DNA from: Pseudoflavitalea sp. G-6-1-2
GTDB lineage: Bacteria; Bacteroidota; Bacteroidia; Chitinophagales; Chitinophagaceae
DNA length: 64,000 nt
Direction of reading: 5' to 3'
Assembly: GCF_012927185.1 (NCBI RefSeq)
Contig: NZ_JABBGB010000001.1
Span: 1,178,001 to 1,242,000 of the forward strand
The notes under the pieces were generated by a model. That model did no database searches, was not told where the DNA came from, and saw nothing but the letters and a program-made list of their open reading frames with translations. This document shows, in pieces, positions 1 through 64,000 of this stretch (within the stretch, counting starts at the first letter, position 1; each line of letters opens with the position of its first letter). A program made the position numbers and the translations under genes.

Positions 1-421
1 CACTGGCGTGGATGAAGCCTGAAAGTTCATCGAACACGTAGATCATCTTATCCATCGTATTTTCCGGTTCTACTCCGAAGTACTTTGGTCCATGTGAAGC
101 GATGCAATGGATCACTTCGGGATCGATGTTTCTCCGCTCAAGTTCTTCGATGATTACACGGCAGTGATCGTTGGGGTATTTCTCCCAGTCCGCATCGTGC
201 AGCAGTCCGGCCTGGTACCATTTGCGGGCTGTTGGTTCGTCTGCACCTGTGCGTTGGATGGCCCAGGCTTTCATTACGGCAGCTACTTGTTTCATGTGCA
301 GTTGCAGGCGATCGTTGGGAACCCATTCCTGCAATAGTTGAAGGGCGTCTTCGTCAGACAATAAGTTGCCGGCATTGGCCGGATCTCCGAAAACTGATCT
401 GTTCAATTGTAGATTAGCCAT
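1..421 (-). CDS. HD-domain hydrolase, N-terminal part (cut by window edge)
   Basis: 140 codons are visible, reading leftward from an ATG at 421. The translation has the HD-superfamily metal ligands in order: a His near residue 42, the HD dyad at residues 75-76 (LLHDADWEKYP), a His near 110 in CIASHG, and an Asp near 131 in VFDELSG. HD proteins of this type are small metal-dependent phosphohydrolases, and the HDxDxEKYP form is common in uncharacterised cytosolic HD hydrolases. The substrate cannot be told from sequence. The gene diverges from the rplM operon. Confidence 0.8.
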   Translation of the reverse strand, partial: MANLQLNRSVFGDPANAGNLLSDEDALQLLQEWVPNDRLQLHMKQVAAVMKAWAIQRTGADEPTARKWYQAGLLHDADWEKYPNDHCRVIIEELERRNIDPEVIHCIASHGPKYFGVEPENTMDKMIYVFDELSGFIHAS

Positions 422-856
422 GAAAGAAAATTAAGGAATTTGAATGAAGATGAGAACAGGCTCATAACGCGGGGGGAGAATAAAAGTTTATCCTGCGTTC
501 ACTCTTGTGCATTCAGCGACCAGGCCGCAGGGGATTGTACTGACGGGGCCTTGAAATGTGTTGCGCAACAGAAAGATGATATTCAGATGCCCCATCCTCC
601 TTACCCATGTCGCCCGGAGATACAACTCTGCCCGGCACATTTCCCGACCCGGAGGTACAATCCCCTGCGGCTGGAAAAATAAACCCCTTTACCTGGGCAT
701 TGAATACCGGTGAAACTGCCTTCCGAAACCCAATCCCGGCTGATTTTCATCCTCCAAATCCCTGTATTTTCGCAGTCTTCAAAAAACTTGTCAAAAATTT
801 TATTGAAAATCAGTCACTTGTAAAAGTGCCCTTCGAAATAAACCCTCCATTTCTTG
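422..856. other. Intergenic stretch upstream of the rplM operon, no convincing gene
   Basis: About 435 bases between the divergent HD hydrolase and the rplM promoter. Short open frames exist (440-682, 607-963), but they have no recognisable composition or motifs and the second runs through the rplM promoter. I see no RNA gene or repeat here. Confidence 0.5.
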
Positions 857-885
857 TTTGTTCGAAGGTGAAATCGGTACCTTTG
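857..885 (+). promoter_or_regulatory. Bacteroidota promoter of the rplM-rpsI-rpsB-tsf operon
   Basis: TTTG at 857-860 and TACCTTTG at 878-885 are separated by 17 bases. This matches the -33/-7 pattern TTTG-N17-19-TAnnTTTG of Bacteroidota primary sigma promoters. The start is expected near 890, giving a leader of about 70 nt. Confidence 0.75.
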
Positions 886-959
886 CGACCCTGTTTCCAT
901 TTTCCCCAGGTTGGTGGAGGAAAGAGACAGGACAGTTTTCACTCAAAACATTTTAAAAA

Positions 960-1403
960 ATGAGCAAACTTCATTTCACTACAAAACATGCGAATGCGGC
1001 TACCGTACAACGCAACTGGTTTGTTGTTGACGGTACCAATCAAACCGTGGGACGCGTGTGTGCTAAAATTGCCTCTGTTCTTCGTGGGAAGAACAAGGTA
1101 TATTATACGCCACATGTTGATACCGGTGATTATGTGATCGTAATCAATGCAGACAAGGTAAAATTCACTGGAAACAAAATCGACGACAAGGAATACCTGA
1201 CTTTCTCCGGTTATCCTGGTGGCCAGAAAGCAGAAACTGCAAGAGAACTGCTGAAACGCCGTCCTGAGCAGGTTGTAGAGCGCGCTGTAAGAGGCATGCT
1301 TCCTAAGAACCGCCTTGGTCGCAAAATGATCAAGAAATTATTTGTGTATGCCGGCGCTGAGCATCAGCATGGAGCACAACAACCCAAAGAATTGAAATTT
1401 TAA
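960..1403 (+). CDS. rplM: 50S ribosomal protein L13
   Basis: 147 residues, the normal L13 length. The N-terminal part has WFVVDGTNQTVGRVCAKIAS and the C-terminal half has RAVRGMLPKNRLGRKMIKKL, both diagnostic of L13. L13 is an early-assembly protein of the large subunit. It is first in the order rplM-rpsI-rpsB-tsf, which is typical for Bacteroidota. The start follows an A-rich stretch without a Shine-Dalgarno sequence, as is usual in this phylum. Confidence 0.98.
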   Translation: MSKLHFTTKHANAATVQRNWFVVDGTNQTVGRVCAKIASVLRGKNKVYYTPHVDTGDYVIVINADKVKFTGNKIDDKEYLTFSGYPGGQKAETARELLKRRPEQVVERAVRGMLPKNRLGRKMIKKLFVYAGAEHQHGAQQPKELKF

Positions 1404-1418
1404 GTAACGGATTGGATA

Positions 1419-1437
1419 ATTTGAAATCATTTCAAAT
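1419..1437. repeat. Perfect inverted repeat in the rplM-rpsI spacer
   Basis: ATTTGAAAT at 1419-1427 and ATTTCAAAT at 1429-1437 are exact inverted copies around a single C. TTCAAAT recurs further on in the same spacer. There is no following T-run, so it is not a terminator. It could be an mRNA processing or stability hairpin. Confidence 0.5.
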
Positions 1438-1467
1438 TTCATCTTTTCAAATCGTCAAATTGAATTC

Positions 1468-1857
1468 ATGGAAAAGCAAAAAAATGCATTAGGACGTCGT
1501 AAAGAAGCTGTGACCAGAGTATTCCTGTCGAAAGGAACTGGTAAGATCACAGTGAACGACAGAGACTATAAAGAATATTTCGCACTCGCTTACCTGCAAA
1601 ATCAGGTTGAGCTTCCTTTGAAAGCTGTTCAGGCTACCGATAAATATGATGTGAAGATCAATGCTGCCGGTGGTGGTATGAAAGGTCAGGCTGAAGCTGC
1701 AAAGCTCGGTATCGGCCGTGCGCTGCTGGAACTGAACGCTGAATTCCGTCCTGCTCTGAAAGCAGCTGGTGTTCTGAAACGCGATCCCCGTTCTGTTGAG
1801 CGTAAGAAATTCGGTCATAAGAAAGCACGTCGCAGCTACCAGTTCAGCAAACGTTAA
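1468..1857 (+). CDS. rpsI: 30S ribosomal protein S9
   Basis: 129 residues, full length. It opens with NALGRRKEAVTRVFLSKG and ends in the basic tail KFGHKKARRSYQFSKR. That tail reaches the P-site tRNA anticodon stem-loop in ribosomes, and the terminal KR is conserved. It lies 64 bases after rplM in the same operon. Confidence 0.98.
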   Translation: MEKQKNALGRRKEAVTRVFLSKGTGKITVNDRDYKEYFALAYLQNQVELPLKAVQATDKYDVKINAAGGGMKGQAEAAKLGIGRALLELNAEFRPALKAAGVLKRDPRSVERKKFGHKKARRSYQFSKR

Positions 1858-1931
1858 CAGTGGCCTAAACAACATTTTTCAAATCAATTGGTTAAAGGCC
1901 ACAGGCTGATAGCCAGAAAGTCAAATAAAAA

Positions 1932-2840
1932 ATGGAAAATAACACTTCATTACAGCAGCAATTACTTGATGCAGGTGTACACTTCGGTCACTTGCGTAAG
2001 AAGTGGAATCCCAAGATGCTGCCTTATATCTTCGCTGAGAAGAAAGGTATCCATATCATCGACCTGAACAAAACCACTGAGCACCTGACAGAAGCAGCAG
2101 CTGCACTGAAACAGATTGCACGCAGCGGAAAGAAGATCATGTTCGTTGGTACTAAAAAGCAGGCGAAAGAAATCGTTACAGAATGCGCTCGTCGCGTGAA
2201 CATGCCATATGTAACTGAGCGTTGGCTCGGTGGTATGCTCACCAACTTCAACACTGTTCGCAAGAGCGTGAAGAAGATGCAGAGCATCGACAAAATGCTG
2301 GGCGACGGCAGTGCTGAGAGCCTCACTAAAAAAGAGAAACTCACTTTAGGCCGCGACCGCGATAAAATGGATAAAGTACTGGGTGGTATCGCTCAACTGG
2401 GCCGTGTACCAACTGCACTGTTCATCATCGACATCGGTCATGAGCATATCGCACTCGCCGAAGCTAAACGCCTTGGCATCACTACATTCGGAATGGTTGA
2501 TACCAACTGTGATCCTAACAAAGTTGATTTCGCTATCCCTTCCAACGACGACGCAACTAAATCAATCGCTATCATCACTCAGTACATCACTGCTGCAATC
2601 GCAGAAGGTCTGGCTGAGCGTCAGGCAGCGAAAGATGAAGATGTTGAAGAAGTAGCAGACGACGAAAAAGAAAAGAAAGCAGCACGCATCCAGGCTGAAG
2701 CAGAAGCTGAAGCTGGCCGTGGTGGTGCAGGTCGCAGACCAGGCGGTACCGGTGGCGGTAACGCAGGTGGCGGACAAAAACGTCGTGTTGGCGGACCCGG
2801 TGGTGGTGGTGCAAACCGTCGCCCAGGTGGTGGAAGATAA
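1932..2840 (+). CDS. rpsB: 30S ribosomal protein S2 with a long Gly/Arg-rich tail
   Basis: 302 residues. The S2 core (about residues 1-235) has LLDAGVHFGHLRKKWNPKM, FVGTKKQAKEIV, RWLGGMLTNFNTVRKS and DTNCDPNKVDFAIPSNDD. After the core comes an acidic/charged segment (about 236-260), then a roughly 40-residue Gly/Arg-rich tail with RGG- and RRPGG-type repeats. S2 proteins are usually about 230-270 residues, so the tail is an extension. Codon use in the tail matches the core, so it is genuine coding sequence, not a frameshift. Confidence 0.97.
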   Translation: MENNTSLQQQLLDAGVHFGHLRKKWNPKMLPYIFAEKKGIHIIDLNKTTEHLTEAAAALKQIARSGKKIMFVGTKKQAKEIVTECARRVNMPYVTERWLGGMLTNFNTVRKSVKKMQSIDKMLGDGSAESLTKKEKLTLGRDRDKMDKVLGGIAQLGRVPTALFIIDIGHEHIALAEAKRLGITTFGMVDTNCDPNKVDFAIPSNDDATKSIAIITQYITAAIAEGLAERQAAKDEDVEEVADDEKEKKAARIQAEAEAEAGRGGAGRRPGGTGGGNAGGGQKRRVGGPGGGGANRRPGGGR

Positions 2841-2869
2841 TTTATTAATCAACTTTTCAAATCTACTAT

Positions 2870-3709
2870 ATGTCAACTGTTGCTATTACAGCTGCTGATA
2901 TCAATAAACTCCGTCAGATGACCGGAGCTGGTATGATGGATTGCCGCAAAGCCCTCACCGAAACTAACGGTGACTTTGAAGCTGCTATCGACTGGCTGCG
3001 TAAGAAGGGTGCAAAAGTTGCTGCCCTCCGTGGAGACCGCGAAGCGAAAGAAGGTGTAGTAATCGCTCAGACAACTGCCGACAACAAAACCGGTATCGCT
3101 GTTTGCGTGAGCTGCGAAACTGACTTCGTGAGCAAGAATGCCGACTTCGTTGCATTTGTACAGTCTATCGCTGATGCTGCTATCGCTAACAACGTTAAAA
3201 GCGCAGAAGAACTGAACAACGTAACAGTAAACGGTACTAAAATTGCCGAACTGATCAACGACAAACTGGCTTCTATCGGCGAAAAGATCGGTATCACCAA
3301 GTTTGAGCGTGTAGATGCTGAATTCGTATCTTCTTACATTCACGGTGCAAACCGTATGGGTGTGCTGGTTGGTATGAACCAGGCTGCTGCTGAAGCAGGT
3401 AAAGACGTAGCAATGCAGATTGCTGCTATGAACCCTGTTGCAGTTGATTCTTCTTCTGTTTCTGCTGCTACCGTTGAGCGCGAAAGAGCTATCATCGTAG
3501 ATCAGATCAAAGCCGACCCTAAAATGGAAGGCAAACCGGAAGAAATGATCACTAAGATCGCTGAAGGTAAACTGAACGCATTCTTCAAAGAAAGCACCCT
3601 GTTAAATCAGGCTTTCGTAAAAGACAGCAGCAAATCTGTTGCTGACTTCCTGAAGAGCGTGAACGCAGACCTGAAAGTTACCGAATTCAAACGCGTAGCT
3701 CTCGGATAA
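2870..3709 (+). CDS. tsf: Elongation factor Ts
   Basis: 279 residues. The N-terminal UBA-like domain has LRQMTGAGMMDCRKALTETN, followed by the core motif CETDFVSKNADFVAFV, as in all EF-Ts proteins. EF-Ts is the guanine-nucleotide exchange factor for EF-Tu. It lies 29 bases after rpsB, the near-universal rpsB-tsf order, and is followed by a strong terminator that closes the operon. Confidence 0.98.
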   Translation: MSTVAITAADINKLRQMTGAGMMDCRKALTETNGDFEAAIDWLRKKGAKVAALRGDREAKEGVVIAQTTADNKTGIAVCVSCETDFVSKNADFVAFVQSIADAAIANNVKSAEELNNVTVNGTKIAELINDKLASIGEKIGITKFERVDAEFVSSYIHGANRMGVLVGMNQAAAEAGKDVAMQIAAMNPVAVDSSSVSAATVERERAIIVDQIKADPKMEGKPEEMITKIAEGKLNAFFKESTLLNQAFVKDSSKSVADFLKSVNADLKVTEFKRVALG

Positions 3710-3727
3710 GCCAAGTTCCAAAATATG

Positions 3728-3756
3728 AAAAGGGGATCGCACAGATCCCCTTTTTT
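3728..3756 (+). terminator. Rho-independent terminator after tsf
   Basis: AAAAGGGGATC (3728-3738), loop GCACA, then GATCCCC followed by six T. It closes the ribosomal-protein operon. Confidence 0.9.
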
Positions 3757-3891
3757 AATGCCCCTGAAAGAACATATTGATCAGACAGTTTAAAAAAAAA
3801 TCTTTTCTTTGCACGAATATGGATGCCGGAACACTCACTTTGCCGGCAGGTGCCAGAAAGAAAATTTAATCAGAAATCTACAATTTATTAC

Positions 3892-4605
3892 ATGCTGCCA
3901 AAGTACAAACGCGTTCTCGTGAAGCTATCGGGCGAATCATTAATGGGAGATAAGAATTTTGGAATGGACCCGGTGATTATCGAGCAATATGCGAGAGACA
4001 TCAAGGAGATAGTAGAACTCGGCGTACAGGTAGCTATTGTGATCGGAGGCGGAAACATCTACCGCGGCATGAACGAAGCCGAAACCGGTATTGAAAGAGC
4101 TCACGGAGATTACATGGGCATGCTGGCAACCGTTATAAATGGTATGGCCATGCAGGCAATGCTGGAAAAGATCGGCGTATACACCCGTCTGCAAAGCGCC
4201 ATCAAAATGGAACAGATCGCAGAACCGTATATCCGCCGCAGAGCCATCCGTCACGTAGAAAAAGGAAGAGTGGTGATCTTTGGAGCCGGTACCGGTAATC
4301 CTTACTTCACAACAGATACCGCAGGTTCGCTGAGAGCTATCGAAATTCAGGCAGACGTTATTCTCAAAGGAACCAGAGTGGATGGGATCTATACAGCAGA
4401 TCCCGAAAAAGATCCTGCTGCAAAAAAATATGAGACCATCACATTCCAGGAGTGCATTTCCAAAAACCTCAAGGTGATGGACATGACCGCCTTTACACTC
4501 TGCATGGAGAATAATCTTCCCATCATCGTATTCGACATGAACACCACCGGAAACCTGCGCAAAGTTATCTGCGGAGAGAAAGTGGGAACCCTGGTAAGAG
4601 GTTGA
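3892..4605 (+). CDS. pyrH: UMP kinase
   Basis: 237 residues from the ATG at 3892. The frame is open to 3823, but the upstream codons are not UMP-kinase-like, while [19 protein letters not shown] is the family N-terminus. Other motifs are [31 protein letters not shown] and the ATP/Mg region [20 protein letters not shown]. It phosphorylates UMP to UDP in pyrimidine nucleotide synthesis. A TTTCTTTG element at 3804-3811 could be its -7 box. No frr gene follows, although pyrH-frr is a common pair elsewhere. Confidence 0.97.
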
Positions 4606-4676
4606 TTATCATGGTGATAAAAATATTAAAGTCAGCTATTTGCATATCTGACAGGAGCGCACTAATTTAGGCCAGG

Positions 4677-4703
4677 AAAAACCACCATCTAGGGTGGTTT
4701 TTT
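4677..4703 (+). terminator. Rho-independent terminator downstream of pyrH
   Basis: AAAAACCACC (4677-4686), loop ATCTAG, then GGTGGTTTTTT. A ten-base stem with a T-run, 72 bases after the pyrH stop. Confidence 0.85.
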
Positions 4704-4804
4704 CATTCTTCCCCATCCGAATCAAGTCCATTGAAAGACGGAAGTCTGCTCCGAAGAAAACCAAGCGACAGCGCCTTTCCGTGAAGGCTCTCTGAACCAT
4801 TTTT

Positions 4805-5788
4805 ATGAATGAAATGATTGTCATCCTCAGTAACATCTCTGTAGGGGTATGGGAAATTCTCATATTCCAGCTGGGCGCCATGGTGCTGGGATTCTTCATT
4901 CATTTCTTCATTGTCAGCAAAAAAACGGTTACGCCCAAATCTTCCGATCACTCCGTACTCGCAGAAAGCAGCATCGACCCCGGCGAATGGAAACTCAAAT
5001 TTCTGGAGAACGAAGAGTCGCAGAAAAAAACAGTGGATCAGTTGCAGAAAGAACTCGAAGCGGCCCGCGAGAACGAGGAGCTGCTCAATATAGAAGTGGA
5101 AGAGTTGAAAAAACTGATCAAAGAAACCAGGGAATCCGCAACTTCCATAAAACCCGTTACCAGTTCATTGCCCGATTATCTGCTGCCCGATCAGCACCAG
5201 CGGCTCATCCGGCTGCAGGAAGAACTCGATCACCTGCGCGATAAAGAGCGCCGCCATGCTGAAACACAGAGCATCAACGATCAGCTTACAGTGCAGTTGC
5301 GGGAATGGAAAAAGATCAATCTCGAACAGGAAACGCTCATCAGGCAACTCAAACAAGAGCAGTACCTGGCCGTTGAAATGAAAGAACGCCTGCATCAGAC
5401 GCAGGAAGAATTTCAGGCCCTGCAGATCCGCCTGCAAAAAATGGAGACCCTGCTTTCGCATCCCCACCGCAGTTATGAAATGGACGAATTGCAACAGAAC
5501 TATCTCCGCCTTTCCAAAGAATACGATGAGCTTCGCATGAAGCAGATAACCATACTCGAAGAGAACCAGCGCCTCACGCGGCTGCTGGCCGATACGGAAG
5601 ACAAACTCCGCGAAGCCAGCTTCAACCGGCAGACCCTTCTCAAGAAGATTTCTTACCTCGAAGAGCTGAACTTCGATCTTCAACAGCTCAGTGGCCACAA
5701 TAAAAAGCTCGAAATGCAGTTAAAGCGTCTGACCGAGATCGATAACCTGTTGAGCCGCACCACGGGAGGCCGTAAACCTGAGGCCTGA
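4805..5788 (+). CDS. Membrane-anchored coiled-coil protein
   Basis: 327 residues. One hydrophobic helix lies at about residues 14-38 (IFQLGAMVLGFFIHFFIV). The rest is Glu/Gln/Leu/Lys-rich with heptad-like spacing from about 60 to 315, predicting a long cytoplasmic coiled coil. No enzyme motif is seen. Such proteins are often structural or scaffold proteins, but the function here is unknown. It sits alone between pyrH and the Yip1-family gene. Confidence 0.75.
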   Translation: MNEMIVILSNISVGVWEILIFQLGAMVLGFFIHFFIVSKKTVTPKSSDHSVLAESSIDPGEWKLKFLENEESQKKTVDQLQKELEAARENEELLNIEVEELKKLIKETRESATSIKPVTSSLPDYLLPDQHQRLIRLQEELDHLRDKERRHAETQSINDQLTVQLREWKKINLEQETLIRQLKQEQYLAVEMKERLHQTQEEFQALQIRLQKMETLLSHPHRSYEMDELQQNYLRLSKEYDELRMKQITILEENQRLTRLLADTEDKLREASFNRQTLLKKISYLEELNFDLQQLSGHNKKLEMQLKRLTEIDNLLSRTTGGRKPEA

Positions 5789-5899
5789 TCGGTATTGTGT
5801 CCCATTATTAATAAACTTAATTAAAGCTTTTCCACATCTGAAACTGCGGTCTTGTTTTCATATGAGGATATCAGTACATTTAATAAAACAATTATCACT

Positions 5900-6490
5900 A
5901 TGAGCTTAATTCAACGCGCCAAGAACATCCTGCTGACTCCTAAAACTGAATGGAATGTTGTAGCAGGAGAAACTGCAACAATGGGATCTCTCCTTACCGG
6001 TTATGTACTTCCATTGGCAATACTTCCCGCAGCTGCAGCTGTGCTGGGTGGATTTCTTCTTTCCCATGGAATGTTTGGCGTTGGGTATCTGATAGCAATG
6101 GCCGTAATTAGTCTGATTGCTGCCCTCCTTGGATTTGTGATCTCAACTTATGTGGTAGATGCTTTTGCTCCTACTTTCAAATCTGAGAAAAATCTCGGCG
6201 CTTCAGCTCAACTGGTAGCGTATTCCGGTACTGCAATCTGGGTAGCGGGTATCCTCAGCTTCATCCCTGTTCTCGGTTGGATCATTGCACTGGCGGGTGT
6301 TGCATACGCCATTTACCTGATGTATCTCGGTGTTGGTCCGGTTAAGAAAACTCCCGAAGATCAACGCATAGTGTATGTGATCATTTCAATTCTGGTTTAC
6401 TGGGTAATTACATGGGTAATCACTGCGCTGATCGGCGGCATCCTGCTCGCATCGATCTTTGCAGCAAGCATGAGCATGATCCCTCACTAA
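5900..6490 (+). CDS. Yip1-family integral membrane protein
   Basis: 196 residues from the ATG at 5900 (MSLIQRAKNILLTPKTEWNV). The frame is open further upstream, but this start gives the family N-terminus, in which a short amphipathic segment ending in a P-x-x-EW motif precedes five or so hydrophobic helices. Bacterial Yip1-domain proteins are multipass membrane proteins of unknown role. A weak promoter (TTG, then TACATTTA) lies just upstream, and a strong terminator follows. Confidence 0.8.
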   Translation: MSLIQRAKNILLTPKTEWNVVAGETATMGSLLTGYVLPLAILPAAAAVLGGFLLSHGMFGVGYLIAMAVISLIAALLGFVISTYVVDAFAPTFKSEKNLGASAQLVAYSGTAIWVAGILSFIPVLGWIIALAGVAYAIYLMYLGVGPVKKTPEDQRIVYVIISILVYWVITWVITALIGGILLASIFAASMSMIPH

Positions 6491-6517
6491 TTGAACTTCT
6501 GTCAAACGATTTATATC

Positions 6518-6546
6518 AGCACCGTTCATGAGAACGGTGCTTTTTT
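6518..6546 (+). terminator. Rho-independent terminator after the Yip1-family gene
   Basis: AGCACCGTTC (6518-6527), loop ATGA, GAACGGTGCT and six T. Perfect ten-base stem. Confidence 0.92.
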
Positions 6547-6588
6547 ATTTGTATTAATTGAAGGAGTTTTGCAGTACAAACTATTCCA

Positions 6589-7233
6589 ATGAACAACAAT
6601 ATTGCCGATATACGCATCGATTACCGCCAGCGTTCCTTATCCGAAAGTGATGTACAATCCACACCCATCCTGCAATTCAGCAAGTGGTGGGACGAAGCTG
6701 TAATAGCGCAGATCGAAGAAGTGAATGCCATGACCCTGGCTACCGCCTCTGCGGATGGCATCCCTGCGGCGCGCATTGTGCTGCTCAAAGGCTTTGATGA
6801 ACGCGGCTTCAAGTTCTTCACCAACTACGAAAGCTTCAAGGGAAAACAGCTCGCAGAGAACCCCAAAGCATGCCTGGTATTCTTCTGGAAAGAACTGGAA
6901 AGGCAGGTACGCATTACCGGCCTCGTTGAGAAAGCCACTGTCTCAGAAAGCGACGAATATTTCAGCAGCCGCCCCGAAGGCAGCAGGCTGGGTGCATGGA
7001 CCTCTCCTCAAAGTCAGGTGATCCCCAACAGAGAATGGCTCGAAAACAAAGAAGAACAGTTAAGAAAGGAGTTTGAAGGGAAGGATATTACACGGCCCGC
7101 ACATTGGGGAGGATACATTGTTAAGCCTGTGATCGTTGAATTCTGGCAGGGCCGCTCAAGCCGCCTGCACGACAGGATACAGTATACTTTGGGAGAAAAG
7201 GGAGAATGGCTGATCGAGCGCCTCGCGCCCTAG
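6589..7233 (+). CDS. pdxH: Pyridoxamine/pyridoxine 5'-phosphate oxidase
   Basis: 214 residues, the usual PdxH length. Motifs include MTLATASADGIPAARIVLLKG, KFFTNYESFKGKQL (FMN binding), RQVRITGLVEK, SRPEGSRLGAWTSPQSQVI and the C-terminal FWQGRSSRLHDRI with the conserved R-x-H-D. It oxidises PNP/PMP to pyridoxal 5'-phosphate using FMN and O2. It is monocistronic here. Confidence 0.97.
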   Translation: MNNNIADIRIDYRQRSLSESDVQSTPILQFSKWWDEAVIAQIEEVNAMTLATASADGIPAARIVLLKGFDERGFKFFTNYESFKGKQLAENPKACLVFFWKELERQVRITGLVEKATVSESDEYFSSRPEGSRLGAWTSPQSQVIPNREWLENKEEQLRKEFEGKDITRPAHWGGYIVKPVIVEFWQGRSSRLHDRIQYTLGEKGEWLIERLAP

Positions 7234-7349
7234 AAAATACGGAGAAGATCATGCGGCTGATGCCGTAAAGATGAAGATCAGAATAAGTTGAAAAGTCAAT
7301 CGCTGGATGACTGATCCGGCTCTTAACTTTTCAACCTTCTATTGCAGCA

Positions 7350-7460
7350 TTATTTGCTGTCGCCTTTGGAAACAACTTTCTTGATTCTTGCAGGTCTGCT
7401 TTTGCCGAAAGATCCTTTGAAGATCTTTCCTTTCTTGGTTTTTTTATCACCTCTACCCAT
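7350..7460 (-). CDS. 30S ribosomal protein THX (36 residues)
   Basis: Reading from the ATG at 7460 gives a 36-residue, very basic protein that starts MGRGDKKTKKGKIFKGSFGK. This is the signature of the THX/bTHX family (MGKGDxKTxxGKI...G), small peptides that sit in the head of the 30S subunit. The tail (SRPARIKKVVSKGDSK) is somewhat longer than in Thermus. The longer frame from 7547 runs through a terminator and a promoter, so I chose the internal start. Confidence 0.88.
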   Translation of the reverse strand: MGRGDKKTKKGKIFKGSFGKSRPARIKKVVSKGDSK

Positions 7461-7497
7461 GTTGAAAAGAATTTGTAAATGAATAAATGTCGGGCGA

Positions 7498-7505
7498 CAA
7501 AAGTA
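7498..7505 (-). promoter_or_regulatory. -7 element for the THX gene
   Basis: On the minus strand this reads TACTTTTG (TAnnTTTG), 37 bases before the THX start. It directly follows the T-run of the HU terminator, so HU transcription stops and THX transcription starts within a few bases. Confidence 0.6.
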
Positions 7506-7506
7506 C

Positions 7507-7540
7507 AAAAAAAAAGCTCCGATACTAAGAGTATCGGAAC
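7507..7540 (-). terminator. Rho-independent terminator after the HU gene
   Basis: On the minus strand GTTCCGATAC, loop TCTTA, GTATCGGAGC (one G-U pair), then nine T. Confidence 0.9.
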
Positions 7541-7562
7541 TTTCCATGCAGTTGATGCAGCA

Positions 7563-7832
7563 TTATAATTTAGCTTGCAATTCTTTACCTGCTTTGAAAC
7601 GGGCAACTTTCTTTGCCTTGATCTTGATCACAGCACCAGTTTGTGGGTTGCGACCATTACGGGCAGCTCTTTTAGAAACAGAGAAAGTACCGAAACCTAC
7701 GAGGGTAACTTTACCACCACCTTTCAGTGTTTTGGTAACTGCTTCAATGAAAGAGTCCAGAGTTGCGTTAGCCTGTGTTTTTGTTACGCCAGCGTCATCA
7801 GCAAGCTTTGCAATTAATTCAGCTTTGTTCAT
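7563..7832 (-). CDS. HU-family DNA-binding protein
   Basis: 89 residues from the ATG at 7832 (MNKAELIAKLADDAGVTKTQ). The HU/IHF signature is complete: GGGKVTLVGFGTFSVSKRAA and the DNA-intercalating arm ARNGRNPQTGAVIKI. It is a nucleoid protein that bends DNA as a dimer. The frame is open upstream to 7919, but that stretch contains the promoter. It has its own promoter and its own terminator. Confidence 0.95.
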   Translation of the reverse strand: MNKAELIAKLADDAGVTKTQANATLDSFIEAVTKTLKGGGKVTLVGFGTFSVSKRAARNGRNPQTGAVIKIKAKKVARFKAGKELQAKL

Positions 7833-7858
7833 AGTGTAATGTTTTAAATATGCAGGAA

Positions 7859-7888
7859 CAAATTTAGCCGCTTTTTGTTTCCAACAAA
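7859..7888 (-). promoter_or_regulatory. Promoter of the HU gene
   Basis: On the minus strand TTTG (7888-7885), 18 bases, then TAAATTTG (7866-7859). It fits the Bacteroidota -33/-7 consensus closely and lies about 27 bases before the HU start codon. Confidence 0.8.
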
Positions 7889-7930
7889 ATTTTTCTGCAC
7901 TAAAATTAACAATTAGCAAAAATAGCTACA

Positions 7931-8053
7931 AGCCGCTTGGGGCAAGGATTATAGGAAAAGTACTATGCTGCCGACGGATACGCATTGCAGTATGTGATTC
8001 GCTGAAAGCTGCTACCAGTCTGTGTTTCACGGCAAGCGGCTGAAATCCTCGCC
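7931..8053. other. Spacer with two crossing inverted repeats (possible structured RNA)
   Basis: AGCCGCTTG (7931-7939) is an exact inverted copy of 8033-8041. GGCAAGGATT (7941-7950) pairs with AATCCTCGCC (8044-8053) with one wobble. The two pairings interleave, so with such short connectors both can hardly form at once. The region between DUF4286 and HU otherwise has no credible coding sequence. I do not recognise a known RNA family. Confidence 0.4.
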
Positions 8054-8122
8054 TGTAAAGGGTTTGAAAGGAATATACAATATTTTTTAGCTCATTGCAG
8101 AAGAAAATAATCTTATCCACAC

Positions 8123-8428
8123 TCAGTTCACAATCTGCATTACGCTTCGAAATGCAATGAAATTATTGCCCCATCTGCTGAATCCATCATCCCGCAACGG
8201 TTGCGAAAACTGCTCGATATATCGCTCGTAGTCTGCATAACTGCTGGCATAATATTGTGCCGCATATGTTGGCCCTTCTTCCTCTTCGGTATCCAGCAAC
8301 TTTACCAGTTGTTTGCCGGTAAAACATCCGGTTGCCATTACTTCGGGCATATGTATTTCTTTCATCCACTTCACCCACTCGTCGTGAATAGCCCAGCTAA
8401 CCTTGAGTGTTACATTATATATGATCAT
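8123..8428 (-). CDS. DUF4286 family protein
   Basis: 101 residues, starting MIIYNVTLKVSWAIHDEWVKWM, with VMATGCFTGKQLVKLLDTEEEEG and a tail ending RWGNNFIAFRSVMQIV. This matches my recollection of DUF4286, a short Bacteroidota-restricted family with a ferredoxin-like layout and no known function. It follows the exodeoxyribonuclease gene by 10 bases on the same strand, so the two are probably co-transcribed. Confidence 0.8.
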   Translation of the reverse strand: MIIYNVTLKVSWAIHDEWVKWMKEIHMPEVMATGCFTGKQLVKLLDTEEEEGPTYAAQYYASSYADYERYIEQFSQPLRDDGFSRWGNNFIAFRSVMQIVN

Positions 8429-8438
8429 ACCAGTTGAT

Positions 8439-9203
8439 TTATGCCAGTTCGAGATAAATAGGGCAATGGTCGCTTTGTTTTACATCAGGATAAATAGCCG
8501 CCGATTTCACTCTCGGCGCCAGCGGTTCTGTTACACTGATATAATCGATGCGCCATCCTTTGTTTTGCAGCCTTACACTGGGGAAACGCTGGCTCCACCA
8601 GGTATACATATGCGGATCGGGATTGAGTGAACGGAAAGTATCCACCCAGCCGGAGGCGAGGAATTTAGTCATCCATTCGCGTTCTTCGGGCAGAAATCCG
8701 GACGATTTCTTATTGCCTTTCGGATCGTGAATATCGATTTCGGTATGTGCAATATTGTAGTCGCCGCACAGTACCAGATTGGGTTTGCTGTTGCGGAGCT
8801 CTGCTACATAATCGTACATCTCATCGAGCCAGGTGTATTTGTAGGTCTGCCTTTCATCGCCTGAAGTGCCGGAAGGAAAGTAGGCATTGATGATGCGGAT
8901 ATCGCCGATATCCATCTGCAGCACACGGCCTTCATCGTCACTTACCTGATGGCCGGTTCCGTAAACGATATTGTCTGCTTTCTGTTTGGAGAAGATTGCT
9001 ACACCACTGTATCCTTTTTTCTGAGCGCTGAACCAGTAATCGTGAAACCCCAGATCATTGAACTGTTTGTAGTCTACATTATCGCGGTGGGCCTTGGTTT
9101 CCTGCAGGCAGATCACATCGGCCGGATCGGTTTTCAACCAATCCATCAGGCCCTTATTCATGGCGGCCCTGAGGCCGTTCACATTATAGCTGACGATGCG
9201 CAT
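8439..9203 (-). CDS. xth: Exodeoxyribonuclease III / AP endonuclease
   Basis: 254 residues from the ATG at 9203 (MRIVSYNVNGLRAAMNKGLM); the longer frame adds unrelated residues. Catalytic motifs of the ExoIII/APE1 family are present: VICLQETKAH (metal-binding Glu), NAYFPSG, CGDYNIAHTEIDIHDP, RIDYISV and KQSDHCPIYLEL (catalytic Asp-His). It cleaves DNA at abasic sites and removes 3' blocks in base-excision repair. It is divergent from the LOG-family gene with only 41 bases between starts. Confidence 0.95.
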   Translation of the reverse strand: MRIVSYNVNGLRAAMNKGLMDWLKTDPADVICLQETKAHRDNVDYKQFNDLGFHDYWFSAQKKGYSGVAIFSKQKADNIVYGTGHQVSDDEGRVLQMDIGDIRIINAYFPSGTSGDERQTYKYTWLDEMYDYVAELRNSKPNLVLCGDYNIAHTEIDIHDPKGNKKSSGFLPEEREWMTKFLASGWVDTFRSLNPDPHMYTWWSQRFPSVRLQNKGWRIDYISVTEPLAPRVKSAAIYPDVKQSDHCPIYLELA

Positions 9204-9244
9204 GAGAATATTCTTTAATTTGGCAGGCAATTTACACCTTTGGT

Positions 9245-9997
9245 ATGGAAGCAGCATCAGTAAAAAAGCGACGCACAGATCCGATTATCCCGCCGAAACA
9301 ACACGTTTATCTCGATGGCCCCAAGAGCCGCGGCTCAGAGCTGGCCTTCATCTGGCGTGTGGCAAAACAGTTTTTGTCGTCGTTCCGTACACTCCACTTT
9401 GTTGGACCATGCATTACTGTTTTCGGATCTGCAAGGTTTAAAGAAGATCATAAATATTACAATGCCGCCCGCGAATTCGGTCAGCGTATCGGAGAACTTG
9501 GTTTCACTACCATGACGGGCGGTGGGCCCGGCATCATGGAAGCCGCTAACCGCGGGGCTTTCGAGCATGGATACGAATCTGTAGGATGCAATATTCAGCT
9601 GCCATTTGAACAGCATGCCAATCCATACCTCGATAAATCGCTCATGTTCGAGCATTTCTTTGTTCGTAAAGTAGCGATGGTGAAATACTCTTATGCATTC
9701 ATCATCATGCCCGGCGGATTTGGTACCATGGATGAATTCTTTGAAACACTGACACTGGTGCAGACAAAGACCATCACCCAATTTCCGATAGTGCTCTACG
9801 GAAAAGCCTATCACCAGGAACTCTGGGAGTATCTTGAGTTCATGGCCGATCAGGGAACTATCGCCAAAGAAGACCTTAACCTTGTACTGATGACCGACGA
9901 TATGGACGAAGCCATGCATCACATCAGCACCTATATCCAAACTAACTTTCAGGTAAAGCCGAGAAAACGCAAGTGGTGGTTGTTTGAAAGCGCATAA
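9245..9997 (+). CDS. LOG-family protein (TIGR00730-like nucleotide hydrolase)
   Basis: 250 residues. It has the Rossmann-like TVFGSARF start at about residue 55, then GGGPGIMEAANRGA and PGGFGTMDEFFE, the two defining LOG motifs (GGGxGxM and PGGxGTxxE). LOG proteins cleave cytokinin riboside monophosphates or related nucleoside monophosphates to base and ribose phosphate. The roughly 50-residue N-terminal extension is typical of the longer bacterial subgroup. The bacterial physiological substrate is uncertain. Confidence 0.9.
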   Translation: MEAASVKKRRTDPIIPPKQHVYLDGPKSRGSELAFIWRVAKQFLSSFRTLHFVGPCITVFGSARFKEDHKYYNAAREFGQRIGELGFTTMTGGGPGIMEAANRGAFEHGYESVGCNIQLPFEQHANPYLDKSLMFEHFFVRKVAMVKYSYAFIIMPGGFGTMDEFFETLTLVQTKTITQFPIVLYGKAYHQELWEYLEFMADQGTIAKEDLNLVLMTDDMDEAMHHISTYIQTNFQVKPRKRKWWLFESA

Positions 9998-10149
9998 TAA
10001 GTTTTCACCATCCGCAACGTTCGGGCACTTAATGTGATCATCTGCGAAAGACTGCAACTGCCGTTATTTTCCTACATCCTTGTTAAATCAATTGATGCAA
10101 TTTTGTGTTAACTTCGGTACGACCTTCGCACGTACCCGCAAGTTTCACC

Positions 10150-10157
10150 TACTTTTG
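10150..10157 (+). promoter_or_regulatory. -7 element upstream of the AsmA-like gene
   Basis: TACTTTTG matches TAnnTTTG, 39 bases before the start codon. No clear -33 TTTG is seen at the right distance. Confidence 0.5.
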
Positions 10158-10195
10158 CTGCCTTTTTACTAAAATTTTAACCCTAACTCACCATT

Positions 10196-13100
10196 ATGCG
10201 TAAGTGGTTGATGAAGCGTTTGATGATTGCAGGATGTACGTTGCTGGGCCTCTTGCTGATCACTTTCCTGTTGCCTTATTTTTTTCCGGAGTTCGTTGCC
10301 AAAAAGATCAAAACCTGGTCTAATCAGGCATTGGCCACTGAAGTGAATTTCAGCAAAGCGAGATTGAGTTTTTTCAATCACTTCCCTTCGCTCACGCTTA
10401 CGTTGCACGATTTTACCCTCAAAGGATCTGCTCCATTCAATAATGCCAATCTGGTTGCTGCCAATGAAGTGGCACTCGGTATAGACCTCCGCTCGGTATT
10501 TGCCAGCAAGATCAATATCAATCAGATCTTCCTCGATAAAGGAAAGATAGATATTCAGGTTTCTGAAAAAGGAGAAGCCAATTACAATGTATACAAGGCA
10601 GACACCACGCAGAAAGCCGCACCCGATGCGGATTCCACAGGCGCCAATCTGAAACTGGAAAACATCCATCTCGACGAAACGGAGCTCACCTACAACGATC
10701 GCTCCCTGCCCATGACCATCAACGCCAAAGGCCTTCATTACACCGGCTCCGGCGATCTTAGCAAAGCGATCTTCGATCTCCACTCTGAACTGCAGGCCAA
10801 CAGCTTCCAGTTCGTCTACGACGGAGAAACCTATATCACCGACAAACAGCTGAAAGCAAACCTCATTACCAAGATCAATACCAATTCGCTCGCACTCATA
10901 TTTGAGAAGAACGAACTCATGATCAATCGCCTCCCTGTTCAGTTGCAGGGCCTCTTCGAGATCATGAAAGACGGCTACAATATGGATTTCAAACTGAAAG
11001 CCACTGAAACCGATCTGCATGATGTGATCACTGCACTTCCCGCAAACCTGCTCAAATACTTCGATAAAACCGACATAAAAGGATACACGGAAATCGATGC
11101 CGCACTCAAAGGCCAGTACAACGCTGCCACCAACACCATGCCCAGCATGAGTTTCAACATGAAGGTGCGCGATGGTTATGTAGCGCACGACAAAGCGGCG
11201 CTGCCTGCAACAAACCTCCGTCTCAATCTCGATGCAAAGCTGCCCGGCCTCAATACAGATAGCCTTAGCCTTAGCATCGACTCTTTCTTTTTCAATATCG
11301 ACAAAGACTATTTCAACTCCATTGTGTTGTTGAAAGGACTGAATGTTCCTTACATCAAAAGCAAGCTCGAAGCCAATATCGATCTCGCCAATCTCGCAGC
11401 AGCATTCGGTTTGAAAGGAATGGAATTCAAAGGCCGATATACGCTCAATTTCACGGCAGACGGCAAATACACAAAAGGACAAAGACCAGGCAGCCTTCGC
11501 AAAGACACGGTGATCACCAGCATTCCGGTCTTCAATCTCGAATCGTCGCTAACCGGAGGCTTTATCAAATTCGCATCACTGCCGCAGGGTGTTGATCAGA
11601 TCAGTTTCAAACTCAACGCAAACTGTAAAGACGGCGTGTATGAACACACGCAACTGAATGTGCAGGATATCAGCGCGAAAGTGTTATCCAACTTCATCAC
11701 CGGACATTTCAATGTAACCAACGCACCGGATTTTCCATTGGAAGGACAGCTGAAGACCGTCTTCCATCTCTCCGACATCAAACAATTCTATCCGCTCGAC
11801 AGCATGGATCTCGCGGGTGATCTCGATATCGACATCAACACCAAAGGAAAGTACAACGCAGCAAAAAGATTATTCCCTGTAACCACTGCATTGTTCAAAC
11901 TCAGCAACGGATCGGTACAGACAAAATATTATGCTTCGCCACTGCAAAAGATCAATATCGATGCAGTAGTTACCAATACCACCGGAAAAATGAACGATCT
12001 GAAAGTGGATCTGAAACCGGTTTCATTCGAACTCGACAATCAGGGATTCACCATGCAGGCTTCGCTGCAACAGTTCAATGATCTCCGGTACAATATCGTA
12101 TCGAAGGGTACGCTCGATATCGGAAAGCTCTATCGCGTATTCGCTATCAAGGGATACAATGTAAATGGTTTCATTCAAACCGATCTCTCCCTCCGCGGCC
12201 GTCAAAGCGACGCTACTGCCGGCCGATACGAGAAGCTTTTCAACAAAGGCACTATGAAAGTGCGCGACATTGCGCTCACCAGCGAAATGTTGCCGAAGCC
12301 ATTCTTCATCAATAATGGTCTCTTCCGTTTTGATCAGGATAAAATGTGGTTCGATACTTTCAAAGCGAAATACGGAAGCAATAATCTTACACTGAACGGC
12401 TACCTCTTCAACGTTTTCAACTACGCGTTCAAACCGAAAGAAGCGTTGAAAGGAAAGTTCGAACTCAGCACACCGAAATTTATGGTGGATGAATGGATGG
12501 TTTTCAATGGCCAGCCCGATGCTACTGCAGCAGCAGGCAAATCATCTGGTGTGGTAGTGATTCCTGATAACCTCGATCTCAACTTTACTGCCAATGCCGG
12601 GAAAGTAGTGTACCAGGGCATAGAACTCTACGACTTCAAAGGTGGGCTCACCATCGCAAACGGAGCGCTCTCTTTGCAGGAGACAGGCTTCACGCTGGTT
12701 GATGCGCCCATCACTATGGAAGCAAGCTACAAGAGCACATCGCCTTACAAAGCAGCATTCGAATATCATATCAAAGCAGATACGCTCGATGTGAAGAAAG
12801 CGTATAAGCGCATCGACTTCTTCCGTCAGATGGCGCCGGCAGCTGCAAAAGCAGAAGGGCTTATCTCTCTCGATTATGCAATCAGCGGAAGACTCAACAG
12901 CGATATGATGCCGGTATTGCCATCACTGAAAGGCGAAGGGGTACTGAGTGTGCAACGTGTAAAAATGCGCGGATTCAAATTGTTCAATGCTGTGAGCAAA
13001 GAGACAGGGAAAGAGAGCATGAAAGATCCGGATCTTTCCAAAGTGAATATCAAAACGAAGATCGCGAACAATATCATGACCATCGAGCGCGTGAAACTGC

Positions 13101-13390
13101 GTGTATCCGGCTTCAGGCCAAGGTTTGAAGGGCAGGTGAGTTTCGATGGAAAATATAATCTGCATGGAAGATTGGGATTGCCTCCGTTCGGCATCATCGG
13201 TATTCCGTTCACTGTTACGGGGTCGAGAGATAATCCGAGTGTAAAGCTCAGAAGGAACAGAGAAGGAGATCAGCTGGAAGAAGAGAAGGATGAAGAAGCG
13301 TTGGAAGAACAGCGCCAGGCAGAGCAGAAAGAACTGGAGAAGAAACAACAAGATTCAATAAATGCGATAAAGAAAAAGAGCGGGTCCTAG
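10196..13390 (+). CDS. AsmA-like family protein, very large
   Basis: 1064 residues. One N-terminal hydrophobic helix (about residues 10-30) precedes a long repetitive beta-rich periplasmic body, with repeated patterns such as LDLNFTANAGKVVYQGIELY. The AsmA-type C-terminal region is at about 820-1000, followed by a highly charged Glu/Lys/Gln tail. AsmA/TamB-type proteins are thought to act as bridge-like lipid-transfer proteins at the envelope. The charged tail overlaps no neighbour, and the terminator starts within the last codons. Confidence 0.85.
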   Translation: MRKWLMKRLMIAGCTLLGLLLITFLLPYFFPEFVAKKIKTWSNQALATEVNFSKARLSFFNHFPSLTLTLHDFTLKGSAPFNNANLVAANEVALGIDLRSVFASKININQIFLDKGKIDIQVSEKGEANYNVYKADTTQKAAPDADSTGANLKLENIHLDETELTYNDRSLPMTINAKGLHYTGSGDLSKAIFDLHSELQANSFQFVYDGETYITDKQLKANLITKINTNSLALIFEKNELMINRLPVQLQGLFEIMKDGYNMDFKLKATETDLHDVITALPANLLKYFDKTDIKGYTEIDAALKGQYNAATNTMPSMSFNMKVRDGYVAHDKAALPATNLRLNLDAKLPGLNTDSLSLSIDSFFFNIDKDYFNSIVLLKGLNVPYIKSKLEANIDLANLAAAFGLKGMEFKGRYTLNFTADGKYTKGQRPGSLRKDTVITSIPVFNLESSLTGGFIKFASLPQGVDQISFKLNANCKDGVYEHTQLNVQDISAKVLSNFITGHFNVTNAPDFPLEGQLKTVFHLSDIKQFYPLDSMDLAGDLDIDINTKGKYNAAKRLFPVTTALFKLSNGSVQTKYYASPLQKINIDAVVTNTTGKMNDLKVDLKPVSFELDNQGFTMQASLQQFNDLRYNIVSKGTLDIGKLYRVFAIKGYNVNGFIQTDLSLRGRQSDATAGRYEKLFNKGTMKVRDIALTSEMLPKPFFINNGLFRFDQDKMWFDTFKAKYGSNNLTLNGYLFNVFNYAFKPKEALKGKFELSTPKFMVDEWMVFNGQPDATAAAGKSSGVVVIPDNLDLNFTANAGKVVYQGIELYDFKGGLTIANGALSLQETGFTLVDAPITMEASYKSTSPYKAAFEYHIKADTLDVKKAYKRIDFFRQMAPAAAKAEGLISLDYAISGRLNSDMMPVLPSLKGEGVLSVQRVKMRGFKLFNAVSKETGKESMKDPDLSKVNIKTKIANNIMTIERVKLRVSGFRPRFEGQVSFDGKYNLHGRLGLPPFGIIGIPFTVTGSRDNPSVKLRRNREGDQLEEEKDEEALEEQRQAEQKELEKKQQDSINAIKKKSGS

Positions 13391-13406
13391 GATCCGCTCT
13401 CTTTTG
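13377..13406 (+). terminator. Terminator overlapping the end of the AsmA-like gene
   Basis: AGAGCGGGTCC (13377-13387) pairs with GGATCCGCTCT (13390-13400), followed by CTTTT. The stop codon TAG lies in the loop. Confidence 0.75.
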
Positions 13407-13418
13407 TAAACCCCTCTT

Positions 13419-13829
13419 ATGAAAAAAATCTGGAAAGCTGTTCTGGTTGGCTTTTTCGGCGAAAAAACTCCCGGTCATGTACTCGCACCTCCTATTCCAA
13501 AGAAAAAGCCTGATCAAACAGAAGTGATGGAAGGATTGGAGTCAGTGACCAGATATTTTGGTAATCAGAAAGACTCTTTGTTTGTGCCGGAATTTGTGGC
13601 TGCAACTGAGATTAATCTGGTGCTCCAACGAAATGAAATTCTTTCCAGAGCCGATGCAGAAGAAGCCCTACAGATTCTCAATAAAATGAATGATGTTGAA
13701 CATTATGATGGCTCTGGCTGGTACGATTACAAGATTCGCCTGAACTATTACATCAGAATGCATGGTTTCGAAACTGAATGGAATCATAACAACATTCTTC
13801 TTAAGGAAACAGTTTCTAAAACAGATTGA
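13419..13829 (+). CDS. Hypothetical protein
   Basis: 136 residues, no family recognised. It begins MKKIWKAVLVGFFGEKTPGH, with a Pro/Lys-rich stretch (APPIPKKKPDQTE). The rest is a mixed-charge, probably helical region containing SRADAEEALQILNKMNDVEHY. The first 15 residues are weakly hydrophobic but not a convincing signal peptide. It starts 28 bases after the AsmA-like gene and is convergent with the MocR gene, leaving 11 bases between stops. Codon use looks real. Confidence 0.65.
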   Translation: MKKIWKAVLVGFFGEKTPGHVLAPPIPKKKPDQTEVMEGLESVTRYFGNQKDSLFVPEFVAATEINLVLQRNEILSRADAEEALQILNKMNDVEHYDGSGWYDYKIRLNYYIRMHGFETEWNHNNILLKETVSKTD

Positions 13830-13840
13830 TTATTCAACGG

Positions 13841-15259
13841 CTAAGAAAGCATCTTCACGATATCTCCCAGCTGCTTCAGTTTGAATTTCAAATCATCCGA
13901 CCATTGCAGGCCAATGCATAATCTCATGCAGTTCTGAAACTGGTTCTGCAAAGTGAACATCCTTCCCGGCGCAATACAGATCTTCTTCTTCATCGCAACT
14001 TCAAACAGCTCAGTTGTGTCGATATTCCTGTTGAGTTCAACCCACAATGCAAGACCGCCCTGCGGCCTGCTGGTTTTAGTGTCTTCCGGAAAATATTCTG
14101 CGATGGCATTTACGTAGTTTACATAATTCTCCTGCAAGGTTTTTCGCAGATGGCGCAGATGGTTTTCATACCTGCCTGTCTTGAGAAAATTTCCTACTGT
14201 TTCGTGGATCACAGATGTGGAAGAGATCGAGTGAACCAGTTTGAGTTTCAGGATTTCTTCCTGATATTTTCCCGGCGCTACAAACCCCACGCGATAACCG
14301 GGCGCGAGTGTTTTGGAAACAGAGCTGCACCAAAGTACATTTCCTTCCTTGTCGAAAGATTTGCAGCAAAGCGGTCGTTTTGTACCGAAATACAGATCTC
14401 CGTATACATCATCTTCGATGATGGGAATATTGTGTTTCGCCATCAATGCTACTACTTCCTTTTTGTTTTCATCAGGCATGCAGCTGCCTAGCGGCGTATT
14501 GAAATTCGGAACCAGCAGACAGGCTTTGATCTTCGGAATTACCCGCTTCAACGCATCGAGATCGATGCCTGTTGCAGGATGCGTAGCAACTTCGATTACT
14601 TTCAAACGCATACTCACCGCGAGTTGCAGAATACCCGGATAGCAGGGACTTTCAACTGCAATGGTATCGCCCGGTTTGGTGATGGCCATCAGGCAGAAGG
14701 CCAATGCATTCATTCCTCCGCTGGTGGTGACGAGATCATCGTGTTTCAATTCCCCTCCCCATGATAATGAACGAACGGCTACCATTCGTCGTAGCTTGAG
14801 ATTTCCATGAAGCAATTCGTATTCACTTCCGCCTTCTTTCAGTTCGCGTGTTGCGAGCACAATCTCTTTTTTGAGTTTGGCGAGCGGAAGCAATCCGCCC
14901 GCAGGAACGCCAATGAAAAATGGTGTGATATCTGCACGACCCATATTCGAATACACCCTACTGATCAGTTCAGCCGGCTCTTTGTGATTGGGCACTATAG
15001 ATGGCTTGCTGGCGCCGGCCATCGGAAGCCGCAGGTAATTAGGCTGACTTACAAAATATCCTGATTGCGGTTTGGAGTAGATCAGCGACTGCGACTCCAG
15101 CTCAACGAATACCCGCTTTGCAGTGTTGATGCCAATTCCGTGCTCCTGACAAAGCATTCGAACGGAAGGAAGTCGTTCTCCGGACTTCAGTACGCCTGTT
15201 CTGATCTGCCGGGCAATCTTATCAGAAATAGTATTGTAGAGAAAATCATGTTTCACCAT
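13841..15259 (-). CDS. MocR/PdxR-type regulator: GntR wHTH fused to class I aminotransferase
   Basis: 472 residues. An N-terminal winged helix of GntR type (about 5-75: ISDKIARQIRTGVLKSGERL, PSVRML) is joined by a linker to a fold-type I aminotransferase domain (about 110-470). The PLP lysine is K316 in SSVSKTLAPGYRVG, and EDDVYGDLY (near 282) carries the PLP-ring aspartate. MocR proteins use PLP or an amino-acid adduct as effector and bind direct repeats. It is divergent from an EamA transporter, its likely target. Confidence 0.9.
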   Translation of the reverse strand: MVKHDFLYNTISDKIARQIRTGVLKSGERLPSVRMLCQEHGIGINTAKRVFVELESQSLIYSKPQSGYFVSQPNYLRLPMAGASKPSIVPNHKEPAELISRVYSNMGRADITPFFIGVPAGGLLPLAKLKKEIVLATRELKEGGSEYELLHGNLKLRRMVAVRSLSWGGELKHDDLVTTSGGMNALAFCLMAITKPGDTIAVESPCYPGILQLAVSMRLKVIEVATHPATGIDLDALKRVIPKIKACLLVPNFNTPLGSCMPDENKKEVVALMAKHNIPIIEDDVYGDLYFGTKRPLCCKSFDKEGNVLWCSSVSKTLAPGYRVGFVAPGKYQEEILKLKLVHSISSTSVIHETVGNFLKTGRYENHLRHLRKTLQENYVNYVNAIAEYFPEDTKTSRPQGGLALWVELNRNIDTTELFEVAMKKKICIAPGRMFTLQNQFQNCMRLCIGLQWSDDLKFKLKQLGDIVKMLS

Positions 15260-15260
15260 T

Positions 15261-15268
15261 CAAATATA
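15261..15268 (-). promoter_or_regulatory. -7 element reading toward the mocR gene
   Basis: On the minus strand TATATTTG. It touches the first ACTGTGTC repeat and lies almost at the start codon, so the transcript would be nearly or fully leaderless, or translation would start slightly later. Confidence 0.45.
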
Positions 15269-15306
15269 ACTGTGTCTATCGAAAAATCAAAAACTGGGAC
15301 TGTGTC
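15269..15306. promoter_or_regulatory. Pair of direct repeats between mocR and the EamA gene (likely operator)
   Basis: ACTGTGTC occurs at 15269-15276 and again at 15299-15306, 30 bases apart, close to three helical turns on the same face. The similarity continues (CTATCG / CTTCCG). MocR/PdxR regulators are known to bind spaced direct repeats. The second copy sits where the -33 region of the EamA promoter would be, and the first touches the -7 box of mocR. Confidence 0.6.
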
Positions 15307-15323
15307 CTTCCGTAGAGACTGAT

Positions 15324-15331
15324 TAAATTTG
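15324..15331 (+). promoter_or_regulatory. -7 element of the EamA transporter gene
   Basis: TAAATTTG, an exact TAnnTTTG match, 23 bases before the start codon. There is no TTTG at the -33 position, as expected for an activator-dependent promoter. A GGAG at 15343-15346 gives this gene an unusually good Shine-Dalgarno sequence for the phylum. Confidence 0.65.
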
Positions 15332-15353
15332 TTGAATAAACAGGAGTACAATC

Positions 15354-16253
15354 ATGAGTAATGCATCAGTTAGTTTGGCACCACCGGATAATTCCACCAA
15401 TGCGTGGATCAATGGCCTGCTTGGAGTAGTGATCTTCAGTGGTTCACTTCCTGCAACAAGAATTGCAGTGATGGATCTTCCCCCATTATTCGTAACGGTA
15501 TCGAGAGCGGGCATCGCAGGTCTGATGGCATTAGCAGCTTTGTTGTACTTCAAAGAAAAGCGACCCTCAAAACAACAGTTGTGGCCTTTAACAATAGTCG
15601 CTATTGGCGTAGTGGTAGGATTTCCTTTACTGAGCGCGCTTGCTTTAAAATATATCACATCAGCTCACTCGATTGTTTTTGTGGGAATGCTGCCACTGTC
15701 CACTGCGCTCTTCGGCGTTTTACGTGGCGGTGAGCGTCCACCTACCGCCTTCTGGGTGTTTGCTGTGTTGGGAAGTTTATTGGTGATAGGATTTGCTGTA
15801 GCACAGGGAATATCCGCTTCTCCCATCGGTGATATTCTGATGCTGCTGGCGGTGATCGTTTGCGGACTCGGTTATGCCGAAGGAGCTAAGCTTTCAAAAA
15901 TAATGGGAGGATGGCAGGTGATCTCGTGGGCGCTGGTATTGTCGCTGCCTGTGATGCTTCCACTTACTTTCGTTTTCCTACCGGATTCACTTTCGTCTGT
16001 TGGTGCTTCTGCTTGGGGAGCTTTGGCTTATGTTTCTGTGTTCAGCATGTTTATAGGGTTCATCTTCTGGTATCGCGGATTGGCACAGGGCGGCATTGCT
16101 TCAGTAGGACAATTGCAGTTGCTGCAACCCTTATTCGGACTGGCTTTGGCGGCAACCCTGCTGCATGAGCATGTAGGAATCGGAATGCTCGCAGTAACTA
16201 TTGGGGTAATCCTTTGTGTGTTTGGATCGAAGAAATATTCAGCCCGGAAGTAG
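15354..16253 (+). CDS. EamA/DMT-family transporter
   Basis: 299 residues with about ten hydrophobic helices in two EamA repeats (first about 15-140, second about 155-292). Family-like motifs are KYITSAHSIVFVGMLPLSTA and FWYRGLAQGGIASVGQLQLLQPLF at matching positions in the two halves. Such carriers export amino acids or other metabolites. Divergence from a MocR regulator suggests control by a PLP- or amino-acid-derived signal. The substrate is unknown. Confidence 0.9.
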   Translation: MSNASVSLAPPDNSTNAWINGLLGVVIFSGSLPATRIAVMDLPPLFVTVSRAGIAGLMALAALLYFKEKRPSKQQLWPLTIVAIGVVVGFPLLSALALKYITSAHSIVFVGMLPLSTALFGVLRGGERPPTAFWVFAVLGSLLVIGFAVAQGISASPIGDILMLLAVIVCGLGYAEGAKLSKIMGGWQVISWALVLSLPVMLPLTFVFLPDSLSSVGASAWGALAYVSVFSMFIGFIFWYRGLAQGGIASVGQLQLLQPLFGLALAATLLHEHVGIGMLAVTIGVILCVFGSKKYSARK

Positions 16254-16300
16254 AGAAAACTAAATACCTGATAATCAAATAAATATTCGAATTAAAGCGT

Positions 16301-16404
16301 TTTTTACCTTGTAAATTGTAAATCATAATTTAAAATTACAAGGATAATTGCTTATTTTTACCTTGTAAATCGTAAATCATAATTTAAAATTACAAGGATG
16401 ATTG
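16301..16404. repeat. 54-bp tandem repeat with internal palindrome before the ATPase gene
   Basis: Two copies (16301-16354 and 16355-16404) differ at only a few positions. Each contains CCTTGTAA and, 21 bases on, TTACAAGG (16307-16314 and 16336-16343 in copy 1) around a nearly pure A/T core with GTAAATCATAATTTA. The second copy runs into the ATG of the ATPase at 16398. It looks like a duplicated operator or promoter, not a terminator. Confidence 0.75.
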
Positions 16405-17567
16405 TGCGTGAGGCTGAGAAAGAAGTATTTCAATTATTAGAGGAATTTCCTGCTGTTGGCCTGCTTGGCCCCCGCCAGGTTGGCAAAACAACATTAGCTG
16501 AGACTATTGCTGAAACCTTGAATACAGAAACTGTCTACCTCGACCTGGAAACTCCTTCTGAGATAGTAAAGCTCAAAAATCCAGAATCATTTTTTAATCT
16601 GAATATAGGCAAACTGATAATATTGGATGAAGTGCAGAGAATGCCTGAAGTTTTTGCTGTTCTACGCGGAGCAATTGATCGTCGAAGAAAAGAAGGATTC
16701 AGAACAGCACAATTTCTGATATTAGGATCGGCTTCACTTGATTTACTCCAACAATCTTCCGAATCCCTTGCTGGAAGAATTGCATACAAAGAGTTATCTG
16801 GTTTGTTAGTGACTGAAGTTGGAATAAAGGAGCAGAACAACTTATGGCTCAGAGGTGGCTTTCCAGATAGTTTTCTTGCCAGATCTGATGAAGCTAGTTT
16901 GAGATGGAGAACAAATTTTATCAGTACTTATCTCGAAAGAGATGTACCACAGTTTGGTAGCCGAATTCCATCAACAAGCTTGCGTTTATTATGGACAATG
17001 CTTGCGCATGCGCAAGGCACACAATTAAACACCTCTAAGCTTGGAGCGAATCTTGGAATTACCGCTCCTACTGCTAAAAAGTATATTGAATTGCTGGAGG
17101 ATCTGTTGTTGATCAGAACGTTGCGCCCCTGGTCTGGTAACATCGGTAAGCGGCTGGTAAAATCTCCTAAAGTATATATTCGGGATAGTGGCATTGCACA
17201 TGCCTTACTGAACATTGTAAAATTAAACGACCTCTTAGGGCACCCTGTGGTAGGTGCAAGCTGGGAGGGCTTTGTTATTGAAAATCTGATGGGAGTACTT
17301 CCCGAAGGCGCTACTGCATGGTTTTATCGAACTGCTGCCGGTGCGGAGATTGATCTTGTAATAGAAAAAGGTCCAGAGAAAAAATATGCGATTGAAATAA
17401 AGAAGTCGGATGCGCCGGTTCTTTCAAAAGGTTTTTATCTTGGTTGTGAAGATATTGGTGCAACCCACCGATTTGTTGTTTATTCCGGAAATGATAGATA
17501 TCCGGGGATTGAAAATACCCAAGTCTTATCTCTTACAGATATGATGGAAGAGTTGCGAAAAATGTAA
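16398..17567 (+). CDS. AAA-type ATPase with DUF4143 domain
   Basis: 389 residues. Walker A is GPRQVGKTT (24-32) and Walker B is LIILDEVQ (about 75). DUF4143 follows, with LRGGFPDSFLAR, FISTYLERDVPQFG, an HTH-like segment (LGANLGITAPTAKKYIELLE) and a C-terminal PDDEXK-like core GAEIDLVIE...YAIEIKKS. These ATPases are abundant and often horizontally acquired. Suggested roles range from mobile-element or defence ATPases to regulation, and none is proven. The gene is preceded by a tandem palindromic repeat and convergent with metH. Confidence 0.88.
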   Translation: MIVREAEKEVFQLLEEFPAVGLLGPRQVGKTTLAETIAETLNTETVYLDLETPSEIVKLKNPESFFNLNIGKLIILDEVQRMPEVFAVLRGAIDRRRKEGFRTAQFLILGSASLDLLQQSSESLAGRIAYKELSGLLVTEVGIKEQNNLWLRGGFPDSFLARSDEASLRWRTNFISTYLERDVPQFGSRIPSTSLRLLWTMLAHAQGTQLNTSKLGANLGITAPTAKKYIELLEDLLLIRTLRPWSGNIGKRLVKSPKVYIRDSGIAHALLNIVKLNDLLGHPVVGASWEGFVIENLMGVLPEGATAWFYRTAAGAEIDLVIEKGPEKKYAIEIKKSDAPVLSKGFYLGCEDIGATHRFVVYSGNDRYPGIENTQVLSLTDMMEELRKM

Positions 17568-17596
17568 GCGAATTATTTTGTAGATAACATATTTGA

Positions 17597-17645
17597 AAAA
17601 CCCTTGCAAAATGAAACAGTGATCTCATTTCTGCAAGGGTTTCTT
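17597..17645. terminator. Bidirectional terminator between the DUF4143 ATPase and metH
   Basis: GAAAAACCCTTGCA pairs with TGCAAGGGTTTC, with an inner AAATGA/TCATTT extension. It has A-rich and T-rich flanks usable on both strands. Confidence 0.75.
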
Positions 17646-17669
17646 TATGTGTTATAAGCTCCTTCGATT

Positions 17670-20372
17670 TTACAACTCGTACTCAAGTACAGGTCTCAGC
17701 CATTTCTCCACTTCTTCAACACTCATTCCTTTTCTCTTTGCATAATCTTCTACCTGATCTTTCTGAATTTTTCCGATTCCGAAGTATTGGCTTTGCGGAT
17801 GTGCAAAATACCAGCCGCTAACAGATGAGGCAGGATACATCGCCAACGACTCCGTTAATGTAATGCCTGTTGCTGCTTCGCCGCCGAGCATTTCGAATAG
17901 TTTGTATTTCTCCGTATGATCAGGACAAGCGGGATAACCTGGTGCCGGACGAATACCCATGTATTGTTCTGAGATCAGTTCTTCATTGCTGAGATGCTCA
18001 TCTGTTGCGTAGCCCCAGAATTCTTTACGAACGCGTTCATGCAGGCATTCTGCAAAGGCTTCCACCAAACGGTCGGCCAGTACCTGCAGCATGATCTTAT
18101 TGTAATCGTCGTGCGTTTGAATGTATTGCTCGATATGCGGCTCGATGCCCTTGATGGTCACCGTGAATGCACCCATATAGTCTGCGAACGGTTTGCCGGA
18201 TACAGTAGCAGGCTTGATGAAATCTGCGAGTGAAGTATTCGGTTGATCTGCCGCCTTCTTGATCTGCTGACGCAGGAATTCGAGCGACACCACTCCGGCT
18301 TTAGTATTCAGTTTCACGGTGTCTGGTGCAGTTGCTTCTGCAGGCCAGAACCCGATCACGCCCTGTGCTGTAAGCCATTTCTCGTCGATGATCTTTTTCA
18401 GCAGCACTTTTGCATCTTCATAGAGTCGTGATGCTTCGCTACCAACTTTTTCGTCGGTTAAGATGTTCGGGAATTTGCCGTGCAGTTCCCATGCGATGAA
18501 GAACGGGCTCCAGTCGATGTATTGTGCAATCTCTGCGAGATCGTAATTGAGGAATTGCTTTGTGCCGGTAAAGGTTGGAGCAATTGGCTGAAAGTTAGGC
18601 CAGTCGATCTTCACAGGGTTTTTCTGTGCCAGTTCGAACGTGAGGTATTGCTTCACCGATTTTTTGCTGGCGAAATCTTCTTTCAGTTTTACGTACTCGG
18701 TTTTGATCTTATCGAGGTAAGGAGATTTCTGTTCGTTGCTGAGCAATGAACCGGCAACTGTTACGCTGCGCGATGCATCGAGCACGTGCACTACACCCTG
18801 ATCGTACTCAGGCGCAATGCGCACTGCTGTGTGCATGCGTGAGGTAGTGGCGCCTCCGATGAGCAGCGGTTGCTGCATGTTGCGGCGTTTCATTTCACGG
18901 GCTACGTGCACCATCTCATCCAGTGATGGAGTGATGAGTCCACTGAGGCCAATGATATCTACATTTTCTTTTGCAGCTGTTTCGAGGATCTTGTCGGCAG
19001 GCACCATTACACCGAGGTCGATGATGTCGTATCCATTACAGCCGAGTACAACACCTACGATGTTCTTGCCAATATCGTGTACATCCCCTTTAACAGTAGC
19101 GAGCAGAATTTTTGCTGCGCCGCCTTGTTGTGCATTGGGGTTGTTTCTCTTTTCTTCTTCGATGTATGGAGTGAGAATGGCTACGCTTTTTTTCATTACA
19201 CGCGCGCTTTTCACAACCTGCGGAAGAAACATCTTTCCGCTTCCGAAGAGATCACCAACAACGTTCATACCGGCCATCAGCGGGCCTTCGATCACTTCGA
19301 GTGGTCGGGCATATTTTTGACGGGCTTCTTCGGTATCGCCATCGATATAATCTGTGATACCGTTTACCAGTGCATGTTTCAGGCGTTCTTCAACGGAGCT
19401 GTTGCGCCATTCTTCGTTCTTTACTTCTGATTTGTCTTTCGCTTTTACCGTTTCTGCAAAAGCGATGAGACGGTCAGTTGCGTCCGGACGTTTGTTCCAG
19501 ATCACATCTTCACAGAGCTCACGGAGCTGTGGTTCTATTTCGTCGTATACCACCAGCTGGCCTGCATTTACGATGCCCATGTCCATCCCTGCGCGGATAG
19601 CGTAGAGAAGAAACACGCTGTGCATGGCTTCACGTACAGGCTCATTGCCGCGGAAAGAGAAAGAGATATTGCTCACACCACCACTGATCTTGGCCAGTGG
19701 CATGCGCTCCTTGATGGTGCGGGTTGCTTCGATGAAATCGATCGCATAGTTATTGTGCTCTTCGATGCCGGTGGCAATAGCGAAGATGTTTGGATCGAAA
19801 ATGATATCCTGCGGATCGAAGCCTACTTGTTCCGTGAGGATCTTGTAGGCCTGTGTGCAGATATTCACTCTGCGCTCGTATGTGTCGGCCTGCCCTTGTT
19901 CGTCGAAAGCCATCACTACAACGGCTGCTCCGAACATGCGGCAGATATGTGCTTCACGGATGAACTTCTCCACTCCTTCTTTCATAGAGATGGAGTTTAC
20001 GATGCACTTGCCCTGTACGCATTTCAATCCTGCTTCGATGATCTCGAACTTGGAGCTGTCGATCATGATAGGGATCTTGGCGATGTCGGGTTCGCTCTGC
20101 AACAGATTGAGGAAGGTGGTCATGGCTTTCACGCCGTCGAGAAGGGCATCGTCCATGTTGATGTCGAGCACCTGTGCGCCGCTTTCCACCTGCTGGCGTG
20201 CAACGCTGAGGGCTTCTTCATACTTGTTCTCGCGTATGAGTCGCGCGAATTTCTTTGAACCTGTTACGTTGGTTCTTTCACCTACGTTCACGAAGTTGGT
20301 TTCAGGACGTATCACCAGTGGTTCTAATCCTGAAAGTCGGAGGTATGGTTTTATTCTAACTGTGTCGCTCAT
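17670..20372 (-). CDS. metH: Methionine synthase, folate/cobalamin/activation part (split MetH)
   Basis: 900 residues, lacking the homocysteine domain. Order: pterin-binding domain (about 1-300, [32 protein letters not shown]); the helical cap and B12-binding domain with the His ligand in [16 protein letters not shown] (about 435); and the reactivation domain with [15 protein letters not shown] (about 820). It transfers methyl from methyltetrahydrofolate through cobalamin to homocysteine. The missing N-terminal domain is encoded by the gene just upstream, 69 bases away on the same strand. Confidence 0.97.
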
Positions 20373-20441
20373 TTCATCGTTTTGTGGAGCTGCTTGTCAG
20401 CAGGTCCGGCTTTCATCTTGTATGGATGCGGTTTGAAACAA

Positions 20442-21452
20442 TCAGAGGGATGGTTCCAATACCGGCAGTTGTCTTGGTTCGAATGATTTTACATGCTCTG
20501 CGATATGGCGGATATGTTCTGGTGTGGTACCGCAGCATCCGCCAACGATGTTTACAAAACCCTGTGAAGCCCACTCTTCGATGAAGTGTGCGGTTTCATG
20601 AGGTTGTTCATCGTACTCTCCCATTGCGTTTGGAAGTCCGGCATTGGGATATGCAGAAGTGTAGCAGGCCGCGATATGGCTCAGCTCTTCGATATGCGCG
20701 CGCATTTCGTTGGCGCCGAGTGCACAGTTGAGGCCGATGCTCAGTGGGCGGGCATGCATTACGGATGTATAGAATGCTTCCAGTGTTTGTCCGCTCAGTG
20801 TTCTGCCAGATGCATCGGTGATGGTTCCGCTGATCATGATGGGCAGTTCGGGAAGACCGGTATCGTGGAAGAATTTCTTGATGGCGAAAATGGCTGCCTT
20901 TGAATTGAGTGTATCGAAAATGGTTTCGATCAGCAGAATGTGAACACCACCTTCCACCAGTCCTTTCGTTTGGTCGTAATATGCTTCCATCGCTTCGTCG
21001 AAAGTGAGAGCGCGATAGCCAGGATTGTTCACATCGGGAGAAAGGCTCAGTGTTTTATTGAGCGGGCCGATAGCGCCTGCCACAAACCTTGGTTTGGAAG
21101 GATCTTTGGCCGTGTACTCATCAGCAGCTTCGCGTGCGATGCGTGCAGATGCTACATTCTGTTCGTAGGCAAACTCCTGCATGCCATACTCACCCTGTGC
21201 AATTACTGTGGCTGAGAAAGTGTTTGTTTCGATGATGTCTGCACCGGCATCGAGATATTCGCGGTGAATAGCGCCGATTACATCCGGGCGTGTAATGGAG
21301 AGCGCTTCATTGTTGCCTTTGATGTCCGAAGGCCAGGTTTTAAATCTTTCACCACGATAATCTTCTTCGGTTAGCTTGTAGCGTTGGATCATGGTGCCCA
21401 TTGCACCGTCGATAACAAGGATACGTTTGCGGAGCTCTTTTTTGATGTCCAT
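20442..21452 (-). CDS. Homocysteine S-methyltransferase domain protein (MetH N-terminal part)
   Basis: 336 residues. It starts [20 protein letters not shown] and has [27 protein letters not shown] and [12 protein letters not shown]. The Cys in NC and the CC pair form the zinc site that activates homocysteine. It equals residues 1 to about 340 of single-chain MetH, and together with the downstream gene it supplies all four MetH modules. No frameshift joins them: each gene has its own start and stop and a 69-base spacer. Confidence 0.95.
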
Positions 21453-21640
21453 ACCTTACAATTTTAAATTGTACAACAATCCGGACGATATGCAAGGCAT
21501 ATGCCGGTTAAAGTAGAACTGGTATAAACGTTGGGAAATATTGAGGAGTTTTTTCCTGGCGTTCATTAGTTCCGTTTTTTATGCCTTCCGCGTGAGCGGC
21601 AGACAACAGGCCGAACAATAAACAAATCCGCCTGTGACTT
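21453..21640 (-). promoter_or_regulatory. Long structured leader of the split metH operon
   Basis: About 185 nt of untranslated RNA would lie between the predicted start and the ATG. On the minus strand it contains a hairpin with CCGC-TCAC-GCGG inside outer GCCT/AGGC arms (21583-21611). Close to the ATG there is another hairpin, GCATAT/ATATGC inside CCGG/CCGG (21481-21507). I could not match it to a SAM or cobalamin riboswitch consensus, but length and position suggest regulation. Confidence 0.4.
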
Positions 21641-21643
21641 GCG

Positions 21644-21673
21644 CAAATCTACGAAATATGGGTGTAATAACAA
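21644..21673 (-). promoter_or_regulatory. Promoter of the split metH operon
   Basis: On the minus strand TTG (21673-21671), 19 bases, then TAGATTTG (21651-21644), a TAnnTTTG match. Confidence 0.7.
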
Positions 21674-21697
21674 TGGGGCGGTAACCAGCCTCCATTG

Positions 21698-22318
21698 CTA
21701 TCGGTTATTCACGTAATTCTCTACGGGGAGTCGGTTGGTGATAGATCTTGCCAGCGTCATTTCATCCGCATATTCCAGTTCGCCGCCGAAGGCGATGCCC
21801 CGTGCAATGGTTGTGACTTTCACGGGAAGGGACTGCAATTTTTTCTGGATATAATAGATGGTGGTATCGCCCTGAATATTGGGGTTGAGTGCGAAGATCA
21901 CTTCGTCTGGCTGATCGTTTTTGATGCGTTGCACCAGCGCTTCGATATTCAGCTGATCGGGACCAATGCCATCTAACGGAGAAATGATGCCTCCGAGAAT
22001 ATGGTAGGTTCCGCTGAACTGTTGGGTGCTTTCAATAGCAATCACATCACGCAGATTCTCCACCACGCAGATCAATTGCTGCTTGCGGAGCGGATTGGAG
22101 CAGATGGAGCAGAGATCGGTATCGGAAACATTGAAGCATTTCTGGCAGAATTTGATCTCCTGCCTCATCTTCACAATAGCCTCCCCGAAATGCTCTACCT
22201 TATCCTGCTCGGTTTTGAGCAAATGCAATACCAGCCTGAGCGCCGTCTTCTTACCGATACCGGGAAGTTTGGCGAATTCGTTGACTGCATTCTCTAATAA
22301 TCCTGATGAAAACTGCAT
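21698..22318 (-). CDS. recR: Recombination protein RecR
   Basis: 206 residues. N-terminal helix-hairpin-helix (FAKLPGIGKKTALRLVLHLL), C4 zinc finger (CQKCFNVSDTDLCSIC at about 57-72), then a Toprim domain (ICVVENLRDVIAIE, ALNPNIQGDTT) and the conserved C-terminal ARGIAFGGELEYADEMTLA. It works with RecO/RecF to load RecA at gaps. It is last in a same-strand run of helicase, Big_5 lipoprotein and recR. Confidence 0.97.
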   Translation of the reverse strand: MQFSSGLLENAVNEFAKLPGIGKKTALRLVLHLLKTEQDKVEHFGEAIVKMRQEIKFCQKCFNVSDTDLCSICSNPLRKQQLICVVENLRDVIAIESTQQFSGTYHILGGIISPLDGIGPDQLNIEALVQRIKNDQPDEVIFALNPNIQGDTTIYYIQKKLQSLPVKVTTIARGIAFGGELEYADEMTLARSITNRLPVENYVNNR

Positions 22319-22363
22319 ACTGCAAAGGTAGGTAGTTTAGCCTGCCTTTGGAAGCGATGGAGC

Positions 22364-23776
22364 CTATAAAGTGATATCAATTTCGTTATCCCAGTTGGCC
22401 TTGATGGTCACCTTTCTGGTTACTGCCATCACTTTTTCGGGCTGAGTATGTTTGCCGAAGAATTCGCCTGGGTCCCAAACGCCGTTCTTATTGGCATCGA
22501 AGAGGATACGAAGATCGTAATCTCCGGGAGTGAACAATTTGGCTTTGAAATCACGACTGGTGAATACGTGCGAATATTTTACCTGATTGCTCTGCACAAA
22601 CTGCAGTACGGGGTTTTTAGTAAGGTCGAGGTTGATGAATTTGAGCTGAACCGTTCCGTATTCACTGTTCTTTTTGGTGCGGAAAGGAATGGTATCGGTT
22701 TTAGCTACTTCATTGCCAAGTGTATCTGTGGCAAAGCCTTTCTGGAGAATCAGTTTGTAAGGCGTATTCTCCGTCCAGTTATAGAACACCGATGCGAATT
22801 TATTGCTGGTATCGCGCACAACAGTGAAGCCAGTGAGTGGTTGTGCTTTTTCGTCGGCGAGAATGATCTTGCTGGAATCGAAGCTGCTCAGCGGAGCCTG
22901 ATTGAAACTCAGTCGCAGGGTGTCGAGCAGTCCGAACTGATCGCCGTTGAGGTTGAATGAAGGCCGAAGCTTTTTGTCTTTATCTGCTTTCGCCGGTTTT
23001 GGAGGTGTGGCGGGCTTTTTAGGAGGAGTGGTATCGCGCTCCTGATAGGCGTACAGCGTGATATTATTGTTTTCGGTAGTGTTTATATGTTTGTCTGCGA
23101 ATGCGAAGAGTTGCGATTTACTCATGTACTTGCGCTGGCCGCCTTCATCTTTCATTGCATAAATGGCAAAGGTGCCGGGAGGAAGATGGTGGAACCTGAA
23201 CTCGCCTTTCGGTGAAAGCTTGGCTACGTAGCGGGGACGTTCTTTTATCACAGCCGAATCATCGAGATCCTGATGAAGTACCACAATCAGCGTGGAATCT
23301 GAAAGTCCGGTTTCGGCCACCATTACATTACCACTGATCTCTAACGAATCGATGGATGTACCTGTGCTGAATACATAAGTGAAATTATCCAATATGTTGC
23401 CTTCGTTCACGTCTTTGATGCCTTTACCGAATTCGAATATGTAAGTGGTATTGGGTTCGAGCGTGTCTTTGATGGCAACAGTAACTGTTTTCAGATGGCT
23501 GGTTACGTTAGGATTGATCTTTGGCGTTGGCGATACCAGCAGGTTCTGTTGTATGTTGTCTATCTGAACGAATTCGTTGAATTCGAACACTACTTTTCTG
23601 GCATTGAAACCACGTGCAGAATCTCCGGGAGTTGCTTTCACCAGTCTTGGCGCAAGCGAATCTCTCGGACCTCCGGTGGGAGGGGCGATGTTGGCACATC
23701 CTGTACTGCTGACCATACTAACCGCTCCGGCGAATGCCAGCAGCACTATCACGAACAAATGGTTGAACTTTAGCAT
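22364..23776 (-). CDS. Lipoprotein with Big_5/SbsA-type Ig-like domain
   Basis: 470 residues. A signal peptide with lipobox SSTGC (Cys near residue 27) is followed by ANIAPPTGGPRDSLAPRLVKA, the usual entry to Bacteroidota Big_5 domain lipoproteins (about 40-135: VVFEFNEFVQIDN, PNTTYIFEFGKGIKDVNEGN). A middle segment is rich in Pro/Lys, and a C-terminal domain ends in a TIKANWDNEIDITL beta strand. It is a cell-envelope lipoprotein of unknown role. Confidence 0.88.
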   Translation of the reverse strand: MLKFNHLFVIVLLAFAGAVSMVSSTGCANIAPPTGGPRDSLAPRLVKATPGDSARGFNARKVVFEFNEFVQIDNIQQNLLVSPTPKINPNVTSHLKTVTVAIKDTLEPNTTYIFEFGKGIKDVNEGNILDNFTYVFSTGTSIDSLEISGNVMVAETGLSDSTLIVVLHQDLDDSAVIKERPRYVAKLSPKGEFRFHHLPPGTFAIYAMKDEGGQRKYMSKSQLFAFADKHINTTENNNITLYAYQERDTTPPKKPATPPKPAKADKDKKLRPSFNLNGDQFGLLDTLRLSFNQAPLSSFDSSKIILADEKAQPLTGFTVVRDTSNKFASVFYNWTENTPYKLILQKGFATDTLGNEVAKTDTIPFRTKKNSEYGTVQLKFINLDLTKNPVLQFVQSNQVKYSHVFTSRDFKAKLFTPGDYDLRILFDANKNGVWDPGEFFGKHTQPEKVMAVTRKVTIKANWDNEIDITL

Positions 23777-23840
23777 ATATCTGGGATACAGTCTGCAAAC
23801 TTACTGGGTTTATTTATAAAAACGTCTTAAAGCGGAATGG

Positions 23841-26800
23841 CTATTCCAGCTCATCTTCTGTTTTGAGCTCGTGCAGTGCGATAGCGAGGTTATTTGTTTT
23901 TACAAAATTGCACCAGTGACAATCTTCTTTTCCGCAACCCGTATAGAAATCGCGGGCATGGATCTTATCCCACACCATGCGTATCTGCTGTGTAACGGTG
24001 GTGATATCTTCCGGAGCAATCTTAACTATTTCTTTATGGTAGCCTTTTCTTTTTTTGCTGGGTTCGATGAAGTCGAATTGAGTGCTTATCACATTCCAGT
24101 CTTTCTTCCCGAAATTGTCCACCAGCAATTTGTAGAATACCGCCTGACGCCAGTAATCACCGCCATTGGGATACCTGTTGCCGGGAAGACTGAACTTGGC
24201 TGCAGCTTTATCGGGGTCTCCGGTTTTGTAATCCACTACATTCACTGAATTGCCGTCGAACTCCATCTTGTCTATCTTTCCTTTCAATGGAACGCCCGCT
24301 ACCACTACATTCCGGATGTTCTGTTCGATGGTCACCACTTTGCTCCAGCTGAAAATGTATTGATCGTAGTAATTGCTGAGCACTTCCTGGCCGTATTCCA
24401 TCCTTCTTTCAAATTGCTCTTTGGTGAAGCTTTCGCGATGGCGGTTCATGTACCATTTGAAGTCTTCCAGAAAAACCTGTTTGAGCGGGAACTGCTGACC
24501 GTTATCCTTCATCTTTCTGAAAAATTGTTCCAGTGCATGGTGCACAGCGGAACCGAATTCTGTGTTCTCATTCTTCGGTGCGGGAATACGCACGAGGTTC
24601 TTGAAATAGAATTCGAGTGGGCAGTTGAGGTAATTGTTCAGTGCAGTAAGGTTCATCACAAAGGAGTCGAGCCTTTGAGCAATGAAGCCTTCTTCGAGTT
24701 CGTTGATCTCCGGAGCCGCACTTCTGCTGAGTGACAGTGCCTGGAACTCAGCCTGCACATCGTCTCCGATGAATACTTTTTCTACAGGGATATCATGATG
24801 CTCCTGGATCTCGGCTATGAACATGGATGGTTCCAGTTCGCGGCCATCGCTCCGGAAGCGGCTGTACGAAATGTTGAGATGCTGTTCTGCACGTGTGAGG
24901 GCTACGTAGAATAAACGACGCAGTTCTTCATCATCATTCGGTTCCTCCTTGCTGTTAGCTTTGGAAGTGAAAATAGTATCGGGCAATTTGTATCCGCCGC
25001 CGGGTTTTCTTTTCTTTTCCCAGAAGGCGGCATTGGTGCCGGCAACAAATACGTGTTCGAATTCCAGGCCTTTTGAGCCGTGGGCAGTGAGGAGGTTTAC
25101 ACCTTTGTCGCTGCCGCTCACGCGCACGAGCGGAAGCGGTAAGCCTTCGCGCTCCATCAGATCGATCACGTTCACAAATTGCTGCACGTTCATGTTTGGC
25201 TGCCTTCTTCTTTCTTCCTGAACAAAATCGAAGAGGCCGGTGATCACCTGCAGGTCCCAGATTTTTTCAGGACTTTCCATAACGCGGGTGAGCACACCTG
25301 CTTCGCGCACAATCAGCTCGAACAATTGCTGCAGGGTGAGATTCGAAACGCCACGGATCAGCTTCTCGATAATGATGCTCGCCTGCTTCAGCGATGGATC
25401 AGGAGCCGCTGTGAACAGGTCTTTCGGCGGACGGCTGGTTTTGTCGAACAGCAGTTTGCGAAGTGAGATCTTTTCAGACGTGAACTGTTTGTCGGCAACT
25501 TCCGAACTCAATTTTGCGATCTCGATGGGAGCAACATCGAACCAGTCGAAGTGCAGGATCTCGAAGAGCATCTCATCGCCGCTGTAAGGGATATCGTGCT
25601 CCGTGGCGAGATAACGCAGTAGCTGCATCATCTTATGCACCAATGGCAGTTCGAGTATGTTTATGTTTCGCTTACTGTATACCGGTATATTTCGAAGCAT
25701 CAGGTAAGTAGCGAGTTCTTCTCCGTATTTATTTTCTTTGTAGATAACGCTGATGCGCCCGGGATCTACGCCCTGGAGCACCAGTGTTTGAATGTCCATG
25801 GTGATGCCGATCATCTCCTGTCGCTGCGATTCGTATTCCCTAACTGAAGGCATATGCTGAAGGCCCTTCATTACAGGGTGAGAGGCCACGAGTTCTTTGG
25901 TGAGGCCGGGTATCTGTCTTACCAGTCTTTCTTTATTTCTGTTGATGAGCGACTGTGCTACATTCAGTATCGGCTGGGTTGAACGATAATTCTTGGTTAG
26001 TACAACTTTGAACAGATCATCTTTATAAGTGTGTGCGAGGCCAAGCATGTTCTCTACGTTGGCGCCCTGGAAACGATAGATACTCTGATCGTCGTCGCCC
26101 ACTACAAAGATGTTGGGAATGTCCCAGTAGCTTAAAAGCAGCTCTACGAGCCGGTTCTGTGTACCGCTGGTATCCTGATATTCGTCTACGAGAATGTAAA
26201 GGAATTGTTCCTGATACCGAGCGAGCAGGGTTTTGTTTTCTTCGAAGCTGCGGATCACCCAATTGATCATATCCTCGAAATCGTATCGGTTGCGATCGCG
26301 CATGAGCTGCTGGAAATTATTGAACTCATTCACTGCAGCACGAAGTTTTTCGAGCTTCTCTTTTTCTTCGTCGATCTTATCCTGCTTCAGATCTCCGGCT
26401 TTGAATTGTTTGTAGGCGCGTTTGTAAACGAAGCCGTCGCGGTTGGGCAGATCGTTGAGGTATTCATCGATTTTTTCGTTGATGAATTCCGGCGTCCATC
26501 CTTCGCGTTTCATAGTGCTGAAGAGGCTTTGCAGGTTATGTATCTCAAAGTATACATCACCGCGATAGCGTTTCAGCGGATGATTTTTAGGGAATGAATC
26601 GATCAGCTGAGTGAACAGTTCAATGCGTTCGAGCTCTGAAACCGGGTCCAGTGCTGTTTTCTCGAAGAGCGATAGATTCTCCTGGATGATGTCGTTGCAG
26701 AATGCGTGAAAGGTGTAGATGTTCACCTTGTAAGCATCGGGGCCGATGAAACGGGTGAGTCTTTTGCGCATAGCCACCACCCCCGCCTCAGTGTAGGTGA

Positions 26801-27005
26801 GACAGAGAATGTTCTGAGGTAACGAATCCGTATCGAGCAGTATCTTACCAATCCGGCTGGCGAGGATCTGGGTTTTGCCTGTACCCGGACCAGCAATCAC
26901 CATTACAGGGCCTTCAATAGTATCGACAGCTCGTTTCTGTTCTTCGTTCAGATGGGCGTATTCAGTGAGGAATTTTTCCTTCAGCTGCTCTCTGCGTATG
27001 GACAT
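23841..27005 (-). CDS. UvrD-like helicase with C-terminal PD-(D/E)XK nuclease and Fe-S-type cysteines
   Basis: 1054 residues from the ATG at 27005 (MSIRREQLKEKF); the open frame extends 28 codons upstream without family similarity. Superfamily I motifs: AGPGTGKTQIL (Walker A), VDEYQDTS (motif II), GDDDQSIYRFQGA (motif III), TAHGSKGLEFEHVF and RRLFYVALTRAEQHL (motifs V/VI). The C-terminus has a RecB-type nuclease core (VVDYKTGD). NCPLEFYFKN and CGKEDCHWC supply four Cys in the AddB/RecB-like iron-sulfur arrangement. It probably resects or processes DNA ends. Confidence 0.93.
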   Translation of the reverse strand: MSIRREQLKEKFLTEYAHLNEEQKRAVDTIEGPVMVIAGPGTGKTQILASRIGKILLDTDSLPQNILCLTYTEAGVVAMRKRLTRFIGPDAYKVNIYTFHAFCNDIIQENLSLFEKTALDPVSELERIELFTQLIDSFPKNHPLKRYRGDVYFEIHNLQSLFSTMKREGWTPEFINEKIDEYLNDLPNRDGFVYKRAYKQFKAGDLKQDKIDEEKEKLEKLRAAVNEFNNFQQLMRDRNRYDFEDMINWVIRSFEENKTLLARYQEQFLYILVDEYQDTSGTQNRLVELLLSYWDIPNIFVVGDDDQSIYRFQGANVENMLGLAHTYKDDLFKVVLTKNYRSTQPILNVAQSLINRNKERLVRQIPGLTKELVASHPVMKGLQHMPSVREYESQRQEMIGITMDIQTLVLQGVDPGRISVIYKENKYGEELATYLMLRNIPVYSKRNINILELPLVHKMMQLLRYLATEHDIPYSGDEMLFEILHFDWFDVAPIEIAKLSSEVADKQFTSEKISLRKLLFDKTSRPPKDLFTAAPDPSLKQASIIIEKLIRGVSNLTLQQLFELIVREAGVLTRVMESPEKIWDLQVITGLFDFVQEERRRQPNMNVQQFVNVIDLMEREGLPLPLVRVSGSDKGVNLLTAHGSKGLEFEHVFVAGTNAAFWEKKRKPGGGYKLPDTIFTSKANSKEEPNDDEELRRLFYVALTRAEQHLNISYSRFRSDGRELEPSMFIAEIQEHHDIPVEKVFIGDDVQAEFQALSLSRSAAPEINELEEGFIAQRLDSFVMNLTALNNYLNCPLEFYFKNLVRIPAPKNENTEFGSAVHHALEQFFRKMKDNGQQFPLKQVFLEDFKWYMNRHRESFTKEQFERRMEYGQEVLSNYYDQYIFSWSKVVTIEQNIRNVVVAGVPLKGKIDKMEFDGNSVNVVDYKTGDPDKAAAKFSLPGNRYPNGGDYWRQAVFYKLLVDNFGKKDWNVISTQFDFIEPSKKRKGYHKEIVKIAPEDITTVTQQIRMVWDKIHARDFYTGCGKEDCHWCNFVKTNNLAIALHELKTEDELE

Positions 27006-27261
27006 ATTGTGTGTCAAAGATAAGTAGAATGTATTGTTACATAGGCGATTCTGTTTCATTGGTGGAAAGCCTGTGCTTATTGTGTTCAATACACGATGAA
27101 TCAGCCGGTTACGGGTATTGATTCCAGTAAAGAGATTTTTCTAACAATTGATACCAAGTAGCTTACGGTTGAAAAATTATGCTTATTTTAGAAAAGGGAA
27201 AGATTCTTGTTACGGGAATAATTTCAGCTCTTTTACGTTATTGATCAGTCAATCCAAAACA

Positions 27262-28626
27262 ATGAAAAATCAGAACGCACTCAGGATCTTTATCCTCGAA
27301 GATGATCTGTGGTACGGTTCTATGCTGCAGCATTATCTTTCACTGAATCCTGATTACGAAGTAAAAAGATTTGACAAACCTGGCGACCTGTTCAACCACC
27401 TGCACGAAGCCCCCGATGTAATAACCCTCGACTATTTTATGCCCGACATGGACGGCAGTGAGGTCCTCAAAAAAATCCGCGAGATCAATCCGGATATCAA
27501 TGTTGTAATCATCTCAGGTCAGGAAGACCTGCGAACTGCTGTGAGCCTGGTTACCGGCGGGGCTTTCGATTACATTGTAAAAGACGAAGACACCAAAGAC
27601 AGACTCTGGAATGTGCTGCTGCATCTGAAAGAAATTGTGGGATTGAAAAAGAAGATCGCAGCACTGGAAGAGGAAGTTGGTCGCAGAAACGATTACTCGC
27701 GTTTTCTGATCGGCCGCAGCGAATGTATGGAGAAGGTGTTTGCAATGATCGGAAAAGCTTCCGGAACCAACATCACCGTGTCTGTAACAGGCGAAACAGG
27801 AACAGGTAAAGAGATGGTAGCCAAAGCCATCCACTCCAATTCGGACAGAAGCAAAAAACCATTCATTACTGTAAACATGGCTGCCATTCCACGCGAATTG
27901 GTGGAGAGTGAATTATTTGGTCACGAAAAAGGATCATTCACTGGCGCGGTTACACGAAGAATCGGTAAATTTGAAGAAGCAAACAACGGCACGCTCTTCC
28001 TCGATGAGATCGGCGAACTGGAAGTAAGTCTGCAGGCAAAATTGCTACGGGCTTTGCAGGAACGCGAGATCACCAGGGTCGGCAGCAATGATGTGATACC
28101 GATAAACGTTCGCATCATCGTGGCAACCAACCGCGATCTGCTGGAAGAAGTGCATAAAAAGAATTTCAGGGAAGATCTGTATTATCGTCTCATTGGTCTT
28201 CCAATAAAAATGCCCCCGCTCCGCGATCGCGGAAATGATATACTGATATTGGCTAAATCATTTCTCGATCAGTTCTGCGATAACAACAGCCTTCCAAGGA
28301 AAGTGCTAAGCCCCGAATCGGCCAGAAAGCTCACCCAGTACGAGTTTCCGGGGAATGTGCGCGAGCTGCGTTCCATCATGGAACTCACTGCAGTGATGTC
28401 TGATGGCGATACCGTACAACCAGATCATATCATGATCAATACCCCTCCGGCGGCAGTACATGCCATGAACGGAAAAGAAAGAACCCTCCGTGAATATGAA
28501 GTGCAGATTATTCAGCACTTTTTAGACCGGTACGATAAAGATGTGTTGCTGGTAGCAAGAAAACTGGGAATGGGAAAATCAACCATCTATCGAATGATTC
28601 AATCCGGTGAACTGAGAACCAAATAA
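27262..28626 (+). CDS. NtrC-type sigma-54-dependent response regulator
   Basis: 454 residues from the ATG at 27262, where the receiver domain begins (RIFILEDD); the frame is open 38 codons further up. REC domain at about 7-125 with phosphoacceptor D57 and VIISGQED. AAA+ domain with GETGTGKE, GSFTGA (GAFTGA loop with Ser in place of Ala) and GTLFLDEIGEL. C-terminal Fis-type HTH (ARKLGMGKSTIYRMI). It activates sigma-54 promoters when phosphorylated. No cognate histidine kinase lies next to it; a REC-Hpt gene follows 15 bases downstream. Confidence 0.95.
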   Translation: MKNQNALRIFILEDDLWYGSMLQHYLSLNPDYEVKRFDKPGDLFNHLHEAPDVITLDYFMPDMDGSEVLKKIREINPDINVVIISGQEDLRTAVSLVTGGAFDYIVKDEDTKDRLWNVLLHLKEIVGLKKKIAALEEEVGRRNDYSRFLIGRSECMEKVFAMIGKASGTNITVSVTGETGTGKEMVAKAIHSNSDRSKKPFITVNMAAIPRELVESELFGHEKGSFTGAVTRRIGKFEEANNGTLFLDEIGELEVSLQAKLLRALQEREITRVGSNDVIPINVRIIVATNRDLLEEVHKKNFREDLYYRLIGLPIKMPPLRDRGNDILILAKSFLDQFCDNNSLPRKVLSPESARKLTQYEFPGNVRELRSIMELTAVMSDGDTVQPDHIMINTPPAAVHAMNGKERTLREYEVQIIQHFLDRYDKDVLLVARKLGMGKSTIYRMIQSGELRTK

Positions 28627-28641
28627 TCAATCGATATTTCA

Positions 28642-29442
28642 ATGTTGCAGGAAATCAATTACCGTAGCCTTGGCAAAAGAAGGATACTGGTAGCGGAGGA
28701 TACCAGCGTGAATCAATTTCTGGTGCGCAGGATCATCGAGGGATGGGGACTGGAAGTTGATATTGCCAATAACGGACAGGAAGCCTTATCAATGGTACAG
28801 GAGGGAGAATACGATCTTGTACTGATGGATATTCAGATGCCCGTAATGGATGGCATCGAAGCCACACGTCATATCAGGCAGTTGCCGCAAAGCATGAAGG
28901 CCACCATACCCATAGTGGCGCTCACTGCCAACTTCCTCAAGGGCGATCGTGAAAAATACCGCGCAGCCGGCATGAACGATTTTCTTCCCAAGCCATTCAA
29001 TGAATCTGCCTTGTTTGTGGTGGTATCGAATAATCTGCAACAGCAGGGAGTTCAAATAAAACCGAAGGTTCCGCTGCGCGAAGAAACCATCGTACACACA
29101 AATGGCAAGCTTTATGATCTCACACCGCTTCGCGGCATGTCTGGCGGAGATGAAGTGTTTGTTCATAAGCTGGTGCAGCTCTACATTACCTTGTCATCGG
29201 AATCGATGGCGCTGATGAAAGAAGAGCTGAAGAATGGCCGCTATGCGGAAGTGAGCAAGCTGGCTCATAAAATGAAATCGCCTTCCGGAACACTCAAGAT
29301 AGCGTCAGTAAAAGGGATCGTTTGTTCGATAGTCGCATTGACTGCGGAAGAATCACCCGCGAAAATGCCGGAGCTGATAGGTCAGTTGGACAAAGAGTTG
29401 GATCTTTGTCTGGGACAGCTGAAAGCTGATTTTCCGGAATAA
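28642..29442 (+). CDS. REC-Hpt phosphorelay protein
   Basis: 266 residues. Receiver at about 12-130 (ILVAEDTSVNQFLVRR, phosphoacceptor D63 in LMDIQMP, conserved K117). A linker leads to a histidine phosphotransfer domain at about 170-260 with H209 in KLAHKMKSPSG. Receiver-plus-Hpt tails usually belong to hybrid kinases, but here they stand alone without a kinase core. It probably shuttles phosphate between a distant kinase and the NtrC-type regulator in the same operon. Confidence 0.9.
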   Translation: MLQEINYRSLGKRRILVAEDTSVNQFLVRRIIEGWGLEVDIANNGQEALSMVQEGEYDLVLMDIQMPVMDGIEATRHIRQLPQSMKATIPIVALTANFLKGDREKYRAAGMNDFLPKPFNESALFVVVSNNLQQQGVQIKPKVPLREETIVHTNGKLYDLTPLRGMSGGDEVFVHKLVQLYITLSSESMALMKEELKNGRYAEVSKLAHKMKSPSGTLKIASVKGIVCSIVALTAEESPAKMPELIGQLDKELDLCLGQLKADFPE

Positions 29443-29445
29443 AAT

Positions 29446-29940
29446 ATGTCGCATCATTCTATCAGGGCCGTTCAGCGCATACCCGTTAGTGTGGAACAGG
29501 CCTGGCAATTCTTCTCAGACCCTGCAAAGCTGGTGGATATCACGCCGGCGGAATTTGCGTTCAGGGTAATTTCCCGTCATCATGGCCCCGTGGTTTATCA
29601 GGGACAGATCATAGAATATAAAGTGAGTCCTTTGTTGGGCATTCCGCTTTACTGGATGACGGAGATCACGCATGTAGTTCCGTTGAAATACTTTGTGGAT
29701 GAGCAGCGGTATGGCCCTTACAGAATGTGGCATCATCAGCATCATTTTACCGCTATCGATGGTGGAGTAGAAATGGTAGACATAGTACATTACAGCATCC
29801 CCGGATGGTGGATGGGAAGAATGATCAACTCGATACTGGTGAAGAAAAAACTTGAAAGCCTCTTCAGGTACAGGTTTCAGCGGATTGAAGAATTGCTGGG
29901 GAAATGGGAAGGGCAGCAGGTTGATGTGAAAGTTTACTGA
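29446..29940 (+). CDS. SRPBCC-family protein
   Basis: 164 residues. It starts RAVQRIPVSVEQAWQFFSDP, the typical START/SRPBCC first strand and helix, with VSPLLGIPLYWMTEITHV, YGPYRMWHHQHHF and VDIVHYSIPGWW. It is a small ligand-binding fold of the YfcH/polyketide-cyclase-like type found as a single domain in many Bacteroidota. The ligand is unknown. It follows the REC-Hpt gene by 3 bases and is probably co-transcribed. Confidence 0.82.
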   Translation: MSHHSIRAVQRIPVSVEQAWQFFSDPAKLVDITPAEFAFRVISRHHGPVVYQGQIIEYKVSPLLGIPLYWMTEITHVVPLKYFVDEQRYGPYRMWHHQHHFTAIDGGVEMVDIVHYSIPGWWMGRMINSILVKKKLESLFRYRFQRIEELLGKWEGQQVDVKVY

Positions 29941-29971
29941 GTTGCGATTTGATAATCTGAAAATCATATAC

Positions 29972-30013
29972 AAAAAGAAACCCCGGCTGAGTTTGCAGCC
30001 GGGGTTTCTTTTT
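29972..30013. terminator. Bidirectional terminator
   Basis: AAAAAGAAACCCCGGCTG, loop AGTTTG, CAGCCGGGGTTTCTTTTT: an 18-base near-perfect stem between the convergent SRPBCC and TPR genes. Confidence 0.93.
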
Positions 30014-30028
30014 ATGATAAAACATTTA

Positions 30029-30682
30029 TTATCCTGGGATTCTGGAGATGTACTTTTCGATCTCTTTAACTTGTTTTACAACGTCTGGGTTGGTAGGCTT
30101 CAGGGCCTTTGTTTTACGGAAGAACTCTTTGGCAGCGCGGAACTCATGTTTGTTCATCATGATATTGCACATCTGCAGGTAGGCAACGGCTTCGCTTTCT
30201 TTGTCGGCGATACCGGCGCGGAGGGCTTCGCGGATATATTTTTCACCTTGTTTGAAATCACCTTTCTGAAGGGAGATCATTCCCATCTGGAGGTAGTTGG
30301 CTCCCTTCATGTCTTTGGTCATGTTGGTGGTGAGCGACATACCTTTTTTCATATTGGCTTCGGCTGCATCGAAGTTCTGATTAGCCATATCGAGCTGCCC
30401 TTTGATAGTGAAATAGGCAGAGCGGATAGGCTTGATAAGCAGACCGGGAAATTTAACGGAGTTCACAACGCGCTGGGCGCCTTCGATATCGCCGGCTTCC
30501 ATGTATTCCTGTACCAGTCTGAGTGGTCCGATCAGGAAGTGGCTGGCCAGCAGGATCACTCCTATAAAATATAAAGGAAATGAAGGCCAGAAGCCTGCAT
30601 AGACATTGGCAGCAACACCACCGAGAATGAGTATGATGCCGAGGTAAAAGCGATAACGGATGATCCAGGAATAAAACTTCAT
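30029..30682 (-). CDS. TPR-repeat membrane protein
   Basis: 217 residues from the ATG at 30682 (MKFYSWIIRYRFYLGIILIL). Two hydrophobic helices (about 9-26 and 31-52) are followed by about four TPR-like helix pairs, with FDAAEANMKKGMSL, MGMISLQKGDFKQGEKYIREAL and MMNKHEFRAAKEFFRKTKAL. TPR units mediate protein contacts, and no enzyme motif is seen. The frame is open 11 codons upstream of the chosen start. Confidence 0.8.
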   Translation of the reverse strand: MKFYSWIIRYRFYLGIILILGGVAANVYAGFWPSFPLYFIGVILLASHFLIGPLRLVQEYMEAGDIEGAQRVVNSVKFPGLLIKPIRSAYFTIKGQLDMANQNFDAAEANMKKGMSLTTNMTKDMKGANYLQMGMISLQKGDFKQGEKYIREALRAGIADKESEAVAYLQMCNIMMNKHEFRAAKEFFRKTKALKPTNPDVVKQVKEIEKYISRIPG

Positions 30683-30777
30683 ACAATAATTAATAGGGCG
30701 GCAAAGATAGGTCAAAGAATTGAGAGGAAGCTAAGTGCCTTTTTTTGAAATAGTTTCCGGGGGAAGGTGGAAAATAT

Positions 30778-30785
30778 TACTTTTG
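30778..30785 (+). promoter_or_regulatory. -7 element of tRNA-Arg
   Basis: TACTTTTG (TAnnTTTG) about 45 bases before the tRNA. The -33 region is weak (TTTC). The leader between contains a hairpin, CGCC...GGGCG around GGAG/CTCC. Confidence 0.6.
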
Positions 30786-30829
30786 CGGGAATTCGCCAAG
30801 GGGAGGAATCTCCGGGCGAGTGGTGATTA

Positions 30830-30904
30830 GGTCCTGTAGTTCAATGGATAGAATAGAAGTTTCCTAAACTTTTGATACAGGTTCGATTCCTGTCAGGACT
30901 ACCA
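30830..30904 (+). tRNA. tRNA-Arg (anticodon CCU)
   Basis: Full cloverleaf: acceptor GGTCCTG with CAGGACT (G-U at the end), D stem GTTC/GAAT, anticodon stem GAAGT/ACTTT with loop TTCCTAA (anticodon CCT at 30863-30865), T arm ACAGG-TTCGATT-CCTGT, and CCA encoded. It reads AGG codons. The 3' half also forms the end of an antisense recombinase frame, so it is a probable integration site. Confidence 0.93.
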
Positions 30905-31424
30905 TACCGGAAAGCAGCAAATTTTTGTCTGTTTTCCGGTTTTTTGTTTGTCGGAAACCCGCGTCTAGTGTGCATACCAGCGAAACCACCTCATTGAGCC
31001 GAAGAGTTCGATGTTGCGATCCGTCAAAAATGAGTTTTCCGGGGAACATCGAACTCACGATGTTGCGTTTTTCAGGGATGGTTCCGTTGATATAGGCCTG
31101 GTCAATGGCTATCAGGTTATGAACCCCCTTCTGGAGCAGGCCTTCAATTCCCTTTTCCCGTTCGGGAAGTTTCGACAATTGTTTCTCTAGGTCGGTTATC
31201 TGCTTTGTACATTCGGTTTTGACAATCAGAAAGTCTTCATAGGAGAATTGGTTGTCGGCTGCTTTGTTCCGGGTGGTGTTGATGCGGGTGGTCAACTCTT
31301 CGATTTGGGATAGAACTTGTCTTCGTTCTATGCTCATATCGCTGGTTTGTTGCTTTGTATGCTTCGTGAAGTAGCTCTGCATACAGATCGCAATAGGCTG
31401 GGTTGGGCGCATATAGTTTATCAA
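30864..31424 (-). pseudogene. Serine recombinase remnant (C-terminal part) ending inside tRNA-Arg
   Basis: About 186 codons. It matches only the C-terminal helical/coiled-coil part of large serine recombinases as seen in Bacteroidota (RRQVLSQIEELTTRINTTRN, FLIVKTECTKQITDLEKQL, VSLVCTLDAGFRQTKNRKTD). The N-terminal resolvase domain with the catalytic serine is missing. The last 13 codons (VVLTGIEPVSKV-stop) are the antisense of the tRNA 3' half, and the stop overlaps the anticodon loop. That is the expected form of a recombinase gene whose attachment site is a tRNA. The GmrSD-like gene starts its 3' end only 28 bases upstream. Confidence 0.75.
30906..30945 (+). terminator. Terminator after tRNA-Arg
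   Basis: ACCGGAAA (30906-30913) pairs with TTTCCGGT (30933-30940), then a T-run. On the other strand the same bases are recombinase codons. Confidence 0.7.
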
Positions 31425-31451
31425 TTGGAGATCACATTGGCGTTTCTTTAA

Positions 31452-33176
31452 TTATAGCTTCCATATCGTGTAGGCCTCATTTGCTAATTCTGTTGTTCTC
31501 TGTTCGGCATCTTTGTCAGTCCAGCTTCCTTGGTTTTTATATTTGATACAAAAATCTTGAGTAATCTTAAATGCTGATTTTCTGTAATGGGGAATTTTTG
31601 TTTTTAGATCCTTATTTCCAACTTTTGAATTAATTTCTGAAGCTAAAGGTAAAAGGTTTCCAATTTTCCATACCCAAGGGTGTAAATTGCTTTGTGGCTC
31701 AATGTGTTCAAGAGAAAGATTACTTGCTGTAAGTTCACTGGTATTTTGTCTGTTAATTTCAATATTTGTAAAAATATATTGAATCAACTTCTTGTTCTTA
31801 GTTAACCAATCTGTGAATTCTAACTCGTGGAACTTTCTAATGAATAAATCGTTGTTTGGGAGTTTATGTGTTAGTTTAAGGATAAGTTCATTTATTGACT
31901 TTTGAGCGTCTTTTCTTGACGTTTTACTTCTTAGGTCTCTAGATGCTTTTGAATAAATTCCTTCTATTCCAGAAGCCCTTTGGGAACAAACAGCAGTGAA
32001 ACAAAAATGGAATTTTTCAATTTTTTGTAAAGCCTCTCTTAGGTCAGTTATATTGATAAGCTTCTCTTTATAAGACTTTAGTAAAACCAAAACGAAAGAG
32101 CGATGCTGTGATACGCGAAATAAATTAAGGGCTACAAGTGAATTGTAAACTGGTTTAGCTTCTTGTGATTTCCAATCTGTTGGCGTTGGCGCAATTATTT
32201 GAGTATAATCGCTCGCAGCTTCTAATAGTTGTTGAAGAAATTGTTTATACTCTTTTTTTGTTTCTGGAATTAATTTTTGGAAGGAATCATAAATTCTGGC
32301 TTCTGTCAGAAAACTATATTTAGAAATCCAAAAATGCCTAAAAAAGGTGGATAGATTTACTGACTCATCTCTTTGGCGTAATGTAAATTTTATTTTTTTC
32401 CATGTTTCCTTTGCGTAATCAGTAGGGTGATCATCGTCAAGAAGAGTAAATATTTTGTTCTTAATTAAATCAATAGTTTCTAAATCTTTTCCTTTTGCAT
32501 TCAAGGTCTCAAAAATGGTATAAGCTTCTTTTAAGTTGTCAACCGTAATAAATATTGTCTTGAAGGACAAAATTTGATCCCTTAGAATCTTTAGGAGATC
32601 AGTGTAAGAATAATGCTTAGTGTTTTTGCTTGTCTCTTTAAAATCAAAACGAAGATTCTCTTCCTTTAATCGCCTTATATAATAGTCATATGTTAACAAT
32701 AGTTTTTGTTCTTCTTCTGTTTCTGGAATATAATCTAATTCTTTATCGAAATTTTGAATTCTCCTTTGTAAGAAGGGTTTGGGGCTTTCATTTTCAAGCT
32801 TAAAGAATGGTCTGTAGTCCCCATCCTTTCCTTCAACATAGGAATAGCAACTTTTTGATAGAGGTTCATCAATTTCCTTTAAAATTTGGGTTAAAGCTGA
32901 AAAAATAACTGTAATAGTAGTTAACCTTTGTTGACCATCAACTACTAAAAACTCTGTGTCTTTAGAATCATCTCCTACCAAGACAATTGAACCAATAAAA
33001 TAGTCATTTGTCTTTAATTCATTTTGTTCAATATAAATTTGCGAGAGAATATCATCCCAAAACATATCATGTTCAGGCTTTTCCCAAGAAAATTCTCTTT
33101 GAAACCTTGGTATAATATATTTTCTGTTTAATGTTAGTATGTCTTTTATTGTGCGTGTATATGCGAACAAGTTCAT
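31452..33176 (-). CDS. GmrSD-like protein: DUF262 (ParB-like) + DUF1524 (HNH)
   Basis: 574 residues. DUF262 begins with IPRFQREFSW (22-31) and has the ParB-like NTP-binding motif VVDGQQRLTT (near 78-87). A helical middle precedes the C-terminal DUF1524 HNH region, with LEHIEPQ (H491) and GNLLPLASEIN. The fusion is the architecture of GmrSD, a type IV restriction system against modified phage DNA, and of related defence nucleases. The gene is markedly more A/T-rich than its neighbours, which suggests recent transfer. It abuts the recombinase remnant. Confidence 0.9.
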   Translation of the reverse strand: MNLFAYTRTIKDILTLNRKYIIPRFQREFSWEKPEHDMFWDDILSQIYIEQNELKTNDYFIGSIVLVGDDSKDTEFLVVDGQQRLTTITVIFSALTQILKEIDEPLSKSCYSYVEGKDGDYRPFFKLENESPKPFLQRRIQNFDKELDYIPETEEEQKLLLTYDYYIRRLKEENLRFDFKETSKNTKHYSYTDLLKILRDQILSFKTIFITVDNLKEAYTIFETLNAKGKDLETIDLIKNKIFTLLDDDHPTDYAKETWKKIKFTLRQRDESVNLSTFFRHFWISKYSFLTEARIYDSFQKLIPETKKEYKQFLQQLLEAASDYTQIIAPTPTDWKSQEAKPVYNSLVALNLFRVSQHRSFVLVLLKSYKEKLINITDLREALQKIEKFHFCFTAVCSQRASGIEGIYSKASRDLRSKTSRKDAQKSINELILKLTHKLPNNDLFIRKFHELEFTDWLTKNKKLIQYIFTNIEINRQNTSELTASNLSLEHIEPQSNLHPWVWKIGNLLPLASEINSKVGNKDLKTKIPHYRKSAFKITQDFCIKYKNQGSWTDKDAEQRTTELANEAYTIWKL

Positions 33177-33776
33177 ATCGTTTTTTCATTAATGGATTAA
33201 ATAGTTTTCTCTGAAAGAGAGGTATAGAGCGATTGGGTTTCTCAGTAGGAAGTGGCTATTCATAATTTGAAGAGATATTTGGAAAATGTTCGAGAATTAA
33301 TATTCAAGGCAAATCAATAACACTAGATCTAAAATAAAAAAAATCACCAAATGTCAATGAGAATCCTTAATTATAGCTGAAGCTGGTAGTGAATTCTTTA
33401 TTTATTTAAATGTATGATTGTTAGTGACTTATGTGACTTCTTGATTTCCCTGAAGTCCATATGGCGATTTTCTTAGTTAACCTGTCTGATATTTGTCCGA
33501 TCTTCTCCGTCCTCAGCTGCTTGAGTTTTATTCGGTTCTTACGAATCTGATGAAACAAACCGAAGAGTTTTTTTATCATTCCGCAGAAATAGCTTCTAAC
33601 GCTTCATCTCACAAGGGATTGAATTCTCTGATACAGAGATTCATGAACAATACCATCCGGAAAGTCGCTTCATCGTAATTCCCGCTATGCCAAATTGGGT
33701 CATTTCACGGGCAATCCATACTCAGCTGTCAGCTTATATTCATTGCCTGATGTATGTCATCCCAAAAAACCTTATT
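33177..33776. other. A/T-rich accessory spacer
   Basis: 600 bases without a convincing gene. The left two thirds share the low GC of the GmrSD-like gene. Composition returns to the chromosomal average around 33430-33500, which may mark the edge of the inserted segment. A TTG-initiated frame (33493-33678, 61 codons) shows no family features. No copy of the tRNA 3' end was found here. Confidence 0.5.
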
Positions 33777-35306
33777 ATGGAAAATACCAACAACGAATCA
33801 AACCTTGCCACCGGCCCGGTACGAGTTGCCTATTCCCGCGGCCAGCTAAAAACTATCAAGTATTATGATCTTCTCGTAGTAGCCTGTGATCCCAGAAATC
33901 TCGAAGGCATCTGTGACTACCACACCAAAGAATTTCATCTGTTTAACGAACTTCAAAATTTCACCTTTCACACCACCCTCATAAAAGTTCCGCTTCTAAG
34001 AAAACAAGAGCACGGTGTGATCTTCGCTCCTTACGTGCTCGATAAAATGCAGGGATCGGTGTACGGTTTCCGCAATGAGTCCGCCAAGCGATTCGGATTG
34101 AGATTTTCAAATACCATGACAGAAAATCTGGTTACAGTTTATCAGCTTCAGGGCCCTTCTTCAAATCCTTACAGTCCCGACCAGTTCGCAAAAATTCTTG
34201 CGAGTGAATTGCCTAACCTCGATTGGTGGCCGTTCGGAACAAATTATACAGTTGTAGACAGTCTCACCACGCCTTACTTCGATCATTATTCTCAGGAAAA
34301 TCTGCAGGCGCAACTTCCATGGAATTTGCTCGATCTGCAGGGGCAGAACAATACATTGTATGTTCATGCATCTACCTGCTTTGAATCTGCATTGGATTGC
34401 TGGGGATATGCCAATATGCTTTTGGCGGATGGATCTGCAGCAAGGAAATCATTACCAACAAACAAAGCAGCCCGCATCGCCATTCTTGGAGCAGGTGTAA
34501 GTGGACTCCTGTTTGCCGTTAAGCTGAAAAATCTCGGTTATACAAATATCGAACTGCTTGAATCCACGGACAGGTATGGTGGAAAAACGCATACCATCAA
34601 AATGGATGGACCATATCCTCCCGGATATTTTGAGCCAACCTATTGCGAGTTGGGCACCTGTTATATGTCGCCTGCATATGATCCGATGGTTGTAGATTTG
34701 CAAAAGTATCTTGTAGGAAATTCAAGAATCACTTTCGGTCAGGGGAACGATGGATTCAGAGCCATCGTAACAAGAGGTCAGCTTCCAGCCAATTTCAATG
34801 CTCCGCTGGTGATGGGCTATAATGAATACTGCCTGCGCAAAGCCGAAGCTGAACTGGGCCTTAAACCCGGTTGGTTTGATGATAAAGAAGCACAGGCCGA
34901 TCTGTTGATCGAACTCGGAAAGTATGCACTGCTGCACAAATGGATTTTTGGAGATGGATTTCCCATGCCTTCAACTCCTCCAGCGGAATTTCTGAAAGAA
35001 CATTCTTCAAAAACATTCATAGAATTTCTTCGCTATCATAAAATGGATTGTCTGATTGGAATTCTTCAGTATGGATACGAAGTTCAGGGATATGGAACCT
35101 TATCCACCATCCCTGCTTTTTATGGTCTGATATGGATAACCCCGGCAATTATCGAAACGATCATCAAAGATGGACTTGGTGGAAATACACCCATAGTCAC
35201 CGCGTGGTCTAAAGGATGGGGAGATGTTTGGGATCAGATAGTATCAAAAGAAAACCTGAAAATCCTATACAATGTAAAACTGCTGACTATTGAAAGAAAC
35301 CGATAG
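33777..35306 (+). CDS. Flavin amine-oxidase-like protein with swapped halves (apparent circular permutation)
   Basis: 509 residues from the ATG at 33777. The dinucleotide-binding motif ILGAGVSGLLFAVKL, normally at the N-terminus of amine oxidases, lies at about 236-250, followed by the usual ESTDRYGGKTHTI. The last residues are NLKILYNVKLLTIERN. The first residues are GPVRVAYSRGQLKTIKYYDLLVVACDP, the segment that normally follows that strand. Around 194-217, LYVHASTCFESALDCWGYAN resembles the usual C-terminal FAD-contact helix. So the C-terminal half precedes the N-terminal half, joined by a linker of about 15 residues. Function: probable FAD oxidoreductase, substrate unknown. Confidence 0.7.
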   Translation: MENTNNESNLATGPVRVAYSRGQLKTIKYYDLLVVACDPRNLEGICDYHTKEFHLFNELQNFTFHTTLIKVPLLRKQEHGVIFAPYVLDKMQGSVYGFRNESAKRFGLRFSNTMTENLVTVYQLQGPSSNPYSPDQFAKILASELPNLDWWPFGTNYTVVDSLTTPYFDHYSQENLQAQLPWNLLDLQGQNNTLYVHASTCFESALDCWGYANMLLADGSAARKSLPTNKAARIAILGAGVSGLLFAVKLKNLGYTNIELLESTDRYGGKTHTIKMDGPYPPGYFEPTYCELGTCYMSPAYDPMVVDLQKYLVGNSRITFGQGNDGFRAIVTRGQLPANFNAPLVMGYNEYCLRKAEAELGLKPGWFDDKEAQADLLIELGKYALLHKWIFGDGFPMPSTPPAEFLKEHSSKTFIEFLRYHKMDCLIGILQYGYEVQGYGTLSTIPAFYGLIWITPAIIETIIKDGLGGNTPIVTAWSKGWGDVWDQIVSKENLKILYNVKLLTIERNR

Positions 35307-35328
35307 CAAATAACTGATAGTGTTTCGG

Positions 35329-35364
35329 ACCGGAAAAGATGTTTGTTCTTTTCCGGTTTTTTTT
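35329..35364 (+). terminator. Rho-independent terminator
   Basis: ACCGGAAAAG, loop ATGTTTGTT, CTTTTCCGGT and eight T, after the permuted flavoprotein gene. Confidence 0.92.
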
Positions 35365-35394
35365 CAAATGATATTTCCGGAGGAAGCAACTCAA

Positions 35395-35847
35395 TCACAA
35401 TCTGAGTTTGTAACCGATATGTGAAGATTCAAAGCCAAGTCGTTCATAAAAGCGATGAGCATCTGGTCGTAATTTATCTGTTGTGAGTTGAACCAGCCCG
35501 CAACCTGCATTCCGGCATTGTTCTATCGCCCATTGGAACATGGCTTCTCCGATTTTTTCTCCTCTTTTGTTGCTGGCAATACGCACTGCTTCTATCTGTC
35601 CGCGTCGCATTCCGCTGCGCGCGAGCCCTGGTATGAAAGTCAGTTGCAGCGTTCCGATTATTATGTTGTTGTCTTCAACAACAAGCAAAAACTGGTTTGG
35701 ATCTTTATCGATCTCTTCAAATGAATCGAGGTTCTTCTGATTGTCATTCTGTTTTTCTCGTAATGCTCCAAGAATATCATCTGACAGTAGCTGTATTATT
35801 GCTGGAAGGTCTGATATCTCCGCCCTGCGAAAAATAAGGTTTATCAT
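35395..35847 (-). CDS. GNAT-family N-acetyltransferase
   Basis: 150 residues. It starts IFRRAEISDLPAIIQLLSDD. The acetyl-CoA site is in the RIASNKRGEKIGEAMFQWAI segment (R-x-x-G-x-G/A variant), with the C-terminal AHRFYERLGFESSHIGYKL typical of GNAT enzymes. It transfers acetyl from acetyl-CoA to an amine, and the substrate cannot be predicted. It is a single gene, convergent with the flavoprotein gene. Confidence 0.92.
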   Translation of the reverse strand: MINLIFRRAEISDLPAIIQLLSDDILGALREKQNDNQKNLDSFEEIDKDPNQFLLVVEDNNIIIGTLQLTFIPGLARSGMRRGQIEAVRIASNKRGEKIGEAMFQWAIEQCRNAGCGLVQLTTDKLRPDAHRFYERLGFESSHIGYKLRL

Positions 35848-35971
35848 ATGAGTTCACTTATATGTTGAATGGTCTTGCGAATTTATCATATCCATGTGGC
35901 TAATGAGGAATTGAAGAAGAAATTAATAAGGGAAGTTGTTGCAGGCTTCTGATCCAATGATGAAAATTAAT

Positions 35972-36003
35972 GAAAAATCCCTGATCTGCTAAGACCAGGG
36001 ATT
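35972..36003 (-). terminator. Terminator after the tandem-DUF262 gene
   Basis: On the minus strand AATCCCTGGTC, loop TTAGCA, GATCAGGGATT (one G-U), then TTT. Confidence 0.8.
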
Positions 36004-36030
36004 GGGTACTAAATTTACAACACTTTCTTG

Positions 36031-38352
36031 CTAAGCAATCGCCAGTGTGTTTTTTTGACTTGGAGTTTGCCCATATTGCGTCCATAATTCAGTTAGGCTG
36101 TTGTCAAATCTTCCAACTGCATCAGGGTTTCCAAGCAGTGAAAATAACCTGCTGATCTTGCTTTTGATATCTGCACGGTTATCAGCAATTTTTTCAACAG
36201 GAACTCCCTGAAGAGCCAGCCAGAGAATATAAAATCCCATGGATGATCTTGCAACACCTCTTTCGAGAAGCAGATCAAGCTTGTGATTCCTGAATGCATC
36301 TGTAGTTTTTGATGAGAGATTTTCTGTCAGAATTTTCAGTTTCTCGATGAATCCAGATTCAAAGCTGTTGAACGAAGTAATAAATGGCTTATGCATAAGA
36401 CGGTTCTCAAGGAGTTTGGTGATATGTGCCTTGTTGGTAATGCGAATCGCAATCTGGCTATGTGTTCTGAAAATAGCCATAAACTCTCTCATTTTGCTTA
36501 ATGTGGGAGGCTCAGTGCCTGCCAGAAAATGCAGGTAGAGAAGGCTGGTCATTAGTTCTTCATTCAGCATTCTGGTGTCAGCTTTTTTAAGATGCAACCA
36601 GGGATAACGTTGAAGAATTTCCTTGATTGATTTTATTATATCCGGATTGGCATACGCATTCCAATACTCAAAGCTGTTAGGTTTGATCGGATATGGTTTA
36701 TAGTTCAGTCTTTTGAATAGTTCTTCAGATCTGAATGTGGCGTTTTCAGATTCTTTGATTTCGATAATATTTAAGTCAAAATTCTGGATCTTCCGCTTAT
36801 TGGCATCTGAGAGACGTTCAAAACTTTTATTGTTCAGCTCCGTCAACATCCCGGAATGTAGATTTAATCTGAACTTATTCTTTTTGGAGCGCTCATATTT
36901 CCCTTGTGGGTTAAGGTATTGTTCGCCTAAGTAACCCAGGATGGACAGCAATCTTTGCTGTCCATCAATCACTTCAAACACACCATCTTTTCTTACGAAA
37001 ACAAATATTGGGTGGATTTTTATTCCCAGCAAAATGCTCTCGATCAGAGAAGATGCTTTGGCAATATTCATAACCTCTCCTCTTTGGTAAGGAGGACGGA
37101 GGTCAAATCTGCCCTTCCTCATTCTGTCTATAATATCGGTAACAGTGTACTTGGTCGGTTCCGCTTTGGTGAAGATCGTGATATTCGATTCCTCTGGAGC
37201 AAAGTCCGGCAAATCTTCAGTAGTAAATGATTGTTGAGCCTTTTTGAAGTTAATAGTCCCCGATAAATATTCTTCAAAAGAGAAATTGAGTTGCTGGCTA
37301 AAGAATAATGCAATCTGCCTGTACCGCATTTTGATATGAGTGGATAGATTGGATTTGTACATGGTGTACTTGTCGAAATGCTTGATGAAGTGCTGAATCA
37401 GCCTGCTTTTGAACTGAGCACTATTGATAATTTCCTGATCTCCGTTTTCGCTTTTGGTTACTGATAATGCCCAAAACAAACAATCAAAAAGAAATCCATT
37501 CGAGCCGGGTTTTATTTTATCAAGCATACTCTTGATTTCGGACAGGTAATTAATGGAAGTCTGAAATTCGTTGAAAATAGATGGAATATCTACTCCTTTT
37601 TTGTCGCGGCTCTCGTGAAGGGAATAGAGATGGAAGTACTTGTTGGCTATATCGTCTCTGTCATAAGAAAAATTACTGATGGGGATTTTATGCAATACCA
37701 GCATTTGCCTGATATGTTGCATTAATGTTTCGATGCTTTTTGTCTTATGGTCAAAAATTGAAGAAACCTGTTCGAGAAAATCATTGTTTTTGAGAAGATT
37801 GATTTTGAAGTAATTGTTAAGGTCGTTATGAAGATAGTCAGCAAGAAAAACCTCTTCTTTTCTCAATGGTGAAATGCCAAGGTTATATCTTTTGAAAATC
37901 TCTCTTGTAAATGCGTCTTTTATCTGAGATCTGTCGTCGGTGTCGTTGGTGGCGAAAACGATAAATCGCAGGCGTGTATCGAGAATTCTATTTTGAGTTA
38001 TTGTATCAAGTTGTGAGTATTTTTTATCAGATAAATACCATAATTTATCAAGTCCATGGCGTTTTAAACTGAACCCATCATTGATAAATCTCTCTATGGT
38101 TTCCACTCTCTGCCTACCGTCTATAATTTCCCATATTTCTGTTGTATCAAATACTACAATAGGAGGGATTTCACCATGAAGAAGAATTGTTTCTATGAAA
38201 TAAGTCGCTTTTACTTCCGTCCAGACATAGTTTCGTTGATAAGGTGGGTTGTAATATAACTTATAACTGGAATTGGATTTATAAATAGAACTGATGGAGA
38301 TAAGTTTATCAGAGATATGAGCTTTATTGCAAGCTTCGATGAGCGTTGTCAT
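36031..38352 (-). CDS. Protein with two DUF262 (ParB/GmrS-like) domains
   Basis: 773 residues. Domain 1 (about 25-230) has YNPPYQRNYVW (34-44) and IDGRQRVET (77-85). Domain 2 (about 400-640) has RPPYQRGEV (419-427) and IDGQQRLLS (462-470). Both thus keep the ParB-like NTP-binding signature. No HNH/DUF1524 nuclease follows, unlike GmrSD. The C-terminal about 130 residues are helical. It may be a two-headed sensor or NTPase relative of GmrS acting with an unlinked partner. It lies 75 bases behind the sigma-factor gene with a terminator hairpin between. Confidence 0.85.
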   Translation of the reverse strand: MTTLIEACNKAHISDKLISISSIYKSNSSYKLYYNPPYQRNYVWTEVKATYFIETILLHGEIPPIVVFDTTEIWEIIDGRQRVETIERFINDGFSLKRHGLDKLWYLSDKKYSQLDTITQNRILDTRLRFIVFATNDTDDRSQIKDAFTREIFKRYNLGISPLRKEEVFLADYLHNDLNNYFKINLLKNNDFLEQVSSIFDHKTKSIETLMQHIRQMLVLHKIPISNFSYDRDDIANKYFHLYSLHESRDKKGVDIPSIFNEFQTSINYLSEIKSMLDKIKPGSNGFLFDCLFWALSVTKSENGDQEIINSAQFKSRLIQHFIKHFDKYTMYKSNLSTHIKMRYRQIALFFSQQLNFSFEEYLSGTINFKKAQQSFTTEDLPDFAPEESNITIFTKAEPTKYTVTDIIDRMRKGRFDLRPPYQRGEVMNIAKASSLIESILLGIKIHPIFVFVRKDGVFEVIDGQQRLLSILGYLGEQYLNPQGKYERSKKNKFRLNLHSGMLTELNNKSFERLSDANKRKIQNFDLNIIEIKESENATFRSEELFKRLNYKPYPIKPNSFEYWNAYANPDIIKSIKEILQRYPWLHLKKADTRMLNEELMTSLLYLHFLAGTEPPTLSKMREFMAIFRTHSQIAIRITNKAHITKLLENRLMHKPFITSFNSFESGFIEKLKILTENLSSKTTDAFRNHKLDLLLERGVARSSMGFYILWLALQGVPVEKIADNRADIKSKISRLFSLLGNPDAVGRFDNSLTELWTQYGQTPSQKNTLAIA

Positions 38353-38374
38353 TTTTTAATGATGTTAATATGGT

Positions 38375-38409
38375 AAAAAATCAGGAGGAGAGACAGACGC
38401 TCCTCCTGA
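38375..38409 (-). terminator. Terminator between sigma factor and tandem-DUF262 gene (possible attenuator)
   Basis: On the minus strand TCAGGAGGAG, loop CGTCTGTCT, CTCCTCCTGA, then six T. A perfect ten-base stem. No room or clear motif for a new promoter is visible between it and the next start at 38352, so the downstream gene seems to rely on read-through or a hidden promoter inside the sigma gene. Confidence 0.85.
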
Positions 38410-38427
38410 GGATTATTGGATTTGCAC

Positions 38428-39174
38428 TTACATTTTTCCAAGCATATCTATAAGTTGCTTTATAGTTATGCCGAAAAGTCTACAAACTTCATTTGGATCC
38501 TCATCGGAATGTTGATAAAAGTAAAGGGCAATCGTAGCTTCCTTCTTACTTAAATAAACATTGATCTTATCCTGCAATGAAGGTGGAATTGTGTTTTTCC
38601 TGGCACGGTCAAGATTATTCATGATGATTTGCAGACGGGATGCTGCCTGTTGAATTCTTTTCTTCACTGCCTGTATAGAAAGACTTAAGTCCTGGGCAAT
38701 TTTATTTTCAGGCATTCCATCCAGGTACTTCTCTACAATAATGCGTAAGTCAGGAGGAAGGCTTGGTGTAGCTTTTCTCAACAGTTCAAGATCGGTTTCA
38801 GTAATTTCTATTGAATTATCTTTCGGGAAAGGCTTCTGGTGAGGTAACCGCCTGTCGGAGACAAATTCAATAAATTCTGTTGGAGCACACCTTTTCCTAT
38901 AACGTCTGAATTCATAAAGGGACCCGAGTACGCGTTTTCTCAGGTAAAAATAGATGTGAGATGAGTTGACCATGTCTGCTCTTTTTTTCCAGAGGCTGAA
39001 AAATGCCTCCTGAGTAAAATCAGCGATATCATTCTTATCCGGATGAATCTGGAAACCATATTCTAACGTAGGTTGGTAAAACCATTCGTAAATATGTTGT
39101 AAACCTACGGGGTCTCCGTCTCTGAATTTTATAAACTGAATAATGTCAGTTAGATTTCTGAACCCAGGGTTCAT
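38428..39174 (-). CDS. ECF-like RNA polymerase sigma factor with C-terminal extension
   Basis: 248 residues, longer than the usual 170-200 of ECF factors. Region 2 (about 30-95) has NDIADFTQEAFFSLWKKR. Region 4 (about 135-195) has LPPDLRIIVEKYLDGMPENK and LSLSIQAVKKRIQQAASRLQ. A further segment of about 50 residues (DKINVYLSKKEATIALYFYQ, VCRLFGITIKQLIDML) resembles an extra helix-turn-helix. No anti-sigma gene and no SusC/D partner is nearby; the next gene is the tandem-DUF262 protein. Confidence 0.8.
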   Translation of the reverse strand: MNPGFRNLTDIIQFIKFRDGDPVGLQHIYEWFYQPTLEYGFQIHPDKNDIADFTQEAFFSLWKKRADMVNSSHIYFYLRKRVLGSLYEFRRYRKRCAPTEFIEFVSDRRLPHQKPFPKDNSIEITETDLELLRKATPSLPPDLRIIVEKYLDGMPENKIAQDLSLSIQAVKKRIQQAASRLQIIMNNLDRARKNTIPPSLQDKINVYLSKKEATIALYFYQHSDEDPNEVCRLFGITIKQLIDMLGKM

Positions 39175-39792
39175 TCGCGTACTAATTTTAGGTTAATTAA
39201 AAAATTTGTTGGCGATATCGCACAGGAATTCCTGGTCAGTTATTCATTGTGAGAAATGAATAAGCTAACAATGACGAGTGGTTGGATGACAGAAATTATA
39301 CGGAAAAAGAGGCCTCTATCTCCCGTAAGGAAACGATCAGGAAATGATTAGTAATGAAAAACTGCACCGATTTCTAAATCAGCAAATGCAGTTCTATTGT
39401 CAATCTGACAATTGAAAATGGAAAGGTTAATCCCGGCTTGCTATCCGCGCATTTTAATTACAACATACGTTGATCTCTAATTGACCTTGTTGGGTAGTGG
39501 TCAATAATTGAGAAGTTGTATAATGTTCGTGGTGTGAAATAGCAAGTGTATGATAGGTTGTAAAGATATACCTTAATAACTTCACAACCAGTACAGTTAA
39601 TAGAAAAAAATAGCAAATTGTGTAACTGCTAGGCTCACATGAATAGATTGAAATGTGTGTGCTGGACGCCAATGGAATACTGCTTTTTTAGTTATTTCCA
39701 TTTACAATTAAGGAATGGTGTGTACTACGTAAAGGAGCCCTCTTCTTCAGAATATTTCTTATATTGATATAGTTAATGCCCAATAACCTGCT
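39175..39792. other. Intergenic region with several inverted repeats
   Basis: 618 bases, A/T-rich. Perfect inverted repeats: CAGGAATTCCTG (39223-39234, upstream of the sigma gene), ATTGTCA-ATC-TGACAAT (39396-39412), ATTGACC-N12-GGTCAAT (about 39480-39505) and AATGGAA-N18-TTCCATT (39671-39702). A 72-codon reverse frame (39454-39672) looks spurious. The region may hold promoters and operators for the sigma gene and the edge of the accessory segment. Confidence 0.5.
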
Positions 39793-40227
39793 ATGTCACT
39801 TAGAAGCATCCATCCTGATTTTCTCTTTCTTTTGGAATTCAAAGAAAAAGAGCTGATCCAATTATTCAAAGATTTACGGGCCTTTATGCTCGATATCCAT
39901 CCGGATAGCAATGAGTTGTTATACCATACACACGCGCTCACTGCCGTATTTTCCACTTCCGATAAACTTGCAGACGCTTACTGCATGATTCCCATCTACA
40001 CCAATCATCTCAACCTCGGATTTAATAAAGGCACTAAACTGAATGATCCGCATAAGCTCCTTACGGGAACCGGCAATCTGATCAGGCATATATCCATCAC
40101 TACGCAAGCGGATTTTAATAACAAAAAGGTGAAGGATCTTGTAAAAGCTGCCATCGATTTTGCAATCAAAGACATGGATAAACCAACGAAAGTGAAAGGC
40201 GCTACCATTTCAAAAATTAAGAAATAA
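39793..40227 (+). CDS. DUF1801-domain protein
   Basis: 144 residues. The conserved stretch LGFNKGTKLNDPHKLLTGTG followed by NLIRHISI is characteristic of the YdhG/DUF1801 fold, a small alpha-beta protein of unknown function related to frataxin-like or iron-chaperone-annotated families. The Lys-rich C-terminus (PTKVKGATISKIKK) is typical. Confidence 0.85.
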   Translation: MSLRSIHPDFLFLLEFKEKELIQLFKDLRAFMLDIHPDSNELLYHTHALTAVFSTSDKLADAYCMIPIYTNHLNLGFNKGTKLNDPHKLLTGTGNLIRHISITTQADFNNKKVKDLVKAAIDFAIKDMDKPTKVKGATISKIKK

Positions 40228-40315
40228 GGCAGAAGCTTAACGCCGGACCTCTTCATAAAAACCGAAGAACCCCTTTCTTTGCAACAAATAACAGTAAGGC
40301 AATTATACTACCGAA

Positions 40316-41410
40316 ATGAAAACACCAGCTCTGAAAACCCTGATAGCAGTAAATATGCTGCTGCTTTGCGTAAACGCTTTTGCTCAAAACAACATCCGTT
40401 ACGTAAAGGCAGAGACTTTGACCCTGATCGGCAAAGCAAAAAAAACAGATTCTTGTTTTCAGCGGATCGATAGTGCAGAGGCGGCTCCCATGCCAATGGC
40501 CGTAAGAAGTCTTGCAAAGCAAAGCGCCGGAATTGCCGTACTGTTCGAGACAAACTCAACTACCATCCGCGCCAAATGGAAATTATCGGGAGAAGTTTAT
40601 CTCAGCAACATGACGCCCATCGCTCATAGCGGACTCGATCTGTATTGCTTCCGGAATAACAAATGGCAATATGTAAACGTGGGGAAACCTGCTAAAGGAA
40701 TCGATCAGGAGCAGCGGATCATTGAAAACATGGATAACTCCACCAAGCAATTCATGATCTATCTTCCTTTGTACAACTCAATAAACGATTTGCAGATCGG
40801 AGTAGAAGAGAATGCTATTATAAAGTCTCCTGCGCATGCTGCTGTTGATACAACATTGCGTGTTGTTGTGTATGGATCCAGCATTGTTCAGGGAGCTTCT
40901 GCAAGCAGACCGGGGATGGCTTATCCTGCCATCCTGCAACGCAGAACAGGATATGATGTGATCAATCTTGGTTTCAGCGGCAACGCCAAAATGGAAAAAG
41001 AGCTGGCTGAATATCTGGCTACAGTTCCTGCAGATTGTTATGTACTCGACTGCATTCCCAATCCATCTCCGGAAGAAATCAACGAAAGATCTTATCCATT
41101 CATAAAGCTGTTATGTGGGAAGAAGCCCAATACTCCCATCATCTTAGTTGAAACTGTGTTCAGAGAAAATGGAAACTGGGATCAAAAAGTAGGACAGCGA
41201 ATTACGCGGCAAAACGAGGAGATCAGGAAAACCTACAATCGATTAATTAAAGAAGGAGTAAAGAATATCTATTACATCGAAACCACAAAGCTGATAGGGA
41301 ATGATCACGAAGCAACCGTCGATGGAGTGCATCTTTCCGATCTTGGATTTACCAGAATTGCAGATGCGCTGCTGCCACTGATAGAGCAGGCAATGAAGAA
41401 ACACAAATAG
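40316..41410 (+). CDS. Secreted SGNH/GDSL-type hydrolase
   Basis: 364 residues. A signal peptide (about 1-23, ending NAFAQ) is followed by an N-terminal beta domain (about 30-170), then the SGNH domain: block I GSSIVQGASA (Ser nucleophile), block II GFSGNAKME (Gly/Asn), block V DGVHLSDLG (Asp-His). Two-domain SGNH proteins of this kind are often carbohydrate esterases such as deacetylases acting on plant polysaccharides. A TTTCTTTG -7-like element lies about 40 bases upstream. Confidence 0.88.
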   Translation: MKTPALKTLIAVNMLLLCVNAFAQNNIRYVKAETLTLIGKAKKTDSCFQRIDSAEAAPMPMAVRSLAKQSAGIAVLFETNSTTIRAKWKLSGEVYLSNMTPIAHSGLDLYCFRNNKWQYVNVGKPAKGIDQEQRIIENMDNSTKQFMIYLPLYNSINDLQIGVEENAIIKSPAHAAVDTTLRVVVYGSSIVQGASASRPGMAYPAILQRRTGYDVINLGFSGNAKMEKELAEYLATVPADCYVLDCIPNPSPEEINERSYPFIKLLCGKKPNTPIILVETVFRENGNWDQKVGQRITRQNEEIRKTYNRLIKEGVKNIYYIETTKLIGNDHEATVDGVHLSDLGFTRIADALLPLIEQAMKKHK

Positions 41411-41593
41411 TGGCGATTATTTTTCAGCAATTCCGATGTCTTTTTCATATCCCACAAATTAATCAGTAGCTAAAATATCTTCATTTTAATAATGCGTTTT
41501 CTTGCAGGTTTTATTCTTATCCACACCGATTGATTCCTGCATTTTTTTGCAATTCATTAATTATTTTGGGCATAAACCAGCAAATCGCAGCTT

Positions 41594-43969
41594 ATGAGAA
41601 AAACTCTACTAGCATTCCTATGCGTTGGAGCGAGCCTGGTGACGATTGCCCAACAAGCACCCAAACGCGAAATGAGGGGTGCCTGGATCGCCACCTATTC
41701 AAACATCGACTGGCCCAACCGCACTCAAACACCAGCACAGCAACGTGCAGCATTTCTTTCCATTCTCGAACATCACAAAGCAACAGGACTGAATACCCTG
41801 TTCATTCAGGTAAGAAGTCAATGCGATGCAATGTATGCGAGCAGCATCGAACCGTGGTCTGCAGATCTCACCGGTACGCAGGGCAAGCCACCCACAGAAT
41901 TTTGGGACCCCATGCAATTTATGATTGATGAATGCCACAAGCGTGGCATCGAATTTCATGCATGGTTGAATCCTTACCGTGCAGCGGGCAACTCAAACAG
42001 CCTGCCATCTTTTTCCGAAACCCATGTAGCCAAACAACATCCTGAGTGGTTATTAAGTCAGGGCACATTAAGAGTATTAGACCCCGGACTGCAACCGGTT
42101 CGTGAGTACATTCTCAGTGTGATCACCGATATTGTAAACCGATACGATGTGGATGGAATTCATTTCGATGATTACTTCTATCCACCCGCAGCGCCGTCAG
42201 GAACTACGCCATACAACGATGATGCGAGCTTCGCAAACGATCCACGCGGATTCACCAATCGTGCCGACTGGAGAAGGGACAACGTAAACCTGCTCATCAA
42301 AAAAGTAAATGATACCATCCTTCATCTCAAGCCATGGGTGAAATTTGGCGTATCTCCTTCGGGCATTTACAGAAACAGCACCAACCCGGAAATCGGAACT
42401 CCAACCAGCGGACTGGAACACTACACCACTTTGTATGCCGATACAAAAAAATGGCTGCAGCAAGGTTGGGTTGATTACATCGCTCCGCAGGTGTATTGGT
42501 ATATCGGGCAACCAGGCGCAAACTATGCAGCCATCGTTCCGTGGTGGAATAATCAGGCCAATGGACGACATATCTACATCGGTATGGCCGGATACAAAGT
42601 GAATGATCCTGCAATGGGCGTCAACTGGGCAAACCCTTCTCAGATCCCCAATGAAATGAGACTGAACAGAACTTTCAGCAATATCTACGGTCAGTCCATT
42701 TATAATACAAGCAGCATGAGAAGTACTGCCAGACTGGGTTTCAGAGATTCACTCAGGCTGTTCTTCTACAATCTTCCCGTATTGCAGCCACGCATGCCGT
42801 GGCGCGATAGCATCGCTCCCGCGCAGCCCAATGCATTGTATGTGGCGAAATTCAGAACAGACTCTGTTGTTCTCAAATGGCAGCAGCAGCCATCTTCCGA
42901 TGAATTGAACAGAACCAGACAATATGTGATCTATCGTTCAACAAGCGAGCAGATCGATACCGCGAATGCTGCAAACATCCTTGCCATCACAAATGCAGAT
43001 CAAGCTGCATTCACAGATGTTTCCGGGGAAGATGGAGCAACTTACTACTACGCGGTGAGCGCTCTTGACCGTTTTCATAATGAGAGCAATGCTTCCAACA
43101 GTGCATCGAATTTGCCTCCGGCAATTACCTGCCCTGATCCGCAACAACTGTACACAGATTCTTCCTGCAACATTACTGTGCCAGACTACTCGGCACTTGT
43201 AAGAGTAAACGGGCAGATAAATGCTCCGGGCATCACAGTAACGCAAACTCCTGCTGCAGGCACTGTAATCAATGGGCATCATAATTTTGATATTACTTTC
43301 AGTGCTATTGATGAAGCCAGTCATAAAACTGAATGTGTATTCCCTATTCAATTAAAAGACACCATCGCTCCTGTGATCAGCAATGCAGGTGTTAGTACAG
43401 CCGAACTCTGGCCTCCGAATCACAAGCTGAAAGATGTTGCCGTGATTTACGATGCGAAAGACAATTGCAGCACAGTACAAACCAGTTTGTCTGTAACCAG
43501 CAATGAACCTGTAGCTGGCGGAATCTATGGAAACACTTCTCCAGACTGGGTTGTAGTGAATGATCATCTGGTTCAGCTGCGTGCAGAATACGGGCCATTC
43601 GGAAATGGAAGAATCTACACAATCACCATCACTGCAACAGACAGCGTGGGTAACTCCAGCCAGCAGCAGGTGCAGGTGAAGGCGCCGAGATTCCCGGAAA
43701 ATCCGAATCCACATGCAATGCTTACTGTGAAGGCATATCCGAACCCAACGCCTGATCAATTCTATGTGATCACACTGAGCACTTCATTGCAAACGATCAG
43801 TTACACAGTAACCGATCTTGCAGGCAAAGTGATAGAATCGAAAACAGGACTGTCCGCTAACGGTCTCTTCAATATTGGGTCCAGCTATCAGCCAGGAATG
43901 TATATTCTGAAAGTTTCACAGGGTCAGCAGTCGCAGACGCTGAAACTGGTGAAGACGGCAAGGAAGTAA
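41594..43969 (+). CDS. GHL10/DUF187-family glycoside-hydrolase-like protein with T9SS sorting domain
   Basis: 791 residues. Signal peptide (1-19), then the GHL10 barrel (about 25-380) with EMRGAWIATYSNIDWPNR, NTLFIQVRSQCDAMY, FHAWLNPYR and VDGIHFDDYFYP. A fibronectin-like segment (about 400-500) and HYR-like modules (about 505-700) follow. The C-terminal about 75 residues start VKAYPNPTPDQFYV and end YILKVSQGQQSQTLKLVKT, a type A sorting domain. It is predicted to be exported by type IX secretion to the surface. The substrate is probably peptidoglycan or another glycan. Confidence 0.92.
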   Translation: MRKTLLAFLCVGASLVTIAQQAPKREMRGAWIATYSNIDWPNRTQTPAQQRAAFLSILEHHKATGLNTLFIQVRSQCDAMYASSIEPWSADLTGTQGKPPTEFWDPMQFMIDECHKRGIEFHAWLNPYRAAGNSNSLPSFSETHVAKQHPEWLLSQGTLRVLDPGLQPVREYILSVITDIVNRYDVDGIHFDDYFYPPAAPSGTTPYNDDASFANDPRGFTNRADWRRDNVNLLIKKVNDTILHLKPWVKFGVSPSGIYRNSTNPEIGTPTSGLEHYTTLYADTKKWLQQGWVDYIAPQVYWYIGQPGANYAAIVPWWNNQANGRHIYIGMAGYKVNDPAMGVNWANPSQIPNEMRLNRTFSNIYGQSIYNTSSMRSTARLGFRDSLRLFFYNLPVLQPRMPWRDSIAPAQPNALYVAKFRTDSVVLKWQQQPSSDELNRTRQYVIYRSTSEQIDTANAANILAITNADQAAFTDVSGEDGATYYYAVSALDRFHNESNASNSASNLPPAITCPDPQQLYTDSSCNITVPDYSALVRVNGQINAPGITVTQTPAAGTVINGHHNFDITFSAIDEASHKTECVFPIQLKDTIAPVISNAGVSTAELWPPNHKLKDVAVIYDAKDNCSTVQTSLSVTSNEPVAGGIYGNTSPDWVVVNDHLVQLRAEYGPFGNGRIYTITITATDSVGNSSQQQVQVKAPRFPENPNPHAMLTVKAYPNPTPDQFYVITLSTSLQTISYTVTDLAGKVIESKTGLSANGLFNIGSSYQPGMYILKVSQGQQSQTLKLVKTARK

Positions 43970-43989
43970 TTCGTTATTCAACCATATGC

Positions 43990-44028
43990 AAAAGGATCTG
44001 ATCATAACGATCAGATCCTTTGCTTTTT
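43990..44028 (+). terminator. Rho-independent terminator after the GHL10 gene
   Basis: AAAGGATCTGATC, loop ATAAC, GATCAGATCCTTT, then GCTTTTT. Thirteen-base perfect stem. Confidence 0.92.
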
Positions 44029-44080
44029 GCTGTATTAATACTGTTTTTCTTATCTCTAATATTGGGTGATCAACAGAATA

Positions 44081-44111
44081 TTTGGAACAAAAAAATGAAA
44101 TAGTATCTTTG
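44081..44111 (+). promoter_or_regulatory. Promoter of rtcB
   Basis: TTTG (44081-44084), 19 bases, TATCTTTG (44104-44111). The leader of about 90 nt contains small hairpins CCGAT-AAAT-ATCGG and ACATCT...AGATGT. Confidence 0.75.
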
Positions 44112-44209
44112 CACTACCGATAAATATCGGCTGCTGACATCTCTGTAGGGGACAGATGTTCCTGCCAAGGTCCCCGGAAATAATCTTTTTTTCTCCCAAA
44201 TTAAAGAAC

Positions 44210-45340
44210 ATGGCTTCTATTGGATTCTATTGCGATCCCAATAGCATTGAAGAAAATGCTTTGGAGCAATTACAGCAGTATGCACAGCGCGAATACGTTC
44301 AAAACATCTGTGCCTTTACTGATATTCATTATTGTGCTGAGAAGGCTTTGCCTGTTGGTGTTGCTTTTTCTACTCAGGATTACATCTATCCCCTGATCAC
44401 CGGTAAAGACATCGGTTGCGGTGTGATGTATCTCAAAATCGATAAGAAATATTGGCTGAAACACTTCGATAAGAACGAACACTTCAGGGCGCTGAATTTT
44501 GCGCATACAAAAATGACAGACGACGGCCTCGGTGGTGGCAATCATTTTCTCTCCATAGAGGAAGATGATCAGGCCGTTTTCATTATCTGCCACACAGGCA
44601 CAAGAGACAGAGGGATTGCTCTTTATCAGCAATGTATTCAGCTGACACGCGATTATTCACGCGAAGCTGGTACGATCGCTGATCATATCCACATTGATTT
44701 TCTGAAAGAAGATTTCATTCAGTATTACAATGCAACATTACTGTTCGGATATGAGCGAAGAAAGAACTTTTGCCTGAAAACGCTCGCTTTTCTGCAAAAC
44801 GCCAATTACGTGAAAAGCAATAAAGCGATGATAGCAAAAGACTATCTCGAAGTAAATTTCAAACAGCATGGAGATCAGGGAGAACTTTATGGCACTCCTT
44901 ATCAGCTGGAAGATTCTGTGCACAATCATATCCGTTTTTCAAAAGGAAATGTGATTCACCGGAAAGGCAGTACAGAACTCAATCCTGGTAAAACGGTGGT
45001 GATTCCGTTGTCGATGTCCAGAGGAAGTTTGCTGGTACAGGCATTGAACAGTAGTGCAACGGAAGATGCCCTGCAGTCATGCGCGCATGGTGCAGGCAGA
45101 AGGTTGTCGAGATTCGATGCCATGAAATACTGGAAAACAGTTTTGAAAGAAAAGCAACGGAAAGAGTTCAGACAGCAATTCAGTGAACTGTTGAACAAGT
45201 CTGGAGAATTTCCGCAAGGGTATATTCAGGAGTTTGATTTTGCTTACAAAGATGCGACCGATATTTTCAAATATCAGCCTCATTTGAAGAAGGTCACCAC
45301 TACAACACCTGTTGTAACTATCAAATACTCTGAAATCTGA
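44210..45340 (+). CDS. rtcB: RtcB-family RNA ligase
   Basis: 376 residues from the ATG at 44210 (MASIGFYCDP); the longer frame from 44156 lies in the leader. Metal and catalytic motifs: GKDIGCGV (C70), GGGNHF (H112), HTGTRDRG (H128), VHNH (H238/H240) and the guanylated histidine H293 in AHGAGRRLSR. RtcB joins 2',3'-cyclic phosphate or 3'-phosphate RNA ends to 5'-OH ends using GTP and Mn2+. In bacteria it repairs tRNA and rRNA broken by endonuclease toxins. No archease or RtcA is adjacent. Confidence 0.95.
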   Translation: MASIGFYCDPNSIEENALEQLQQYAQREYVQNICAFTDIHYCAEKALPVGVAFSTQDYIYPLITGKDIGCGVMYLKIDKKYWLKHFDKNEHFRALNFAHTKMTDDGLGGGNHFLSIEEDDQAVFIICHTGTRDRGIALYQQCIQLTRDYSREAGTIADHIHIDFLKEDFIQYYNATLLFGYERRKNFCLKTLAFLQNANYVKSNKAMIAKDYLEVNFKQHGDQGELYGTPYQLEDSVHNHIRFSKGNVIHRKGSTELNPGKTVVIPLSMSRGSLLVQALNSSATEDALQSCAHGAGRRLSRFDAMKYWKTVLKEKQRKEFRQQFSELLNKSGEFPQGYIQEFDFAYKDATDIFKYQPHLKKVTTTTPVVTIKYSEI

Positions 45341-45346
45341 TTCTCG

Positions 45347-45381
45347 CATGAGGCGGCATTGCTGCCGCCTCATTTTTTTTA
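45347..45381. terminator. Bidirectional terminator between rtcB and the LytTR regulator
   Basis: ATGAGGCGGCA, loop TTGC, TGCCGCCTCAT, then eight T. It also serves the opposite-strand operon. Confidence 0.9.
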
Positions 45382-45387
45382 ATGCTA

Positions 45388-46140
45388 TCACACATTCCCT
45401 TCCAGCCAGCTCTTGAAATCATTCACCCGCTCTCTACTAATGACCACTTCACCCGCCGTAGGTGGATTCAACTGCACAAGTAACCTGCTGTTGTAATAAG
45501 CCGTCATCTTTTTGATAGCATCGATATGAATAATAAACTGGCGGTTCACTCTGAAGAATGAATTCTTATCCAGTAAATTCTCCACCTGATCCAACGAATA
45601 ATCGAGCGGATAATCCTGCTTGCCAAATGTTGTGGCATGCGTAATGCCTTTTGCGGAATGAATATAAGCGATGTCTTTTGCCTTTATGTAGATCAGCTGA
45701 TTGTTTATCCTGCTGATAAAACGCGTAGTGTCTCTTTTGAAAAAAGCCTCGGCCAGTTTTCCGATATCCACCTGCTGCGTAACCGGACGAAACTGCCTGA
45801 ATTTCTTCAGCGCATTATCCAGCGCTGTTAACTCGATCGGCTTCACCAGATAATCCACACTATTCACTTTGAATGCCTGCAATGCAAAATTATCGTAAGC
45901 CGTAGTGAAGATCACCGGCGTTGATACATGCGTGCCAGTGAATAGCTCAAAGCAATTGCCATCTGATAACTGAATATCCATCAGCATCAGATCGATATTG
46001 TGCGGAGCCGCAAACCATTTCCTTCCATCTGCTACTGATTCTATCACGGCTTCTACTTCGATGCTGCTGTCGCATCTTCCCAATAGCTGAATCAGTCTCT
46101 CCGCATTGTGCAGCTCATCTTCAAAAATGATCACTTTCAT
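45388..46140 (-). CDS. LytTR-family response regulator
   Basis: 250 residues. Receiver at about 1-120 (KVIIFEDELHNAERLIQLL, D55 in LMDIQLSDG, VDYLVKPIE). LytTR DNA-binding domain at about 140-248 (RFISRINNQLIYIKAKDIAY, FFRVNRQFIIHIDAIKKM). It overlaps the kinase gene by 20 bases, so the pair is translationally linked. Targets may include its own four-gene operon. Confidence 0.93.
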   Translation of the reverse strand: MKVIIFEDELHNAERLIQLLGRCDSSIEVEAVIESVADGRKWFAAPHNIDLMLMDIQLSDGNCFELFTGTHVSTPVIFTTAYDNFALQAFKVNSVDYLVKPIELTALDNALKKFRQFRPVTQQVDIGKLAEAFFKRDTTRFISRINNQLIYIKAKDIAYIHSAKGITHATTFGKQDYPLDYSLDQVENLLDKNSFFRVNRQFIIHIDAIKKMTAYYNSRLLVQLNPPTAGEVVISRERVNDFKSWLEGNV

Positions 46141-47242
46141 GACTGAAAATTATGGGGATTTTTACTACAAATTTTTCTGACGACGCGTCTATTTCTATCG
46201 ATCTTCCGCAAACCAGTTCGTATCGTTTCTGAATATTCTCCAGCCCGATGCCATGTGAATATTCCGGCGTGATTTTTTTTCTGATAGTGTTCGAAACGAA
46301 GAGAAAGCCCTGTTCGCTGCGAATGGTCACTTCCAGTGGCTCGCTTGCCGAGAACCGGTTATGCTTGATGGCATTCTCCACCAGCATCTGCAGAGTAGCC
46401 GGAGGTACCTGTCCATTCAGTTTCACCTGCTCATCTATCTGATCCATAAAAATGATACTTCCCTGACGGCGTATGCCGATCAGAAAAAGATACGATTGAA
46501 GAAAATTCAGTTCCGTTGCAATGGGAACAAGGTTATCCAGTTTCTTATCGAGTATGTATCGGAATGTATTGGCGAGTTGAGTGATGTAGTCGGCTGCCAG
46601 GTCAGGATCTTTATACACGAGATTGGTAAGCACACTCAGTGAGTTGAAAAAGAAATGCGGATCGATCTGGTTTTTCAAGGCATCATACTTGGCCTGAATA
46701 TTTTCACGCATCAGTCTTTCTGCTTTTATCTGATACTCCTTCCAGCTTTTATAGTAGAAAATAAATCCATTGAAAGTGATGATGATCAGGTAGAACATGA
46801 AGATGCCGACGTTCATGTTATAGCTGAGTTCTTTGAAACTATGCCATGCTTCAGCACGATTGAAAAGCAGAAGATCAACTCCTGCATAAACAAATCCGAA
46901 ACCAAGGGATATCAATGCGCCGTAGGCAAGCAGCGTGGTGGAAAGAAGAAGAATGCGCTTTCCGGCGGAAAATCCATGCATCTTCCGCTCCAGTGTTTTT
47001 GCAAGAAAGGATGCGCCGTCCCAAACGATCAACCCATACAAAACATAGGCAAGGCTGAACATATTCGACCTGAAAGAGAACATGCTCATTTCTCCAATGA
47101 AAGTAAGATCGAATGATTTGAAGATATTGCTGAACAGGTACAGGATCAGCGCCCTGCTTCCATATCGGAATGCGGTGCTGGTAAAAAACTTCTCGCTTCC
47201 TGCAAATTCGCCCGAACCGTTCTGCGTATCCTTTTTTTTCAT
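46121..47242 (-). CDS. LytS/YehU-type sensor histidine kinase
   Basis: 373 residues from the ATG at 47242. That start shares bases with the preceding stop (TGATG), so I prefer it over the one nine codons upstream. About four membrane helices fill residues 25-165. The His_kinase motif is NQIDPHFFFNSLSVLTNLV (H196), then the HATPase domain with LVENAIKHNRFS and GIGLENIQKRYEL. No periplasmic sensor domain is evident, so the signal is unknown. It partners with the LytTR regulator. Confidence 0.93.
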   Translation of the reverse strand: MKKKDTQNGSGEFAGSEKFFTSTAFRYGSRALILYLFSNIFKSFDLTFIGEMSMFSFRSNMFSLAYVLYGLIVWDGASFLAKTLERKMHGFSAGKRILLLSTTLLAYGALISLGFGFVYAGVDLLLFNRAEAWHSFKELSYNMNVGIFMFYLIIITFNGFIFYYKSWKEYQIKAERLMRENIQAKYDALKNQIDPHFFFNSLSVLTNLVYKDPDLAADYITQLANTFRYILDKKLDNLVPIATELNFLQSYLFLIGIRRQGSIIFMDQIDEQVKLNGQVPPATLQMLVENAIKHNRFSASEPLEVTIRSEQGFLFVSNTIRKKITPEYSHGIGLENIQKRYELVCGRSIEIDASSEKFVVKIPIIFSHESDHF

Positions 47243-48228
47243 CAGCAGTAATTGTTTTTCCTGAACCAATCCAATGTAGCGCCTACTGCAACAGACATGG
47301 GTGTAATGCGAAAAGAAAGTTCACGCTGCGCTTTCCTTGCTGAATAATAATTGTCGAGGCAAAGCATATAGGCATTCGCAAAGTTCAATTTACCACTTCT
47401 TCCTGAGATCTTCTGTCTGATACTGCCGATAACGCCTCCCAGTTTCAGTAGAAAAACAGGTATCTTAATCAGCCATTGTTTCTGGTGCGAGAGTTTATTC
47501 ACCAGCTTGAAAAATTCTCCGTAGCTGAGATTATGTCCGGCCAGCAGATAACATTCACCGGTTCTTCCCTGATCCATCGCATTCAGAATGCCATGGCATA
47601 CGTCTTCTATGAAAACAAAATTCTTCCCTCCGGGAGGATAGAAGAGCACTCTTTTATTGAGTCCGTACAGCAACAGTTTTCCAGAACTCGGTTTGAAGTC
47701 TTCGGGTCCGATCATGAAAGTAGGATTCACAATTACAGCGGGCAGTTGCTTTTTCTGCACCTGCTCCAGCACATAGGTTTGTGCGAGATATTTGCTGTTG
47801 ATGTATCCTGAACCTGCATGAAAAAGGGTAAAGCCATTCAGTTCCGTTCCCGGCAACTCTTTCGACCCCGGACCAATTGTATTGGCCGTACTCACAAAGA
47901 TCAGCTTGGAAACCTTGTGCTCGATGCATGCTTCGCATACATATTGAGTGCCCAGGTAATTGATGCGTTCATATGAATCAAATGAAACTCCCCATTGCTC
48001 TGTAATGGCAGCGGCGTGGATTACAATGTCGCAACCCGCTACCGCCTGCCTTACATGAATTTTTTCATCGATATTTCCGTAATAGATTTCACAGGGTACG
48101 TCTGCAATGGCAGACAGGTCGGCATGTTCGCGTACCATAACGCGAACATGGTATTTATGCCTGGATAAATAACGGGCCATGCTCGATCCGAGGAAGCCAT
48201 TGGCTCCGGTAATCAGTACTTTTTGCAT
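47242..48228 (-). CDS. NAD-dependent epimerase/dehydratase (extended SDR, 3-beta-HSD-like)
   Basis: 328 residues. N-terminal VLITGANGFLGSSMARYL (GxxGxxG NAD site), VIHAAAITEQWG, FVSTANTIGPGS and the active-site YINSKYLAQ (Tyr-x3-Lys), then NPTFMIGPEDFKPS. It resembles dihydroflavonol reductase/3-beta-hydroxysteroid dehydrogenase-like SDRs. The substrate is unknown. Its stop overlaps the kinase start, and it follows the classical SDR gene by 9 bases. Confidence 0.9.
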   Translation of the reverse strand: MQKVLITGANGFLGSSMARYLSRHKYHVRVMVREHADLSAIADVPCEIYYGNIDEKIHVRQAVAGCDIVIHAAAITEQWGVSFDSYERINYLGTQYVCEACIEHKVSKLIFVSTANTIGPGSKELPGTELNGFTLFHAGSGYINSKYLAQTYVLEQVQKKQLPAVIVNPTFMIGPEDFKPSSGKLLLYGLNKRVLFYPPGGKNFVFIEDVCHGILNAMDQGRTGECYLLAGHNLSYGEFFKLVNKLSHQKQWLIKIPVFLLKLGGVIGSIRQKISGRSGKLNFANAYMLCLDNYYSARKAQRELSFRITPMSVAVGATLDWFRKNNYC

Positions 48229-48237
48229 AGAATCACA

Positions 48238-49029
48238 TTAGGTGGCGGACCACTGTATTTCTTTTTTCACTTCTTTGGAAACAATTCTCAGTTTGAAGCT
48301 GAGCGGCAGCAGGGTCATCAGAAAGTGGTTGAGTTTGTTCATCAGTCCGGGTATGATCACCGGCCGGTGGCGAAGCGTTCTTCTGATACCGATCCTCGCA
48401 ATCTCAGATGTAGCCAGCAATCCCATCTTCCCCTTCATTCCCTGATGAATGATTCTTCTGCTGGTATTTGAATTTGTCATGATAGGGCCGGGATAGAGTA
48501 CGCTCACCGATAATCCGGTACCTGCAAATTCTTCTCTCAATCCCAATGAGAAAGAGGAGATGAATGCTTTCGATGCCGGATAAACCGTTTTGTATGCAAT
48601 GGGTGTAAATGCAGCCATGCTCGATACATTCAGAATGTAGCTTTCTTTCTGCTGAAGCAAATGAGGTATCAGCAATCTGGTAAGGAGCGAAGTACTGCGC
48701 ACATTGATCTGGATAATATCATCGATTCTCTCCAGCGGAGTGTCTGTGAGAGAAGAGGTACCTCCGGTACCGGCATTGTTGATCAGAAAATTAATTGAAT
48801 AGTTGGCTATAACATTGGAGATATGTTCCTGAAGCGCGATGGTATCCCGCAGATCGAATTCAAAAAACTGAACATCAATGTGGTACTCGTTTTTGAGATC
48901 AACAGCCAGGCTTTCGAGGCCGCTTCCGGGCAGGGAAAATAGGATAAGATTGTTTCCCTGCCTGGCGCATTGCACGGCAAACGCCTTGCCTAATCCTGAG
49001 CCTGAACCTGTAATTAAGGTGTATGCCAT
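48238..49029 (-). CDS. Classical short-chain dehydrogenase/reductase
   Basis: 263 residues from the ATG at 49029 (MAYTLITGSGSGLGKAFAVQ). TGxxxGxG cofactor site, NNAGTGG, catalytic Ser in ILNVSSMAAFTP and YPASKAFISSF (Tyr-x3-Lys), and a YPGPIMTN tail. It resembles ketoreductases of the YqjQ/DltE type. First gene of the operon SDR-epimerase-kinase-regulator. An exact inverted repeat lies just upstream. Confidence 0.9.
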   Translation of the reverse strand: MAYTLITGSGSGLGKAFAVQCARQGNNLILFSLPGSGLESLAVDLKNEYHIDVQFFEFDLRDTIALQEHISNVIANYSINFLINNAGTGGTSSLTDTPLERIDDIIQINVRSTSLLTRLLIPHLLQQKESYILNVSSMAAFTPIAYKTVYPASKAFISSFSLGLREEFAGTGLSVSVLYPGPIMTNSNTSRRIIHQGMKGKMGLLATSEIARIGIRRTLRHRPVIIPGLMNKLNHFLMTLLPLSFKLRIVSKEVKKEIQWSAT

Positions 49030-49035
49030 GGTGTT

Positions 49036-49063
49036 TGAAATTTGCATCGGAGTTCAAATTTCA
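49036..49063. promoter_or_regulatory. Inverted repeat upstream of the SDR operon (possible operator)
   Basis: TGAAATTTG (49036-49044) and CAAATTTCA (49055-49063) are exact inverted copies with a 10-base spacer, 7 bases from the SDR start codon and within the divergent region with lpdA. Confidence 0.55.
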
Positions 49064-49167
49064 GGGTTGCCCTGTGGGCCGCCGCCAATTATCCCATGAG
49101 TTGTGGAATTAATGCGTTGAACTGTAAACCCAAAACGGGAACCTGGTTGCTGGCTGAGGGATTAATT

Positions 49168-49199
49168 TTTGCGGAAAACGTGCCTGCACTCAACCTTTG
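49168..49199 (+). promoter_or_regulatory. Possible lpdA promoter
   Basis: TTTG ending at 49171, 20 bases, AACCTTTG (49192-49199), a one-mismatch -7 box. Confidence 0.4.
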
Positions 49200-49259
49200 C
49201 TGCTGATGGCTGTAATACAGCCTGTACCCACATTTATTCATCCAATCTATTCTACTCGT

Positions 49260-50666
49260 ATGGCAACAGATTTTGATATGGTGGTGATCGGCTCCGGTCC
49301 GGGAGGATACACCGCCGCTATCAGAGCAGCACAACTCGGATTCAGAACAGCAATTGTTGAGAAGTACAAAGTGCTTGGAGGCACCTGTACCAATGTTGGG
49401 TGCATTCCATCCAAAGCAATGCTCGACAGTACGGAGAATTTTGATATCATTCAGCACAAAGCCTCCAAACAGGGCATTGAAGTTGGAAATCTCAATCTGA
49501 ATTTCCCGGCGCTGGTCGACAGAAATAAAAATGTAGTGAAGCAGAATAACGATGGATTGAATTTTCTGATGAAGAAGAACAAGATCCAGGTGTTCACGGG
49601 CGTGGGTTCTTTTGTGAACAATACTTCCATCACTGTTACCAATGAAGGCGAAGCGCCGAAAACTGTTACCAGTCAGTATTTCATCATAGCCACTGGATCG
49701 AAGCCTTCTACGCTCCCCGGAATAAATATCGATAAGCAGAGAATCATCACTTCAACAGAAGCCTTGTACCTGAAAGAGAAACCGGGTTCGATGGTGATCA
49801 TCGGTGGAGGTGTAATTGGTGTGGAGCTGGCATCTGCCTATCATCGCATAGGAACAAAAGTTACTATCATCGAATATGCCGATAGTCTCATTCCCACGAT
49901 GGATAAAGAGCTGGGAAAAGAATTAGGGAAGTTGTTATCCAAATCAGGGATAGAACTCATCACCGGATCTCCGGTTAAATCTGCTGAAAACACCGGCTCA
50001 TCTGTGAAGGTAACCTATACAGACGCCAACAAGGCAGAGAAAGAGATCACTGCAGATTACTGCCTCGTTGCTGTAGGCAGAAAGTCTTACACCGCGGGGC
50101 TTGCGCTCGAAAATACTAAGGTGAAACTCGATGCAAAAGGCATGGTGGAAGTAAATGAAAACCTGCAAACAGCAGAGCCCAATATCTACGCCATCGGTGA
50201 TGTGATCCGCGGTGCAATGCTTGCTCACAAAGCGGAAGACGAAGGCATTGCAGTGGTGGATGGATTAAAAGGCCATCAGCATAAAATCAATTATCTCCGC
50301 ATTCCGGGCGTAGTGTACACCTGGCCTGAGGTTGCAGGAGTTGGTTATACGGAAGAGCAATTGAAAGCAGAAGGGATCGAATACCGGAAAGGAAAATTCC
50401 CCTTCCTTGCCAGTGGCCGCGCACGCGCCTCCGATGATACGGATGGATTTGTGAAAGTGCTGAGCGATCCCAAATACGGCGAAATTCTGGGTGTTCATAT
50501 CATCGGTGCAAGAGCTGCTGACCTCATTGCAAGTGCAGTGATTGCCATGGAGTTTGAATTGACCGATACTGAGCTTACTAAGATTTCGTATGCTCACCCA
50601 ACATTTGCTGAAGCATTGAAAGATGCCTTCCTGATCTCTTCAGGTAAAGGCGCGATAAATATTTGA
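49260..50666 (+). CDS. lpdA: Dihydrolipoyl dehydrogenase
   Basis: 468 residues from the ATG at 49260; the frame is open 21 codons upstream. FAD site MVVIGSGPGGYTAAIRAAQL, redox disulfide GGTCTNVGCIPSKAML, NAD site MVIIGGGVIGVELASAYHRI, IYAIGDV, and the C-terminal dimer-interface His-Glu in YAHPTFAEALKDAF. It is the E3 subunit of 2-oxoacid dehydrogenase complexes. It stands apart from E1/E2 genes here. Confidence 0.97.
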   Translation: MATDFDMVVIGSGPGGYTAAIRAAQLGFRTAIVEKYKVLGGTCTNVGCIPSKAMLDSTENFDIIQHKASKQGIEVGNLNLNFPALVDRNKNVVKQNNDGLNFLMKKNKIQVFTGVGSFVNNTSITVTNEGEAPKTVTSQYFIIATGSKPSTLPGINIDKQRIITSTEALYLKEKPGSMVIIGGGVIGVELASAYHRIGTKVTIIEYADSLIPTMDKELGKELGKLLSKSGIELITGSPVKSAENTGSSVKVTYTDANKAEKEITADYCLVAVGRKSYTAGLALENTKVKLDAKGMVEVNENLQTAEPNIYAIGDVIRGAMLAHKAEDEGIAVVDGLKGHQHKINYLRIPGVVYTWPEVAGVGYTEEQLKAEGIEYRKGKFPFLASGRARASDDTDGFVKVLSDPKYGEILGVHIIGARAADLIASAVIAMEFELTDTELTKISYAHPTFAEALKDAFLISSGKGAINI

Positions 50667-50686
50667 TTGTTTGTTTTGTTTGTGTG

Positions 50687-50724
50687 GAGAGGCTGTGTCC
50701 ATAGAGGATGCAGCTTCTTTTTTT
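50687..50724 (+). terminator. Terminator after lpdA
   Basis: GAGGCTG (50689-50695) pairs with CAGCTTC (50711-50717), with inner TCC/GGA pairing, then seven T. Confidence 0.65.
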
Positions 50725-52315
50725 ATGGCTTTACTCCAATCATAAACATGGTGGTAATCGGGTAGGCAGCCGGTTCCGGTTGCCCGTCTTTCATCGTGAA
50801 CAACTCCGCTTTGCCTTTCCACCTGTTCTCTACGATCCATTCATTGGTGAATGCTACTGACGATGGATGAATGCTGAATCCTGCCAGTTGCATCTGTTCT
50901 TTCCACTCATTGAAATCCCAGAAACAAAAGGTTTCGTGCATTTCGCTTTGCCAGTTGTCCGTGTAGTCTTTTCTGCTCAAAAATTCTGCGGCATCGCGGA
51001 GTGAAAGCCGGATGTATTTTTTCTCACCGATTATTGTTTCTGCATAGGGAAGCTGGTATCCTTCTGCTTTCCGGAAGTCTTTTGAAAAACGAAGGAACCT
51101 TGCATATGTTGAAAGTTGTTGCAGGTGGGCTGCCAGCGATGCTTTATCGGTGAACAGTTTATGCGGATCTTCATTGCTGCCATCTGTTTCGTTCAGGTTC
51201 ATCAGTGTTTCTTCTTCTTTGTTGTAAGGAGCAACAACATCGCGGTTGATCCATACGCCACCATGCACCAGCTCTTCGTAGCGGTTGCGGATGAATTGCA
51301 GCAGATCGGCACGGCTTCCATAAGATTCTATTTCGTGTGTGAGGGATGATGTGTGGATGGTATTCATGGAGCCGGCATCGAATGCGAGTCCGGTTACGGC
51401 ATTCTTTTTCGAGAAGAACACAAAAGGATTGGCAAACTCGCCATTGATCTTTCTCTGCTGACAAAGTTCGTAGAGGTAACGTGAAACCTCGATGCCGTAG
51501 AAATCGGATTCCCTGAACCGTGCATCCCTGCAGGCAAGTTTGATCCATGAGCCCACTGCGCATCCGATATCTCCGATGCGGCCGGGTTGTATGAAAGGAG
51601 CGGTATCCTGATACTTCATCTCTGAGATATCATCCATCTGACGCACGTACACGTTGTAGTCGCGGGTTTCGGTGAGATCGCCATCGTTGCTGATCATGGC
51701 ATCTCTGAAAAGCAGCTGCACTTTGTCGCCGGCTTTGTACTTGTCCCAAACTTTGAAAGATGTATGGTGCATGTGTTGCTGCACAAACGGATCTTGTTTC
51801 CATGATGGATTCGATGCAATGGCTTCCACCACATCCCACGGCATGGCGGTGGAATGATGCCAGGTATTGATATCATCGAGCTCAGCAGGCAGGATGGTGA
51901 ATCCTAATTCGTGATACATATTGAGTACGGGAGTGGAGCAGACTACGAGGGTATTTTCGGGAGTACAATTGATTTGCCCCTCACTCTCGTGTTTGATTCG
52001 TTTAATGGTATAACCGGCGAAATTGGGCAGGTTGGCCACATCGTCGATTCCGTAGATGTACACAGGAATATTCAGCTCATTGCCGAAGGCCTCGATGGAA
52101 ATGGCCCGAAGATAGAATGGAAGCGGGTTCCGGCGTGTATTGGAATGATTGGACGAAGTAACTGCGAAAATAACTGCGTCTATTTTCCCGGTCTGTGTTA
52201 CAGGGTTTCCGAAAGCATCTGCCATTCTCTGCAATCCATTGCTGATAATGTTTTGAAGATATTCGAACTGAAACTGGGTCAGCAACTGATGGCGGCCGGG
52301 GATCAACAGGTACAT
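50723..52315 (-). CDS. SAM-dependent methyltransferase fused to degenerate NMNAT-like domain
   Basis: 530 residues from the ATG at 52315, just after a TATCTTTA box; the frame is open to 52366. Residues 1 to about 150 look like a nucleotidyltransferase-superfamily domain: LIPGRHQLLTQFQFEYLQNI resembles GRFQPxHxGH but lacks both His, and VIFAVTSSNHSNTRRNPLPF matches the second strand of NMN adenylyltransferases. From about 235 a class I methyltransferase follows, with GDIGCAVGSWIKLACRD (near 250), YGIEVSRYLYE and HTSSLTHEIESYG. It is divergent from the NrtR-type gene and next to the NAD operon. The methyl acceptor is unknown. Confidence 0.75.
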   Translation of the reverse strand: MYLLIPGRHQLLTQFQFEYLQNIISNGLQRMADAFGNPVTQTGKIDAVIFAVTSSNHSNTRRNPLPFYLRAISIEAFGNELNIPVYIYGIDDVANLPNFAGYTIKRIKHESEGQINCTPENTLVVCSTPVLNMYHELGFTILPAELDDINTWHHSTAMPWDVVEAIASNPSWKQDPFVQQHMHHTSFKVWDKYKAGDKVQLLFRDAMISNDGDLTETRDYNVYVRQMDDISEMKYQDTAPFIQPGRIGDIGCAVGSWIKLACRDARFRESDFYGIEVSRYLYELCQQRKINGEFANPFVFFSKKNAVTGLAFDAGSMNTIHTSSLTHEIESYGSRADLLQFIRNRYEELVHGGVWINRDVVAPYNKEEETLMNLNETDGSNEDPHKLFTDKASLAAHLQQLSTYARFLRFSKDFRKAEGYQLPYAETIIGEKKYIRLSLRDAAEFLSRKDYTDNWQSEMHETFCFWDFNEWKEQMQLAGFSIHPSSVAFTNEWIVENRWKGKAELFTMKDGQPEPAAYPITTMFMIGVKP

Positions 52316-52393
52316 AGGTGCAATTTGCGTAAAGATACTGGTTTCGCTTCTGCACGATGATTGCAATGAGCGAATGTTTATATTGCAGCCAGA

Positions 52394-53086
52394 ATGAATA
52401 CCCGTGGATCAGAAATAAAAGTTGCAGTAGATGCTATCGTGTTTGGTTACTCCAAACAGGAAGGTGTGTCCATTCTGCTGATCCAGCGGAAATACCCTCC
52501 TTTTAAAAATGCCTGGGCCATTCCCGGTGGATTTCTTCTCCCCGAAGAAACACTCGAAGATGCTGTGAGAAGAGAACTTCGCGAAGAAACAGGCATCGAA
52601 GTAAATTACCTCGAACAACTCTATACATTCGGAGCACCCGATCGTGACCCACGACAACGTATCATTTCCATCGCCTATTTCGCCCTGGTGAAATCGAGCC
52701 AGTTTCAGCAGCTGAAAGCCAGTACTGATGCGGAGAATGCACAGTGGTTCAATTTCAGGGAGCTTCCCGCGCTTGCTTTCGATCACAAAGAAATCCTGCA
52801 CACTGCTATTGAACGCATCCGTGCGAAGATCAGGTATCAGCCGATTGGCTTCGAACTGCTCGACAGAAAATTTCCTTTTGCTGACCTGGAGAAACTCTAT
52901 ATCGATCTGCTGGGCAGGGATATCGACCGGAGGAATTTTTCCAGAAAGATGCTGGCACTCGATATTCTCGAAGATACCAATGAATATGCCCGACCCGAAG
53001 GGAAAGGCCGTCCCAGCAAGATGTTTCAGTTCAATAAGAAAAGGTACCAGCAGCTGATGAAAGAAGGGATCAATTTCGAGATCTGA
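52394..53086 (+). CDS. nrtR: NrtR-type regulator: Nudix domain + winged helix
   Basis: 230 residues. The N-terminal Nudix domain (about 8-145) has a complete Nudix box, GFLLPEETLEDAVRRELREE then TGI, with all catalytic Glu present, unlike some NrtR proteins with decayed boxes. The C-terminal winged helix (about 150-228) has FPFADLEKLYIDLLGRDIDR and GRPSKMFQFNKKRY. NrtR proteins repress NAD synthesis and salvage genes and release DNA on binding ADP-ribose or related NAD products. Two palindromes just downstream are the likely operators. Confidence 0.9.
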   Translation: MNTRGSEIKVAVDAIVFGYSKQEGVSILLIQRKYPPFKNAWAIPGGFLLPEETLEDAVRRELREETGIEVNYLEQLYTFGAPDRDPRQRIISIAYFALVKSSQFQQLKASTDAENAQWFNFRELPALAFDHKEILHTAIERIRAKIRYQPIGFELLDRKFPFADLEKLYIDLLGRDIDRRNFSRKMLALDILEDTNEYARPEGKGRPSKMFQFNKKRYQQLMKEGINFEI

Positions 53087-53153
53087 GCCCCTCCGCATGC
53101 TGATGTCTCAGTTATCAAATCATCATTTTACTGATCAATTTCTTTGTTTTTCA

Positions 53154-53176
53154 TTTTGCGTTCATTTAACGCAAAA
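53154..53176. promoter_or_regulatory. NrtR operator 1 (palindrome)
   Basis: TTTTGCG-TTCATTTAA-CGCAAAA: perfect 7-base arms with a 9-base A/T spacer. Its left arm contains the -33 TTTG, and its right arm ends exactly where the -7 TAAATTTG begins, so bound regulator would cover the promoter. Confidence 0.75.
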
Positions 53177-53184
53177 TAAATTTG
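53155..53184 (+). promoter_or_regulatory. Promoter of the nadM-nadV-PARG-kptA operon
   Basis: TTTG (53155-53158), 18 bases, TAAATTTG (53177-53184). A second overlapping candidate, TTTG (53181-53184)-N19-TAAATTTG (53204-53211), overlaps operator 2. Confidence 0.75.
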
Positions 53185-53207
53185 CAGATTTCAAAAGCCT
53201 GTGTAAA

Positions 53208-53228
53208 TTTGCGTATAAATAACGCAAA
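53208..53228. promoter_or_regulatory. NrtR operator 2 (palindrome)
   Basis: TTTGCG-TATAAATAA-CGCAAA: the same arms and the same 9-base spacer as operator 1, exactly 53 bases downstream (about five helical turns) and touching the nadM start codon. Confidence 0.75.
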
Positions 53229-54131
53229 ATGAAAACCACAGGCGTCATAATAGCCCGATTCCAGACACCCTATCTTCACGAAGGACATAAATTCCTGATC
53301 AATGAAATCAAAGGCAGGCATAATAAGATGGTGATAGTACTGGGTGTGTCTCCGGTAAAAGGCAGCCGACGCAACCCTTTCGATTTTTACACCCGCGAAA
53401 AACTGCTGAAACAATTCGAGCCAGAGCTGGTGGTACTTCCACTAAGAGACAATGCTTCGGACCAGGTTTGGAGTCAGCAGCTGGATGCTTTGTTAACTTC
53501 CACTTTCTCTATGGAACAGTTTGTGCTGTATGGAAGCAGGGATAGTTTCATCCAATACTACAGTGGTCAGTTTGCAGTGGAGGAATTACCTGAGAAAGGC
53601 AATTACTCCGCATCTGATATCCGCGAAGAGAATGGTGATAAAGTATTGAGCTCGGTAGATTTTCGGCTTGGGATCAATTATGCTTATCATGGCATGTATC
53701 CTAAAGTATATGCAACAGTTGATGTTGCAGTGCTGAATGAAGACAATTCAGAAGTGCTGCTGGGAAAGAAGCATCTCGCTGCACAATGGAGATTCCCCGG
53801 TGGCTTCACCGATCCTGAAGATGAAAGCTTCGAAGCGGCTGCAAAAAGAGAACTGTCCGAAGAATGCGGGCCTATCGAAGTAAGTGAAATGCAATTCGTA
53901 GGATCTGCAAAAATCGACGACTGGAGATATCGTAACGAAACCGACAAGATTATCACCAGCTTTTTCAAAACCACACTGGTTTACGGAAAACCGCATGCAG
54001 CCGATGATCTGGCGGAATTGTCATGGTTTCCTGTAAATGAATTGCAGGGCATGATAGAAAAAAATCAAATAACGCCTGAACATCATGTACTGATTCAGCA
54101 GCTGTTGAAAAATATCGGTCAATCAAAATAG
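53229..54131 (+). CDS. nadM: Bifunctional NMN adenylyltransferase / Nudix hydrolase
   Basis: 300 residues. N-terminal nucleotidyltransferase (about 1-165): VIIARFQTPYLHEGHKFLI (GRFQPxHxGH type, both His kept) and GNYSASDIRE (ISSTxxR type). C-terminal Nudix domain (about 175-295): RFPGGFTDPEDESFEAAAK then RELSEECG. It makes NAD+ from NMN and ATP, and the Nudix half of such fusions is an ADP-ribose pyrophosphatase. First gene of the operon, and its ATG abuts operator 2. Confidence 0.93.
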   Translation: MKTTGVIIARFQTPYLHEGHKFLINEIKGRHNKMVIVLGVSPVKGSRRNPFDFYTREKLLKQFEPELVVLPLRDNASDQVWSQQLDALLTSTFSMEQFVLYGSRDSFIQYYSGQFAVEELPEKGNYSASDIREENGDKVLSSVDFRLGINYAYHGMYPKVYATVDVAVLNEDNSEVLLGKKHLAAQWRFPGGFTDPEDESFEAAAKRELSEECGPIEVSEMQFVGSAKIDDWRYRNETDKIITSFFKTTLVYGKPHAADDLAELSWFPVNELQGMIEKNQITPEHHVLIQQLLKNIGQSK

Positions 54132-54171
54132 TCAGCATCAACTTAACCTATACCGCATAAACTGGAAAATC

Positions 54172-55617
54172 ATGAAAACAGAAGAAAACATTTTACTCCT
54201 CGCAGACGCATACAAATATTCTCATCATAAACTGTATTATCCCGGTACCACTAAGATCTATTCATATCTCGAAAGCCGGGGTGGGCAATTCAAGGAAACA
54301 GTATTCTTCGGTCTGCAATATGTGCTGAAACATTATCTCGAAGGGCAAGTGATCACCAAAGAAAAGATCGATGAAGCGGCAGCTTTTCTGCCTCAGGTTT
54401 TCGGTCGTGATGATGTATTCGACAGAAGCAAGTTCGATTACATCCTCGAAAAATATGATGGCAAACTTCCTGTGAAGATCAAAGCCATTCCCGAAGGAAC
54501 AGCAGTGCCCGTGAACAATGTTCTCGCAACCATCGAAAACACCGACCCTAACTGTTTCTGGCTCACCAATTTTCTTGAAACCCTGCTGATGCAGGTTTGG
54601 TATCCCAACACAGTTGCTACGCTTTCGAGAGAGATCAAAAAAATCGTAACATCTTATCACAAAGACACGGCTTCTGAAGCTGCAATGGAGCAGATTGAAT
54701 TTGTGCTGAACGATTTCGGATTCCGTGGAGTCAGCTCGGTAGAAAGCGCTGCCATCGGCGGAGCCGCTCACCTGCTCAATTTCAGAGGAAGCGATACCAT
54801 CATTGGAAGTGTGATGGCGCAGAAATATTACGATGCTCAGCAGGTATTCGGATTATCTGTTCCTGCAACTGAACACTCCGTGTGTACGCTGCTGGGTGAA
54901 GAAGGCGAGATCGAAATTTTCAAACACGTACTCAAAACATTCCCTACCGGTATCGTATCCTGTGTCTCTGACTCCTATGATATCTTCAGGGCCTGCAGTG
55001 AATACTGGGGTGAAGAACTGAAAGAGCTGGTGTTGAGCAGAGACGGTGTACTGGTGATAAGACCTGATAGCGGAGATCCTGTATTCACATTGCTGAAAGT
55101 GTTCTCCATTCTCATGAACAAATTCGGATACACCATCAACGAAAAAGGATACAAAGTACTTCCCCGTCAGGTAAGAGTACTGCAGGGAGATGGAGTGAAT
55201 ATCGATATGATCCGTTTCATCTATGGCGCTCTCAAAGTGAATGGCATCAGCGCTGAGAACCTTGTTCTCGGAATGGGTGGTGCACTGTTGCAGAAAGTGG
55301 ACAGAGACACGCAGAAATTCGCTTTCAAATGCTCCTATGCCGAAGTGAACGGTCAACCTGTGAATGTTCAGAAAAACCCTGTGGAGCTCGATTCACATGG
55401 AAAGCTCACTCAGTCGTTCAAAAAATCAAAAGCAGGAAAACTGAAACTTATCCGCACAGATGAAGGATTTCAGACTGTGGGTCAGGAGGCTAATGCTGAA
55501 TTGCAAGATCAGCTGATCACGGTATTTGAAAATGGAGAGCTGAAAAATACCAGCCGCTTTGAAACCATCCGTGAAAGAGCTGCGCTTCAACAGCCTGTAC
55601 TGGAACAGAACCAGTAA
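54172..55617 (+). CDS. nadV: Nicotinamide phosphoribosyltransferase
   Basis: 481 residues. It starts ILLLADAYKYSHHKLYYPGT. DFGFRGVSSVESAAIGGAAH then LLNFRGSDT matches NAMPT, with the Asp of GSD at the position known to favour nicotinamide. VPATEHSV, VSDSYDIFRACSEYWGEEL and VLQGDGVNIDMIRFIYGAL are further family motifs. It converts nicotinamide and PRPP to NMN, the substrate of the NadM product just upstream (40-base gap). Confidence 0.95.
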   Translation: MKTEENILLLADAYKYSHHKLYYPGTTKIYSYLESRGGQFKETVFFGLQYVLKHYLEGQVITKEKIDEAAAFLPQVFGRDDVFDRSKFDYILEKYDGKLPVKIKAIPEGTAVPVNNVLATIENTDPNCFWLTNFLETLLMQVWYPNTVATLSREIKKIVTSYHKDTASEAAMEQIEFVLNDFGFRGVSSVESAAIGGAAHLLNFRGSDTIIGSVMAQKYYDAQQVFGLSVPATEHSVCTLLGEEGEIEIFKHVLKTFPTGIVSCVSDSYDIFRACSEYWGEELKELVLSRDGVLVIRPDSGDPVFTLLKVFSILMNKFGYTINEKGYKVLPRQVRVLQGDGVNIDMIRFIYGALKVNGISAENLVLGMGGALLQKVDRDTQKFAFKCSYAEVNGQPVNVQKNPVELDSHGKLTQSFKKSKAGKLKLIRTDEGFQTVGQEANAELQDQLITVFENGELKNTSRFETIRERAALQQPVLEQNQ

Positions 55618-55646
55618 GCTGAGCACAATTAATAAATGCATCAATC

Positions 55647-56468
55647 ATGAACCAAAAGAATAGAATAACCATAGCCGAACATACATTGGAAGTGTTGAAC
55701 GCAGGGAAATACACAAGCCCTTCAGGCAATCAGATCGATATAAGCAGTCAAATAGCCAATGCTGTGGGCAATACAAAACTCTATACCCCTGATGTACTCG
55801 AAGAGCTGGCGGAAATTATTCCTGCCCCCAAATTTGAAACAACGTTTGAAGTAGAAAATATCACAACGCTGGATGCAGTCCGTATGCTTGCTGCAAAGGG
55901 AGAAACAAACACAATGGCGCTGAACTTTGCTTCTGCAAAAAATGCTGGCGGCGGATTTCTCGGTGGGGCTCAGGCACAGGAAGAAAGTATCGCGAGAGCA
56001 TCCGCACTTTACCCTTGTCTGCAACAGGCGCCTGAGTATTACAGCTTCCATCGCAACAATAGGACACACCTGTATTCTGATCATATGATCTATTCTCCGG
56101 ATGTGCCTGTGTTCAAAGACGAAGAAGGGAATCTGATGGAAACACCGGTTTGTACCACTGTTATTACTTCTGCTGCAGTGAATAAGGGAGCCATAGAAAA
56201 TAATGAGCGTGAAAGCCTTCCTGATATTCTACCATTGATGAAAATCAGGATCGACAAGATGCTGGCGTTATGCGTGAAGCATCAACATCAGGTACTGATT
56301 CTCGGAGCATGGGGATGTGGCGTATTCAGAAACGAGCCTGATGATATTGCTCAATTGTTCAAAGAAGCGCTTCATGGAAAATATGCGGGTCAATTCAGAA
56401 AAGTATTGTTCGCTGTAAAAACAAATAACGAAGCTGTGATTGAGCCTTTCAGGAAAAGATTCAGTTAG
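55647..56468 (+). CDS. TIGR02452/microbial-type poly(ADP-ribose) glycohydrolase-like protein
   Basis: 273 residues. The PARG signature GGG-x6-8-QEE is present (NAGGGFLGGAQAQEESIARA at about 98). It is followed by YPCLQQAPEYYSFHR, PVFKDEEGNL, a conserved strand with TTVITSAAVNKG, and LILGAWGCGVFRNEPDDIA. The fold is a macrodomain relative that removes ADP-ribose from targets. It lies 29 bases after nadV in the NrtR-controlled operon, so it probably feeds ADP-ribose back to the Nudix enzyme. Confidence 0.9.
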   Translation: MNQKNRITIAEHTLEVLNAGKYTSPSGNQIDISSQIANAVGNTKLYTPDVLEELAEIIPAPKFETTFEVENITTLDAVRMLAAKGETNTMALNFASAKNAGGGFLGGAQAQEESIARASALYPCLQQAPEYYSFHRNNRTHLYSDHMIYSPDVPVFKDEEGNLMETPVCTTVITSAAVNKGAIENNERESLPDILPLMKIRIDKMLALCVKHQHQVLILGAWGCGVFRNEPDDIAQLFKEALHGKYAGQFRKVLFAVKTNNEAVIEPFRKRFS

Positions 56469-56519
56469 CATCAATATTTTATCCGGGCAGCATGCAAATG
56501 CTACCCTTACCTATCGAAA

Positions 56520-57068
56520 ATGGAAAAGAAAATAAAACATATCAGCAAATTCATGAGTCTGGTATTGAGACACAAACCCGAAGAGATCGGACTTGTGCTC
56601 GACGAAAACGGATGGACATCCGTAAACGACCTCATCGAAAAACTCAACTCAAAAGGAGAAGATGTAACCAGGGAACTCATTCAACTGGTAGTAAGTTCAA
56701 ATGATAAAAAGCGATTTTCATTTAATGAGGATCAAACAATGATCCGTGCCAATCAGGGACACAGCATTGAAGTGGATCTGGAGCTGCGCGCTACTGAACC
56801 GCCTGAATACCTGTATCACGGCACTGCTACGAAATTCCTGCCAGCTATCATGGATGCAGGATTGCTTAAACGAAACCGCCATCACGTTCATCTTACAGAA
56901 GATCTGGGTATGGCGAAGAATGTAGGTGCGAGGCATGGAAGTCCTGTAATTCTGCGAGTGGCTGCAAAAGAAATGTTGGTAGCTGGATTTACATTCTATC
57001 TGTCGGAAAATAATGTGTGGCTGGTAGAGGAAGTGCCGTCAACTTTTCTGCATAAGATGGATCATTGA
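56520..57068 (+). CDS. kptA: RNA 2'-phosphotransferase (Tpt1/KptA)
   Basis: 182 residues, the normal KptA length. Motifs: ISKFMSLVLRHKPEEIGLVL (RHxPxxIGLxLD), GWTSVNDLIEKL, RANQGHSIEVDLEL, YLYHGTATKFLPAI and HHVHLTEDLGMA, giving the Arg-His-Arg-Arg-type NAD+ site. It removes an RNA 2'-phosphate using NAD+, releasing nicotinamide and ADP-ribose 1'',2''-cyclic phosphate. Last gene of the operon; its end overlaps the convergent LytTR gene by 7 bases. Confidence 0.95.
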   Translation: MEKKIKHISKFMSLVLRHKPEEIGLVLDENGWTSVNDLIEKLNSKGEDVTRELIQLVVSSNDKKRFSFNEDQTMIRANQGHSIEVDLELRATEPPEYLYHGTATKFLPAIMDAGLLKRNRHHVHLTEDLGMAKNVGARHGSPVILRVAAKEMLVAGFTFYLSENNVWLVEEVPSTFLHKMDH

Positions 57069-57961
57069 CCCAACTCTCCTTTTACCGCCAGCAATCTGTC
57101 TGAGAATTCTTTATTCAGATTTCTTGAAACAGGCAACAACTCATCACTTCCATTGATTCGCATTTTGTATCCCTGTGCATTCCCTTCAACTGAAATTATT
57201 TTCTCAAGATTGATGATATAAGTGCGATGGCAACGGAAGAAAAGGCTGTGGTTCTGCAATGTTTCTTCCATTTTTTTCATGGTGTTTCGGATGATAGTGT
57301 AATTCAATCGTCCGTTCTTCTCGAAAAACACTTTCACATAATTGCTGGCAGACTCCAGATAAACCAGCTCCTGTTCATCTACTGAAAATTTCTCGTTGTT
57401 ATTGTCTCCTGAGAATGTAATGATGCTGTGCCGAATTGTTGAAACAGGCACCAGCTGATCTGCCTGTTTCTTCTCCTGCAATTTTTCATGGAGAACAGCG
57501 GCTTCCTGTCGGAATTGTTTCAGCCTGATATTCTGTTTGTACAATGTGTAAATGGTGATGGGAACAATCCCCACAGTTGTTGTGGTCATCATTGCATGGA
57601 GAAAACTCTCCAGGGTCAGATGCGTGTCGAAAAGCAACGGATATACCAGAAAGTTCAGTGTCCCGATGAGCACTACCACCAGCAGGATGTTGAGGATCTG
57701 TTTGCCTACCGTCCAGTTTTTTTCGTTGAAGGCATTCGGAAACATCCAGTCGAGCACAATGTCCATGGTGAAAATTCCTGTGAAAGTAACTGCTCCGAAA
57801 ATAGCGCAGCTCAGTACGATTCCTCCCGTAGTGGCTGTTTCCATATGAAACGGACGAAATATCAGCAGAAACAAAAAAATGAAAATGGCAAATCCTGCCG
57901 AAGTTTTTACGGCCCCCTTCAGGCTTGAATCGTGGGGGAATGGTTGTTGCAAAAATTTCAT
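57062..57961 (-). CDS. Membrane LytTR-family transcriptional regulator
   Basis: 299 residues from the ATG at 57961. Four membrane helices fill about residues 15-140 (FAIFIFLFLLIFRPF, GAVTFTGIFTMDIVL, ILLVVVLIGTLNFLVYPLL). A short coiled segment leads to a LytTR domain at about 190-298 (VDEQELVYLESASNYVKVFF, FFRCHRTYIINLEKI). It is a one-component, membrane-anchored regulator with no receiver domain. Last of the receptor-periplasmic protein-regulator operon, and it may act on the repeats upstream of that operon. Confidence 0.9.
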   Translation of the reverse strand: MKFLQQPFPHDSSLKGAVKTSAGFAIFIFLFLLIFRPFHMETATTGGIVLSCAIFGAVTFTGIFTMDIVLDWMFPNAFNEKNWTVGKQILNILLVVVLIGTLNFLVYPLLFDTHLTLESFLHAMMTTTTVGIVPITIYTLYKQNIRLKQFRQEAAVLHEKLQEKKQADQLVPVSTIRHSIITFSGDNNNEKFSVDEQELVYLESASNYVKVFFEKNGRLNYTIIRNTMKKMEETLQNHSLFFRCHRTYIINLEKIISVEGNAQGYKMRINGSDELLPVSRNLNKEFSDRLLAVKGELGQ

Positions 57962-58029
57962 GATTGCTGATCGCTGCATATGCTATGTCCCAACAGAGAT
58001 TGCAGCTGTCGGGTCATAGCAAAGATTTA

Positions 58030-58698
58030 TTATTTTTTCAATTGTTCAAGTAATTTCTGAGCATCTGCTGAACCCCAGTTGGGATCGATGCTGCCGGATG
58101 GCTGAAACTGTTTGAATTTCTTTACCGCTTCTTCGAGTACGGGCAGTGCGGCTTCTGCACCTCCGCCGAGCATCGCAGGAGTTTTCAATTTTGTTCTTGC
58201 TTCTACCAGATAAGGACGTGGATTTGCGGGATTTTGCTCATGCGCTTTTTTCAACCATGCAGCTGCTACTACACTCAGCTCCTGATATCTGGCAGGAGGA
58301 TCTACCAGAAGTCTTGCATTGGCCAGCATCGCCTGAACTGTGGAGACTTCTGAGTTCCCCGGATGAAGCGCTTCTGCCTTGATGAGAAATGCGGCAGCTT
58401 TTTCTGCTATCGCATCCACCCCCGATTTATCATTGGTATTCAGTGCAAGGGCTGTGTAGCAGAATGCTGCATAATAAAAAGGTTGCCATGCAGATTTTGC
58501 GGCGTTTCCGATTCTTTCAAAATCGTTGCCTAGTTGCAGCAGTGTGGTTGATGATGATGCTGTATCGAGTTTTTGAATTGCCGATTCCATGATCCTGATA
58601 AATGCCGGATCGGAATTAGTTGAACCAGCTGACTCCTGTGCATTTGCAGCTAAACCTGCAAGGGCAACGATCGATACGGTAAAGAAGATGCGTTTCAT
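58030..58698 (-). CDS. Periplasmic protein with TPR-like helices
   Basis: 222 residues. Signal peptide FFTVSIVALAGLAANAQ (cleavage near 21). The mature part is Ala-rich and helical: AAFCYTALALNTNDKSGVDA, ALHPGNSEVSTVQAMLANAR, WLKKAHEQNPANPRPYLVEA, like degenerate tetratricopeptide repeats. No enzymatic motif. Found between a TonB-dependent receptor and a LytTR regulator in many Bacteroidota as I recall. Function unknown. Confidence 0.78.
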   Translation of the reverse strand: MKRIFFTVSIVALAGLAANAQESAGSTNSDPAFIRIMESAIQKLDTASSSTTLLQLGNDFERIGNAAKSAWQPFYYAAFCYTALALNTNDKSGVDAIAEKAAAFLIKAEALHPGNSEVSTVQAMLANARLLVDPPARYQELSVVAAAWLKKAHEQNPANPRPYLVEARTKLKTPAMLGGGAEAALPVLEEAVKKFKQFQPSGSIDPNWGSADAQKLLEQLKK

Positions 58699-58729
58699 GC
58701 GAATTGTTTTTTATGAATGAATTGATGAA

Positions 58730-60922
58730 TTACAGATCGAGGATTTCTTTCCGGCGGTCGTTGCCGATAGAAATAAATGCTCCGATGAAGATGAATCTTT
58801 TGGCCATTGGAGTGATCGGCTCTCCGCGATACATCCCGCCTGCAGAAGGTTTCGATGCGAAATGATATCCATATACCTGGCTGTTCCCAAGTACATTACT
58901 AACGTTGACCATGAAAACAGTATTGGCTTTTCCGATCACGGTGAGGTAGTTTACCATACAGCTCAGGCTGTGATAATCCATGGTACGGCTGCTGAGAAAA
59001 GATTTCTCAGACAGATTGGGATCGTAGTAGGGCCTTCCTGTTGCGTAAGTGTAGGTGATGGAGAAACTGGTGGTGATGGACTCTACGAATTGTTTGGCTA
59101 CTACATTCGCTGTATGATTGGCAGCGAATGTGGGCTGCACTTTTGAAGGATAATCCAGGAACTGCCTTTTGGTATCGAGCCATGAGTAGGAGATCCAGTA
59201 GTCGAAACCTTTGAAGAGTTTTTTGTCGCGCCAGAACAGTTCAAACCCTTTGGCATAGCCCGCTCCGTCGTTTGTAAGCTGCATAGGGTTGTTGGCAGGG
59301 AAACGTACCAGGTTATGATATTGTTTGTAGAATAGTTCCGCACGAATGGTTCTTCCTTTTGCTATCCGCTCGTAGTTGAAAATGTAGTGACTGGCTCTCG
59401 AATAATCGAGGAGAGGTTTGCGAAGCAGATACGTGGTTTCGGGTTTCTGGTAATAGATGCCGTAAGCGAGACTGATTTGTCCGGCATTGTTCAACTTCCA
59501 TGCAAATGAAAGCCGCGGCGAAATATTTGCTTTTCCAAGCAAGCTGCTGTACTCAACTCTGGCTCCCGGTTTGGCGAGGAACCGCCCCGTGATGTAGATA
59601 TCCGATTCTGCAAATGCTGCTATGAAGTTATCCTGCCTGCGCACATAAGGGATGCTGTCCTCTGCATGAATTTTGTCGATAATGAGTTGTGATTCCGTGC
59701 CGAAATGCAGTTTGCTTAATCCTCCGAGTGTTCTGGTGAACACCAGTCTTGCCTGCGTGGTGTAATTGGTGAGTCTGGGGTAGAAAGATGAAAAGCTGCT
59801 GTCTGGGCTTGCGGTACGAATATCGATCCTGTCTTTGTTGTAGCTGAAACCTCCACCATAATTGATCTTCCAGCTATCATTTATTTTTCCACTGTAGGTG
59901 AGTATGGTGAAGATATTCTCGCCTTTAAGACTGAAATAATCAAATGCCTTTTCGTCTTCCAGTGAAGGTTTGTGGAATGCGATAGTGTTATGTGTTGCAT
60001 ATCCGTAGTATTTGAACATGCCTTTTGTTGTTTTCCATCTTCCGAAAAATTCTCCATTGATAATTTCGGGTGCTTTGGTATAAAATGGTTTCTGCGGAAC
60101 TGCTGCAAAGTATGGAGTGAGGTTGTTGTAATTGATGGAGAACCCTATACTCGATTTTTCGTTTTTGGCCAGTTGCTGGCGGGTAAAGGAGAGCTGCGGA
60201 GAAGAGATAATCATATTTGTTTCGCTGCGCGAAGGAAGGTCGTGGGTCTGGAGGGTGAGCGCTGAACTCATGGCTTGTCCGTACTGCGCAGAATATCCAC
60301 CACTGCTGAAATGGGTGCCTTTGAAAAGCAAGGGAGAGAACCTGCCACGTTGCGAAATATCCGGTACGCTGCTGTAAAAAGGATTTGTTACCAGCATGCC
60401 GTCGATAAACACTTTTGTTTCCGCGCCGGTACCTCCGCGAACAAAAAGCCCTTCTGTTTCCCCCACCTGTTGCGCGCCTGGGAGGGTTTGCAATGCGGCA
60501 ACAACATCGGCCGGTTTGCCCGCCATGGTTACAATGTCGAGGGAGTTCAGAACGGTGTTCCTTTTTTGATTGCCGGCCTCGAAGCTGCCGGCGGAGACGG
60601 TCACTGCCTGCATCTCCGAAATTTCTTCTTTCAGAATGATGTCGATATTGAGTGGCTCGCCGGTTAGTCTTACTTCGCGAACCGACTTTTTGTATCCGAT
60701 CAATGTGACAGTCAGTTCGAAGTGGCCGGTATCCGGACTACTGAAAGAAAACTGTCCGCCGTTTCCGGATGTTGCTCCATAATAGGTGCCCGTGAGTGTG
60801 ATGCTGGCTCCGTTAAGCGGAAGGTTCTTACTGCCGGTGATGGTTCCTTTGATCAGGGTCTGAGCAGAAAGCGACTGGCAGAACAGCAGTAGGAAAATGG
60901 AGCAGATAGTCTGGAAACGCAT
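58730..60922 (-). CDS. TonB-dependent receptor with carboxypeptidase-like N-terminal domain
   Basis: 730 residues. Signal peptide (about 1-20, ending LSAQ), then a CarboxypepD-like domain (about 23-105, LIKGTITGSKNLPLNGASIT). The plug follows (about 115-215, VVAALQTLPGAQQVGETEGL then FVRGG), then a beta barrel with strands to the C-terminal FIGAFISIGN. The extreme C-terminus (DRRKEILDL) extends past the last strand. It imports an unknown ligand across the outer membrane. It heads the three-gene operon. Confidence 0.92.
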   Translation of the reverse strand: MRFQTICSIFLLLFCQSLSAQTLIKGTITGSKNLPLNGASITLTGTYYGATSGNGGQFSFSSPDTGHFELTVTLIGYKKSVREVRLTGEPLNIDIILKEEISEMQAVTVSAGSFEAGNQKRNTVLNSLDIVTMAGKPADVVAALQTLPGAQQVGETEGLFVRGGTGAETKVFIDGMLVTNPFYSSVPDISQRGRFSPLLFKGTHFSSGGYSAQYGQAMSSALTLQTHDLPSRSETNMIISSPQLSFTRQQLAKNEKSSIGFSINYNNLTPYFAAVPQKPFYTKAPEIINGEFFGRWKTTKGMFKYYGYATHNTIAFHKPSLEDEKAFDYFSLKGENIFTILTYSGKINDSWKINYGGGFSYNKDRIDIRTASPDSSFSSFYPRLTNYTTQARLVFTRTLGGLSKLHFGTESQLIIDKIHAEDSIPYVRRQDNFIAAFAESDIYITGRFLAKPGARVEYSSLLGKANISPRLSFAWKLNNAGQISLAYGIYYQKPETTYLLRKPLLDYSRASHYIFNYERIAKGRTIRAELFYKQYHNLVRFPANNPMQLTNDGAGYAKGFELFWRDKKLFKGFDYWISYSWLDTKRQFLDYPSKVQPTFAANHTANVVAKQFVESITTSFSITYTYATGRPYYDPNLSEKSFLSSRTMDYHSLSCMVNYLTVIGKANTVFMVNVSNVLGNSQVYGYHFASKPSAGGMYRGEPITPMAKRFIFIGAFISIGNDRRKEILDL

Positions 60923-60935
60923 GTGATTGTTTTTC

Positions 60936-60943
60936 CAAAATTA
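60936..60943 (-). promoter_or_regulatory. -7 element of the TonB-receptor operon
   Basis: On the minus strand TAATTTTG (TAnnTTTG), 14 bases before the start codon. The nearest TTTG upstream is 21 bases away, slightly too far, as in activator-dependent promoters. Confidence 0.6.
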
Positions 60944-61337
60944 CCACGCCCCGGGAGGGGTATCCAAATGGAAGGGCCGTTCCGACTGCGTTTCGGGACG
61001 AATGGAATGCGCCGGGACGAATGGAATGGCTGAGGGATGAACTGCATGGGTGCTTATCTGCAGAAGCAGTTAACAGGCAACCTGCTACGGCAACCGGGTA
61101 TTATCTGCACAGTTAGCAATTGAAGCAGACTCTTCGGAACTTCGCAATGGAAACTGCCCGATCCCGATAAAACGATACTCAGTTTTCTGGTTCCTTTACT
61201 TGCACTTCCACAGATTACACACTATATTCTCGACGGATTTATCTGGCGTATCCGCCACGATGATTTTAAGTGGAACAGTGAAGTTAAACACGTAAATTAC
61301 GTTCAACAGCAACATTAATCATTTCACAACAGAACCC
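60944..61337. other. Divergent regulatory region between TonB operon and SWIM gene
   Basis: About 395 bases. The left part holds the TonB-operon promoter region and the direct repeats. The rest has no credible frame. A short palindrome, CGTAAATTACG, lies near 61290, about 40 bases before the SWIM gene start. Confidence 0.5.
60995..61048. repeat. Three direct repeats upstream of the TonB-receptor operon
   Basis: GGGACGAATGGAATG occurs exactly twice (60995-61009 and 61014-61028, period 19). A degenerate third copy, GGGATGAACTGCATG, is at 61034-61048 (period 20). They lie about 50-110 bases upstream of the -7 box, a typical activator position. LytTR proteins bind spaced direct repeats, and the operon ends with a LytTR gene. 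Confidence 0.7.
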
Positions 61338-62645
61338 GTGAGCCTTAACCTTACTGAAGAACAGATCCTGGCGCTGGCCCCGGACGCTGGCAGCGCGAAG
61401 TCAGGAAAAGATTTAGCCAATCCTGCAAAATGGGTGAGCAAAGGCATCCACGAAAAAGCCCTCTGGGGCGAATGTCAGGGCAGTGGCAGCAAGCCATATC
61501 AAACTCAAATCGACCGACTTAATATTGCTTTCAAATGCAGTTGCCCTAGCAGGAAGTTTCCCTGCAAACATGGACTGGGACTACTTTTGCTGCATGCCCG
61601 TCAGCCAAATATCTTCACAGAGTCCACCGAACCTGACTGGGTAACCGCCTGGCTCAGCAAACGCGAAGAAAAACAAATTCAGCAGGCAGAGAAAAAGGAT
61701 AAACCCATTGATGAAGCGGCACAGGCCAAACGTGCGCAGGCACGGGAATCAAAAGTGTCTGATGGAATTGAAGACCTTCGTTTGTGGATTAGCGATATTA
61801 TCCGGAATGGCATCCACAGCATGCCCGAAAAAGGTGATAACTGGTTTGAGCAAACAGCCAAGCGAATGGTAGATGCACAGGCTCCCGGACTCGCAGGCCT
61901 GGTACGCAATCTCGGAAATACCTCCTTCTACTCCGATGGCTGGCAATCTGGTTTTATGGACCAGCTTCTGCAACTCTATCTCCTCATCGAAGGATACAAA
62001 AACTCCAACGAAACGGATGGCGCCATCTCCGATGATCTCCGCCTCGGTATCGGGTTTATCCAGAAGCAGGATGAACTGAAAGAACAATCCGGCATCACAG
62101 ACAACTGGCTGGTATTATCAAAACAAGTATCTGAACGCGATAACATCACTACCGAAAAGTTCTGGCTCTACGGAACAGGCAGCCAACGTTATGCGCTGAT
62201 ATTGCAATTCATCGCAAAAGGACAACTGGCGCAGCTCGCCATCACTCCGGGATTGAACATCAATGCGGAACTGGTATTCTATCCTTCTGCATTGCCTATG
62301 CGCGCCATCATCAAACAACAGCATAATGCCGGCACCAAACCTGCATTCAAAGGATTCAACAACTGGCAGGAGGTTGCCGAAGAAGAAACTGCTGGCTTTG
62401 CCAAACTTCCTTTCAGAACCGAACGGCCTTACCTCATTCATCAGTTGAAACCTGTTGAATACAAAGAACAATGGTGGTTGCAGGATAGCGATGGAGCAAT
62501 GATGCAGTTGCTGCATCCAAATAAATACATCTGGAAAATGCTCTCCATCAGCGGAGGTGCTGCGCTCGACGTAGCCGTGATCGGAAAAGAAGACAGATAC
62601 CTGGCCGTAGGATTATGGAACCAGGGCGAATACATCATTTTATAA
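61338..62645 (+). CDS. SWIM zinc-finger protein
   Basis: 435 residues with a GTG start (MSLNLTEEQILALAPDAGSA). The SWIM motif CxCx(n)CxH is at about 70-85 (CSCPSRKFPCKHGLGLLLLH). A charged linker follows (about 105-150), then a large mixed domain ending FLAVGLWNQGEYIIL-like strands. SWIM fingers bind DNA or protein. This family pairs with DUF5691 next door, in loci that elsewhere also carry MoxR-type ATPase, DUF5682 and VWA proteins. Confidence 0.88.
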   Translation: MSLNLTEEQILALAPDAGSAKSGKDLANPAKWVSKGIHEKALWGECQGSGSKPYQTQIDRLNIAFKCSCPSRKFPCKHGLGLLLLHARQPNIFTESTEPDWVTAWLSKREEKQIQQAEKKDKPIDEAAQAKRAQARESKVSDGIEDLRLWISDIIRNGIHSMPEKGDNWFEQTAKRMVDAQAPGLAGLVRNLGNTSFYSDGWQSGFMDQLLQLYLLIEGYKNSNETDGAISDDLRLGIGFIQKQDELKEQSGITDNWLVLSKQVSERDNITTEKFWLYGTGSQRYALILQFIAKGQLAQLAITPGLNINAELVFYPSALPMRAIIKQQHNAGTKPAFKGFNNWQEVAEEETAGFAKLPFRTERPYLIHQLKPVEYKEQWWLQDSDGAMMQLLHPNKYIWKMLSISGGAALDVAVIGKEDRYLAVGLWNQGEYIIL

Positions 62646-62653
62646 TCAGCCAT

Positions 62654-64000
62654 ATGGAGCAATGGAATCATATTGTAACTGCTGCAATGATGGGATCGGA
62701 AAAACATCCTTTCAATGCTGCTATTCTTCCTGAAGCGCTGATGCCCGCTGCAACAGCTATTCAGCAGAATGCAAATCTCAGCAGAGAAGAGCAGTTTCTG
62801 CAACTGGCTGCACTTACCATGAATTACCGGCAATGCGGAGTAAGACCTGTGGAAGCGGCTTCGGTAACGCTGCCAGTTGCGGCCGAAGAAACCTTGCCGT
62901 ATTGCAGCACACTTGCCATGCGGGTGCTGAAAGATATCATTGCAGAAGACATGGAACCTTTATTGCAGATCTGGTTGGAGCAATGCACAAAGCATCAGCA
63001 GCTCATCCATCCTGCCCACATTCCTGCCATGCTTGAACTCGCTGCATTCAAAAAGAAATGGCAGCCGATGGTAACTGCATGCTGCGGCAAACGTGGTGAA
63101 TGGTTGGCGAAGTTCAATCCGGCATGGAAGTTCACTGCCAATCAAACAGAAGAAGATGCATGGCAGACAGGAAGTCCCGAACAAAGAAAACAAGTGCTGA
63201 AAGATCAGCGTGCAGCAGATCCTGCAAAAGCTATCAAAATGCTGCAGGCTGTATGGGCATCGGAAGATGCCAATACGAAGCAGGCATTTCTTTCTCTGCT
63301 CGATGAAGGAATCAGTGAAGCCGATCTCCCGTTTCTGCAATCACAACTGACCGAGAAAAGTAAAAAGGTGAAGAGTGAAACCATTCGGCTGATGTTGCTG
63401 ATCCCTTCTTCACCGCTGGTGAAAAAAAATGAAGAACTGCTGCGGCAACTGGTGCATTTGCAGAAAGAGAAAACCCTGCTCGGAATGAGCAGCAAGTTGA
63501 AAATAAAATTCGAACCGGCAATCAATTTATCCAAAGAAGAATTGACTGAGTTGGGTATCGATGTAACGAATATCCAGCCTGGCGAAACCAAAGAAGAGCA
63601 TATCTACAATCATCTGATCAGAGCAGTGCCTGTTGAATTCTGGGAAACCCATCTTGGGTTGCCTGGCGAAAAAATAATTGAACTGTTGCAATCGGATGAG
63701 TTTGGAAGCAGGCTAATGCTGGCGCTGTCTGGAGCCGTTGGGAAATATAAGAATCGTCGATGGGCGGAGATGTTATGGCAGGTCACAGAAAAAGTTTATC
63801 CGGATACACTTTCTCTGTTGCCCGCGGATAAATGGGAAGAGGTGCTGGTGAAGAATTTCGATAAGTCCAGCGACTCCTTTACCAGACTGGCCATGGATGG
63901 AGAGCATATCTGGAGCACTCGCCTCTGCAAACTGATACTCGGAGAGGCAGCCCGCAACCCCTACAATTTCCAGCGGAATGTTTTTCTGAAATGCATCAGA
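62654..64000 (+). CDS. DUF5691-family protein, 5' part (runs off window)
   Basis: 449 codons are open from the ATG at 62654 to the window end. It starts MEQWNHIVTAAMMGSEKHPF and is helical with HEAT-like segments (ADPAKAIKMLQAVWASEDAN, ADLPFLQSQLTEKSKKVKSE then TIRLMLL). The start lies 8 bases after the SWIM gene stop. The DUF5691 call rests on the N-terminus, helical repeats and the SWIM partner. The protein is probably a scaffold in the MoxR/VWA-type systems. Confidence 0.8.
   Translation, partial: MEQWNHIVTAAMMGSEKHPFNAAILPEALMPAATAIQQNANLSREEQFLQLAALTMNYRQCGVRPVEAASVTLPVAAEETLPYCSTLAMRVLKDIIAEDMEPLLQIWLEQCTKHQQLIHPAHIPAMLELAAFKKKWQPMVTACCGKRGEWLAKFNPAWKFTANQTEEDAWQTGSPEQRKQVLKDQRAADPAKAIKMLQAVWASEDANTKQAFLSLLDEGISEADLPFLQSQLTEKSKKVKSETIRLMLLIPSSPLVKKNEELLRQLVHLQKEKTLLGMSSKLKIKFEPAINLSKEELTELGIDVTNIQPGETKEEHIYNHLIRAVPVEFWETHLGLPGEKIIELLQSDEFGSRLMLALSGAVGKYKNRRWAEMLWQVTEKVYPDTLSLLPADKWEEVLVKNFDKSSDSFTRLAMDGEHIWSTRLCKLILGEAARNPYNFQRNVFLKCIR

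Follow-up and report, generated by a model that had tools for sequence, protein, structure and literature searches.

A probable natural circular permutation of an FAD flavoprotein in Pseudoflavitalea sp. G-6-1-2

The gene and its genomic setting

A stretch of 64,000 nucleotides from Pseudoflavitalea sp. G-6-1-2 (hereafter the window) holds a gene for an FAD flavoprotein in which the N- and C-terminal parts stand in exchanged order compared with related proteins. Its features and those of its surroundings are collected in Table 1. The plus-strand frame has no internal stop and covers 33687-35306 when counted from the first ATG; this start was discarded, as the 30 residues that it adds have no counterpart in the orthologue L002 (see below). 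Further 5′, the frame stays open for about 59 codons upstream of 33777. The initial annotation had given the coordinates of the gene, a dinucleotide-binding motif at residue 238 and two end segments of the chain, all of which proved correct when checked against the ORF and the alignment. The last segment of the protein is LKILYNVKLLTIERNR, while PVRVAYSRGQLKTIKYYDLLVVACDP is the first segment after the initial 13 residues. In the alignment, the mid-chain closing motif QGQNNTLYVHASTCFESALDCWGYANMLL pairs with QGQRHTFYVGGLMNFELVETIVEYTKALV of the normal-order protein L010.

Table 1. Features of the permuted gene and of its surroundings (window coordinates; residues of the window protein)
Feature	Position	Strand	Remarks
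Permuted FAD flavoprotein gene	33777..35306	+	509 codons and TAG; start matches residue 1 of orthologue L002
Short N-terminal tail, poorly conserved	33777..33815	+	residues 1-13, before the first conserved segment; outside the native-order profile match
Part that is C-terminal in normal-order relatives	33816..34451	+	residues 14-225, model 253-423 of 427; profile and alignment
Closing motif of normal-order proteins, here mid-chain	34338..34424	+	residues 188-216, QGQNNTLYVHASTCFESALDCWGYANMLL
Linker from usual C-terminus to usual N-terminus	34422..34469	+	residues 216-231; best rotation points inside
Part that is N-terminal in normal-order relatives	34452..35303	+	residues 226-509, model 6-239 (profile match)
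GAGVSG dinucleotide-binding FAD motif	34488..34505	+	residues 238-243; NAD_binding_8 match 29.6 bits
Terminator-like hairpin and T run	35327..35359	+	13 pairs, 20 bases 3′ of the stop
tRNA-Arg(CCT), edge of the variable region	30830..30904	+	same-genus blastn comparisons
Recombinase C-terminal piece beside the tRNA	30864..31424	-	phrog_95 integrase, E 3.8e-5, profile 452-550 of 651; no Pfam match at E 0.01

The GC content of the gene is 44.0%, against 44.9% for the window. The 600 bases on its 5′ side (33177-33776) have 35% GC and contain no recognisable gene; a 61-codon frame at 33493-33678 gave no Pfam match at E 0.01. Three terminator-like sites were found in 2.2 kb, against a shuffle mean of 1.4 (sd 1.1), and the one listed in Table 1 has by far the most pairs. 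The permuted gene is alone on its strand, with a GmrSD-type gene (31452-33176) on one side and a GNAT acetyltransferase gene (35395-35847) on the other, both on the minus strand. An operon was discarded since these neighbours, as well as the downstream neighbour of L002, lie on the opposite strand, the upstream side of L002 being off its contig. A defence role by way of the flanking GmrSD-type genes was also discarded, the sole PADLOC match being a Rossmann match of 55 residues.

Comparison with other genomes of the genus locates the edge of a variable region at the tRNA. The blastn match of genome G001 covers 28146-31414 of the window and that of G004 covers 28204-30903, with none further right over the 26 kb and 8 kb compared, respectively; tblastx adds two pieces of 37-40 residues to the right of these matches. 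The permuted gene was absent from all five other genomes of the genus. Because neither same-genus blastn match reaches the permuted gene and the gene is missing from these five genomes, it was probably acquired, though its GC content is near that of the window.

Behind the tRNA-Arg and the recombinase piece, genes of 31-43% GC with defence-like content occupy 30830-39174, and this stretch is likely a variable island with defence-like genes. The best PADLOC models in it are HEC-06 and Orf5 for the GmrSD-type protein and NsnA for a protein of 773 residues (36031-38352), which carries two GmrSD_N stretches per chain, also matches phrog_2598 (unknown function) and gave no GmrSD_C match in Pfam at E 0.01. 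Genome G001 has the recombinase piece without the cargo of the island. Elsewhere in the window, TIGR04183, a T9SS sorting domain that points to the Bacteroidota, is matched by the protein at 41594-43969 (50.7 bits, cut-off 23), and methionine synthase extends over two adjacent minus-strand frames: 17670-20372 corresponds to positions 339-1232 of the 1234 in the MetH model, and 20442-21452, read by eye, to the N-terminal part missing from it.

Order of the two halves

In its written order, the window protein matches Pfam Amino_oxidase (PF01593) with residues 241-506, over profile positions 1-229 (30.7 bits, cut-off 19.8), and NAD_binding_8 with residues 236-280, and residues 1-225 have no match in the same scan at E up to 1. 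When the halves are placed in the usual order, a single PF01593 match of 42.7 bits spans the junction (profile 1-260). The L002 protein has no PF01593 match, either as written at E 0.01 or re-ordered at E 0.1.

For the analysis of order, a native-order profile of 427 model positions was made from six normal-order proteins (L010, L011, L012, L018, L019 and L020). The window protein as written scores 66.7 bits and covers model 6-239 only. All 509 rotations were scored, and cutting the protein before residues 216-230 raises the score to 103.7 bits at best, over model 6-423 of 427; every cut in this plateau lies within 2 bits of the best. The re-ordered alignment that the initial annotation had proposed as a check thus supports a circular permutation. 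Similarly, among all 518 rotations of the L002 protein, cuts before residues 227-247 give 114.0 bits (model 10-422), against 62.4 bits unrotated. In the five normal-order controls, each scored on a profile without itself and its near copies (with L010 standing also for L011, to which it is 94% identical), no rotation ever surpassed the unrotated form by more than 0.8 bits. The rotated score of 103.7 bits is not due to chance, because none of 500 shuffled versions of the protein exceeded 4.0 bits, and only 227 of them gave any match. Profile-profile comparison (hhalign) of the permuted pair, the window protein and L002, with the normal-order set aligned 422 columns in the re-ordered form (E 1.6e-31) and 233 columns as written (E 1.9e-19).

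The halves tile the model once, without overlap, with positions 9-239 and 253-423 in the window protein and 12-239 and 255-422 in L002. Taken separately, the N-chain half scores 29.6-32.3 bits on the native-order profile in the window protein and 46.7-47.4 bits in L002 (model 255-422); in neither protein does it match a profile of the amine-oxidase type. The C-chain half scores 71.7 bits on the native-order profile versus 41.3 on the amine-oxidase-type profile in the window protein, and 65.4 versus 38.7 in L002, an uneven contest in that the latter profile has three rows, two of them from one genome. A reverse scan, in which the normal-order proteins were rotated and scored with the two-row profile of the permuted pair, favoured interior cuts in five of six cases (39-66 versus 20-32 bits). 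Its outcome was less clean: the part that aligns is mainly the one over the old termini, so that the plateaus are 302-341 cuts wide; L019 reached 14.7 bits and preferred no rotation.

Among solved structures, the best match is PDB 2b9w, with E 5.8e-8 for the profile of the pair and E 1.2e-6 for the window protein alone. The phmmer match consists of crossed pieces, residues 229-278 to 4-53 of the structure (22.9 bits) and residues 158-203 to 361-406 (weak, 5.3 bits); the second piece rises to 12.7 bits with the permuted pair as profile. The score is not raised by re-ordering (34.7 vs 34.9 bits), as HMMER adds separate pieces in either order. In the 60 PDB matches listed, the best aligned stretch is mostly 45-90 residues, with a maximum of 143.

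An orthologue with the same order, normal-order relatives and distribution

A search for an orthologue of the same order, which the initial annotation had called for, was successful. Six exact peptide patterns were run across the genomes of 84,980 species, a scan that reaches close relatives only; two stretches matched and one of them, L002, is a relative. It lies on contig NZ_JASJDK010000129.1 of a metagenome-assembled genome (MAG), Mastigocoleus sp. MO_188.B34, by its name a cyanobacterium, as an ORF at 360-1916 with its own start and stop (518 residues). It is 52% identical to the window protein in the same permuted order, aligned from the first to the last residue, and both proteins retain the Rossmann motif for FAD as well as the closing motif. 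Over 504 aligned codons, the two genes are identical at 59.5, 72.8 and 36.3% of first, second and third positions, respectively; in the light of the sequences, this concentration of differences at third positions is that of coding sequence under purifying selection. Common to two distant genomes, the swapped order therefore seems to have been retained as a design, and not to stem from damage or faulty sequencing. The searches made gave no orthologue of normal order that is similarly close.

The contig of L002 starts 359 bases before the gene. On its 3′ side, genes for NAD(P)H-quinone oxidoreductase subunit 4 (NCBIfam 919.7 bits, cut-off 645) and homoserine kinase lie on the opposite strand; the binning of the contig was judged from the names of these two neighbours only, which presumably suit a cyanobacterial chromosome.

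Normal-order relatives were found with the re-ordered profile of the pair. L010 and L011, from the class of the Mastigocoleus genome, cross the junction near position 282 of that profile (169-310 and 184-310, respectively), and L012, of the same class, matched only over profile 4-72. With L010 as query, plasmid-borne relatives of normal order were fetched from Photobacterium (L018), Tolypothrix (L019) and Nostoc (L020). The set includes near copies (L010/L011 94% and L012/L020 75% identical), and the permuted proteins are 18-25% identical to it. L010 aligns with 2b9w over its entire length (2-461 to 3-420, 117 bits). These six proteins share fold segments throughout with the permuted pair and lie on the same side of the tree against the amine-oxidase types, but they start at the Rossmann motif and end at the closing FAD segment, unlike the pair.

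A fourth full-range plasmid candidate, L021/H4 (1092-2397, Nostoc plasmid pNPM1), was omitted from the set on account of its annotation as two CDS, a split or broken normal-order copy. The first CDS (110 residues) matches NAD_binding_8 and Amino_oxidase profile 2-69, while the tblastn match to L010 and L018 falls in the second (281 residues), the rest of the protein, which has no Pfam match. With respect to neighbours, L019 (1378-4269) adjoins a non-ribosomal peptide synthetase on the opposite strand of its plasmid, and L012 (482-2832) comes immediately after a co-oriented gene for a terpene synthase (Terpene_syn_C_2, 148.5 bits). The position of L012 suggests that other lipid-like or isoprenoid-like substrates are possible for some relatives.

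In a full-length tree of 11 rows (L005, for which no suitable frame was found, was left aside), the permuted pair and the six normal-order proteins separate from three amine-oxidase types with support 100/97. In trees of the halves, the N-chain half joins the normal-order set with 100/97 and the Rossmann half weakly, with 70/76, both carrying a long-branch warning. The stem leading to the pair is long, with 2.07 changes per column, and L019 and L023 (see below) are also long branches. Owing to the identity of 18-25% and the long stem, the alignment near the junction is loose and the sister of the pair within the set is unplaced. The amine-oxidase-like affiliation given in the initial annotation has accordingly been corrected: the relatives are of the fatty-acid-isomerase type (2b9w group), separate from the three amine-oxidase-type proteins compared. 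A conserved active-site lysine is a feature of flavin amine oxidases. At K70 of the window protein, both permuted proteins have Lys, offset by gaps from the Lys of the amine-oxidase types, and L020, of normal order, has a Lys in the same column.

Copies and further members were sought in several collections. The initial annotation had stated that no second partial copy lies on either side; this was borne out, as among the tblastn matches listed for the 64 kb window the next best stands at E 0.54 with the window protein and at 0.056 with L002 as query. The source genome has no other match at E 0.01, nor with the re-ordered profile at 1e-5, where the two rows obtained are the two halves of the same gene. 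A remnant of tandem duplication beside the gene was considered, and none was seen in the window comparison. Plasmids and phages gave no tblastn match to the window protein at 1e-5, and three scans of viral contigs gave no relative. With the L002 protein at 0.01, 22 plasmid records were obtained, none with 80% query coverage; among the 20 of 22 listed, the best coverage is 26% and all fall in the Rossmann region.

No permuted member besides the pair was found among the relatives (1/59), in the phylum (1/395) or in the class of the orthologue (1/388). The single positive was the source genome itself in each of these samples, and again among 99 relatives searched with the re-ordered profile and among 328 genomes of the order. 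In two other samples, the re-ordered profile added L010, L011 and L012, all of normal order (4/145), and two Rossmann matches of 50-51 residues, of which L022 lies in a frame of 87 codons and L023 in one of normal order (3/320). These samples overlap, and in the scans of 395, 388, 320 and 328 genomes only the first three or four candidates per genome were scored. L010 as query gave three positives among 116 genomes in the class of the orthologue and none among 118 in the window's phylum, the latter being no sign of absence. The window protein and L002 are the only two permuted members known. The permutation presumably arose once, ahead of the divergence of these two proteins, and the gene was presumably transferred between lineages.

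Interpretation and comparison with known systems

Taken together, these results make it highly probable that the window protein is a naturally circularly permuted FAD flavoprotein of a fatty-acid-isomerase-like branch of the amine-oxidase fold: rotation gives back end-to-end homology and the order is inherited in the pair. In the mechanism suggested by the sequences, the chain would begin midway along the ancestral protein, between LKILYNVKLLTIERN and VRVAYSRGQ, and would continue to the FAD segment at the ancestral C-terminus; after a linker of some 15 residues, it would extend from the Rossmann FAD motif up to the new C-terminus. The two stretches at the break are read as neighbouring strands; we assume that the break lies in a surface loop and that the joined ends are close in this fold. 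Both parts would refold into one FAD-binding and one substrate domain, so that a single complete fold with bound FAD would be expected. The Rossmann motif (residues 233-280) would hold the ADP part of FAD, and QGQNNTLY...WGYANMLL (residues 188-216) would close over the flavin end, which we take to be its role in the normal-order relatives of the fold.

The rival explanations differ in what they make of the exchanged order. That pieces of a normal gene were joined wrongly at an assembly or sequencing junction could draw on the start of the L002 contig close to the gene, but two assemblies have one order end to end at 52% identity and the window's own contig is 2.3 Mb long, which makes this the least credible reading, practically negligible. 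A decaying or rearranged pseudogene would suit the patchy stretch beside the tRNA and the 600 upstream bases of low GC content without a recognisable gene. The 509 open codons, the kept FAD motifs, the dominance of third-position changes between the two genes and the terminator-like hairpin after the stop argue against it, and we consider it very improbable. The shared order and the third-position pattern of L002 render both assembly error and fresh decay very unlikely, and the view of the initial annotation that random decay is not involved is upheld. A chimaera, made by tail-to-head fusion of halves from two different flavoproteins, is slightly less remote, though still improbable: the Rossmann half joins the normal-order set weakly (70/76), but each half fits the normal-order family better than the amine-oxidase-type profile, with the unevenness of that contest noted above, and the model is covered a single time by the two together. 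As a point against the permutation as a kept design, the sparse distribution may also reflect a gene that is erratic and little used.

The route to the permutation is a separate matter. The initial annotation had proposed circular permutation through tandem duplication and trimming; the rotation tests and L002 bear out the permutation, but not the route, since fission into two genes with re-fusion in reversed order fits equally and no intermediate was found. Fission and fusion, to which we give somewhat less than an even chance, gains from the two CDS annotated for L021, which indicate that members get split, though at another point, and both routes are named in PMC3281007; against it, there was no sign of a split pair with the order reversed. 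Neither route is favoured because neither a reversed split pair nor a tandem copy was seen.

Returning to the natural permutation as the preferred reading, we lean towards a stable, functional and inherited permutation of the two-domain amine-oxidase-type FAD fold, shared by one genome of the Bacteroidota and one of the cyanobacteria, with new termini possibly at a substrate-side hairpin where they could open a new reaction. Within the reach of the searches, it would be the first natural case in this fold. The isomerase of P. acnes takes a hydride from its substrate and returns it, isomerising fatty-acid double bonds. As this characterised relative, the nearest by sequence, acts on fatty-acid double bonds, hydride chemistry is the best guess by analogy, and a flavin-mediated hydride reaction on a hydrophobic substrate, with the hydride perhaps returned, is put forward only tentatively as a rather unlikely specific assignment.

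A two-domain FAD enzyme is a hard case for permutation, as the cofactor site is woven from both chain ends. Since both halves must meet for the FAD pocket, a working protein would mean that this fold can accommodate new termini in mid-chain; the protein would then be a natural test of folding order in this fold and a scaffold for engineered flavoenzymes with moved termini. The case is also a warning for annotation, because Pfam reports only half of the permuted protein, as an amine oxidase.

The closest known system is that of 2b9w, named 'putative aminooxidase' in the PDB; fatty acid isomerase is the enzyme name for 2bab in PMC6162330. The GxGxxG motif, the GYG...PA.Y segment and the QG..NT.Y closing motif are common to 2b9w and the permuted pair, but 2b9w has 424 residues in normal order and the window protein aligns with it in separate, crossed pieces. 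Members of this group are homologous across the whole fold, as the window protein is after rotation (model 6-423 of 427), and have the Rossmann motif at the N-terminus, which in the window protein stands at residue 238. Flavin amine oxidases, LSD1 and protoporphyrinogen oxidase (PF01593) share the Rossmann FAD motif, and the window protein, unlike L002, scores above the Pfam cut-off; they are of normal order, and the three amine-oxidase-type proteins lie outside the clade of the permuted pair, which does not group with them in the 11-row tree.

Lectins and many other families provide known cases of natural circular permutation. In open-access PubMed Central full texts, from which subscription papers are mostly absent, no natural circular permutation of this fold was found. 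FMN-bind1 multi-domain proteins are circularly permuted (PMC11334425), LucY permutants are engineered (PMC4408115), and permuted DNA/RNA methyltransferases and eukaryotic glutathione synthetase are documented (PMC1282579, PMC2876114). All of these are permuted flavin-binding, Rossmann-type or enzyme folds like the present one, but they belong to other folds, and the LucY permutants are man-made. Natural circular permutation and FAD flavoproteins are thus each known, and their combination looks new.
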